Source of the DNA: Chitinophagaceae bacterium
Lineage (GTDB): Bacteria > Bacteroidota > Bacteroidia > Chitinophagales > Chitinophagaceae
DNA: 40,661 nucleotides
Direction of reading: 5' to 3'
Assembly: GCA_022841365.1 (NCBI GenBank)
Contig: JALHRP010000037.1
Location: 1 to 40,661, forward strand
This document shows, in pieces, positions 1 through 40,661 of the stretch. The notes below the pieces were generated by a model. It did not search any database. It worked only from the letters and a program-made list of their open reading frames with translations, and was not told the DNA's origin. Position 1 is the first letter of the stretch. Every line of letters starts with the position of its first letter. Both the position numbers and the translations under genes were made by a program.

Positions 1-1
1 C

Positions 2-1441
2 GGTGGTTTTTTAGTGGCCTATACCGATAAAGGAAAAAGCATTGCGTTAGACTACAGAGAAAAAGCTCCCGGTGCTGCGGGCAGAGACATGTATCTCGAT
101 GCAAACGGTAATGCACAAACCAACATGAGCCAGAATGGTCATTTGGCAAGTGGTGTACCCGGTACCGTTGCAGGTTTGTTTACAACACATCAATACGCCA
201 AACTTCCGTTTAAACAATTGATACAGCCGGCTATTGAACTGGCAGAAAAAGGTTTTGCCATTACAGAAGCCGAAGCAAAAAGTTTAAATGCATTGTTTGG
301 ACAGTTGGTGCAATACAATACAAAAGCACCGGCCTTTATTAAATACGGCGGATGGAAAGCCGGTGATACACTGGTACAGAAAGATCTGGCGAATACGCTT
401 AAACGCATACGGGATTTTGGACAGAAAGGTTTTTATGAAGGTGAAACAGCCCGTTTGATTGTAGCTGAAATGAAACGGGGTGGCGGCATCATTACTTTAG
501 CTGATCTCAAGAATTATAAAACTGCAGTACGGGAAGCGATGCTGTCGAAATATAAAGGTTATACCATCATCGGTATGCCATTGGTAAGCAGCGGCGGTAT
601 TTTAATACAGCAAATGATGGGGATGATTGAAAACAGAAATGTGGCTCAATATGGTTTTCACTCCTGGCAGGCTGTACAGTTGATGGTGGAGATAGAACGC
701 AGAGCTTATGCAGACAGAGCTGAGTTTTTAGGCGATAAAGATTTTGTGAAAGTACCAGTGAAAAAATTGACTTCACCCGACTACTTACGGCAACGCATGG
801 CCGATTATGATATGAACAAAGCGGGCAGCAGTAAAGTTACCACACATGGCAATGTACATCCGGAGAGTGAAGAAACCACCCATTTAAGTGTGTACGATAA
901 ATGGGGCAATGCTGTTTCTGTTACAACTACTTTAAACGGTGGTTATGGCAGCCGCACAGTAGTGGGCGGTGCAGGATTTTTTTTGAACAATGAAATGGAT
1001 GACTTCAGTATTAAACCCGGTGTACCAAATATGTATGGTGCATTGGGCACAGAAGCAAATGCTATAGCTCCAAACAAACGCATGCTCAGTTCAATGACGC
1101 CTACTATTGTGTTGAAAGACGGGAAACCGTATTTAGTGATTGGCTCACCAGGTGGCACAACTATTCCAACTCAACTGTATCAAATGCTGTTGAATGTGCT
1201 GGAGTTTAATTTGAGTACAGAAGATGCGGTGTGGAAACCAAAGTTTCATCACCAATGGTTGCCTGATGTGGTGTATGTTGAAAAAGGATTTCCGGCTGAT
1301 GTGGTTGCAAAACTGAAAGCAATGGGTTACGAAATAGTTGAACGTGGAAGCATCGGACGATTTGAAGCCATTAAAATTGTGAATAATAAAATTGAAGCAG
1401 TGGGTGATCGGCGTGGTGATGATCATGCAGAAGGATACTGA
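2..1441 (+). CDS. ggt: Gamma-glutamyltransferase (3' part, 5' end outside window)
   Basis: This is the C-terminal part of a gamma-glutamyltransferase, an N-terminal-nucleophile hydrolase of the periplasm or cell surface that cleaves or transfers the gamma-glutamyl group of glutathione and related peptides. The reading frame is open from the first bases of the window, so the true start lies upstream; the GTG at 14 is internal. The precursor cleaves itself before the nucleophilic threonine of a TTH motif (second Thr at 878-880), and the small subunit then continues with a DKWGNAVSVT stretch. Further family landmarks are LNNEMDDFS, which carries the aspartate that holds the substrate amino group, SSMTPT, and the GSPGG glycine loop. 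About 480 residues are visible of a usual 550-600. No internal stop or frameshift is seen. The family assignment is firm; the natural substrate is not shown. Confidence 0.95.
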   Translation, partial: GGFLVAYTDKGKSIALDYREKAPGAAGRDMYLDANGNAQTNMSQNGHLASGVPGTVAGLFTTHQYAKLPFKQLIQPAIELAEKGFAITEAEAKSLNALFGQLVQYNTKAPAFIKYGGWKAGDTLVQKDLANTLKRIRDFGQKGFYEGETARLIVAEMKRGGGIITLADLKNYKTAVREAMLSKYKGYTIIGMPLVSSGGILIQQMMGMIENRNVAQYGFHSWQAVQLMVEIERRAYADRAEFLGDKDFVKVPVKKLTSPDYLRQRMADYDMNKAGSSKVTTHGNVHPESEETTHLSVYDKWGNAVSVTTTLNGGYGSRTVVGGAGFFLNNEMDDFSIKPGVPNMYGALGTEANAIAPNKRMLSSMTPTIVLKDGKPYLVIGSPGGTTIPTQLYQMLLNVLEFNLSTEDAVWKPKFHHQWLPDVVYVEKGFPADVVAKLKAMGYEIVERGSIGRFEAIKIVNNKIEAVGDRRGDDHAEGY

Positions 1442-1447
1442 GTGAAT

Positions 1448-1489
1448 AGGCAATGGGCAATAGACAATAGACAAAAGACAATAAGCAAA
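1448..1489. repeat. Heptamer array 1, six units of RGRCAAT type
   Basis: Six consecutive 7-bp units run AGGCAAT, GGGCAAT, AGACAAT, AGACAAA, AGACAAT, AAGCAAA. They begin six bases after the ggt stop codon and fill 42 bp. The units are degenerate, but the 7-bp register is unbroken. No hairpin can form, so this is not a terminator. Confidence 0.8.
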
Positions 1490-1517
1490 TAAGAGCCCTT
1501 AACATAACACGCAAACT

Positions 1518-1558
1518 CATCACTCATCATTCATCACTCATCATTCATCTCTCATCAC
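1518..1558. repeat. Heptamer array 2, six units of CATCAYT type, abutting a start codon
   Basis: The units are CATCACT, CATCATT, CATCACT, CATCATT, CATCTCT and CATCAC(A). They can equally be read as a 14-bp unit repeated three times, the third copy differing at three positions. The last base of the sixth unit is the A of the ATG of the DinB-like gene, so the repeat occupies the place where a ribosome binding site would sit. No Shine-Dalgarno sequence is visible there. Confidence 0.8.
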
Positions 1559-2086
1559 ATGTCATTCGCAGAAACCTTTCTATCATCCTACATTAAACGC
1601 AGCAGTTATTACAAAGAGCTGGGCGATAAAACATTTGAACAATTGGCAGAAGCCGATTTTCATTATCAACCCAATAAAGAAAGTAACAGCATTGCCATCA
1701 TCATTCAACATATGGCAGGGAATATGCTCAGTCGCTTCACCAACTTTTTAACCGAAGACGGTGAGAAAGAATGGCGCAACAGAGATACGGAGTTTGAAGA
1801 ACAACAGTTATCAAAAGATCAGTTGCTGCAGAAATGGAACGAAGGATGGAACTGTTATCTGTCTGTTGTAAATAATTTAACGGAAGAAGATTTGTTGAAA
1901 ACAATTACGATCCGAAGCGAAGAACTAACTGTTGTTGATGCATTGAACAGACAGCTTGCCCATTATCCATATCATGTAGGGCAGATCGTTTATATTGGGC
2001 GGATGATCAGAGATGAGCAATGGAACAACTTATCTATTGCCAAAGGCAAATCAAACGATTTTAATACACAGATGAAAACAAAGTAA
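1559..2086 (+). CDS. DinB-like protein, DUF1572 type
   Basis: A 175-residue protein of the DinB/YfiT four-helix-bundle superfamily, DUF1572 branch. Members usually bind a divalent metal through three histidines, and some act as thiol-dependent transferases; the substrate here is unknown. Visible signs are SNSIAIIIQHMAGNM with His51, the downstream motif RQLAHYPYHVGQI with His135 and His139, and the conserved stretch GEKEWRNRDTEF between them. The length is normal for the family and the protein is soluble, with no signal peptide. The start is the first ATG after a heptamer array, with no Shine-Dalgarno sequence. The next gene follows after 18 bp on the same strand, which suggests co-transcription. 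Confidence 0.85.
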   Translation: MSFAETFLSSYIKRSSYYKELGDKTFEQLAEADFHYQPNKESNSIAIIIQHMAGNMLSRFTNFLTEDGEKEWRNRDTEFEEQQLSKDQLLQKWNEGWNCYLSVVNNLTEEDLLKTITIRSEELTVVDALNRQLAHYPYHVGQIVYIGRMIRDEQWNNLSIAKGKSNDFNTQMKTK

Positions 2087-2104
2087 CAAGCCCATCATCT
2101 TTTC

Positions 2105-3139
2105 ATGATTACAGTTTCTCAAATACCCGGCAGAACCACCCTCATTAACAATGAAGAGTATTTGTTCTTTTCAGGTTATTCTTATCTGGGTTTGGGAATA
2201 AACCAAACCTTTACTGACCTTGTAAAAAAAGGAATTGATCTATACGGAGTCGTTTATCCATCATCCCGCATCTCCAACACACAGCTCGATCTGTACACTG
2301 CCTTTGAAGAAAAGATGGCGCAATACACATCAGCAGATGCGGCTGCCTGTTTTTCTTCCGGCTTTTTATCTGCACGTACAGCAACAGAAGTAGTTTGTAA
2401 GCAGATGCAGGTGTACTGCATGCATCATACACATCCTGCATCATCAGCAACACATCAACTGAAAAAAATTCCTGATACACAAAGCTGGGATGCATTTTTA
2501 CAGGAGCGGGAAGAACAGCGTGAATTTACATTTGGTCTGGTGGCAGACAGCATCAACCCCACTCCTGGGCATATCAATGATTTTTCATTTTTACAGACAA
2601 CACCCCCACATTTCAACATCACACTGATCATTGATGATTCACATGGCATTGGCTGGCTGGGAAATAACGGTGAAGGTATCCGTTCAACATTATCACTTCC
2701 CTCAAACGTTGAACTGCTGCTCAACTTTTCACTATCAAAAGCATTTCATATCAACGGAGGTGCTGTTTGTGGATCGGCAAAATGGATCAATGAAATACGA
2801 AGCCATGTAAACTATACTACCAGCACACCCATGATGCCATCACTGGCCTATGCCTGGCTTAACAGTGAGCAGCTCTTTCTTGAACAAAGGCTTAAACTGA
2901 TAGAAAACATTGAATACTTGCTAAAGCTGCTAACAAACAATACATTTGTGGCCAACGAAGGAACGCCGGTGTTTGTTGCAGATAAAAAAGGGATTGCCCA
3001 TGATCTGCTCCAGCAAAAAGTGATCATTTCTTCTTTTGCTTATCCTCATCCTTACAGCAACCCCGTAAACAGGGTTGTATTGAATGCCCTCCATTTAAAA
3101 TCCGACCTTGAAAAGCTTGCCTTGTTATTGGGGCATTAA
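2105..3139 (+). CDS. BioF/KBL-like PLP-dependent aminotransferase-fold enzyme
   Basis: A 344-residue fold-type I PLP enzyme resembling the alpha-oxoamine synthase group (8-amino-7-oxononanoate synthase, glycine C-acetyltransferase). These enzymes condense an amino acid with an acyl thioester and release CO2. Visible motifs are YSYLGLG near residue 27, YPSSRISNTQLDLY near 51-64, DDSHGIGWLG (Asp177 and His180 match the PLP-contacting Asp and His of BioF), and SLSKAFHINGG with Lys212 as the expected Schiff-base lysine. It is about 40 residues shorter than BioF and lacks the usual N-terminal extension. No other biotin gene is nearby, so biotin synthesis is not supported by context. It lies 18 bp after the DinB-like gene and 14 bp before a barrel gene. 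The fold is certain; the reaction is not. Confidence 0.8.
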   Translation: MITVSQIPGRTTLINNEEYLFFSGYSYLGLGINQTFTDLVKKGIDLYGVVYPSSRISNTQLDLYTAFEEKMAQYTSADAAACFSSGFLSARTATEVVCKQMQVYCMHHTHPASSATHQLKKIPDTQSWDAFLQEREEQREFTFGLVADSINPTPGHINDFSFLQTTPPHFNITLIIDDSHGIGWLGNNGEGIRSTLSLPSNVELLLNFSLSKAFHINGGAVCGSAKWINEIRSHVNYTTSTPMMPSLAYAWLNSEQLFLEQRLKLIENIEYLLKLLTNNTFVANEGTPVFVADKKGIAHDLLQQKVIISSFAYPHPYSNPVNRVVLNALHLKSDLEKLALLLGH

Positions 3140-3153
3140 AAAAAATAAAAATC

Positions 3154-3798
3154 ATGAAAAAATTTATCTCTCTTTTGTTAACAGGTACCCTGTTTATGTC
3201 GTTTAGCTTTGCACAGGATCTTGGAAAAATTTATTATGGTGTAAAAGGCGGTTACAACTATGTGCTGTCTGCTTATACCGCCAGTAAAACAAATGCTGTA
3301 CATGGTGGTTATGCCGGCTTTATGATGAAGATCCCCTTTGAAAACCGTTTGCACTTTACACCACAGATTGATTTTAATTACCGTGGTATGCAGGCCGATT
3401 CGCTTCCTAAAAGTCAGTTCAGTAAAGTCACCGAATTTCAGGTACGTGTAATGCCATTGCTGCAAATTGATTTTAAACATCCCGATGAACATGCCAATAC
3501 ACTCTTTGTACAGTTTGGTCCATCGCTTGGTTTTGGACTGAAAGGCGATCAGGTAAAACAAGATGCTGCAGGCGTTCCCATCAGCGCAAAACTGAAATAT
3601 GGTTTTCAGGCATACGGACAGTTTGATGCCAACTGGCATGCTGGTCTCGGATATGAAACAAATGGAGGTTTACGCCTGTTGGTAGATTATGCGTATGGAT
3701 TGAGCAACATGATCAATACTGAATTTGGCCCTGTTTTAAAATATCATACCATCAGCGCAGGTGTTGGCTACTGGTTTGGCAAAAAGAAAACAAAATAA
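3154..3798 (+). CDS. PorT-like outer-membrane beta-barrel protein
   Basis: A 214-residue exported protein with a clear signal peptide (MKK start, hydrophobic stretch LLLTGTLFMSF, cleavage probably after SFA at residues 18-20). The mature part alternates aromatic and small residues in short strands, with glycine-rich turns (YYGVKGGYNY at the start, SAGVGYWFGKKK at the end), as in small 8-strand barrels of the PorT/OmpA-like outer-membrane beta-barrel family common in Bacteroidota. No OmpA-type peptidoglycan-binding domain follows. It starts 14 bp after the BioF-like gene and ends 34 bp before the bestrophin gene, so it probably belongs to their operon. Its cargo or function cannot be told from sequence. 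Confidence 0.75.
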   Translation: MKKFISLLLTGTLFMSFSFAQDLGKIYYGVKGGYNYVLSAYTASKTNAVHGGYAGFMMKIPFENRLHFTPQIDFNYRGMQADSLPKSQFSKVTEFQVRVMPLLQIDFKHPDEHANTLFVQFGPSLGFGLKGDQVKQDAAGVPISAKLKYGFQAYGQFDANWHAGLGYETNGGLRLLVDYAYGLSNMINTEFGPVLKYHTISAGVGYWFGKKKTK

Positions 3799-3832
3799 GT
3801 TTTATCTCTGTAAAAGAAATCAACAAGGATCT

Positions 3833-4720
3833 ATGATTCAGTACAATCCGAAAGACTGGTTCTTTTTTATTTTTCGTTTACACAAGGCCGATACCATCCG
3901 TAAACTTGCTTCGATGCTTGCGGCCATTGCTATTTACTCAGCTATTGTTGCTGTGCTGGAAGTAGAAGTATTTAAACTGTCTGATAATAATCATCTTAAA
4001 AACATTCCCATCATGCACGGCATGCTGGGATTTGTTATTTCGTTGCTGCTTGTTTTTCGCACCAACACAGCATATGATCGCTGGTGGGAAGGGCGAAAAC
4101 TCTGGGGTTCATTGGTGAATAACAGTCGAAATCTGGCGTTGAAACTCGCTGCCATACTGCCCGAAGAAGATAAAGAAGACCGCATTTTTTTCAGAAGGAT
4201 GATTGCCTTGTTTGCTTTCAGTTTAAGAAATCATCTCTCGCATGAAAGTACAAGAACAGAATTGTTTAATGAAGATGATCTGGGACATATGATTACACCG
4301 CTCGATGCGGAAAAACATATCCCTAACCAGATTGCTGCTCAAATTTTTAAAAAAGTTCAGCAATTATATAAAGCGGGAAAAATTACAGGCGATGAATTGA
4401 TTGTTCTGAATGCAGAGCTGCAATCTTTTACTGATATCTGCGGTGCCTGTGAACGCATCAAGAATACCCCCATCCCCTTTTCTTACAGTGTCTTTCTGAA
4501 AAAATTCATTTTCTTTTATGTGATGACCTTGCCCTTTGGATATGTATTCAGCATGGGCTATTATGTTGTTCCGGTGGTAACATTTATTTTTTATGTACTG
4601 GCGAGTCTGGAACTGGTGGCAGAAGAAATTGAAGATCCTTTTGGTGCAGATGCCAATGACCTGCCCACCGATAAAATTTCCAAGAATATTCAAAAACATG
4701 TAGCGGAAATCCTGCAGTAA
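3833..4720 (+). CDS. Bestrophin-family ion channel
   Basis: A 295-residue inner-membrane protein of the bestrophin/UPF0187 family. Bacterial homologues are pentameric ion channels, and one structurally studied member conducts cations. The hallmark segment is visible: SLLLVFRTNTAYDRWWEGR, then LWGSLVNNSRNLA. Hydrophobic segments lie near residues 22-40, 60-75, 218-238 and 240-260, and a conserved acidic stretch (EEIEDPFG) near the C-terminus matches the family. The start at 3833 is preferred over an upstream in-frame ATG at 3761, because AAGGA sits 3 bp upstream, the protein then begins with the usual MIQYNPKDW, and the longer form would overlap the upstream gene by 38 bp. It is the last gene of the probable operon that starts at 1559. 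Confidence 0.9.
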   Translation: MIQYNPKDWFFFIFRLHKADTIRKLASMLAAIAIYSAIVAVLEVEVFKLSDNNHLKNIPIMHGMLGFVISLLLVFRTNTAYDRWWEGRKLWGSLVNNSRNLALKLAAILPEEDKEDRIFFRRMIALFAFSLRNHLSHESTRTELFNEDDLGHMITPLDAEKHIPNQIAAQIFKKVQQLYKAGKITGDELIVLNAELQSFTDICGACERIKNTPIPFSYSVFLKKFIFFYVMTLPFGYVFSMGYYVVPVVTFIFYVLASLELVAEEIEDPFGADANDLPTDKISKNIQKHVAEILQ

Positions 4721-4794
4721 AGAGGCTGATAACTATCGGGTATCTTCTATTTTTTTTGGCTCTCCGTTTCGGTTTCGTTAAGATTGGTATTGAA

Positions 4795-4826
4795 TTTGCC
4801 ATAACCTGCTGAATTAGTTATTTTTA
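4795..4826 (+). promoter_or_regulatory. Predicted Bacteroidota promoter for the TamB-type gene
   Basis: TTTG at 4795-4798 is followed after 20 bp by TATTTTTA at 4819-4826, a 7 of 8 match to the Bacteroidota -7 element TAnnTTTG. The ATG at 4837 would then have a very short leader. The same TATTTTTA variant occurs in front of the lipoprotein gene at 17504. Confidence 0.4.
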
Positions 4827-4836
4827 CACCCAATAC

Positions 4837-7800
4837 ATGTTGGCCAGAAAAATCTTTAAAATACTATCCCGTGTACTTCTTGTTCTGTTACTGCTGCTCA
4901 TTGCAGTATGGCTGCTTGTTCAAACATCCTGGGTTCAAAACTACATTGCGGGGAGAGTATCTAAAAGTTTATCAAAAAGTCTGCAAACTGAAGTTTCAGT
5001 AAAGCATGTTGATTTTTCACTGTTTAATAAAATGCTGGTTGAAGGTGTTTTGGTGAAAGACCGCAGCAAAGACACGCTGGTATATATTGGCCGTGCAGGT
5101 GTAAATATTACAGACTGGTTTTTTATAAAGGATAAAATTGAACTGAAATATGTGTCGCTTGAACAGACTAATTTTTATCTGCACCGCACAGATACGGTTT
5201 GGAATTACCAGTTTCTGATTGATTACTTTTCTTCTTCCGGCCCTGCAGATACAACCAAAAAAGGGATTGACCTCAGTTTGAAAAAAGTGGAGCTGAAACA
5301 GATTCAGATTATGCAGAAAGATGAATGGCGTGGCCAAACCATGCATGGAAAAATCGGTTATCTGCTGTTGGATCTTAATACATTTGATTTGAACAATAAA
5401 AAAATTGATGCTGAAGTACTGGATATTGTTTCTCCATATTTCAGCATATTAGATTACAAAGGAAACCGACCTCCTGTAACCGCCAGAACAGAAGAATCGT
5501 TTCATGAAAAAGAAATCATTGAACACTGGAATAAAGCAGGCTGGCAAATAACAGCAAAGACCATCAACATCAGTAATGGTGAGTTTAAAAACAACCGTTC
5601 AACGCAACGTGAACCATACTCCTTTTTTGACGGTGCACATATTCAATTCAAAAACATCAAAGGAGCTTTTACCAACTTCCGGTTTATTGGTGACAGTGTG
5701 CAGACAACGATGAAAGTATCTGCAACAGAACGCAGTGGTTTTGAAATAAAAAAAATGAATGCTGACATGATCTGGCATCCTGCAGGGATGGAGTTTAAGC
5801 AACTGGATATTGAAACAAACAAAAGCCGGCTCAAAGATTACTTTGCCATGAAGTATTCTCAGTTTACACACGACATGGATCAGTTTTTAACGCATGTGGT
5901 AATGGAGGGTAATTTTGAAGACAGTGAAATACACAGTGACGATATTGCTTTTTTTGCACCGCAATTAAAAGACTGGAACGATAAAATTTCAATCAAAGGA
6001 AAAGTAAGAGGAACGGTGAACCACCTCAAGGGGAATGATGTAATCATCACCACCTTAAAACAAACAATTTTTGATGGCAATTTTACAATGGATGGGTTGC
6101 CGGATATCAATGAAACGTTTCTTGATCTCAAAGCCAACCGTCTTGAAACAAGTTACAGCGATGCAGTTGCCATCTATCCGGGAATAAAAAAAATCACTTA
6201 CCCCGATCTTGCCAAAATCAACTACCTGAAGTTTAAAGGATCTTATACCGGTTACTTCAAAGACTTTGTAACCTATGGAACTATTGAAACCAATCTGGGA
6301 AATCTGGTTACAGATATCAACCTTAAGTTACCCAAAAATAGCGAAGCGATTTATTCGGGTAAATTGAAAACAACCGGATTTGCATTGGGCACATTTATTA
6401 AAGATCCGTTGTTTGGAAACATTGTCATGGATGGCACATTAAAAGGAAGAGGGTTTAATCCACGCACTTTATTTGCTGAAGTTGATGGAAACATTCAATC
6501 GTTTTATGTAAACGGATACACCTACAGGAACATTGATGCAAAAGGAATTTATGAAAAACAAAAATTTGACGGAGCACTTGTTGTAAACGACAGCAACCTG
6601 GCCATCAATGTTACCGGTATCATCAACCTGAATAAAGACACACCTGTATATCAATTAACCGGAGATATTTATAAACTGAATTTTAAACAACTCGGTCTTT
6701 CAAAAAGTAATTTATCATTTAAAGCAAAGGTTGATTTTGATTTTAAAGGGAAAACCATTGATGACTTTTTAGGTATTGCCACCATACAACAGGCCGTATT
6801 AACAAACGACACTTCAACAGTACTTTTTGAATACGTAACGCTATCATCAGCAGTTGTAAACGGAACAAAAGAATTAACACTGCGCAGCAATGAGGCCGAT
6901 GCAACGCTTCGGGGAAAATTTACCATTCTTGATTTACCTGTTACCACTACTTCTTTTTTACACATCTATTTTCCGGCATACATACCTGTACCAAAGAAAA
7001 AAGTACTGAATCAGGATTTTACATTTGATGTTGCTACAAAAAACATTGCTCCCTTTATTTCATTGCTCAATATTCCTGTAAGCGGTTTCGATAACAGTAC
7101 CATCAAAGGCCGCATCAGCACCGTTGAGAACAAGTTTGATATTGAAACAATGGTACCTGCGTTTAAATACAAAGACATTGCTTTTAACTATGCACAAATA
7201 ACAGGTACTGGAGATAATGCACGCCTTAACCTTTCCGGCACATTAGATGAAGTACGTTTCACAGATAGTTTAAGTTTACCACAAACATCTTTTAAATTAT
7301 CAGCCGCCAACGACACCGGCTCAGTAAATATTAAAACAAGTGCATCGCAAACCCTGAAAGATGCCAACCTCAATGCACGCATCAAAACCAGCAAAGATGG
7401 AATCGGTATAATTTTTCAACCCTCTACCCTTGTGGTGAATGATAAAATCTGGAACATCGAAAATAACAGCGATTTGTTTATTGGCCGCACAAGAATAAAT
7501 TCAGGCGGCATGAGGCTTACATCCGGTACAGAAGAAATACTTGCTTATACACAACCCTCGGGCACAGGCAATCATGATGATTTTATTGTAGAGCTTACAA
7601 AAGTTCATATGGATGATATCATCCCCTACTTTTTAAAAGACCCAAGGCTCGAAGGAGCTGTATCAGGGAAAGTAGAAGTGATGAACCCTTACGGCAAAAT
7701 GAGTGTAGAAGCCAATTTAACTGCAGATGGTTTCCGGTTGAATAATGATTCAATTGGTCAGGTAAAAATCAGCGGCAACTATAACCCGGAGAGTGGAGAC

Positions 7801-9507
7801 ATTAATACAGAAATTATTTCTGATAATCCGTTAAATGATTTTATCAGCTCAGGAAAAGTAAATATTAAAGATCCGAAAAACCCAACCATTGATCAGGTGC
7901 TGGAAATTAAAGAAGCACAGTTAAGTTTACTGGAGAAATATCTTTCCATCATTACTACCGACATGAAAGGTTTTGGTAACGGACAAATACGTATTAAAGG
8001 CAATGCCAACAAACCGGAGCTGATAGGTAAAGTAAAACTCACAGATGCTTCTTTTGTGCTCGATTACACAAAGTGCCGTTACACCATCAAAGACGGAACT
8101 GAAATAAATTTTGCAGAAGGTATGATTGATTTTGGTGTTATCAGTTTAAGAGATACTCTCAACCGTGGCGCAGTGTTCTCCGGGAAATTGTATCACCGGT
8201 TTTTTAAAGACATGAGTTTTGATATGGACTTCAGAACTACAGATCCCAAACGTGGAATGCTGGTGCTCAACACAAAGAAAAAAGACAACAGTTTATTTTA
8301 TGGTACTGTTGTTGCCAATGCAAGCGGCAGTGTAAGTGGTCCGGCAGATGACATTGTACTGAAGCTCCGTGGAGAACCAACAGACAGTTCCCGTGTTTTT
8401 TTACCCACTTCCGATTCCAGAGTAACCGGCACTGCAGATTTTATTGTGTTTAGAAAGTATGGTACAGAAATGAAAGTTGAATCGGAAGTAAAAGCAACTT
8501 CGAGTTTACTGGTTGATCTGGATATTATTGCTAACCCTCTTGCAAAAATTGATTTAATTCTGGATGAAGTAACCAACGACGTTATACAGGGACAGGGAAA
8601 TGGTTTCCTCAATATTCGAGTAGGCACTTACGAACCAACTACCATTAACGGCAGGTATGATATAACAAAAGGAAAATACACGTTTAACTGGCAGGCGCTG
8701 ATTAAAAAACCATTTGACATTAAACGTGGAAGCGTAGAATGGAACGGAGATCCCTATAACGCCAAAATAAATATTGATGCCAATTATGAAGTAAAGGACA
8801 TTACGCTTCCTGCAGATTTAGCCAGAGGTTGCAGTAACAGCATCTACAGCATTAATGTAATTGGAAATTTATCCAACACACTGAAAGATCCTAAAATTAA
8901 TTTCAGAATAGAATTACCGCAAGGCCATCCCTGCCGTAATAATCTGTTAACTGTAAATGGTCTGCAGCAATTGTATAGTAACCCGAATGAATTAAATAAC
9001 CAGGTGTTTTCGTTATTATTCTTTGGCCAGTTTCTTTCCAGTTCATCCAGTTCAACAGCTGGTAATAATATTGGCGGCGGTGTAATTAACAGTGCTGCAG
9101 GTACCATTTCAGAGTTTATTGCACAACAGGTTACATCAGGTTTAGGTAAAGTATTAAAAACCATTCCCGGCATCAACAAACTTGAATTAGATCCTTACGT
9201 AACCTTTACAACAGGTACCACTTCCGAAGCAGGAGGTTATTATGGCCGTGGCAGTTTTGGTCTTACACGAAGATTGCTGAATGGAAAACTTGTATTAAAA
9301 GCCGGTGGTTCTGTATTGGTGAATACGGGACAGGCAACTGCATTGCAGAACAGCAATCAGCTTACGCCCGATATTACATTGGAATGGTTGATTACTTCCG
9401 ATGGTAAACTCCGTTTAATTGGATTTTCACGCAGTACCTACGACATTCAATGGCAGAGCTCACGAAGAACGGGCATCAGCTTTTCGTATGTGCGTGATTT
9501 TGAGTAA
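4837..9507 (+). CDS. tamB: TamB/AsmA-like translocation and assembly module protein
   Basis: A 1556-residue envelope protein of the AsmA/TamB (DUF490) superfamily. Such proteins form long beta-groove bridges from the inner membrane across the periplasm and are linked to outer-membrane protein assembly and lipid transport. One N-terminal membrane anchor lies at residues 10-29, followed by the AsmA-like start (residues 35-130: KSLSKSLQTEVSVKHVDFSL, then an L-VYIGRAGVNI strand). A long repetitive region of beta-strands follows, and the C-terminal TamB domain covers about the last 450 residues (KYTFNWQALIKKPFDI, LDPYVTFTTGTTSEAGGYYG, ending SFSYVRDFE). The length is normal for Bacteroidota members. 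No TamA/Omp85 partner is next to it. It stops 3 bp before the stop codon of the convergent ribBA gene, with no hairpin terminator between them. Confidence 0.88.
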   Translation: MLARKIFKILSRVLLVLLLLLIAVWLLVQTSWVQNYIAGRVSKSLSKSLQTEVSVKHVDFSLFNKMLVEGVLVKDRSKDTLVYIGRAGVNITDWFFIKDKIELKYVSLEQTNFYLHRTDTVWNYQFLIDYFSSSGPADTTKKGIDLSLKKVELKQIQIMQKDEWRGQTMHGKIGYLLLDLNTFDLNNKKIDAEVLDIVSPYFSILDYKGNRPPVTARTEESFHEKEIIEHWNKAGWQITAKTINISNGEFKNNRSTQREPYSFFDGAHIQFKNIKGAFTNFRFIGDSVQTTMKVSATERSGFEIKKMNADMIWHPAGMEFKQLDIETNKSRLKDYFAMKYSQFTHDMDQFLTHVVMEGNFEDSEIHSDDIAFFAPQLKDWNDKISIKGKVRGTVNHLKGNDVIITTLKQTIFDGNFTMDGLPDINETFLDLKANRLETSYSDAVAIYPGIKKITYPDLAKINYLKFKGSYTGYFKDFVTYGTIETNLGNLVTDINLKLPKNSEAIYSGKLKTTGFALGTFIKDPLFGNIVMDGTLKGRGFNPRTLFAEVDGNIQSFYVNGYTYRNIDAKGIYEKQKFDGALVVNDSNLAINVTGIINLNKDTPVYQLTGDIYKLNFKQLGLSKSNLSFKAKVDFDFKGKTIDDFLGIATIQQAVLTNDTSTVLFEYVTLSSAVVNGTKELTLRSNEADATLRGKFTILDLPVTTTSFLHIYFPAYIPVPKKKVLNQDFTFDVATKNIAPFISLLNIPVSGFDNSTIKGRISTVENKFDIETMVPAFKYKDIAFNYAQITGTGDNARLNLSGTLDEVRFTDSLSLPQTSFKLSAANDTGSVNIKTSASQTLKDANLNARIKTSKDGIGIIFQPSTLVVNDKIWNIENNSDLFIGRTRINSGGMRLTSGTEEILAYTQPSGTGNHDDFIVELTKVHMDDIIPYFLKDPRLEGAVSGKVEVMNPYGKMSVEANLTADGFRLNNDSIGQVKISGNYNPESGDINTEIISDNPLNDFISSGKVNIKDPKNPTIDQVLEIKEAQLSLLEKYLSIITTDMKGFGNGQIRIKGNANKPELIGKVKLTDASFVLDYTKCRYTIKDGTEINFAEGMIDFGVISLRDTLNRGAVFSGKLYHRFFKDMSFDMDFRTTDPKRGMLVLNTKKKDNSLFYGTVVANASGSVSGPADDIVLKLRGEPTDSSRVFLPTSDSRVTGTADFIVFRKYGTEMKVESEVKATSSLLVDLDIIANPLAKIDLILDEVTNDVIQGQGNGFLNIRVGTYEPTTINGRYDITKGKYTFNWQALIKKPFDIKRGSVEWNGDPYNAKINIDANYEVKDITLPADLARGCSNSIYSINVIGNLSNTLKDPKINFRIELPQGHPCRNNLLTVNGLQQLYSNPNELNNQVFSLLFFGQFLSSSSSSTAGNNIGGGVINSAAGTISEFIAQQVTSGLGKVLKTIPGINKLELDPYVTFTTGTTSEAGGYYGRGSFGLTRRLLNGKLVLKAGGSVLVNTGQATALQNSNQLTPDITLEWLITSDGKLRLIGFSRSTYDIQWQSSRRTGISFSYVRDFE

Positions 9508-9510
9508 GGA

Positions 9511-10710
9511 CTATTTTAAAATCTCATGTCCTAATTTATCCCGTTTTGTTTCAAGGTATTTTTTGTTGTGTGGATTGGGAGTGATGCGGATGGGAACAGT
9601 CTCTACAATTTCAAGACCATAACCCAGCAGGCCTGCTCTCTTTTTGGGATTATTGCTGATGAGTTTCAGTTTACTCACATTCAGTGTGCGGAGTATCTGT
9701 GCACCCACTCCATAATCTCTTGCATCCATGGGCAAGCCAAGATGAAGATTTGCTTCAACTGTATCCATGCCTTCTTCCTGCAGTTTGTATGCCTTCAGTT
9801 TATTAAAGAGTCCAATTCCCCTTCCCTCCTGATTCATGTATAACACAACGCCCTTTCCTTCTGCTTCAACCATTTCCATGGCACTATGCAATTGCTCACC
9901 GCAATCACATCGCAGCGAACCGAGTATATCTCCGGTAAAACAAGATGAGTGCACCCGAACCAACACCGGTTCATCAGCTTTCCATTCTCCTTTTATTAAA
10001 GCAAGATGCTCCTGTCCGGTTTCTTTTTCCTTGAATGCAATGAGTTTAAAATGACCAAAGGCTGTAGGCATTTCTACCCGAACAATTTCTTCAATCAGTG
10101 AATCCGTCTTCAGTCGGTATTCAATTAAATCTTTGATGGAAATAATTTTTACGCCAAACTGTTTAGCAATTAACTCTAATTGGGGCAGCCTTGCCATGGT
10201 GCCGTCTTCATTCATAATTTCAACCAACACACCTGCCGGTTCTAAACCCGCCAGCCTCGCCAAATCAATGGTTGCTTCAGTATGCCCTGTTCTGCGAAGC
10301 ACCCCTCCTTTTTTTGCACGGAGCGGAAAAATATGTCCGGGCCTGGCCAAATCTTCGGGTTTTGTATCGGGGTGAATTAACGCCTGAATAGTTTTGGAAC
10401 GGTCCTGTGCCGAAATGCCTGTGCTGGTTCCCTGTCCGATCAGATCAACTGAAATAGTAAAAGCCGTTTCGTGCAGCGAGGTATTGGAAGATACCATGGG
10501 CTCCTGGTTCAGTTCCTGACAACGCTCATCGGTGATAGCTGCACAGATGAGACCCCTTCCATGTTTACTCATAAAATTGATCACTTCAGGAGTTACATGG
10601 CGGGCGGCAATAATAAAGTCACCTTCATTTTCTCTGTCTTCATCATCCACTACAATCAGCATTTTTCCCTGTCTGATGTCTTCAATCGCACTTTCTATAG
10701 AATTGAGCAT
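9511..10710 (-). CDS. ribBA: Bifunctional DHBP synthase / GTP cyclohydrolase II
   Basis: A 399-residue cytoplasmic enzyme with both entry reactions of riboflavin synthesis. The N-terminal RibB half (about 1-200) turns ribulose-5-phosphate into 3,4-dihydroxy-2-butanone-4-phosphate; it shows the acidic loop [10 protein letters not shown] at 22-31 and TGHTEA at 141-146. The C-terminal RibA half (about 205-399) opens GTP; its zinc cysteines are Cys257, Cys268 and Cys270 in [17 protein letters not shown], followed by NQEGRGIGL with the catalytic-loop arginine. Both active sites look complete, so both reactions are expected. The gene stands alone, without other rib genes. No FMN riboswitch is recognisable in the 193 bp upstream, which are shared with the divergent receptor gene. 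A -7-like box lies 19 bp before the ATG. Confidence 0.97.
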
Positions 10711-10729
10711 TCGTTCTTTTTTTGAGTTG

Positions 10730-10737
10730 CAAAGTTA
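10730..10737 (-). promoter_or_regulatory. Predicted -7 element of ribBA
   Basis: On the minus strand TAACTTTG matches the Bacteroidota -7 consensus TAnnTTTG exactly, 19 bp upstream of the ribBA ATG. The nearest TTG that could serve as a -33 element is 23 bp further up (in a TTGATTGATTGATT run), somewhat more than the usual spacing. Confidence 0.45.
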
Positions 10738-10854
10738 GCTGAAATATGAGGCTTTTTAATCAATCAATCAACAGAAATAAGAACCCTCAGCGCAGTTGCA
10801 GCATGTGATTGAAAGTTTCTGTCTTCCCTTTACGAATTGTTAATATTTCTTTGA

Positions 10855-10883
10855 TTGTTGTAGACAAGTTTGTCGTTTATTTG
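10855..10883 (+). promoter_or_regulatory. Predicted promoter of the Oar-like receptor gene, with a small inverted repeat
   Basis: TTG at 10855-10857 is followed after 18 bp by TTTATTTG at 10876-10883, which differs from TAnnTTTG at one position. The start codon lies 20 bp downstream. Between the two elements, GACAA (10863-10867) and TTGTC (10870-10874) form a 5-bp inverted repeat with a 2-bp centre, a possible operator. Confidence 0.4.
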
Positions 10884-10903
10884 CACCTGTAAACTTAAAG
10901 TGT

Positions 10904-13900
10904 ATGCCAAAACTCAGAAAATTACTGCTTACAACAGCGGCCGTATTCATCTCCATGTTTGTTGTTGCGCAGGTTACTACCAGTAGCATTTCAGGAATTG
11001 TAAAAGACAAAAACGGAGCTCCTTTAGAAGGTGCAACCATAACAGCTACCCACCTGCCCACCGGTACTGTTTATAATACCGTTTCAAAAAAGGGCGGAAT
11101 CTTCAACATCCCCAACTCAAGAATTGGCGGACCTTACAGGTTAAAAGTTGAATTTGTTGGTCAGAAAGCATATGAAATTGAAGGCTTTTCTCTCTTACTC
11201 GGTGAGCCATATGATATTAAAGTAGACATGAGTGAGGATGTGAAGCAAATCACTGAGGTTGTAGTTACAGGTGGAAGAAGAAGAGGCGCTGTTGAAAAAA
11301 CCGGTGCGTCTACTAACATCAACCAGCGCTTGCTTACAAGTATCCCTACCATTAACCGTTCTATTGCAGGGTTTACTGCCCTCACACCACAGGCAAACGG
11401 AACAAGTTTTGCTGGCAGAGACGGACGTTATAACAACCTCCAGATTGATGGTGCAAACCTCAATAACAACTTTGGTTTGAGCAACGATCCTTTACCGGGT
11501 GGTTCAAACCAGCCTATTTCACTGGACGCTGTGGAAGAAGTTTCAGTAAACATTTCTCCGTTCGACGTTTGGCAGGGTAGTTTTACCGGTGCAGGTATCA
11601 ACGTAGTAACAAAAAGTGGTACCAACACTTACAAAGGAAGTGTTTATACATTGCTACGCACAGAAAAAATGAATGGTACTAATGCTGCCGGTACGAAAAT
11701 TACAGGTATTGCAAAGCAAAAAAATAATATTTATGGTGCTTCTTTAGGTGGCCCCATTGTAAAGAATAAATTGTTCTTCTTCTTAAGTGCTGAATATGAA
11801 ATTGTAGATCGCCCCGGTATTACTTTTTCACCAAGAGGCGGTTCCGGTCAGGGTAACGTTTCAAGCACACCTATTGACTCATTAAGAAAATTATCTGATC
11901 ACTTACGTACAAGATACGGATACGAAACAGGTGCGTTTGATAACTTCCCTAATTTTAAAACAGAGAACTATAAATTATTAGGAAAGATCGACTGGAACTT
12001 AAGCCGTATTCACAAAGTAACACTCCGTTATCAGGAAATGGTAGGTTATGATGATGTGGTAACAAATAATACATCTATCCCGAATGCTTCACCATTTGTA
12101 CCAGCAGGTGGTACTTCACGTACTGCATTACCAAATAACCGTTTTGGATTAAACTCGATGTCATTTGCTAATTCAACTTATGCATTCGATAATATTGTTC
12201 GTTCAGGTGCGTTTGAAATTAACAGTTCAAAAAGTGGTAATTGGGCGAATCAGTTTATCTCAACGTTTACAAGCGTAAGCGCCACACGCAGTACACCAAG
12301 TACACCTTTCCCATTTGTTGATATTTTCAATGGTGCCGGTTCAAACTACATGAGTTTCGGTCTGGAGCCATTCTCTAACAACAACGATGTTAAGAACAGA
12401 ATTTTTAACATCACCAATAACTTTAAATATTATGCAGGTAAGCATACTGTTACTGTTGGTGCAAGTTATGAGCAGCAATATGTAGGTAACATGTTTATGC
12501 CGGGTTCACAAAGTCATTATGTATACAGTACATTAGATGATTTCATCAACAACCGTGCTCCTGTATTTTACTCTTATAACTTTTCATTAATTCCGGGTAA
12601 GCCGGCAGTTTATTCTGCAGAGTTAAAAACCGGTCAGCTTTCTGCTTATTTACAGGACGACATTAACGTAAACGAGCGTTTAAAAGTAACAATCGGTTTA
12701 AGAGCAGACCAACCGGTATATCTTGAGAGAGCATTGGAAAATCCAAACATCAAAGCACTTTCATTTCCTGATCAGGATGGTCGCTTAAAAAATTACAGTA
12801 CTGCACAATGGCCTAAAGCACGCATTTTATGGAGCCCACGTATTGGATTCCGTTGGGACGCTGCAGGTGACAAGAGCATCATTATTCGTGGAGGAACAGG
12901 TTTGTTCACCGGTCGTATTCCGTTTGTATGGTTAACCAACATGCCATCAAACAGCTTTATGTATCAGCAGGGTTCTGCAATTACAAGCCCTGCAACATTA
13001 TCAGGAATTACATTTAATCCTGCTGCTGATGCATACAAAGGATTGTTTACTCCAACACAAGGTGTTTTGCCAAACAATGCAAACATTGTGATGATTGATC
13101 CTGAATTTAAATTCCCGCAGGTTTGGAGAACAAATATTGCCGCAGAAAAACGTTTTGCAAACGGATGGAGCGTTTCATTTGAAGGATTGTTTACAAAAGA
13201 TGTAAATGCCGTTAAAATGCGCAACGCCAACCAAAAAGCTCCTGATGCCCGTTTTATTACTGCAGATAACAGACCCTATTACACTCAGGCAAACGCTACA
13301 GGTCGCAGAATATACTCAAACATCGGATCTGCCATTATTCTTGAAAATACAAAGAAAGGCGGTGGTATTGCATTAACTGCGCAGTTAACCAAAACATCTA
13401 ATAAAGGTTTCTCCGGTTCATTTGCATATACCTATACGGCAGCATGGGATATTACATCTAATCCGGGATCTATTGCCAACTCAACATGGTTAGGCAATGC
13501 AGCAGTAGGTACACAAAATGATGAGGAACTGGCTTACGGCGGTAATGCAATCCCTCACCGTTTTGTAGCTTATGTAACATACCGTGCAGAATACATCAAG
13601 CATCTCGGTACTTCTGTTACTCTCTTCTATCAATCAAGCAATCAGAATAATTTCAGCTTTATTACGAATGGTGATTTGAATGGTGATGGTAATAGCTCTG
13701 ATCTGATGTACATCCCCAAAGATCAGTCTGAAATGAATTTTGTTGCTATTACCGGTGCAAATCCATGGAGTGTGCAGGCTCAGAAAGATGCGTTTGAAAA
13801 ATACATCAACGCTTCACCTTATCTGCGTAAGCGCAGAGGTCAGTATGCAGAACGTAATGCAGCATTACAACCTTGGGTTCATACATTAAACCTCAACTTT

Positions 13901-14179
13901 CAGCAGGATGTGTTTACCAATATCGGTAAAAGAAAACATACGCTACGTTTCCAGGCCGATGTGTTGAACTTTGCAAACATGATTAACAAGGACTGGGGTT
14001 TACGTTTCCTCAGCACTCTCAGCGGTAACAATCCTTTACAGGTTGCAGCAGTTACTGGTGGTGTGCCTTCTTACCGTATGACGCTTGTAAACGGTCAGTT
14101 ACCAACTACTCCATTCCAGATTAACCGCTCACTGGCGAGCACATGGAGTGCACAGCTTGGTTTCCGTTATATCTTCTAA
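10904..14179 (+). CDS. Oar-like TonB-dependent outer-membrane receptor
   Basis: A 1091-residue outer-membrane protein. A signal peptide (residues 1-23, ending VVAQ) is followed by a carboxypeptidase-regulatory-like beta-sandwich (about 28-105, GIVKDKNGAPLEGATITATH), a plug domain (about 125-240, with NNLQIDGANLNNNFGLSND and GINVVTKSGTN) and a large beta-barrel that ends in the typical aromatic C-terminus LGFRYIF. The layout and the TSFAGRDGRYNN region match Oar-type receptors, named after a Myxococcus outer-membrane protein and widespread in Bacteroidota, where they lack a SusD partner. No SusD-like gene is present here. The transported molecule is unknown. The gene has its own predicted promoter and terminator and so appears to be transcribed alone. 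Confidence 0.88.
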   Translation: MPKLRKLLLTTAAVFISMFVVAQVTTSSISGIVKDKNGAPLEGATITATHLPTGTVYNTVSKKGGIFNIPNSRIGGPYRLKVEFVGQKAYEIEGFSLLLGEPYDIKVDMSEDVKQITEVVVTGGRRRGAVEKTGASTNINQRLLTSIPTINRSIAGFTALTPQANGTSFAGRDGRYNNLQIDGANLNNNFGLSNDPLPGGSNQPISLDAVEEVSVNISPFDVWQGSFTGAGINVVTKSGTNTYKGSVYTLLRTEKMNGTNAAGTKITGIAKQKNNIYGASLGGPIVKNKLFFFLSAEYEIVDRPGITFSPRGGSGQGNVSSTPIDSLRKLSDHLRTRYGYETGAFDNFPNFKTENYKLLGKIDWNLSRIHKVTLRYQEMVGYDDVVTNNTSIPNASPFVPAGGTSRTALPNNRFGLNSMSFANSTYAFDNIVRSGAFEINSSKSGNWANQFISTFTSVSATRSTPSTPFPFVDIFNGAGSNYMSFGLEPFSNNNDVKNRIFNITNNFKYYAGKHTVTVGASYEQQYVGNMFMPGSQSHYVYSTLDDFINNRAPVFYSYNFSLIPGKPAVYSAELKTGQLSAYLQDDINVNERLKVTIGLRADQPVYLERALENPNIKALSFPDQDGRLKNYSTAQWPKARILWSPRIGFRWDAAGDKSIIIRGGTGLFTGRIPFVWLTNMPSNSFMYQQGSAITSPATLSGITFNPAADAYKGLFTPTQGVLPNNANIVMIDPEFKFPQVWRTNIAAEKRFANGWSVSFEGLFTKDVNAVKMRNANQKAPDARFITADNRPYYTQANATGRRIYSNIGSAIILENTKKGGGIALTAQLTKTSNKGFSGSFAYTYTAAWDITSNPGSIANSTWLGNAAVGTQNDEELAYGGNAIPHRFVAYVTYRAEYIKHLGTSVTLFYQSSNQNNFSFITNGDLNGDGNSSDLMYIPKDQSEMNFVAITGANPWSVQAQKDAFEKYINASPYLRKRRGQYAERNAALQPWVHTLNLNFQQDVFTNIGKRKHTLRFQADVLNFANMINKDWGLRFLSTLSGNNPLQVAAVTGGVPSYRMTLVNGQLPTTPFQINRSLASTWSAQLGFRYIF

Positions 14180-14201
14180 AACAACATTGTTATGAGATAT
14201 T

Positions 14202-14229
14202 AAAAAACCCGCTTTAGAGCGGGTTTTTT
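14202..14229. terminator. Strong bidirectional terminator
   Basis: A perfect 12-bp stem (AAAAAACCCGCT / AGCGGGTTTTTT) with a TTAG loop ends in a T run on both strands. It separates the receptor gene (+) from the convergent esterase gene (-) and marks the left edge of the amidoligase cluster. Confidence 0.9.
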
Positions 14230-14272
14230 CTTTTCTTTCGTTTTGCGATAGTATTTAATACGATTGCGCAGA

Positions 14273-15085
14273 TTAATGCTTTTGCCCCCAACCCCATTTT
14301 AAAAATGACGGAAAGGCTTTTGCCCAAGTGGGCACATCATGCGAACCATCTTCGAGTTGCAGATATTTGATTGCCTGGTCTTTAAATCCTTTTGCTTTGA
14401 GTGCTGCAATTAAATCCATGGCATCATCAATTGAATCAATAATACCGTTATTGTTACGGTCTTTTTTCTCATCCAGGCTTCCGGTTTGGATAAAGAATTT
14501 TTGCCAAAGTGATGCAGAACCTGCCTTTACCTGATTGTGCATGATGCGGTCGGCTTCATCGGTATACCCATCTTCATACGCTTTCTGCCTCCACCATAAA
14601 GAGGGAGAAAACAATCCTGCTACACTGAATTCTTCCGGATGGTTCCAGACTATATCCATGGCCATTAAGCCTCCCAAAGAAAAACCGGCAAATGCTTTTT
14701 CTTTAAAATGAGGTATGTGATATTTCTTACGGATAAAAGGAAGTACTTCTTCAAAAATGAATGAGGTATAATCTGCCGCTTTAGCACCTCTGCCTAAGTA
14801 ATCAGTTTGAGCGGCTACACCATATTCCATTTTTCGTTGTGGTCCGCAATGTATGCCGGCACAAAGAATGGGTTCAACCTCTTCGTAATAATAAAGTTCA
14901 TTTAATATTTTCTGGAAAGGCATTTTGGGAAGATCCTGTCCGTCGTTAATCAGCAACAAGGTCATTTTCTCCGGATGTTTTACATGCGTAGGCAAATAAA
15001 CATCTACCTGTACATCCCGATCCAGTATTTCTGATCTCCACTTATTTTCTTCAAGAAGTATACTCTGCTGCTGTTCCGTATGCAT
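14273..15085 (-). CDS. Alpha/beta-hydrolase esterase (esterase D / enterochelin-esterase-like)
   Basis: A 270-residue hydrolase of the esterase D family (Pfam PF00756), which covers S-formylglutathione hydrolases, siderophore esterases and mycolyltransferases. No signal peptide is visible, so it should be cytoplasmic. The nucleophile elbow is GFSLGG with Ser136, and the catalytic histidine is His249 in DGSHDVPTW. The acid is probably Asp205 or a nearby residue in TGSLDEKKD. Residues 209-221 (DRNNNGIIDSIDD) resemble a calcium-binding EF-hand or dockerin loop inserted after that point. The gene diverges from the ATP-grasp and carboxylate-amine ligase pair across 142 bp. Its place in the cluster suggests that it hydrolyses an ester, thioester or amide product of those ligases; this is inference from context. 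Confidence 0.82.
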   Translation of the reverse strand: MHTEQQQSILLEENKWRSEILDRDVQVDVYLPTHVKHPEKMTLLLINDGQDLPKMPFQKILNELYYYEEVEPILCAGIHCGPQRKMEYGVAAQTDYLGRGAKAADYTSFIFEEVLPFIRKKYHIPHFKEKAFAGFSLGGLMAMDIVWNHPEEFSVAGLFSPSLWWRQKAYEDGYTDEADRIMHNQVKAGSASLWQKFFIQTGSLDEKKDRNNNGIIDSIDDAMDLIAALKAKGFKDQAIKYLQLEDGSHDVPTWAKAFPSFLKWGWGQKH

Positions 15086-15090
15086 ACGTT

Positions 15091-15098
15091 CAAAAATA
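15091..15098 (-). promoter_or_regulatory. Possible -7 element of the esterase gene
   Basis: TATTTTTG on the minus strand fits TAnnTTTG exactly but lies only 5 bp before the ATG. Use of this box would give an almost leaderless mRNA. No TTG is seen at the expected -33 distance, so the call is weak. Confidence 0.3.
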
Positions 15099-15227
15099 AG
15101 TAATAAGCTCTAAAATAATTTTTTAACCCTTCGATAATCTTACAAAATTGTGTGCTATATTGAAGGTATAATACTCGTTGCTCTACAAATCAGACTTCAT
15201 TTTTTAACTGACCAAAAAAATACAATT

Positions 15228-16181
15228 ATGAAAAAGATCGGCATCCTCCACGGTAAAGAGCGCTCATTCCCTACAGCATTTGTTGAGCGGATTAACAGGA
15301 AACAGATTGATGGAATTATGGCAGAGCCCGTTTTAATTGATAAGGTTGTACAGGGTGTTGGTAACGGATATGCAGTTATTGTAGATCGTATTTCGCAGGA
15401 TGTTCCGCATTACAGGGCGTATTTAAAAAATGAAGCCATCACCGGTACAGCAGTCATCAACAATCCGTTTTGGTGGAGTGCTGATGATAAGTTTTTTAAT
15501 AATTGTCTGGCTACAAAAATTGATGTACCGGTTCCTAAAACGGTAATCCTTCCTTCAAAAGAAAGACCAGATGATACCAGCAATGAATCGTTCAGCAACC
15601 TGGCATATCCAATGGATTGGGAAGGAATGTTTAACTATATCGGGTTCCCTGCATACATGAAACCATTTGCAGGTGGTGGCTGGAAGAATGTTTACAAACT
15701 AAACGATGCTGCAGATTTTTTTGAGAAGCATGCAGAAACCAATCAACTGGTGATGCTGTTGCAGGAAGAAATTGTGTTTGAAGAATATTACCGTTGTTAC
15801 TGCATTGGCCGCAAATATGTGCGCATCATGAGCTATGAACCACGCAATCCGCATCATTTACGTTATGTAGCCGATTTTCAACCTTCGGCTGAAAAATTAC
15901 AAATGATGACAGACATTGTATTACGCATCAATAATTATCTGGGGTACGATTTTAATACGGTAGAACTTGCTTTACGTAATGGCGTTCCGTATGCAATTGA
16001 TTTTTGCAATCCTGCACCGGATGCAGATCTTGCCAGTGTGGGGGAAGAAAATTTTGAATGGGTGGTTGAGGCTGCTGCAACATATGCCATAGAACGGGCA
16101 ATGGAACATAAAGAAGGTGCAGATAATTTAACCTGGGGCGAGTATGTTAAGCGTGGAGCAAACAAAGTTCCATTGTATTAA
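15228..16181 (+). CDS. RimK-type ATP-grasp amide ligase
   Basis: A 317-residue cytoplasmic protein with the ATP-grasp fold, which activates a carboxylate as an acyl-phosphate and joins it to an amine. Visible parts in the usual order are an N-terminal pre-ATP-grasp domain (about 1-85), the transition VINNPFWWSADDKFFNNCLA, the ATP-binding strand AYMKPFAGGGWKNV with Lys145 and its glycine loop, the hinge region LLQEEIVFEEYYRC, and the metal-binding strands NTVELALRNG (Glu246) and YAIDFCNPAPD (Asp258, Asn261). The start at ATG 15228 is preferred: the frame is open from GTG 15150, but the extra 26 residues are unlike the family and the ATG form begins MKKIGILHGKE. The next gene, a carboxylate-amine ligase, starts 26 bp later, so the two are probably one operon. 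Substrates are unknown. Confidence 0.85.
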   Translation: MKKIGILHGKERSFPTAFVERINRKQIDGIMAEPVLIDKVVQGVGNGYAVIVDRISQDVPHYRAYLKNEAITGTAVINNPFWWSADDKFFNNCLATKIDVPVPKTVILPSKERPDDTSNESFSNLAYPMDWEGMFNYIGFPAYMKPFAGGGWKNVYKLNDAADFFEKHAETNQLVMLLQEEIVFEEYYRCYCIGRKYVRIMSYEPRNPHHLRYVADFQPSAEKLQMMTDIVLRINNYLGYDFNTVELALRNGVPYAIDFCNPAPDADLASVGEENFEWVVEAAATYAIERAMEHKEGADNLTWGEYVKRGANKVPLY

Positions 16182-16207
16182 TCACATCATTCACTGAAAT
16201 TTTACAC

Positions 16208-17320
16208 ATGGGTATCATCAATTATAAACAGTTTACACTTGGAGTAGAAGAAGAGTACATGGTATTTGATCCTGCAACGAGAGAACTCAAAAGCCATGAA
16301 CAGCGGATTGTAACTGAAGGACAAAAAGTAATTAAGGATAAAGTAAAAGCAGAAATGCATCAGGCAGTAGTTGAAGTGGGCACCGATATTTGTATGGATA
16401 TTGGTGAAGCTTTTGCAGATGTTTCTTTGCTGCGCAAAACCATTAGTGGCATAGCCGGCGATATTGGATTAGCTGTTGGTGCAAGTGGTACACATCCGTT
16501 CAGTCACTGGCAGGATCAGTTGATTACAGATCATGTACGTTACAACCAGATTGTAAATGAACTGCAGGAAGCTGCAAGAAGTAATTTAATCTTCGGTCTT
16601 CATGTGCATGTAGGAATTGAAAACAGAAAGCTGGCCATTCACCTCGCCAATTCTGCCCGTTATTTTTTGCCGCATGTGTATGCACTCAGTACCAACTCTC
16701 CTTTCTGGGAAGCACGGATGACGGGATATAAATCTTTCCGTACAAAAGTGTTTGATAAATTTCCACGTACGGGTATCCCTGAATTTTTCGACAGTATTGA
16801 AGCATATGAAAATTATGTTGCACTGCTCATAAAAACCAATTGTATTGACAATGCAAAAAAGATCTGGTGGGATCTGCGTGTGCATCCGTTTTTTAACACC
16901 ATTGAATTTCGTATTTGTGATGTACCCATGACTGTGATGGAAACCATCGCTATTACTGCTTTGTTTCAGGCAATTACGGCCAAGCTGTATAAACTTAGAA
17001 ACAAGAACATGAATTACATCCAGTACCAGCGTGCATTGATTAATGAAAACAAATGGCGTGCAAGCCGTTATGGTATTGATGGATACCTGATAGATTTTGG
17101 TAAAGAAGAAGAAACCAATACACGGGCACTGATTTATGAATTACTCGATTTTGTAGATGACGTTGTAGATGAATTAGGTTGCAGGCATGCATTGAACTAT
17201 ATACCTGTGATGCTGGAGCAGGGAACCGGAGCAGACAGACAATTGAAAGTATATGAACAAACCAAGAGCATGGAGAGTGTGGTAGATTATATTGGCGGGC
17301 AGTTCCTGAGCGGCATTTAA
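16208..17320 (+). CDS. Carboxylate-amine ligase, YbdK/GCS2 type (COG2170)
   Basis: A 370-residue enzyme of the glutamine-synthetase-like superfamily, glutamate-cysteine ligase 2 branch (COG2170). Members use ATP to couple a carboxylate, often the gamma-carboxyl of glutamate, to an amine; E. coli YbdK has weak glutamate-cysteine ligase activity. Signature motifs are GVEEEYMVFD at 12-21, with the glutamates that bind metal and ATP, EVGTDI near 56-61, HVHVG at 132-136, SPFW at 164-167 and the metal-binding strand NTIEFRICD at 230-238. The length is normal. It follows the ATP-grasp gene after 26 bp and is closed by a hairpin terminator, so the two make a two-gene operon. The partner suggests a two-step ligation that yields a tripeptide-like or gamma-glutamyl product; neither substrate can be read from the sequence. 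Confidence 0.92.
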   Translation: MGIINYKQFTLGVEEEYMVFDPATRELKSHEQRIVTEGQKVIKDKVKAEMHQAVVEVGTDICMDIGEAFADVSLLRKTISGIAGDIGLAVGASGTHPFSHWQDQLITDHVRYNQIVNELQEAARSNLIFGLHVHVGIENRKLAIHLANSARYFLPHVYALSTNSPFWEARMTGYKSFRTKVFDKFPRTGIPEFFDSIEAYENYVALLIKTNCIDNAKKIWWDLRVHPFFNTIEFRICDVPMTVMETIAITALFQAITAKLYKLRNKNMNYIQYQRALINENKWRASRYGIDGYLIDFGKEEETNTRALIYELLDFVDDVVDELGCRHALNYIPVMLEQGTGADRQLKVYEQTKSMESVVDYIGGQFLSGI

Positions 17321-17346
17321 TTCATTCAGAACTATACAATAATTGC

Positions 17347-17375
17347 AACCGGCAACAAATTGTTGCCGGTTTTTT
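17347..17375 (+). terminator. Rho-independent terminator of the ligase operon
   Basis: AACCGGCAAC and GTTGCCGGTT form a 10-bp stem around a five-base AAATT loop, followed at once by a run of Ts. It lies 27 bp after the stop codon of the carboxylate-amine ligase gene. Confidence 0.85.
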
Positions 17376-17434
17376 GTTTCCCTTTTTCAAAAGTGGTTTG
17401 GCATATCACCTTACTGAAAAGGGTTAAAACACGA

Positions 17435-17464
17435 TTGTGTCACTTTTTAGCATGGCTATTTTTA
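17435..17464 (+). promoter_or_regulatory. Predicted promoter of the duplicated-domain lipoprotein gene
   Basis: TTG at 17435-17437, a 19-bp spacer and TATTTTTA at 17457-17464 (7 of 8 to TAnnTTTG) give the usual Bacteroidota spacing. The ATG lies 39 bp downstream. As a terminator sits just upstream, this gene needs its own promoter. Confidence 0.45.
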
Positions 17465-17503
17465 TGTGTTGATTTACTCTTTTAAAACATAAACTAACTG
17501 CAA

Positions 17504-18292
17504 ATGAAAATGTTTTTTCTGTTTCTTACAGCTTCAGGTCTCCTGTTATCCTGTACTAAAAAAAATCCTGTTGATGATTCAGGTGGCGGCAATAATAATC
17601 CGGGCACGCCTCCACCAACAGTAACCCTGCCCAACACGACCTTAATTGAATTAGTTGATCGTGGAGTTTCTGCTAAGGGAGGGTACCTGATACAGCCATT
17701 CACCGTTTACTTTCCGTTGAAATTTACATTCAGAGTAGCTGCTGAATACAGCGCCCAAGCCGCTATCATTCAAGAATCGCAGTTAAATAACTTTAAAACC
17801 ATGGCTGCATTTACTGGTTTTGGCGTGTTCAATAACCAGTTTGGAAGCGTTACCGTTACACTGCAACCCGGGGAATATTATGTTGCAATCAGAAATACAG
17901 CTAACGGAGCTAATTTGTGGAGCCTTGAACTGGATTATGAAACATCTTTGCCTGCCAGCGATCGGGCCGTACTGAATGATTATATGATTTCAGAAGCGGT
18001 AAAAATCCCTTCGTTTACGAAATATGCAAAGCAATTTACCATTCAGTCGGGCTACAGATATTTTTTGGATGGAGTTAGTTTACATTGTCCGTTTAAAATT
18101 GTTACACCGGATCAGTATGCCAAATTTCTGAACAATGAAGGGTATCTCTATTTTACAGATTACTATACAATTGGAGGAAGTACTCCGGGTTTCTGGGAAT
18201 TGAAACTACCACCGGGCACCTATTATTTTGTTGCAACGGTATCAAGAGAAGCAACACTCACTTATATTCTGGAACGTTGGAAAGTAAATTAA
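17504..18292 (+). CDS. Lipoprotein with two tandem beta-sandwich-like repeats
   Basis: A 262-residue predicted lipoprotein that I do not recognise as a named family. The signal peptide ends in the lipobox LLLSC with Cys17 as the lipidated residue, followed by a disordered Gly/Asn/Pro linker (residues 25-42). The remainder consists of two related halves, about 45-148 and 158-260. Each ends in a strand-turn-strand motif that can be aligned: TLQPGEYYVAIRN then WSLELDYE in the first half, KLPPGTYYFVATV then TYILERW in the second. The pattern recalls pre-peptidase C-terminal (PPC-like) beta-sandwiches, but this is a resemblance only. It lies between the two halves of the amidoligase cluster, with its own predicted promoter and a shared terminator. 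Whether it works with the ligases is open. Confidence 0.75.
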   Translation: MKMFFLFLTASGLLLSCTKKNPVDDSGGGNNNPGTPPPTVTLPNTTLIELVDRGVSAKGGYLIQPFTVYFPLKFTFRVAAEYSAQAAIIQESQLNNFKTMAAFTGFGVFNNQFGSVTVTLQPGEYYVAIRNTANGANLWSLELDYETSLPASDRAVLNDYMISEAVKIPSFTKYAKQFTIQSGYRYFLDGVSLHCPFKIVTPDQYAKFLNNEGYLYFTDYYTIGGSTPGFWELKLPPGTYYFVATVSREATLTYILERWKVN

Positions 18293-18302
18293 CCTTCAAC
18301 AT

Positions 18303-18335
18303 AAAAAAACAGCAACCGGTGTTGCTGTTTTTTTT
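18303..18335. terminator. Bidirectional terminator between convergent genes
   Basis: AAAAAAACAGCAAC and GTTGCTGTTTTTTT form a perfect 14-bp stem with a CGGT loop and T runs on both strands. It serves the lipoprotein gene on the plus strand and the ATP-grasp gene that ends at 18347 on the minus strand. Confidence 0.9.
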
Positions 18336-18346
18336 CATCTATAATT

Positions 18347-19540
18347 TTATTGTTCAAAATAAGCAACGGTACCTCCCACCCACTCTTTATCTTTATTGTA
18401 CCTCACACCAATCATTTTTCCTTTACTCATCCGTGCAAGATTTATTGCAGCATGTGGTCTTGCATCACCCTCGGGCCACACATACATCATCCTGATTTCT
18501 ACTTTTGCAGGGACATCAGGTGTTTCAATAATTTCTGCATAATTCACTTTGCGCTGAAGAATAAAATTCTCCGGATCATTAATTGCATCAAGATCATCCT
18601 GTGTAACATCAATTTTAACTCCCTGTCCTGCAAAAGAAAACAAAGGTTTCAACACATAATTCTCTAACCCATCGGGCAGCTCTTTCACTTCATTCAGGAA
18701 AAAAGTTTGTGGTACATATGGATGATTAATAAAAGGCAATGTGTATTTGCTGATGCGGTAAAACCAATTGGGATGCGGCAGCCATTCTACATCCAGATCC
18801 TGTGTAATATCTATTACATCTCCCAAGCTGGCTTTATTAGCTTTAAGATCATCAAAAATGATCCGGTTGTAAATACGTTTGATTAACGTCTTTACACCAT
18901 CTTTCAAGTAATACAGTTTTCGTCCTTCCTGCATGAGTTTGGTTAAACAAACCACTTCAATTCCCGTGTAATCTTTTGTACAGGAAAAATCAATTCTGGT
19001 TTTTTGTTCTTCGGGTTTAATTTCAAGCAGGATTACATGCTCAACAGGAAGATCACCAACAATTAACTCTCTTAACATTTTTACGTAACTCTCTTTGGTA
19101 TAACCGTTGAGGTATTGACTGTAATTGGATGGTACAGGAAAATGTTTTTCAACAACTTCGGGATAATAAACCTGAAAGCCATACAATGTAGGAAAGCCCT
19201 GCATCTCTATCAATTGCGGTTCAAGTTCGCCACGATCATTTCGGCAAATACCAAAATCAAATGAGATCATGTGTGAAATGGATGCTTCATTGGGTACTTT
19301 TTCACCGGGAGGAATTGCTTTCTCTGTTAATGTAATAAAGTTGGGATCACAGATCACATCAATAATACTTTCACATGCATCCATCAGCTTATCAGCAAAT
19401 TCTTTATCAACAAATACAGGTGTTTCGCATACCCTGAATTCAATATCGCCTGGATGAAGACTGTTGAGATCGTTTAAAAAAGCCTCGTACTTAGCCGCTG
19501 AAAAATGTGCATTAAATGTTTTACGTAAGTCCGGTACCAT
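18347..19540 (-). CDS. Predicted circularly permuted ATP-grasp ligase
   Basis: A 397-residue soluble protein, probably a circularly permuted ATP-grasp enzyme. The metal-binding strand normally found near the C-terminus appears early: FDFGICRNDRG then PQLIEMQGFPTLYG (residues 94-121, Glu112 with Gln114 where an ExN motif is usual). The nucleotide-binding strands come last: NYVLKPLFSFAGQGV (294-308, Lys298 as the ATP lysine), NFILQRKV (325-332), and INLARMSKGKMIGVRYNKD with EWVGGTVA at the end (366-393). This order resembles glutathionylspermidine synthase and the permuted type 2 ATP-grasp proteins. No signal peptide or membrane segment is seen. The gene lies 50 bp downstream of a glutamine amidotransferase gene and is probably co-transcribed with it; the pair suggests ligation of an amine or ammonia to a carboxylate. 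Family placement is moderate; substrates are unknown. Confidence 0.65.
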   Translation of the reverse strand: MVPDLRKTFNAHFSAAKYEAFLNDLNSLHPGDIEFRVCETPVFVDKEFADKLMDACESIIDVICDPNFITLTEKAIPPGEKVPNEASISHMISFDFGICRNDRGELEPQLIEMQGFPTLYGFQVYYPEVVEKHFPVPSNYSQYLNGYTKESYVKMLRELIVGDLPVEHVILLEIKPEEQKTRIDFSCTKDYTGIEVVCLTKLMQEGRKLYYLKDGVKTLIKRIYNRIIFDDLKANKASLGDVIDITQDLDVEWLPHPNWFYRISKYTLPFINHPYVPQTFFLNEVKELPDGLENYVLKPLFSFAGQGVKIDVTQDDLDAINDPENFILQRKVNYAEIIETPDVPAKVEIRMMYVWPEGDARPHAAINLARMSKGKMIGVRYNKDKEWVGGTVAYFEQ

Positions 19541-19590
19541 AGAAGATCGTTTGTCTTCTAAAAATATTTGATTTTAACCAGAAAACTAAA

Positions 19591-20436
19591 TTAAACTGTA
19601 ACAGGTGTTATGGAGAAAACAGCCCTGTAAAGAAAATTAGGGAGTATGTGAGAATAGGTGTACAAAATTTTATCCGGGTCTTCCAGATGTTCAATCATAC
19701 TCTTCCATTTTTCGAACCCGTGATTATCAATCACCGTTTTCTTTTTCTCTTCTGTTTGCAGATACATGCTCATACCAATGGCATCTGCTTCAGGATGAAA
19801 TTGTGTGCCAATCATGAACTCATTAAAACGTACAGCCATAATTGCCCGTTCAAGCGCTACATGGGGTCGGTCTTTTTCAATGCAAAGCAATTTTGCTCCG
19901 ATAGCTTTTAAATGCTGATGATCGGGTTGAATAACCTGATAATCTCTGCTGTCTACAGCATAGAACGGATCTTTTAGTCCATCAAACACCAGTTCATCAT
20001 CAGCCCCATTCATAAGATGCACAGGAAACACACCAAATGCAGTTGATTTACGTACACATACCTCGCCGATATTAAAATAACGGCAGGCAAGCTGAAAAGA
20101 ATGACAGATAAAAAACACATGCTTTTTATCTTCCTTCAGCGGATTATCATTCCATTTTTTAATTTCTGAGATCCAGGAGAAAAAACGATTTTCCCATTCT
20201 GTTCCCTTGCTTTCCAAAGGACTGCCGGGGCCACCTGAAGAAATATATACATCGTAAGAAAGATCCGGCAGTTGCTGTTTGCTGCGCACATCAAATTCAT
20301 CCCACACCACATTTATCTGATGCCCTTCTGCAAACTGATGAAGTATGTCTCTTATACAACGCATGCCCTGATTAGGAAACCCATCGTACAGATCAAGAAC
20401 CGCTACCCGAACATGTTTTGCATTGGTACCACTCAT
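19591..20436 (-). CDS. Class I glutamine amidotransferase-like protein
   Basis: A 281-residue protein with the class I glutamine amidotransferase fold, which normally hydrolyses a gamma-glutamyl amide through a Cys-His-Glu triad. All three residues can be placed: Cys111 in FFICHSFQLA, His214 and Glu216 in GTQFHPEAD. The oxyanion glycines are in SSGGPGSP at 66-73. The nucleophile elbow reads ICHSFQ rather than the common GxCxGxQ, so the glycine before the cysteine is missing, though the glutamine after it is kept. A C-terminal extension of about 65 residues follows the triad. It precedes the permuted ATP-grasp gene on the same strand. It may feed ammonia to that ligase or act as a gamma-glutamyl hydrolase on the cluster's product; the sequence does not decide between the two. 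Confidence 0.85.
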   Translation of the reverse strand: MSGTNAKHVRVAVLDLYDGFPNQGMRCIRDILHQFAEGHQINVVWDEFDVRSKQQLPDLSYDVYISSGGPGSPLESKGTEWENRFFSWISEIKKWNDNPLKEDKKHVFFICHSFQLACRYFNIGEVCVRKSTAFGVFPVHLMNGADDELVFDGLKDPFYAVDSRDYQVIQPDHQHLKAIGAKLLCIEKDRPHVALERAIMAVRFNEFMIGTQFHPEADAIGMSMYLQTEEKKKTVIDNHGFEKWKSMIEHLEDPDKILYTYSHILPNFLYRAVFSITPVTV

Positions 20437-20440
20437 TGAG

Positions 20441-20448
20441 CAAAATTA
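20441..20448 (-). promoter_or_regulatory. Possible -7 element of the amidotransferase gene
   Basis: TAATTTTG on the minus strand matches TAnnTTTG exactly, but only 4 bp separate it from the ATG. No -33 TTG is seen at the usual distance. If used, it would give a leaderless message, as at the esterase gene on the other edge of the cluster. Confidence 0.3.
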
Positions 20449-20500
20449 TTGAAAAATTCATGTTCCTGCGGGGTTTCATCTATCCACAGATTGTGGAAAC

Positions 20501-20526
20501 AAAAGCCCCCCGGATAACCGGAGGGC
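20501..20526 (-). terminator. Terminator of the 20551 lipoprotein gene
   Basis: On the minus strand GCCCTCCGG pairs with CCGGGGGGC (one U-G wobble) around a TTAT loop, followed by TTTTGTTT. It lies 25 bp after the lipoprotein stop codon and marks the right edge of the amidoligase cluster. Confidence 0.8.
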
Positions 20527-20550
20527 CTTACCAACTGCTAATGAGAAAAA

Positions 20551-21531
20551 TTAAAGACTGTTTAAATAACTGATGATGCCGCTTAAACTGCTCAGTTCGG
20601 GTTTGATGAAGGCTACTGTAGCAGCAGATGTTTTCTCTTCTTTGATGCCTAAATAATAACTGCCTCCAACTTTTGATATTGCAACAAATGTAACTTCCTG
20701 ATTAACGGGTATGTTGGGAAAGGCAAAGCTTCTTGTTGCTGCATTACCGGATAATTGTACAACAGTACGGTTATTTTTAAATACCATGTATACTGCCGTA
20801 TTTGCGTTGGAGAATAAATTTGGGACTACTGCTTTCACTTCAACCCTTGGTTGTACTGTTTCAAGTGATTTACCAGCGCTTACCCATCCTGATTGAAAAG
20901 TTTCAATGATATAACCCTTTGCCAAAGGATTGATGTTTGTTGAATCCCACAATTTAACAACTGCATTATCTGCAGCCAGCGACCAGTTAAACAATAAAGA
21001 ATTTGTAACAGTTACAGGGCTTCCATAAAAAACACTCATACCGGGTTTAGGCTCTGTATCACGGTAACGGATACTGATTTTTTTATTACCCGCAACTGTT
21101 ACAGGCTGACCGTTAGATGTGAGTTTTATATGAAGTGCACCTCCAGATTCAAGTGGATACCTGCTTGCACTTGTAGTAACGCCGTAACGTATAAAGTCTC
21201 CTTTCTTTTGTAACAACACGTATTCAATTTTCAACCCGCCTGTTAATGCAACACCATTTAAAAGAAGACCATTTAAAGGAAACATGAACTGAATGGCGTT
21301 GGCGGCATTAACCAATGTATCGGTCACCACGCTGTTCACATCATGTACATTAAAACTTCCTTCCAGTTGCTTTGATAAAATAAGCACCTGCGATGAGGCG
21401 GTAACATTATTTGTCCATGCACTGTCCAGTTGCTGCCCGTCATCAGGTACAAATTCATTTGTATCTTTTTTGCAGGAAGCAAAAAGTAAAATAATGAGAC
21501 AAACATTAGTTGCTATAAAAAACTTCTTCAT
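20551..21531 (-). CDS. Lipoprotein of unknown function
   Basis: A 326-residue predicted lipoprotein. The signal peptide ends LLFASC with Cys20 as the lipidated residue, followed by KKDTNEFVPDDG, a short charged tether of the sort seen on exported Bacteroidota lipoproteins. The rest looks like an all-beta protein with no membrane segment, and I recognise no named domain. The last 90 residues (NTAVYMVFKNNRTVVQLSG, then FPNIPVNQEVTFVAISKVGG) have the look of a small beta-sandwich. It lies 72 bp downstream of the sigma-linked barrel gene on the same strand and ends in a clear terminator, so it may be the last gene of that operon or a target of that sigma factor. No function is proposed. Confidence 0.7.
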   Translation of the reverse strand: MKKFFIATNVCLIILLFASCKKDTNEFVPDDGQQLDSAWTNNVTASSQVLILSKQLEGSFNVHDVNSVVTDTLVNAANAIQFMFPLNGLLLNGVALTGGLKIEYVLLQKKGDFIRYGVTTSASRYPLESGGALHIKLTSNGQPVTVAGNKKISIRYRDTEPKPGMSVFYGSPVTVTNSLLFNWSLAADNAVVKLWDSTNINPLAKGYIIETFQSGWVSAGKSLETVQPRVEVKAVVPNLFSNANTAVYMVFKNNRTVVQLSGNAATRSFAFPNIPVNQEVTFVAISKVGGSYYLGIKEEKTSAATVAFIKPELSSLSGIISYLNSL

Positions 21532-21603
21532 AATCTGGATTTAAACAGGTGTTTTTCATGGTCAGCAATTGCCGGAAACATCCATATACATTTGATGCTT
21601 CAC

Positions 21604-23082
21604 TTATCTGTATCGCTGCCTTTCACTAAATAAATTATAACGTATCCCCAGCTGCATACCTGTTGTTGTATATCTCTGATTCACAAAATTTCCATTTTGT
21701 GTAACCGGTTTAAAGTTGTAACGGAAATAAGGCTCTGCAAAAATCTGCATACGATCATTGAGCCGTTTGTAAACAGCAAAACTGGTAAAGATGCCAATGC
21801 CGATATTACTGCGCCAGTGATTGGGGCCGTTCCCTTTTGCTGTTGAAATTTTTACCGGACTGAAGGTTGTGTCTAATACTTCACCCCGATAGAAAGATGT
21901 GATGTTAAATACAGGACCTGCATTGATTGAAAAAGCCAGAATTTCAGGATCACCAAATTCATACGAAAGAATAACCGGTAAATCAATAAACCGGTAACGG
22001 TTATACGTGGTTCGGTAACGTGTACCTGTTTGTTCAAAATAAGTGGTATCCCGGATAAATAAGGTATCTCCCGGTGCTCTGATAACGGTACGAATGGTTA
22101 TGATCTGTGTTGTTTGCTTTTCATTTTCATTGACTATACGTAACCGCTCATTAATCTGTGAGTAGTTTATACCTGCTTTGAGCACAAACTGTTCTCCGAT
22201 ATTTTTTGCAATTCTTACTCCCGCACTGAATCCGTTTCGATTGTCTTCACTTTCCCTGCGTTGAGAAATATAATTATTAAAGCTGTTTGGGTTAGAAAAG
22301 CTGCGCATGGTATAGTCAGGTGAACCATACACTTCCAGATACAGATCATTTCTTCTTGGGCCATTTACACTTGGGCATGCAGGGCCAACTGTTCTCTGCG
22401 GTACATTTCCCAATGTGAATGTTGAGAGCGAATAACGGTAAGCAGCCGGAGCAGTAAAGCGCAGCAGCATTTCTTTTTCTACTGTTGATATTGTTTCAGG
22501 CTTTGTATTGCCGACAACAGTGTTCATCTGCTGTTTTTGAGTTGAGTTTTTTTGATTGCTTTGATTTGTATTTGTTACTACTGCTCTGCTATTACTTTTT
22601 TTATCGTTTACCTGATGATGGTCTGCTTCTTTATTTGCCGGAACTGCAGTTCCATTTTTTATTCCCTGTGGGTTTGTTGTATTTTCTTTAACTGCATTTC
22701 CTGTTGTGTTGTTTGTACCTTCCTTCTGCTCAGTTGAATTTGTATTTGTTGTTGATTCTTCCGGATTGATTGCTGTTTGTTCGTTGTTTTGTAAAGCAGG
22801 TGTTTCAGTTTGTTTGCTTTCCGTTTCCTGCTCTTGTTTTGCACTGGAAACAACGGGCTTATCTGCAGACTCATGTTTCACCACTGAATCCCATGTTAGA
22901 TAAAGCATTCCTGTGAGTCCTAAAAGAACAACAGCAGTTAACCAGTATTTCCGGAAAAAGAAAAATCCTTTGCGGTCGTCTTTTTCTTTTTCACGAATAC
23001 GCTCCCATACCTGCATGGGGGCACCTGAGTCGTGCTGACCCAGTTTACCTTTTACGAATTCGTCAAATAATTTATCCGTCAT
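21604..23082 (-). CDS. Membrane-anchored protein with C-terminal outer-membrane beta-barrel, probable sigma partner
   Basis: A 492-residue protein in four parts: a charged N-terminal segment with no signal peptide (1-44, starting TDKLFDEFVKGKL), one hydrophobic segment (about 47-64, YWLTAVVLLGLTGMLYL), a long polar linker rich in Asn, Gln, Thr, Lys and Glu (about 70-200), and a PorT-like outer-membrane beta-barrel (about 235-492, with FSAGVRIAKNIG, RFIDLPVILSYEFG and MQLGIRYNLFSER). It would span from the cytoplasm to the outer membrane. The start codon overlaps the stop of the ECF sigma gene by 4 bp (ATGA), which implies translational coupling. By position, and by its short cytoplasmic head before a single membrane helix, it may act as an anti-sigma factor, but no known anti-sigma motif is recognised. 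Confidence 0.75.
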   Translation of the reverse strand: MTDKLFDEFVKGKLGQHDSGAPMQVWERIREKEKDDRKGFFFFRKYWLTAVVLLGLTGMLYLTWDSVVKHESADKPVVSSAKQEQETESKQTETPALQNNEQTAINPEESTTNTNSTEQKEGTNNTTGNAVKENTTNPQGIKNGTAVPANKEADHHQVNDKKSNSRAVVTNTNQSNQKNSTQKQQMNTVVGNTKPETISTVEKEMLLRFTAPAAYRYSLSTFTLGNVPQRTVGPACPSVNGPRRNDLYLEVYGSPDYTMRSFSNPNSFNNYISQRRESEDNRNGFSAGVRIAKNIGEQFVLKAGINYSQINERLRIVNENEKQTTQIITIRTVIRAPGDTLFIRDTTYFEQTGTRYRTTYNRYRFIDLPVILSYEFGDPEILAFSINAGPVFNITSFYRGEVLDTTFSPVKISTAKGNGPNHWRSNIGIGIFTSFAVYKRLNDRMQIFAEPYFRYNFKPVTQNGNFVNQRYTTTGMQLGIRYNLFSERQRYR

Positions 23083-23618
23083 ACTGCAATGCTTTTTTGC
23101 ATTTTAAGAATTTCATTTTGCAAATACCTTCTTGCTTTAACCAGTTGTGATCTGGAAGTACTGTCTTTAATGTTCAACATCACCGCTATTTCTTCATGAC
23201 TGTAGCCCTCAATTACATGCAGGTTAAACACAAGCTTGTACCCTTCCGGCAAATTATGAATCAACTTCATAATTTCTGTTTCATTAAGATGGGTGTAGGC
23301 CGATGGTTCTAAACCGCCTGCCTGCGTTGAATCGGGTTGTACCTCATCAAACTTCATTTTCTTTTTCTGGCAATATTTCAGGGCTGTATTTACTACAATC
23401 CTTCTTACCCACCCTTCAAAAGATCCTTCGAACTTAAACTGTGAAATATTTCTGTACACCTTTATAAAAGCATCCTGCAGAATATCTTCTGCCTCCATCC
23501 GGTCAGTGGCATATCGAAGGCAAACAGTAAGCATCTTACCGGCGAAACGCTCAAAAAGCTGTCGCTGGCATTGCTCATCATTTTTGATGCAGCCCTGAAT
23601 TAATTGGTGATCGGTCAA
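23079..23618 (-). CDS. ECF-type RNA polymerase sigma factor
   Basis: A 179-residue sigma-70 family factor with only regions 2 and 4. Region 2 holds LRYATDRMEAEDILQDAFIK (about 35-54) and the promoter-melting stretch SFEGWVRRIVVNTAL. Region 4 shows LPEGYKLVFNLHVIEGYSHE then EIAVMLNIKDSTSRSQLVKA (about 124-164), the helix-turn-helix that reads the -35 region. The linker between them is about 25 residues. The start is TTG at 23618: no ATG exists upstream in frame before a stop, and the first internal ATG would remove part of region 2. The gene is coupled by a 4-bp overlap to the membrane-barrel gene, the standard arrangement of an ECF sigma factor with its controlling membrane partner. Its targets cannot be named. 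Confidence 0.93.
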   Translation of the reverse strand: MTDHQLIQGCIKNDEQCQRQLFERFAGKMLTVCLRYATDRMEAEDILQDAFIKVYRNISQFKFEGSFEGWVRRIVVNTALKYCQKKKMKFDEVQPDSTQAGGLEPSAYTHLNETEIMKLIHNLPEGYKLVFNLHVIEGYSHEEIAVMLNIKDSTSRSQLVKARRYLQNEILKMQKSIAV

Positions 23619-23714
23619 TATCAGAATACGGTGGTTATTTTTTATTTAAGAGATGCCTTTCAATCAGTTATTCGCTGCCCGGCAACTAAAAACATATTAC
23701 AAAACTATTAAAAA

Positions 23715-23742
23715 CCGAAAAGGGCAGCAAAAAAGCTACCCT
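23715..23742 (-). terminator. Probable terminator of the TPR gene
   Basis: On the minus strand AGGGTAGC and GCTGCCCT form an 8-bp stem (one wobble) around six Ts, followed by TTT, CGG and TTTTT. It is 23 bp after the stop codon. The interrupted T tract makes it weaker than the other terminators in the window. Confidence 0.55.
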
Positions 23743-23765
23743 CTTCTATCTCAGGAATTAAAAAC

Positions 23766-24797
23766 TTACATACCCATGTCCATCTTTTTCTGTTTCAGAC
23801 TGTTTAAAGACGGGTCCATTTCAATGGCTTTATCGCACAATGCCATTCCTTTATCTTTTTGCCCCATTTTCTGGTAACACATGCCAATCATGTATAAAGA
23901 ACGGGCATTCTTATTGTCAACCTGCAGTATCTGATCCCAGTTGTCAATAGCATCCTGGTACTGACCGCCTTTGTATTGAGACTCTGCCAGTGCATATCTG
24001 ATAGAAATACTGCTGGGTCTTTTATCCAATGACTTTTGCAAATACTCGGTTGATTTTGCAAAATTGCCAATGTTCATGTAACAATAAGCAACGCTTTCAA
24101 AGTAATCTGCATTCTGCACCCAGCCACGCTGAGCAGCCAGTTCAAACATCGCAATTGCATTTTTATCATCAGGAATGGCATAGTAAACCATGGCCATTTC
24201 AAAAACATACCTTGCATTTTTCTGATCTGCATTGGCTGCTTTTTGATAATAAGGGATCGCCTGTTTGTAACGTTCCATTTCCAGATAACTGCGGCCAATG
24301 GTATAATATAAAACTGCGTTAGATGTATCAGTTTCGGCAGCATAGAGCAAACGGTTGATTGCCTGCGGATAATTTTCAAGATAATAATTACTCATACCGG
24401 CAATGTAATGCATAGGCTTATCCTTGTGTAACTTCTCCCATTTTTCAGTAAAGCTCAATGCATCCTGATGGCGGCCGAGATTAAAATATAAAGTAGCCAG
24501 CTGCTGAAAAGTAGATTCATTGTTTGGATCCAAACGGTTCCAACGGGTATATGCATCAACTGCCTGTCTGTAATTACGGCTTTCAATACCATACTCGCCC
24601 ATTGCTTTTAATGCATCAATGTTTGTGGTATCCCATTTTACAGCCTGTTCAAACAAGTTCATCGCCAGTTGAATGCGGCGTTCCTGTTTTGCAATAGTTG
24701 CTTTTTGTAAAAATGAATTTGAACTGTCTCTGTTTTGAGAGGTGGCGCTAAACGAGCCACTTAAAAGAAGGAGGGTAACAACATACCAGCTTTTCAT
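23766..24797 (-). CDS. Exported tetratricopeptide-repeat protein
   Basis: A 343-residue protein with an N-terminal signal peptide (MKSWYVVTLLLLSGSFSATSQ) and then a solenoid of about eight TPR units from residue 33 to the C-terminus. Clear units include QAVDAYTRWNRLDPNN, YYTIGRSYLEMERYKQAIPY, SVAYCYMNIGNFAKSTEYLQ and YMIGMCYQKMGQKDKGMALC. TPR arrays hold partner proteins, so this is probably a periplasmic or outer-membrane-associated scaffold. It has no other domain. It lies between the ECF sigma gene (downstream) and glgB (upstream, 104 bp away) on the same strand. A terminator separates it from the sigma operon, so a link with either neighbour is not shown. Confidence 0.85.
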   Translation of the reverse strand: MKSWYVVTLLLLSGSFSATSQNRDSSNSFLQKATIAKQERRIQLAMNLFEQAVKWDTTNIDALKAMGEYGIESRNYRQAVDAYTRWNRLDPNNESTFQQLATLYFNLGRHQDALSFTEKWEKLHKDKPMHYIAGMSNYYLENYPQAINRLLYAAETDTSNAVLYYTIGRSYLEMERYKQAIPYYQKAANADQKNARYVFEMAMVYYAIPDDKNAIAMFELAAQRGWVQNADYFESVAYCYMNIGNFAKSTEYLQKSLDKRPSSISIRYALAESQYKGGQYQDAIDNWDQILQVDNKNARSLYMIGMCYQKMGQKDKGMALCDKAIEMDPSLNSLKQKKMDMGM

Positions 24798-24901
24798 GGA
24801 ATTTGGTTTTTTAGGATATTAGCAAAAATATGTATTTTAAAGATAACTACAAACGTAGATTTACTCGCATAAACCCTGCCAATATTCCGAAAAATAAGGG
24901 T

Positions 24902-26851
24902 TTATTTAAGAATGATTGCGCCCAACGGAGGTAAATGGAGGTTCAACTCATACCATTTGTCGGTTTCATTCACTAAAGTTCCCTCCAAAATGCTGTTAAA
25001 CACATCGCCTGTTCCCCAATATTTTTCATGGTTACTATTAAAAATTTCTTTCCACTCTTTTTTGTTCTGCAGATGCAGTTTCCAGTCTTTGCGTACCACC
25101 GGCGTCATGTTCAAGATTACAATCAGATCATCTTCCGGTTTTTTTCCTTTGCGTTTAAAAACAATCACCGACTCACTTCTGTGGTTGAGATCAACCCACT
25201 CAAACCCGAATTGATTAAACTGATTTTCATACAATGCCGGTTCGGTTTTGAGGAGATGACAAAGATCTTTTACACACTCTTTTACTCCTTTATGCGAAGG
25301 AAATTGTAACAGCTCCCACTGGAGTTCACTCTTGTGATTCCACTCACTGGTAGCCCCAAACTCGTTTCCCATAAAGAGTAGTTTACCGCCCGGATGCGCA
25401 AACATATAGCTGTACATGAGGCGCAGGTTGGCAAATTTCTGCCACTCATCTCCGGGCATTTTATACAGCATAGGACTTTTCCCGTGCACCACTTCATCAT
25501 GACTTAATGGTAACATAAAATTCTCATCATAATAGTACATCATACTGAAAGTGAATTGATCCTGTTGATGTTGGCGATACAGCGGATCCTGCTTAAAGTA
25601 CTTCAATGTGTCGTGCATCCAGCCCATCATCCATTTCATTCCAAAACCCAGCCCATCAGAAAAAGTGGGTTTACTTACACCCGGCCAGTCGGTGGCTTCT
25701 TCGGCAATGGTTTGTGTATCGGGTAAATCCCTAAAGATGGTTTCATTGAGATCTTTGATAAAAGCAATGGCTTCTAAATTACCATCACCACCAAATTCAT
25801 TGGGCTCCCATTGGCCGGCCGTTCTTGAATAGTTCAATTTGAGCATAGAGGAAACGGCATCAACACGTAATCCATCAACATGGTATTTTTTGAGCCAGTA
25901 CATGGCACTGCTGATTAAGAAAGATTTTACTTCTCCCCTTTTGTAATTAAAAATATAACTGTTCCAATCGGGGTGATATCCTTTGCGCATATCAGCATAT
26001 TCATAAGTATGACTGCCATCGAACATAAACAATCCATGTGCATCATACGGAAAATGCGAAGGCACCCAATCGAGAATTACCCCAATACCTGCCTGGTGAA
26101 ATGCATCAATCAGTTGCATGCATTGCTGCGGCGTTCCGTATCGTGATGTGGAAGCAAAATAACCTGCCCCCTGATACCCCCAACTGCCATCATACGGATG
26201 TTCCATTATGGGCATTAACTCAACATGTGTAAAACCCATTTCTTTTACATAAGGCACTAAGTTCTCCCGAAAAAAATCATAACTGTGATAGGTCTCTTCA
26301 TTGTATTTATCCGGCCTCATCCAACTCGCAAGATGCACTTCATAAACACTCCATGGCGCATCTAATTTATTATGCTCTTTTCGGTTTTGCATCCATTGTT
26401 CATCGGCCCATTCATGTTCCAGTTGCCAGGTAACCGATGCGGTGTTTGGTCTTACTTCCCAAAAATTGGCATAGGGATCTCCTTTATCGAGTTTTACACC
26501 ACCATAACCATGAATATGAAATTTGTATGTTTCTCCTTTTTTAACATGCGGGATAAAGCCTTCCCAAATACCCGACTTATCTAACCGGACATAAAGCGGA
26601 TGACTTTCTTTATTCCAGTTATTAAAACTGCCAAACACAGAAACATAAGTTGCATTTGGAGCCCATACTGCAAAATAATAGCCTGTCGTTTCATTTACTT
26701 CCATTAAATGAGCACCAAACAACTCGTAACATCTATAGTTAGTTCCGTTTTGAAAATTGGCAATATCATCTCCTTCAAAACGGGAATAATTCCATACAGG
26801 TTTTGATGTATCAATAAAATGATAGTCTTCGTATTTTTTAGGAGCTTCCAC
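24902..26851 (-). CDS. glgB: 1,4-alpha-glucan branching enzyme
   Basis: A 649-residue cytoplasmic GH13 enzyme that makes the alpha-1,6 branches of glycogen. An N-terminal carbohydrate-binding module 48 (about 55-140, AVWAPNATYVSVFGSFNNWN) precedes the catalytic barrel. The catalytic residues are Asp331 in DGLRVDAVSSML, Glu384 in IAEEATDWPG and Asp452 in LSHDEVVHGK. A C-terminal all-beta domain ends LPPLGAIILK. The predicted start is GTG at 26851; upstream in this frame there is no ATG before a stop. It resembles the eukaryotic-like shorter branching enzymes more than the 730-residue E. coli form, as it lacks an extra N-terminal module. It lies about 7.6 kb from glgC and glgA on the same strand, so it is not in their operon. 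Confidence 0.95.
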   Translation of the reverse strand: MEAPKKYEDYHFIDTSKPVWNYSRFEGDDIANFQNGTNYRCYELFGAHLMEVNETTGYYFAVWAPNATYVSVFGSFNNWNKESHPLYVRLDKSGIWEGFIPHVKKGETYKFHIHGYGGVKLDKGDPYANFWEVRPNTASVTWQLEHEWADEQWMQNRKEHNKLDAPWSVYEVHLASWMRPDKYNEETYHSYDFFRENLVPYVKEMGFTHVELMPIMEHPYDGSWGYQGAGYFASTSRYGTPQQCMQLIDAFHQAGIGVILDWVPSHFPYDAHGLFMFDGSHTYEYADMRKGYHPDWNSYIFNYKRGEVKSFLISSAMYWLKKYHVDGLRVDAVSSMLKLNYSRTAGQWEPNEFGGDGNLEAIAFIKDLNETIFRDLPDTQTIAEEATDWPGVSKPTFSDGLGFGMKWMMGWMHDTLKYFKQDPLYRQHQQDQFTFSMMYYYDENFMLPLSHDEVVHGKSPMLYKMPGDEWQKFANLRLMYSYMFAHPGGKLLFMGNEFGATSEWNHKSELQWELLQFPSHKGVKECVKDLCHLLKTEPALYENQFNQFGFEWVDLNHRSESVIVFKRKGKKPEDDLIVILNMTPVVRKDWKLHLQNKKEWKEIFNSNHEKYWGTGDVFNSILEGTLVNETDKWYELNLHLPPLGAIILK

Positions 26852-27028
26852 TTTACAAGGTTTTACTGATCGGTTAAAGTTTGTAAACAGTTTGCAGTAA
26901 TGTGATTAAACATTTATAAAAAAACTACTGCCGTTCATATGGAAATATAACACTTTAACATCTTTTGCACACATTCTGCCGCAAAAAGATTTTATCATCG
27001 TGTACCAATTTTATCATCACCAAAAGCT

Positions 27029-29797
27029 ATGATGTCACCAAAACTCATTCTGCTCTTTTGCACAGGCATATTCTGTTCTTTGCAATCCATCAGCCAATCC
27101 AACCAAATCAAAGGATCCATTACAGACACCAGTTCAGGGAAAAAACTAAGTCAGGCAGTTGTATCGCTTCTTCGTACTAAAGATTCAACCCTTGCAAAAT
27201 TTACACGTACAAATGAACAGGGCAATTATGAACTGAAGAATATTCCCAATGGCAGCTATCTGTTTATCATCAGCTATCCCGGCTATGCTGCGTTTGCTGA
27301 TGAAGTGGAACTGAATGGAAACACAACGCTTACAAAAGAAGTAACGATTATACCACGCAGTAAACTGCTGGAGGAAATTATTATCCAACAAAAAGTAAGT
27401 GCTATCCGCATTAAAGGTGATACTACAGAATATAAGGCAGACAGTTTTAAAGTAGGGCCTAATGCCAATGTGCAGGAACTGCTGAAACGCTTACCCGGCC
27501 TGCAGGTAAATGCCAAAGGAGAAATTACAGCACAGGGACAAAAGGTAGAAAAGATACTGGTTGATGGTGAAGAATTTTTTAGTGATGACCCTGCTGTTGT
27601 CTCTCAAAATCTGCGTGCAGATGTGGTAGATAAAGTACAGGTGTTTGATAAAAAAAGTGAGCAGGCCGAGTTTACCGGTGTTGATGACGGACAGAAAACA
27701 AAGACCATTAATCTTGAACTGAAGGATGATAAGAAGAAAGGTTACTTTGGAAAACTGGAAGCAGGATCAGACTTTGATCGCTACAGAAGTGCAAAAGCAA
27801 TGATTAATCTTTTTAAAAAGAAACAAAAGATTGCCGCATACATTACCAACAACAACACCACGTTTGAAGGACTGAACTGGAACGAGCAACGGAACTTTGG
27901 CAGTAACAGTAATAACAACATGGAAGTATCAGATGATGGAGGTATGATGTTCTGGAACGAAGGTGACGATTTCAGCAGAGGACAGGGTTTGCCGCAATCA
28001 ACCACAGCCGGTTTGTTATACATTAATAAATGGAATAAAGATAAAAACAGCATCAATGGCAGTTATCAGTTCAACGATCAGATGATCAACGGCAGAAACA
28101 CCAGTTTTACGCAAACCATTTTGCCCGACAGCAGCTTCTCCAACAACACCATTGAAAACTTCACCAGCTCCCGCCGCAGAAATAAACTGAACGCAACATA
28201 TGAGTGGCAGATTGATTCTACCAGCAGCCTGAAAATAAAAGCAAGCGGCTCCATTGTGAATGCACAAAGAGAAAATAAATATCTTGGCGAGTCGGTAAGT
28301 GAAGACAAGATTGTGATCAATAAAATTGACCGCACAACCATCAGCCGTACAGAAGATAAAGATTTTACTTCCGAAATCAACTGGCGAAAGCGGCTTAGTA
28401 AAAATGGAAGAACCATCAGCTATACCGGTAACTGGAGCAATAATGCAAAAACAGGAAATGGATTTCTGCTTTCAAACACAGATTTCTTTGATGTAAACGG
28501 ACAGCCCGACCGGCAGCAACTCCTTGATCAGAATAAAACCAATAATGAACGCCAGCAGGTTATTCAGAACAGCCTGATTTATACAGAACCGTTAACCAAA
28601 AAATTATTTTTAGAGTTAACCTACCGAAATGCGTTTAACCGGAACAATGCTGAACGAAACACGTTTGAGAAACCAATTTCAGGCGATAAATACAGCTCTA
28701 TTGTAGATACGTTGAGCAATCATTTTCTGTATAAGGCAGATGACCACAACGGCGGTTTCTCTTTCCGTTATACCGAAAAGAAATACCTTATTTCTCTTGG
28801 CGCAGCAGTAGGAAGAACAAATTTTGAGCTGGAAGAATTAACAAAAAACGATACACGCAGAATAGGTTTCACCAATCTGTTACCAAGAGCAAGTATTCGC
28901 TTTACACCAAAAAAACAAAAGAGCTTTACACTTTCTTATAACGGAACAACACAGAACCCCACCCTGCAGCAAATCAATCCGATTATTGATAACATTGATC
29001 CGTTAAACATTACCATCGGCAATCCTTTGCTGAAACAGGCTTTCAGACACAGCTTTTCTGTTAACATGAATGATTATAAAATCATCAAGAGCAGAAACTT
29101 TTATCTCTCGGGCAGTTTTGCATTTACAAATAATGCCATCAGCAGTTCAAATAAAATTGATTCGGGCATCCGCATTAATCAGGCCATTAACGTAAACGGA
29201 AATTACAACGGTCAGCTATGGACCATGTATGGTTTTGAAGTGGCCCCATCCGTTAATTTAAATTTTAATGCAGAAGCATCTGTGAGCCGTTTTGTAAACA
29301 TGGTGAACGGAGAAAAAAATATCAGTGATAATTACCGGATCGGATTAGGAACAGGTATTGGCAAATGGAGTGATAAATGGATCAGTTTTAATTTAAACGT
29401 AGAACCTGCTTTCAATTTTTCAAAATCATCCATCAACAAAAGCCTTGCAACCAACTATTGGACTGTAAATGCATATCCATATTTATCAATGAAATTCAAG
29501 AAACAGAAGCTGTATGTTGATTTAAATGGTAACCTGAATTTTTATCAGAAAACAAGTGTATTCCAGAATCAGCGGAATGTTATGATCATTAACAGCTCCA
29601 TCAAACGCACTTTTACAAAATCAGATGCTTTTGAACTGATGCTTTCCGTAAATGATCTGTTCAATCAGAACCAGGGTATTCAGCGGAATATCAGCAGCAA
29701 CTTTATAGCAGAAAACACGTTTCAGAACATACGCCGTTATGTATTGCTTACGCTTAGCTGGAACTTTACAAAAAACGGTAAACCTTCAAATTTTTAA
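27029..29797 (+). CDS. Outer-membrane receptor-like beta-barrel protein (OMP_b-brl_3 family)
   Basis: A 922-residue outer-membrane protein. The parts are a signal peptide (about 1-22), a carboxypeptidase-regulatory-like domain (about 26-112, KGSITDTSSGKKLSQAVVSL), a plug-like domain (about 140-235, NVQELLKRLPGLQV and KILVDGEEFFSDDP) and a beta-barrel of the family found in Bacteroidota TonB-receptor relatives (Pfam OMP_b-brl_3, PF14905), ending LTLSWNFTKNGKPSNF. Two ATG codons (27029 and 27032) are possible starts. A GLPGLI-family gene begins 2 bp after its stop codon, which makes co-translation almost certain. It diverges from glgB across 177 bp, where I find no clear -7 element. The ligand is unknown; a role as importer or exporter is equally possible. 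Confidence 0.88.
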   Translation: MMSPKLILLFCTGIFCSLQSISQSNQIKGSITDTSSGKKLSQAVVSLLRTKDSTLAKFTRTNEQGNYELKNIPNGSYLFIISYPGYAAFADEVELNGNTTLTKEVTIIPRSKLLEEIIIQQKVSAIRIKGDTTEYKADSFKVGPNANVQELLKRLPGLQVNAKGEITAQGQKVEKILVDGEEFFSDDPAVVSQNLRADVVDKVQVFDKKSEQAEFTGVDDGQKTKTINLELKDDKKKGYFGKLEAGSDFDRYRSAKAMINLFKKKQKIAAYITNNNTTFEGLNWNEQRNFGSNSNNNMEVSDDGGMMFWNEGDDFSRGQGLPQSTTAGLLYINKWNKDKNSINGSYQFNDQMINGRNTSFTQTILPDSSFSNNTIENFTSSRRRNKLNATYEWQIDSTSSLKIKASGSIVNAQRENKYLGESVSEDKIVINKIDRTTISRTEDKDFTSEINWRKRLSKNGRTISYTGNWSNNAKTGNGFLLSNTDFFDVNGQPDRQQLLDQNKTNNERQQVIQNSLIYTEPLTKKLFLELTYRNAFNRNNAERNTFEKPISGDKYSSIVDTLSNHFLYKADDHNGGFSFRYTEKKYLISLGAAVGRTNFELEELTKNDTRRIGFTNLLPRASIRFTPKKQKSFTLSYNGTTQNPTLQQINPIIDNIDPLNITIGNPLLKQAFRHSFSVNMNDYKIIKSRNFYLSGSFAFTNNAISSSNKIDSGIRINQAINVNGNYNGQLWTMYGFEVAPSVNLNFNAEASVSRFVNMVNGEKNISDNYRIGLGTGIGKWSDKWISFNLNVEPAFNFSKSSINKSLATNYWTVNAYPYLSMKFKKQKLYVDLNGNLNFYQKTSVFQNQRNVMIINSSIKRTFTKSDAFELMLSVNDLFNQNQGIQRNISSNFIAENTFQNIRRYVLLTLSWNFTKNGKPSNF

Positions 29798-29799
29798 AC

Positions 29800-30543
29800 A
29801 TGAAGCATCTCTTTTTTATACCTCTTCTACTCTGTTTTTTTTCAACCGCATCTGCGCAGGTAAAATTTATCAGCAGCGGACGTATAGAATTTGAAAAAAG
29901 AGTGAACCAGTTTTCTTTTTACGATAAAGAAGATGATGAAGCCCCGTGGGTTATTGAAATGAAGAAAACATTTCCGAAGATGGTGAACGAAGTTTACTAT
30001 CTCGACTTTAATGAGCAAAAGAGTGTGTATAAACTTGGAAAAGAAAACACCGATGTAAAATATATGTGGGGCCGCAAACCCAGTGAAACGGATGTTACTG
30101 TACAGGATGTTCAGAATAACCAGATACTTGTACAGCGGGATATTTTTGAACAAACCTATCTGGTAAAAGACAGTCTTAGAAATTACGAATGGAAGATCAG
30201 CAATGAAACAAGAACCATTGCAGGTTTTGAATGCCGTAAAGCAGTTACAAAAATCTGCGACTCTGTTTATATTGTTGCGTTTTATACCGATGAGATTACG
30301 GTGAGCAGCGGCCCCGAAAGCTTTGGCGGCTTACCCGGTATGATCCTTGGATTGGCTGTACCCCGTTTGCAAATTACCTGGTTTGCTACAAAAGTTGAAC
30401 TGAAAGAACCATCAGAAACAATGCTGAATCCAAAACAGAAAGGAAAAACAGTAACCTGGCAGGCATATGAAAAAGATTTGAACAAAGCCATGAAAGACTG
30501 GGGCAAGTACGGAGCCAAAGTAATGTGGACGAGTTTGCTGTAA
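29800..30543 (+). CDS. GLPGLI family protein
   Basis: A 247-residue exported protein of the GLPGLI family, named after a short motif that appears here as GGLPGMI at residues 176-182. The signal peptide is residues 1-19 (ending TASA, cut before Q20). Family members occur in Bacteroidota, often next to a receptor-like outer-membrane barrel, and have no established function. Conserved features present are YYLDF near 66-70, ETRTIAGFECRKA near 136-148 and VAFYTDEI near 159-166. Two cysteines (145 and 153) lie close together and could form a disulfide. The gene starts 2 bp after the barrel gene, so the two form a tight pair and probably act in one complex. Confidence 0.9.
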   Translation: MKHLFFIPLLLCFFSTASAQVKFISSGRIEFEKRVNQFSFYDKEDDEAPWVIEMKKTFPKMVNEVYYLDFNEQKSVYKLGKENTDVKYMWGRKPSETDVTVQDVQNNQILVQRDIFEQTYLVKDSLRNYEWKISNETRTIAGFECRKAVTKICDSVYIVAFYTDEITVSSGPESFGGLPGMILGLAVPRLQITWFATKVELKEPSETMLNPKQKGKTVTWQAYEKDLNKAMKDWGKYGAKVMWTSLL

Positions 30544-30582
30544 ATGAACATCTGGTTTAATTCTTAACGAGATGTCATGTTT

Positions 30583-31023
30583 TTATTGCCCTGTAAATTC
30601 CAGCTCGGGAATTTCAGGATTCTTAGGGTCAGGCCCATAATTGTTATGATAACGATCACCATCTGTAAAAAGCCACACCAATAAAAAAATGAATCCAACT
30701 AACGGTATAAAGTAAAAAAGAATAAACCAGCCACTTTTATTAATATCATGCAGACGCCTCACCAGTACAGCCAAACTTGGGATTAACATACCTAATGCAA
30801 AAAAAAGTATGAATAAACCAAAAGCTCCGGAAAGGAATTGAGAATCTAAAGCTCCTGCCGAAGAAAAAAACAGAATATTCATAAGGATGTAAATCACAAA
30901 ATTTGCAAGAACATAGTTCCAGTATTCTGCTCTTCTAGCACGGCCTTGAAAATTTGCATAATTTTTTATTACTACCTTTTTCCACCAATCTATGATATTG
31001 TAATCAGACTCATGTTTTTCCAT
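30583..31023 (-). CDS. DUF805 inner-membrane protein
   Basis: A 146-residue integral membrane protein of the DUF805 family (COG3152, E. coli YhaH type), with no known function. Four hydrophobic segments are visible (about 40-58, 68-84, 98-112 and 113-122), as are the family signatures NFQGRARRAEYWNY near the N-terminus, RRLHDINKSGWF, and a polar tail starting DGDRYHNNYGPDPK. ATG at 31023 is taken as the start; a GTG codon lies directly before it and would add one residue. It is convergent with the GLPGLI gene, 39 bp away, and 92 bp downstream of the GH13 gene on the same strand. No functional link to the glycogen genes is evident. Confidence 0.9.
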   Translation of the reverse strand: MEKHESDYNIIDWWKKVVIKNYANFQGRARRAEYWNYVLANFVIYILMNILFFSSAGALDSQFLSGAFGLFILFFALGMLIPSLAVLVRRLHDINKSGWFILFYFIPLVGFIFLLVWLFTDGDRYHNNYGPDPKNPEIPELEFTGQ

Positions 31024-31115
31024 CACATTTAGATTTGTTTGAAATCAATGAAATACTTTTTTTAAGTTAACTTTTGAAATCAAAATAAAATCAAACTACA
31101 TGCTAAACAACTATT

Positions 31116-32969
31116 TTATTTCAACTCCAGCACCAGATTATACATCGGCATGAGTGTAATTGTTTTTTCCAGTTGAAACTGTTGCCCTGCAGCTATATCA
31201 TGTGCAACCTGGAACCCTTTCATCCGCTCTGCAAACCGGGACAAGTCAATTGTGACCGCTTTATCGTTTGTATTCATGATACACATGATGGTTTGCTTCT
31301 CATCATATCGGAAATAAACATACACACCGTCAATGGGATAAAACTGCATCATCTTCCCCGTTTTAATAGCGGATGATGTTTTACGGAAGTTGGCAAACTT
31401 TTTTATGTAATTGAAAATTGAATTCTCTTTTGCTGTTCTTCCTGCAGCGGTAAATTTATTAGCCGCATCACCCTCCCATCCTCCGGGAAAATCCTGACGC
31501 ACATAACCATCATTGGGTGAAGTAAGACCCGTCATTAAAATTTCATTACCATAATACATCTGCGGAATTCCTCTGAAGGTCATTAGCCATGAAAAGGCAA
31601 CTTTGTATTTTGCGGTGTCTTCATTCAACACAGAATAAAAACGTGGCAGATCATGATTATCTAAAAAGATCACCTGCCGCATTGGATTTTTATAAACAAA
31701 ATCCTGCGCTGTTGTAGTATATAATTTATTCACACCTTCCGTCCAGCCAAAAGGCTGTGTTAATGCCGGCTGAATACCATAAAACAATGTTTGAAAGTCG
31801 GTAGTGGCCTGCATGTTACTCTTGTAGGGAATATTGTAATTATTCTCACAGAAATAACTTTGATTAGGAACTCCATGCACCCATGTTTCGCCAAAGATGC
31901 TGATGTTGGGATACTCCGTATACAAGGCCTGATTGCAACGGTTCATAAACTGCAGATCATTGTATGCATAGGTATCAATACGCCAGCCATCAATTCCATA
32001 TTCTTCCACTGTCCAGATAGCATGCTGTATTAAAAAATTTGCAACAAATGGATTGCTGTGGTCCCAATCGGGCATAGAAGTTACAAACCAGCCATCGAGC
32101 ATAATTTTTTTATCAACTGCTGCTGCATACGGATCAAACAGGATTTGATCTTTATAATTTGTTTGTGTAAATGAAGGCCAACGGTGAAACCATGTACTGT
32201 CGGGCTGATCACGGAACAGTACATGTTCAATGCCCACATGATTGTATACCGCATCCTGAATAATCTTAAACCCCTTTGCATGTGCTGCATTGATTAAACG
32301 CTTGTAGGCTTCGTCTCCACCCAATCTCCTGTCAACACGATAATGATTGGTAAATGCATAACCATGTTCTGTACGATTCGGCATATCATTTTCAATGACC
32401 GGGTTTAACCACAAAGCTGTTACACCCAAATCCTGTAAATAGTCGAGATGATTTTCAATTCCTTTCAAATCACCACCATGACGGTTGAACACAGTATCTC
32501 TGCGAAGTGTTTGATCTTTCATTCCGGCCACACGATCATTCGATGGATCGCCATTGCTGAAACGATCGGGCATTATGAGATACATCAAATCCTGTGAAGT
32601 AGCACCATTGGCATAAGCTAATCCACGACCGGGACGACGGGATTGCAGATTGAATTCAAAATTCACTGCTGCTGTTCCCTTCTTTGAACGGATACCCACT
32701 GTGCCGGGCTTTGCTGTTGGAGCAATCGTAACATCAAGTATTACATATGCCGGGTTTTTAAACTTATTCACTTTTGTAATGGTAACGCCGGGATAATTTG
32801 TAGTGAAGCCCGTATGTGTTCCTACATCGGTTCCATGAATCATGATCTGCAGCTTATTGTACTTCATCCCGATCCACCAGTTGGCAGGATAAAGGTTGTA
32901 ACTGTTTTGTGCAAATGAAAAAGTTACTGTAATCAACAGTAACTTAACTGAAAGCAAAATTGTTTTCAT
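31116..32969 (-). CDS. Exported GH13 alpha-amylase / cyclomaltodextrinase (SusA-like)
   Basis: A 617-residue glycoside hydrolase family 13 enzyme with a signal peptide (residues 1-20, ending FSFA). It therefore acts outside the cytoplasm, probably in the periplasm. An N-terminal cyclomaltodextrinase-type beta domain (about 24-108) precedes the catalytic barrel (about 125-520). Catalytic residues are Asp332 in DGWRIDTYAY, Glu361 in FGETWVHG and Asp440 in FLDNHDLPR; the first GH13 region is DAVYNHV. A C-terminal beta domain ends YNLVLELK. The order resembles SusA/neopullulanase, which cut cyclodextrins, pullulan or maltodextrins to maltose-sized sugars. The start codon lies 2 bp after the stop of the MFS transporter gene, so hydrolase and transporter are almost surely co-expressed. 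The exact linkage preference cannot be told. Confidence 0.92.
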   Translation of the reverse strand: MKTILLSVKLLLITVTFSFAQNSYNLYPANWWIGMKYNKLQIMIHGTDVGTHTGFTTNYPGVTITKVNKFKNPAYVILDVTIAPTAKPGTVGIRSKKGTAAVNFEFNLQSRRPGRGLAYANGATSQDLMYLIMPDRFSNGDPSNDRVAGMKDQTLRRDTVFNRHGGDLKGIENHLDYLQDLGVTALWLNPVIENDMPNRTEHGYAFTNHYRVDRRLGGDEAYKRLINAAHAKGFKIIQDAVYNHVGIEHVLFRDQPDSTWFHRWPSFTQTNYKDQILFDPYAAAVDKKIMLDGWFVTSMPDWDHSNPFVANFLIQHAIWTVEEYGIDGWRIDTYAYNDLQFMNRCNQALYTEYPNISIFGETWVHGVPNQSYFCENNYNIPYKSNMQATTDFQTLFYGIQPALTQPFGWTEGVNKLYTTTAQDFVYKNPMRQVIFLDNHDLPRFYSVLNEDTAKYKVAFSWLMTFRGIPQMYYGNEILMTGLTSPNDGYVRQDFPGGWEGDAANKFTAAGRTAKENSIFNYIKKFANFRKTSSAIKTGKMMQFYPIDGVYVYFRYDEKQTIMCIMNTNDKAVTIDLSRFAERMKGFQVAHDIAAGQQFQLEKTITLMPMYNLVLELK

Positions 32970-32971
32970 TG

Positions 32972-34363
32972 TTATGCGTTTAATTGTTCTTCTTTTATTT
33001 TGATCGCACCCGGATCGTACACATAGATTACACTCACGGCTGCACAGATCATAAATACGCCAGCCATGATAATGGCATATACCGGTTGATTATTGTAAAT
33101 ACTCTTCACCATTGGCCCCCCAATGATTCCATTTAATATCTGCGGCAACGTAATAAAGAAATTAAAAATGCCCATGTAAATTCCCATCTTACCTGCAGGG
33201 ATAGAACTGGAAAGAATTACATAAGGCATTGCCAAAATACTTGCCCACGCAATACCTACACACATCATCGAAAATATCAGAAACTCTTTATTGGGTGCAA
33301 AGAAAATAGAAATTAATCCAACACCGCCAATGAGGAGTGAAAGTGCATGCGTTTGTTTACGACCAATCTTTTTTGCAATAAATGGTAAACAAAGTGCATA
33401 GCCTGCCGATACTAAATTGTATACACCAAAGATAACACCCGTCCAGCTTTGCGCTTTGCGGTACATATCAGAACTTCTGTCTTCAATGGGCAGTCCCATA
33501 ATATGCGTTGAGATAGTATCTGTTGTAAACACCCACATACCAAACAATGCAAACCAACTGAAAAACTGAACAAGGCCCAGTTGCTTCATGGTCTTCGGCA
33601 TATTTTTTATATCAGTGAAAATGCTGCTGAATCCTTTATTATGACTTTCGTTTTTGCCATGATACTTTTCATATTCAGCAGGAGGAAATTCGTTTGTTTT
33701 AAAAACTGTAATGAGAATACTGGTTATAAACACCGCTGCGCCAATATAAAAGCCATATTTCACATTATCTGCTACTACACCATCAGGTGCACTTTCAGAA
33801 ACACCCAAGTAAGCAAGGATAGCAGGTAACCATGAACCAAGCACAGCTCCAATTCCAATTAAAAAAGTCTGAATAGAAAAACCGGCAGTGCGTTGTGAAT
33901 CGGGAAGATTATCAGCCACCAATGCACGAAACGGCTCCATGGAAAGATTGAAACAGGCATCCATGATCATTAAAAATCCGGCACCGATAATTACAAGTGG
34001 GGCAATGGTTCCAAGAATGCCGGCATTCGGCATTAAACACAATGCACCGGATGAAAGGATGGCGCCTGCAAGAAAATAAGGACGACGGCGGCCGAGTTTT
34101 GTCCATGTGTTATCACTGTAATGACCAACGATTGGTTGTACAATTAAACCAACCACCGGAGCAGCTAACCAAAACCATGATAGATGTTCTACATCTGCAC
34201 CATAGTTACGAAGAATGCCACTGGCATTTGAATTTTGCAATGCAAATCCAAACTGAATTCCGAGAAATCCAAAACTCATGTTGAAAATTTGCCAGAATGA
34301 AAGACGTGGTTTAGGAGTTAATCCTGATGATGAGCCGGGGCTCACTGAAGTTCCTGCAGCCAT
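32972..34363 (-). CDS. MFS disaccharide transporter (SLC45 / maltose-type)
   Basis: A 463-residue inner-membrane carrier of the major facilitator superfamily with about 12 hydrophobic segments. It has the SLC45/GPH-like look of sucrose and maltose importers: SFGFLGIQFGFALQNSNASG in the first helix, then APVVGLIVQPIVGHYSDNTW with TKLGRRRPYF, the conserved loop between helices 2 and 3. A central cytoplasmic loop (about 220-255, KYHGKNESHNKGF) splits the halves. Many Bacteroidota keep such a gene in maltose or alpha-glucan loci. The gene sits 78 bp downstream of glgC and 2 bp upstream of the exported GH13 gene. Import of maltose or short maltodextrins is inferred from this setting. A possible weak terminator lies between it and glgC. 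Confidence 0.85.
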   Translation of the reverse strand: MAAGTSVSPGSSSGLTPKPRLSFWQIFNMSFGFLGIQFGFALQNSNASGILRNYGADVEHLSWFWLAAPVVGLIVQPIVGHYSDNTWTKLGRRRPYFLAGAILSSGALCLMPNAGILGTIAPLVIIGAGFLMIMDACFNLSMEPFRALVADNLPDSQRTAGFSIQTFLIGIGAVLGSWLPAILAYLGVSESAPDGVVADNVKYGFYIGAAVFITSILITVFKTNEFPPAEYEKYHGKNESHNKGFSSIFTDIKNMPKTMKQLGLVQFFSWFALFGMWVFTTDTISTHIMGLPIEDRSSDMYRKAQSWTGVIFGVYNLVSAGYALCLPFIAKKIGRKQTHALSLLIGGVGLISIFFAPNKEFLIFSMMCVGIAWASILAMPYVILSSSIPAGKMGIYMGIFNFFITLPQILNGIIGGPMVKSIYNNQPVYAIIMAGVFMICAAVSVIYVYDPGAIKIKEEQLNA

Positions 34364-34411
34364 AACAATCGTGCCCCATCCCTGAATGGAGGCGTTTAAT
34401 AAATGATGTAT

Positions 34412-34442
34412 AAAAAAGCAGCACCCCTCAGGGACGGGAGCT
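34412..34442 (-). terminator. Possible partial terminator between glgC and the transporter gene
   Basis: On the minus strand AGCTCCC and GGGGTGCT pair (one mismatch) around an 8-base loop, followed by GCTTTTTT. The hairpin starts at the glgC stop codon. It may only reduce read-through, since the strand and order otherwise suggest one operon. Confidence 0.4.
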
Positions 34443-35728
34443 TAAATTACAAATCCATCAGGCAAAATAGCGCCTTTCTTTACAACCACAATTCCATCCT
34501 TCACCGTGTAAAGCGAATGATCGGTGTTGGGTAAATGTTCACCGCCATTGATACGTACATCATTTCCAATACGACAGTTTTTATCAATGATGGCGTTTTT
34601 AATGTAACAGCGTTCACCAATGCCAATCTTGGGAATACCTCTTTCAGCTGCATGCAGCATTTCTTCCAGTGTTTCATAATAATCGCCACCCATGATATAA
34701 CTGCTTACAACCGTTGTACCATGACCAATTCTTGTTCTGATACCAATGACGCTGTTCTCCAACCGGCTGGCAAGTATGATAGAACCTTCGGCAATGATGG
34801 TACGTTCCAGCGTTGTACCGCTTATTTTTGCAGGCGGTAACATGCGTGCACGTGTAAACACGGGACGATCGTTATCAAACAAATTAAAATCAGGAATTTC
34901 TGCAGTGAGTGCCAGGTTGGCTTCAAAGAACGAATAAATATTTCCAATGTCTGTCCAGTAACCATCATACTGATGACTGATCACTTTGTATTTTTCAATA
35001 GAAGCAGGCATGATCTCTTTACCAAAGTCGGTAGCATCTTTGTATTCATCCTGCAACAGATCAATGAGTAATTTTTTGTTGAAAATATAGATGCCCATTG
35101 ATGCCAGGTAAATACGTCCCTGTCCTCTCATTTCATTTCCTGTATCGCTCTCCCACTCGCCTAAAATATCTTTCTTTGGTTTTTCGATAAACGATGTGAT
35201 CATATGATCTGCATCCGCTTTCAGAATTCCAAACTCAGGTGCATCCCGTTCAGCAACAGGTATGGTTGCTATGCTGATGTCTGCACCACGGGCCACATGA
35301 TCATCAATCATTTTTTGAAAATCCATTTGGTACAACTGATCACCTGAAAGAATGAGCACGTAATCTGCTTCGTGTTGCTGTACATGACGTAAGCACTGAC
35401 GCACAGCATCGGCCGTACCCTGGTACCATCCCGGATTATCAGGTGTTTGTTCTGCCGCAAGAATATCAACAAATGCACTGCTGAACATACTGAAGTGATA
35501 CGTGTTCTTGATATGCTTGTTGAGCGATGCTGAATTAAACTGCGTTAAAACAAACATACGGTTGATGCCTGCATTAATACAATTTGAAATTGGAATATCA
35601 ACCAAACGATACTTTCCTGCAATGGGAACAGCCGGTTTACTTCTGCTTGCTGTTAAAGGATATAAACGTGTTCCTGCGCCACCACCAAGGATTACTGCGA
35701 TTGTGCTTTTTGCTGCTGACTTGCTCAT
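34442..35728 (-). CDS. glgC: Glucose-1-phosphate adenylyltransferase
   Basis: A 428-residue enzyme that makes ADP-glucose from glucose-1-phosphate and ATP, the committed step of bacterial glycogen synthesis. The nucleotide-binding loop is ILGGGAGTRLYPLT (about 13-26), followed by KPAVPIAGKYRLVDIPISNC. WYQGTADAVRQ is at 101-111, the metal-binding aspartate Asp130 is in ILSGDQLYQ, and SFIEKPKKD is the glucose-phosphate region. A left-handed beta-helix follows (IGIRTRIGHGTTVVSSYIMG), as usual. Length and motifs are normal. It is translated 38 bp after glgA on the same strand, an order common to glycogen operons. A transporter gene and a GH13 gene follow. Allosteric control is typical of the family, but the effector cannot be read here. 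Confidence 0.96.
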   Translation of the reverse strand: MSKSAAKSTIAVILGGGAGTRLYPLTASRSKPAVPIAGKYRLVDIPISNCINAGINRMFVLTQFNSASLNKHIKNTYHFSMFSSAFVDILAAEQTPDNPGWYQGTADAVRQCLRHVQQHEADYVLILSGDQLYQMDFQKMIDDHVARGADISIATIPVAERDAPEFGILKADADHMITSFIEKPKKDILGEWESDTGNEMRGQGRIYLASMGIYIFNKKLLIDLLQDEYKDATDFGKEIMPASIEKYKVISHQYDGYWTDIGNIYSFFEANLALTAEIPDFNLFDNDRPVFTRARMLPPAKISGTTLERTIIAEGSIILASRLENSVIGIRTRIGHGTTVVSSYIMGGDYYETLEEMLHAAERGIPKIGIGERCYIKNAIIDKNCRIGNDVRINGGEHLPNTDHSLYTVKDGIVVVKKGAILPDGFVI

Positions 35729-35766
35729 AAGTTTAATTTATTCGTTAACAGAGTATGATTCTAAAA

Positions 35767-37182
35767 TTACTGTAAGCTCTTATACAGATCTATATATTTC
35801 TGAACACTGCTTTCCCAGCTGAAATCAAGTTTCATCATTCGTTCTCTGGCTGCATGAAATTGTTTTTTGTTGTTGTACAGTTCAACCGCTCTCCATACAG
35901 CGTTACAAACATCTCCTGTTGCTGCATTGTTAAACACAAGTCCGTAACCACCATCTGCACTAATATCTTTCACTGTATCTCTAAGTCCACCTGTATTACG
36001 TACTAAAGGTACTGTTCCGTAACGCATAGCATACATTTGATTTAACCCGCAAGGCTCCACTCGGCTTGGCATTAATAAAAAATCGGCACCAGCATACATT
36101 AAGTGACTCAACGCTTCATTGTATCCGATATACGAACTGTAATCGCCTTGCGATAAAGCGTTCATTGCGTTTAGTTGGCCTTCCACTTCCGGTTCGCCGC
36201 TTCCCAGAATGAGAAAGTTCATGCGGCGGCCTATATAATAAAAGGAGTCGCCAACAACTGCAGGTAAAAGATCAGCTGCTTTTTCCCCTACCAGCCGGCC
36301 AATAAATACAAACAATGGTTTGTTGGGGTCAAGACCAAAAGTTTCACAAAGCTGTGCTTTGTTTTTTGCTTTTCCTTCTTCTACTGTTTCAATACTGAAA
36401 TCGTGCTGAATATATTTATCTGTAGCCGGATTCCACACTTCAGCATCAATTCCATTTAAAATGCCAACTGATTTTCCTTTCTCATATTCAAACAGTGCTT
36501 CTAAACCATTACTCATGAATTTGAGTTCTTCCAGATAACTGTTACTTACTGTTGTAACTTTTGCTGCACATTTAATTCCGCTTGCCAGCGGATTGATGCT
36601 GCTTCCCCATTCAAGCAATCCTCTTTTCCAATCGTCGTAAGGGGGAAGAAAAACACTTTGTTCCCATGTCATCCAACCCTGGTATTGTGCGTTATGAATG
36701 GTGATGACTGTTGGAATAGATGCAAGATGTTTATACCGGTAACAATATTGCATCATAAATGGAATTAATCCTGCATGATAGTCGTGCACATGCACCACAT
36801 CCGGACGGTGTTGCCACGCAGAGAGCCAGTCAACAACTGTTATCTGAAAAGCAGTGAAGCGTTGCGTATCATCATCGTAACCATAAATTTTTTCTCTGTC
36901 GAGCAAACCATTGATATCAACCAGATACAAATCAAAACCGAGCTTGTTGGTTTTTTCTTTGATGATGGTGTACTCAAAAAAATAATCGCCCAGATTTGTA
37001 GCGCCTTTATGAACGACATCCCATTCATTTGCTGCAAGAAATTTAGTGCGGTACATCGGCATCACCACTTTGGCTGAATGTCCAGCATCCTGCAGATATT
37101 TTGGAAGAGCGCCTACCACATCACCTAAACCGCCGGCTTTGGCTACAGGATAACATTCGGCACTGACATGAAGAATTTCCAT
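35767..37182 (-). CDS. glgA: Glycogen synthase (ADP-glucose type, GT5)
   Basis: A 471-residue GT5 glycosyltransferase with two Rossmann-like domains that extends alpha-1,4-glucan chains from ADP-glucose. The N-terminal signature is HVSAECYPVAKAGGLGDV, with the KAGGLGD motif at 15-21 that binds the nucleotide sugar. VHVHDYHAGLIP (about 129-140) and TIHNAQYQG follow in the N-terminal domain. In the C-terminal domain, FIGRLVGEKAADL holds the Arg and Lys that contact the diphosphate, and MPSRVEPCGLNQMYAMRYGT is the conserved acceptor and nucleotide loop. All expected motifs are intact. It is the first gene of the probable operon glgA-glgC-MFS-GH13 and diverges from the hexose-transporter gene over 131 bp. 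No convincing promoter element is visible there. Confidence 0.96.
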   Translation of the reverse strand: MEILHVSAECYPVAKAGGLGDVVGALPKYLQDAGHSAKVVMPMYRTKFLAANEWDVVHKGATNLGDYFFEYTIIKEKTNKLGFDLYLVDINGLLDREKIYGYDDDTQRFTAFQITVVDWLSAWQHRPDVVHVHDYHAGLIPFMMQYCYRYKHLASIPTVITIHNAQYQGWMTWEQSVFLPPYDDWKRGLLEWGSSINPLASGIKCAAKVTTVSNSYLEELKFMSNGLEALFEYEKGKSVGILNGIDAEVWNPATDKYIQHDFSIETVEEGKAKNKAQLCETFGLDPNKPLFVFIGRLVGEKAADLLPAVVGDSFYYIGRRMNFLILGSGEPEVEGQLNAMNALSQGDYSSYIGYNEALSHLMYAGADFLLMPSRVEPCGLNQMYAMRYGTVPLVRNTGGLRDTVKDISADGGYGLVFNNAATGDVCNAVWRAVELYNNKKQFHAARERMMKLDFSWESSVQKYIDLYKSLQ

Positions 37183-37313
37183 TGATTAGTGATTAAGCAA
37201 TTGTGCTTCAATATACCAAGACTTTGGTTTTAATGTATCAAAGAATAAATAATTTTTAGAAAGCTGATTTCTTTTTACTTTCAGTCTTTCCAACCAAATC
37301 ACTAACGATTGTT

Positions 37314-39077
37314 ATGACGCAAACAAACCAACCAACCAATTACGGTGCACTGGGCACGCTGGTTACCGTCTTTTTTTTCTGGGGATTTATTGCAGCAGGC
37401 AACAGTGTGTTTATCCCTTTTTGTAAACACTATTTTCATTTAGATCAGTTCCAGAGTCAGTTAATTGACTTTGCTTTTTATACTGCATATTATGTGGGCG
37501 CATTAATTCTGTTGATCTATGGTGCATTTGCAGGGAAAGATCCTGTAGGTAAATGGGGTTATAAAAAAAGTATTGTGTATGGCCTGTTGTTTTCTGCAAT
37601 TGGAGCAGCAGCTATGATTATTGCCGTTAATGCAAACCTGTTTACAGGAATGTTGGTAGGGTTGTTTATTGTTGCACTTGGTTTTTCACTCCAGCAAACG
37701 TCGGCACAGCCCTTTTCCATTTCGCTGGGCGATCCTGCAACAGGAACCAGCCGTGTAAATCTGGGTGGTGGTATTAATTCGTTTGGAACAACCATTGGTC
37801 CTATTGTTGTTGCCTTTGCATTGTTTGGCACAACGGCTGCTATTACAGACGAAAAAATTCAGGCATTGCCCTTGAGCAAAGTGATTGTGCTGTATACCTG
37901 TGTGGGCGCCTTGTTTATTGCCGCTGCTGCGTTGTTTTATTTTTCTAAAAAAGTACCTGCCGGAATCAATGATGAAAAAATTGAGAAAGAAAATAAAGCA
38001 TTGATTACACTGGTTGCAATTACCGTACTTCTGGCGGTTTGTTTTGCACCCGTTTTCCAGAGTTATAAAAGTGATGCAGCTGTACAAATTGTAAAACTTG
38101 GTGATGAAATTACAGCACTTACAAAACAGGCCGAAACGGCAGGTGCTGATGCTGCTTCAATAACATCTTCCATCAAACAAAAAACGGATGAAGTAACAGC
38201 ATTGCGTTTACCCCTGGAGCAATACCGTATGCGCTGGCTCTTTGGAGCATTAGCTGTTGTTGTTGTTGGACTATTGCTTGCAAACATGAGTGCCAAACGT
38301 AAAGAAGAAGGTTGGGGTGCCATGAAGTATCCGCAACTGGTGTTGGGTATGCTGGGCATTTTTGTTTATGTAGGTGTTGAAGTAGCCATCGGCAGTAATC
38401 TGGGCGAACTGTTGAAACAAAAAGAGTTCGGCGGATATCAATCATCACAAATTGCACCGTTTATTTCCATGTACTGGGGCAGTTTAATGATAGGCCGGTG
38501 GGCAGGTGCCATCAGTGCTTTTAACCTGAGCAGCTCCACCAAAAAAATTCTCATGATTGTTGTACCGTTGGTGGCCTTTGCTGTTATAATAGGTGTGAAT
38601 ACACTGGCACAGTACGATATGAGCGACTTGTATTTTTATATCATCTGCGTTGCCATACAAATTGCTGCATTTTTTGTGAGTCAGGAAAAACCTGCAAGAA
38701 CATTGCTCATCTTCAGCATACTGGGTGTAATTGCAATGATCATTGGGGTTATGGCTTCAGGCAAAATTGCCATTTATGCATTTCTCAGCGGCGGCCTTTG
38801 CTGTTCTATTATGTGGCCATGTATTTTTTCATTGTCTATTGCCGGTCTGGGAAAGTATACCACACAGGGATCTGCTTTTTTAATTATGATGATTTTGGGT
38901 GGCGGTATCATCCCTCCTATCCAAGGCAAACTGGCCGACTTAATTGGCATCCATCAATCTTACTGGGTAGCTGTTATCTGTTTCGCTTATCTGGCACTGT
39001 TTGCTTTTCTGGTAAAAGGAATCTTGAAACGTCAGGGAATAGATTATGATGCGCAGGTAAGTGGTGGTGGACATTAG
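37314..39077 (+). CDS. FucP/GluP-like MFS sugar transporter with inserted coiled coil
   Basis: A 587-residue inner-membrane carrier of the sugar:proton symporter branch of the major facilitator superfamily (FucP, glucose/galactose permease). The first helix [17 protein letters not shown], then [24 protein letters not shown] and [15 protein letters not shown], match that branch. The last helices include [20 protein letters not shown] and [14 protein letters not shown]. It is about 150 residues longer than the usual 410-440. The extra part lies between helices 6 and 7: a hydrophobic segment (about 229-249), a heptad-patterned stretch (about 255-303, with [14 protein letters not shown] and [13 protein letters not shown]) and another hydrophobic segment (about 307-325). 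It is divergent from glgA and 106 bp upstream of the ROK kinase gene, so glucose is the likely substrate. Confidence 0.88.
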
Positions 39078-39079
39078 AT

Positions 39080-39133
39080 TAAAAGATAAAAGAGTAAAGG
39101 AGTCATTCGTCGTTAACAAATAGCAGTTAGCAA
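39080..39133. repeat. Degenerate 7-bp periodic stretch upstream of the ROK gene
   Basis: TAAAAGA, TAAAAGA and GTAAAGG follow each other at 39080-39100. After a 12-bp gap, TTAACAA, ATAGCAG and TTAGCAA follow at 39113-39133. The period is the same 7 bp as in the arrays near 1.45-1.56 kb, though the copies here are fewer and more worn. Confidence 0.45.
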
Positions 39134-39183
39134 ATATTCCATTGAATGTTGAACTATTTTTAAGATAAGATAATTAAAGAACC

Positions 39184-40140
39184 ATGATTAAAGATTATGC
39201 AGTAGGAATTGATATTGGCGGCACCAACACAAAGTTTGGTATTGTAGACCGTCATGGAATTATTCTTGATCAGGGGCGCATGCGTACAGATGCACATGAA
39301 AATGCAGAAGATTTTATTGAAGAACTTTATTCGCATTTAACATTAATGATTGCAACGCATGGCGGCAACGAAAAATTTAAAGGCATTGGTATTGGTGCAC
39401 CCAATGGAAATTATTATACCGGCACTATTGAATATGCACCCAACTTAAAATGGAAAGGAATTATTCCTGTTGCAGATCTGGTAGAAAAAAAATTTGGTCT
39501 GCCAACCAAATTAACCAACGATGCAAATGCTGCAGCCGTTGGTGAAATGATGTATGGTGCAGCTAAGGGCATGAAACATTTCATTACCATTACACTCGGT
39601 ACCGGTGTGGGCAGTGGTATTGTGATTGATGGAAAAATTGTGATTGGTCATGATGGTTTTGCAGGTGAGCTTGGTCATGTAGTGATACGCCCCGGCGGAA
39701 GATTACACAAGGGTACAGGCATTCGTGGTTCATTAGAATCATATGCATCAGCCACAGGTGTAAGAGAAACTGCCATTGAATTTTTAACACAGGATCCGGA
39801 TGCACCAAGTCTGTTGCGTAATCACTCCATTGATGACCTCACCAGTGAAACTGTTTTTAAATGTGCAGAACAAGGCGATGCAATTGCCAATCATATATTT
39901 GAATTCACCGGACAAATACTGGGTGAAGCATTGGCCAATTTTGTCATGTTCTCTTCACCCGAAGCCATTGTTTTATTTGGCGGATTAACAAAAGCCGGCG
40001 ACTTAATATTAAAACCAACTGTACAGGCAATGGAAGCAAATCTGATACAGATTTTTAAAAACAAAGTAAAAGTGATCTTCAGCGATTTACAAGAAGCAGA
40101 CGCTGCAATACTTGGTGCCAGTGCGTTGGTGTGGGAGTAA
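39184..40140 (+). CDS. ROK-family sugar kinase, probably glucokinase, lacking the zinc cysteines
   Basis: A 318-residue cytoplasmic kinase of the ROK family that probably phosphorylates glucose at C6. The phosphate-binding loop GIDIGGTNTKFGIVD lies at 8-22, the catalytic Asp113 in LTNDANAAAVGE, the second ATP loop ITLGTGVGSGIVIDG at 136-150, and the sugar contacts in GELGHVV (Glu162 and His165). In most ROK proteins a zinc site follows with the pattern CxCGxxGCxE. Here the aligned stretch reads HKGTGIRGSLESYAS, with Lys176, Thr178 and Ser183 in place of the three cysteines. The flanking residues (GGR before, LESYASATG after) are kept, so the fold should be intact. It follows the hexose transporter gene by 106 bp and is closed by a hairpin terminator. 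Confidence 0.9.
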   Translation: MIKDYAVGIDIGGTNTKFGIVDRHGIILDQGRMRTDAHENAEDFIEELYSHLTLMIATHGGNEKFKGIGIGAPNGNYYTGTIEYAPNLKWKGIIPVADLVEKKFGLPTKLTNDANAAAVGEMMYGAAKGMKHFITITLGTGVGSGIVIDGKIVIGHDGFAGELGHVVIRPGGRLHKGTGIRGSLESYASATGVRETAIEFLTQDPDAPSLLRNHSIDDLTSETVFKCAEQGDAIANHIFEFTGQILGEALANFVMFSSPEAIVLFGGLTKAGDLILKPTVQAMEANLIQIFKNKVKVIFSDLQEADAAILGASALVWE

Positions 40141-40169
40141 ATGCAGAAAAGGAACAGCTTTATACACAG

Positions 40170-40200
40170 AAACACGGCTTTTAAAAGCCGTGTTTTCTTT
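40170..40200 (+). terminator. Rho-independent terminator after the ROK kinase gene
   Basis: AAACACGGCT and AGCCGTGTTT form a 10-bp stem around TTTAAA, followed by a T-rich tail. It lies 29 bp after the kinase stop codon. Confidence 0.85.
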
Positions 40201-40213
40201 TTATCTTTATACT

Positions 40214-40661
40214 ATGGCAGAACCGGCTGTTAAATATTATACGCAGGAACAATACCTTGCTTTTGAACGTAAAAGCAAGGAAAGGCATGAATATTATCAG
40301 GGCGAAATATTTAACATGAGCGGCGCATCATATGAGCATAATCTGATTGAAGATAATATCAGAGGTACTCTTCATGCTTTTTTAAAAGGTAAATCCTGTC
40401 GCTCATTAGGGAGCAACTTAAGAGTGCATTCTCCCAAAAACACATTGTATACCTACCCCGATGTATTGATTGTTTGTGGCGAGCCGAAGTTTGTAGATGG
40501 TCAGTTTGATACGTTGTTGAATCCATCTGTATTATTTGAAATTCTTTCACCTTCTACTGCTGATTATGATAAAGGAACCAAGTTTGAATTATACAGGGAT
40601 ATTGAAAGCCTGCAGGAATATGTATTGATTAACTCCGGCAAAGTGCATGTAGAATTATATC
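40214..40661 (+). CDS. Uma2 family protein (PD-(D/E)XK nuclease fold), 3' end outside window
   Basis: The first 149 codons of a Uma2/DUF820 protein, read from ATG 40214 to the end of the window without a stop. Uma2 proteins have a restriction-endonuclease-like fold, occur in many copies in some Bacteroidota and cyanobacteria, and have no settled role. The family pattern is clear: a start YTQEQYLAFERKSKERHEYY, then GEIFNMSGASYEHN, then YPDVLIVCGEPKF, LNPSVLFEILSPSTADYDKG and KFELYRDIESLQEYVLI. The Asp of YPDV, the Glu of FEILS and the Lys of KFELY fit the expected metal-binding and catalytic positions, so an active nuclease site is possible. About 40-50 residues are missing from the usual length of about 190. 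A terminator sits just upstream, so the gene needs its own promoter. Confidence 0.88.
   Translation, partial: MAEPAVKYYTQEQYLAFERKSKERHEYYQGEIFNMSGASYEHNLIEDNIRGTLHAFLKGKSCRSLGSNLRVHSPKNTLYTYPDVLIVCGEPKFVDGQFDTLLNPSVLFEILSPSTADYDKGTKFELYRDIESLQEYVLINSGKVHVELY

Follow-up and report, generated by a model that had tools for sequence, protein, structure and literature searches.

A conserved amidoligase gene set in Bacteroidota and its possible small gamma-glutamyl product

The association of two unlike ATP-grasp ligases (R and P), a YbdK-type carboxylate-amine ligase (C) and an amidotransferase-like hydrolase (A) constitutes a real enzyme cluster of the Bacteroidota, in which the four families co-occur far above chance. 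The genes of the set are also separable. A gamma-glutamyl or peptide-like product is the best inference. In the window, by which we mean the whole stretch of 40,661 nucleotides analysed from a Chitinophagaceae bacterium, the four genes lie with an esterase and a lipoprotein gene between two flanking terminators:

14202-14229, + strand: left flanking terminator (pattern scan and folding)
14273-15085, - strand: EST, esterase of the alpha/beta-hydrolase type (PF00756), oriented divergently to the ligase genes
15228-16181, + strand: R (GRASP1), ATP-grasp ligase with a predicted RimK/LysX/Ddl fold
16208-17320, + strand: C (GCS2), YbdK/COG2170 carboxylate-amine ligase, starting 26 bp past R
17347-17371, + strand: intrinsic terminator ending the R-C unit (pattern scan and folding)
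17504-18292, + strand: LIPO, lipoprotein carried by a lineage-specific insertion (about 17311-18347)
about 18303-18334, both strands: terminator-like hairpin in the LIPO/P gap (folding only, absent from the pattern scan)
18347-19540, - strand: P (GRASP2), permuted ATP-grasp
19591-20436, - strand: A (GAT), class I amidotransferase-like hydrolase, 50 bp before P on the same strand
20501-20526, - strand: right flanking terminator (folding; absent from the pattern scan), reading from the gene at 20551-21531 (- strand)

An earlier note on this DNA had described six genes forming one compact cluster between two strong terminators. All six open reading frames were recovered by an ORF check with the positions and strands it gave, and the aligned homologues favour the ATG at 15228 over the GTG at 15150 as the start of R. 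Good folding was obtained for both outer terminators, of which the pattern scan lists the left one alone. The stretch is nevertheless not a single unit: the strands are mixed (- + + + - -), and the strong terminator behind C and the two-strand hairpin behind LIPO divide the six genes. Family searches and predicted folds agree with the four amide-bond families that had been named, namely a RimK-type ATP-grasp, COG2170, a class I amidotransferase and a permuted ATP-grasp.

The linkage of these families was assessed in an even draw of 247 Bacteroidota genomes from 43 families. In 25 of the 247 genomes, representing seven families, C, A and P are all found within 10 kb of R; in 24 of these 25 the genes follow each other on one strand as R, C, A, P, the sole exception being the window itself. 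Depending on the pair, 27 to 48 genomes have the two enzymes no more than 10 kb apart, where random placement would give fewer than one. R was found in 86 genomes and P in 73: the two occur together in 70, R without P in 16, P without R in 3 and neither in 158. At the level of families, both are present in 20, R only in 8, P only in none and neither in 15 (Fisher p=3e-6, relatedness not removed), and the C-A (p=0.35) and A-P (p=0.13) associations across the same 43 families, again with relatedness left in, are not significant. Within one family of 26 genomes (f5), six carry the four enzymes, one carries three and nineteen carry none. The neighbourhood search that the earlier note had put forward as a means of refuting its claim thus did not refute it, and both the common travel of the four families and their order prove to be conserved.

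Several lineages illustrate how the set comes apart. Among 95 positive genomes, 24 hold R, C and P without A, 8 hold R and A alone, and 5 hold R and C with A alone. All four genomes of family f2 that carry the set are without C; in families f22, f27 and f28 none of R, C and P is linked to another, and the P of f24 always lies away from both R and C. One genome (G154) has C, A and P, and R is absent although the contig continues.

The predicted model of R matches Ddl, LysX/ArgX and RimK, which gives this enzyme a RimK/LysX/Ddl fold as far as the model goes. Like the RimK, LysX and D-Ala-D-Ala ligase ATP-grasps, it has an invariant lysine (Lys145, in 40 of 40 members) and an invariant Arg189, but the Asn of its equally invariant D258-F259-x-N261 motif is shifted downstream by one position (by eye, D-x-x-N in place of E-x-N). 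The ATP-grasp folds of both R and P are taken from predicted models, and both proteins barely touch the sequence libraries; the R of the window stays under the cut-off of every Pfam or NCBIfam family with which it shows a match, including TIGR00768 rimK_fam (27.5 bits, E=1.9e-6, cut-off 143.4).

C matches GCS2 PF04107 (E=6.7e-58), the NCBIfam carboxylate-amine ligase PRK13515.1 (510.6 bits, above the cut-off of 371), YbdK 1r8g (E=1.8e-65) and the plant-type glutamate-cysteine ligases 6gmo and 2gwc (E=1.8e-4), and it is nearer YbdK than GshA. It keeps the EEE, HxH, DxR and ExR of YbdK/COG2170, from which it differs in being part of a multi-ligase unit. To our knowledge, the physiological substrate of YbdK itself is unsettled.

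For P, the predicted model matches 3n6x, a putative glutathionylspermidine synthase (E=1.9e-14), as well as YgiC, YjfC, GspS and the glutathione synthetases of human and yeast. All 26 PDB matches at E<=0.001 are glutathione or homoglutathione synthetases, glutathione-synthetase-like effectors, GspS-type proteins, YgiC/YjfC or Cp1B, so that P has, according to its model, the fold of the glutathione synthetase/glutathionylspermidine synthetase/YgiC superfamily. As expected of the permuted form, the likely metal residues D95, E112 and Q114 stand ahead of the ATP lysine K298. P departs from this superfamily in its identity of only 10 to 17% to the matched structures and in its sequence scores: it reaches 11.5 bits with PF03738 (gathering score 29.3), a family with hits at E<=0.01 in only 4 of 43 members, and E=0.17 with GSP_synth. 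An invariant Gln occupies a position at which GspS has Asn.

A matches GATase PF00117 (E=3.8e-09), as do all 39 members, and the full Cys-His-Glu triad that had been claimed for it (C111, H214, E216) is invariant in the 39 aligned relatives. Five of the 39 also touch homoserine O-succinyltransferase. With its GGPGSP strand and its triad, A resembles the class I amidotransferase-type hydrolases (PuuD-like), whereas the elbow, FICHSFQ, and the lack of a fused synthetase domain distinguish it from them. The ammonia supply that had been suggested for A appears less likely, since no ammonia-accepting synthetase was recognised among the labelled, partly annotated neighbours and an M29 aminopeptidase occupies A's slot in two genomes from two families (L149, L150); the acceptor could in principle be P or R. 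Other peptidases accompany the set, M17 with a third ATP-grasp in L155, L156 and L184 and S10 beside C in L165, L167 and L171. Among loci of the R-A type, five of the seven retrieved have a CP_ATPgrasp_2 protein between R and A, and the idea that it is P under another name is unsupported (hhalign probability 1.7%); in L146 and L153 the R-to-A gap is obscured by frames on other strands, which confuse the ORF caller. An amidohydrolase also occurs nearby, and L158, L166 and L172 share a protein that by eye looks like a short-chain dehydrogenase.

The two remaining genes of the window fared differently. EST matches PF00756 (E=2.4e-24), with Ser136 in GFSLGG and with His249. Its divergent arrangement with R and C recurs in 78 of 80 Chitinophagaceae loci (the best 80 of 393 by R identity), and a 45% identical relative holds the same divergent place in a locus of another family (L157). 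With PF00756-type esterases no more than 0.7 kb away in 16 of 20 loci chosen to cover families, the esterase can be counted as a member of the cluster, as had been supposed. An EST2-type esterase adjoins R in many families; the genome of the window holds only a 33% identical relative, elsewhere, and none of R, C, A and P has a match in the 15 kb around it. The lipoprotein had also been included, and we reject it as part of the conserved set: it sits on a lineage-specific insertion of about 1 kb, positions 17311-18347 being replaced by about 90 bp in the closest relative (L002), tblastn (E<=1e-5) finds no counterpart of LIPO among the best 80 of 393 Chitinophagaceae loci, and its own genome holds no second copy. 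None of the six proteins matches a PADLOC model of anti-phage defence at E<=0.001.

Since the gene set is kept together in many Bacteroidota and tends to be present or absent as a block, its carriers probably make a small glutamate-containing compound. We tentatively propose, at slightly less than even chances, that Bacteroidota use it for a non-ribosomal, NRPS-independent synthesis of a small gamma-glutamyl peptide or peptide-amine, C, R and P building the compound and A trimming it. By its resemblance to the YbdK family, C would couple an amine or an amino acid to the gamma-carboxylate of glutamate or a comparable acid. R would add a second residue, and P, like GspS and YgiC, would finish the chain with an amino acid or a polyamine. 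A would most likely be a hydrolase that removes or trims a gamma-glutamyl (or other) amide, with the M29 aminopeptidase standing in for it in some lineages, and the PF00756 esterases may act on an ester or thioester form of the substrate or product.

A polyamine end of the product is hinted at by the distribution of triamine genes. A DS-family or nspC gene is present in 72 of 73 genomes with P versus 133 of 174 without it, and the DS family alone in 69 of 73 versus 127 of 174; nspC, at E<=1e-40, occurs in 10 of the 247 genomes, including three of the four P-positive genomes without DS. This link is a hint only, confounded by taxonomy, because in family f5 the genomes with and without P mostly both carry DS (7 of 7 and 17 of 19, respectively). 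Going further, and with little probability in our estimate, about three in ten Bacteroidota species would own a second conserved small peptide beside bacillithiol, a gamma-glutamyl peptide with homospermidine or spermidine as its cap. C, R and P would build this bacterial counterpart of glutathionylspermidine, A or a peptidase would recycle it, and it would belong to primary metabolism rather than to niche natural products.

Other functions can be weighed against this proposal. The ligases might tag a protein, as RimK does with ribosomal protein S6, and A and the peptidases might detach the tag. The predicted RimK fold of R would suit such a role, as would the weak R2K_2 signal given by 10 of the 40 R members (13.9 bits, E=0.05, for the R of the window, short of the cut-off of 26.2). 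According to Burroughs et al. (PMC4431377), protein modification has been proposed for the R2K ATP-grasps, a clade whose RAGNYA domain carries a conserved pair of lysines. The second lysine is not strictly kept in R, however, K153 (position set by eye) being Lys in 29 members and Arg in 11; C and P resemble small-molecule families, and no target-protein gene stood out among the recurrent neighbours, which were clustered by BLAST and partly annotated. We regard tagging as unlikely.

The catabolism of an amine or amino acid appears similarly doubtful. C and P would glutamylate the amine and A would hydrolyse the product, in the manner of PuuA and PuuD in the putrescine route of E. coli. A ligase and a class I amidotransferase-type hydrolase do share one unit, peptidases and an amidohydrolase lie nearby, and triamine genes are associated with the set. 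However, no amine oxidase or aminotransferase was recognised among the partly annotated recurrent neighbours, and three ATP-consuming ligases seem excessive for the disposal of one amine.

Nor do we give much credit to a glutathione-type low-molecular-weight thiol, of which C would make the gamma-Glu-Cys and P complete the molecule, as the distant relation of C to plant-type glutamate-cysteine ligase and the predicted glutathione synthetase fold of P could suggest. BshC, a bacillithiol enzyme, is found in 242 of the 247 genomes, that of the window included, so that no thiol is obviously missing and a replacement thiol route is unsupported; R and A would moreover be superfluous, and the likeness of C to YbdK rather than GshA speaks against it. 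PF00494, intended as a variable unrelated control, is present in 241 of 247 genomes and therefore controls nothing, BshC being equally saturated.

The earlier note had assigned separate bonds to two pairs of enzymes, and in Chitinophagaceae, R-C and A-P are indeed often apart: among the best 80 of 393 loci, R and C are together in 79, A and P are within reach in 20 (15 of 45 when the flanks are complete), and in those 20 they share one strand with A first. The same figures would fit two independent pathways, R-C with EST and A-P, adjoining by chance in the window, which we consider very unlikely given the single co-directional four-gene run in 24 genomes of seven families, at odds also with two separate pairs, and the R-C-P runs in 13 genomes of five families.

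The set resembles the amidoligase networks that Iyer et al. 2009 reportedly predicted, in which several unlike ligases and peptidases share one neighbourhood. The idea of such neighbourhoods is restated in PMC4431377. Our literature search, whose coverage left out most subscription journals, found no description of the R-C-A-P set.

The fixed gene order, combined with presence and absence within one family, makes a metabolome comparison feasible at once. In the 31 Chitinophagaceae loci holding all three, mean identity is 82.0% for R (biased upward, as the loci were chosen for high R identity from the best 80 of 393), 81.2% for C and 79.2% for RibBA, making R and C about as conserved as this riboflavin enzyme in the loci compared. 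If our proposal is true, the set would represent an undescribed small-molecule pathway in a widespread phylum, in which P is carried by 73 and R by 86 of the 247 genomes.

The gene cluster in the window is a rearranged form of a widely conserved functional unit. ORF calling placed six genes where the earlier note had put them:

14273-15085 (-): PF00756 esterase (EST)
15228-16181 (+): RimK-like ATP-grasp (R)
16208-17320 (+): YbdK/COG2170 ligase (C)
17504-18292 (+): lipoprotein (LIPO)
18347-19540 (-): permuted ATP-grasp (P)
19591-20436 (-): class I amidotransferase-like protein (A)

The two strong outer terminators of that note both fold well, but the layout contradicts a single six-gene unit. 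The strands run - + + + - -, with R and C 26 bp apart and closed by a strong internal terminator (17347-17371), and with A and P, spaced by 50 bp, on the opposite strand. LIPO is isolated, and between it and P lies a hairpin (about 18303-18334) foldable on both strands. Among the best 80 of 393 loci encoding an R relative, the closest R matches are a Chitinophagaceae MAG (100%), then Lacibacter cauensis and L. luteus (93%); judged by these sequence matches, the source genome is a member of the Chitinophagaceae close to Lacibacter. It holds one match to C.

The wide conservation emerges from an even draw of 247 Bacteroidota genomes, each enzyme being searched at E<=1e-10. Matches were found in 86 genomes for R, 79 for C, 73 for P and 59 for A, counts that include a few weak, possibly paralogous ones (for R, 30-40% identity in G007, G087 and G160; for C, 31-39% in six genomes belonging to families f14, f37 and f43). 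At least one of the four occurs in 95 genomes, in the combinations RCAP (41), RCP (24), RA (8), C (6), RCA (5), RAP (4), R (3), CP (2), RP (1) and CAP (1). The co-occurrence within 10 kb and the conserved order that the earlier note proposed as a check were both recovered: in 25 genomes, from 7 families, the whole set fits within 10 kb of R, and 24 of these read R>C>A>P in a single direction, the exception being the window itself. Other groupings near R are R-C-P (13 genomes), R-A (13), R-C (10) and R-A-P (3). The six pairwise linkages were observed 27 to 48 times, against 0.5 to 0.8 expected under random placement in a 2-Mb genome. Fisher tests per genome are extreme but ignore kinship; over 43 families R-P, C-P, R-A and R-C remain significant, and C-A (p=0.35) and A-P (p=0.13) are not. 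Presence varies among close relatives: family f5 (26 genomes) has four genes in 6, three in 1 and none in 19, and its genus g15 (14 genomes) has four in 2, three in 1 and none in 11. The three-gene f5 genome (G154) showed no R near C, though the contig extends further.

Within the Chitinophagaceae, represented by those best 80 loci (full 10-kb flanks in 45), a divergent EST, R, C arrangement occurs in 78; when the same loci were clustered at other thresholds, EST came out in 78 and C in 76. Both A and P are present in 20 of the 80 loci (in 15 when just the 45 with complete flanks are counted); in these 20 the two genes share a strand with A first, and 18 of the pairs are adjacent. In 13 loci (L008, L011, L014, L015, L018, L020, L034, L036, L038, L056, L057, L068 and L079) a sigma factor, an outer-membrane protein and a lipoprotein lie 3' of C, relatives in conserved order of the genes at window 20551-23618; neither A nor P was matched in these loci.

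In this family the median identity to the window is 79.7% for R (80 loci), 79.2% for C (70) and 77.9% for RibBA (31), then 65% for A (20), 62% for P (19) and 57% for EST (75); across the 31 loci holding all three of R, C and RibBA, mean identity is 82.0, 81.2 and 79.2%, respectively. Locus choice favours R in this comparison, but C was no selection criterion and is equally high, so R and C look, by sequence identity, like core metabolism.

LIPO, counted as a cluster member in the earlier note, is excluded from the system. It occupies, between two hairpins, an insertion of about 1 kb (17311-18347) lacking in the closest relative, L002, where about 90 bp with a palindrome replace it in a neighbourhood of 90-92% DNA identity. 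For LIPO, tblastn at E<=1e-5 gave zero matches in the 80 loci, and the window's own genome has no second copy.

The predicted model of P (pLDDT 92.9) has 26 PDB matches at E<=0.001 and 10-17% identity, all glutathione/homoglutathione synthetases and relatives, GspS-type proteins, YgiC/YjfC or the fungal ligase Cp1B. D95, E112, Q114 and K298 are invariant in 43/43 members, the first three being presumably metal ligands by analogy with GspS. The sole sequence match of its profile is YgiC (E=0.012). YgiC and YjfC are named peptidylpolyamine synthetases in PMC12568646, which cites Pederick et al. 2023; according to PMC12506659, YgiC does not have the activity of Gsp. R (pLDDT 87.9) matches Ddl, LysX/ArgX, RimK and PsnB, and K145, R189, E246, D258 and N261 are invariant in 40/40 members. 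By eye, its D-x-x-N differs from the usual ATP-grasp E-x-N in having the Asn one step downstream; PMC4431377 describes for R2K.3 (ExGD) a displacement by one step downstream and calls it new to the superfamily. C matches YbdK 1r8g at E=1.8e-65. The full Cys-His-Glu triad attributed to A holds, C111, H214 and E216 being kept in 39/39 members. At its elbow, Ser113 takes the position of the Gly usual in class I amidotransferases.

Peptidases join or replace A in several families, as seen with neighbour ORFs of at least 90 aa (a short precursor peptide would be missed), most of them only clustered. Two f4 genomes (L155, L184) carry an eight-gene run of esterase, M17 aminopeptidase, ATP-grasp_4 protein, esterase, R, C, A and P. 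An M29 aminopeptidase fills the slot of A in one genome of f19 and one of f30 (Pfam on the L149 copy), both without A at E<=1e-10. Five of seven fetched R-A-type loci hold a CP_ATPgrasp_2-like protein between R and A (Pfam on the L145 copy, the others being 54-64% identical to it). In f24, an S10 carboxypeptidase-like protein follows C in L165, L167 and L171, and an amidohydrolase precedes P in L166, L170 and L172 (Pfam on one copy each); in the former three, R adjoins, in conserved synteny, a histidine ammonia-lyase-like protein, named by eye. Three families have an Ntn-type asparaginase/isoaspartyl peptidase gene a few kb away from the cluster:

L145:12389-13375: PF01112 run on this copy
L155:14566-15465: clustered with the L145 copy
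L158:15191-16186: clustered with the L145 copy

In the window, a gamma-glutamyltranspeptidase (14-1441, +; PF01019, E=1.5e-143), about 13 kb from the cluster, is possibly relevant to gamma-glutamyl compounds. Window 24902-37182 holds, by look, an ordinary glycogen/maltodextrin set (branching enzyme, alpha-amylase, sugar transporter, ADP-glucose pyrophosphorylase, glycogen synthase).

Of 20 loci hand-picked to cover families, 16 have a PF00756-type esterase no more than 0.7 kb from the core (tblastn, E<=1e-4, eight esterase queries, seven from these very loci); the same search found none near the core in L146, L149, L159 and L164, of which L164 lies at the end of its contig. Five of these esterases, from four loci, were put through Pfam, and each gave PF00756. 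The esterases are of two types: a divergent one related to EST (45% identity with the L157 copy), and a co-directional one that precedes R by 14 to 94 bp in 11 of the 20 loci; 13 aligned copies of the latter all keep serine 118 and histidine 219.

With BshC present in 242 of the 247 genomes, the cluster is unlikely to serve as a thiol substitute. A polyamine link is suggestive: a deoxyhypusine/homospermidine synthase-type gene occurs in 69 of 73 genomes with P, and nspC in 3 of the remaining 4, so that one or the other is found in 72/73 genomes with P vs 133/174 without, an association confounded by taxonomy and with both intended controls saturated. The synthase-type gene occurs in 4 of 13 genomes having R and A without P.

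Amide synthesis by multiple ligases is an already known kind of system, and no description of the R/C/A/P combination or its product was found in the accessible literature. From the earlier proposal of an amide-compound cluster, the enzyme set proves real and conserved, whereas the single unit and the membership of LIPO do not survive. Three unlike ATP-dependent ligases in fixed order, a triad hydrolase, and peptidases joining or replacing it point to amides being built step by step and trimmed afterwards: C, R and P would build the amide bonds in turn, and A, or the peptidases that join or replace it, would later trim the product. C offers the best clue to a glutamyl bond, and P to an amino-acid or polyamine end.
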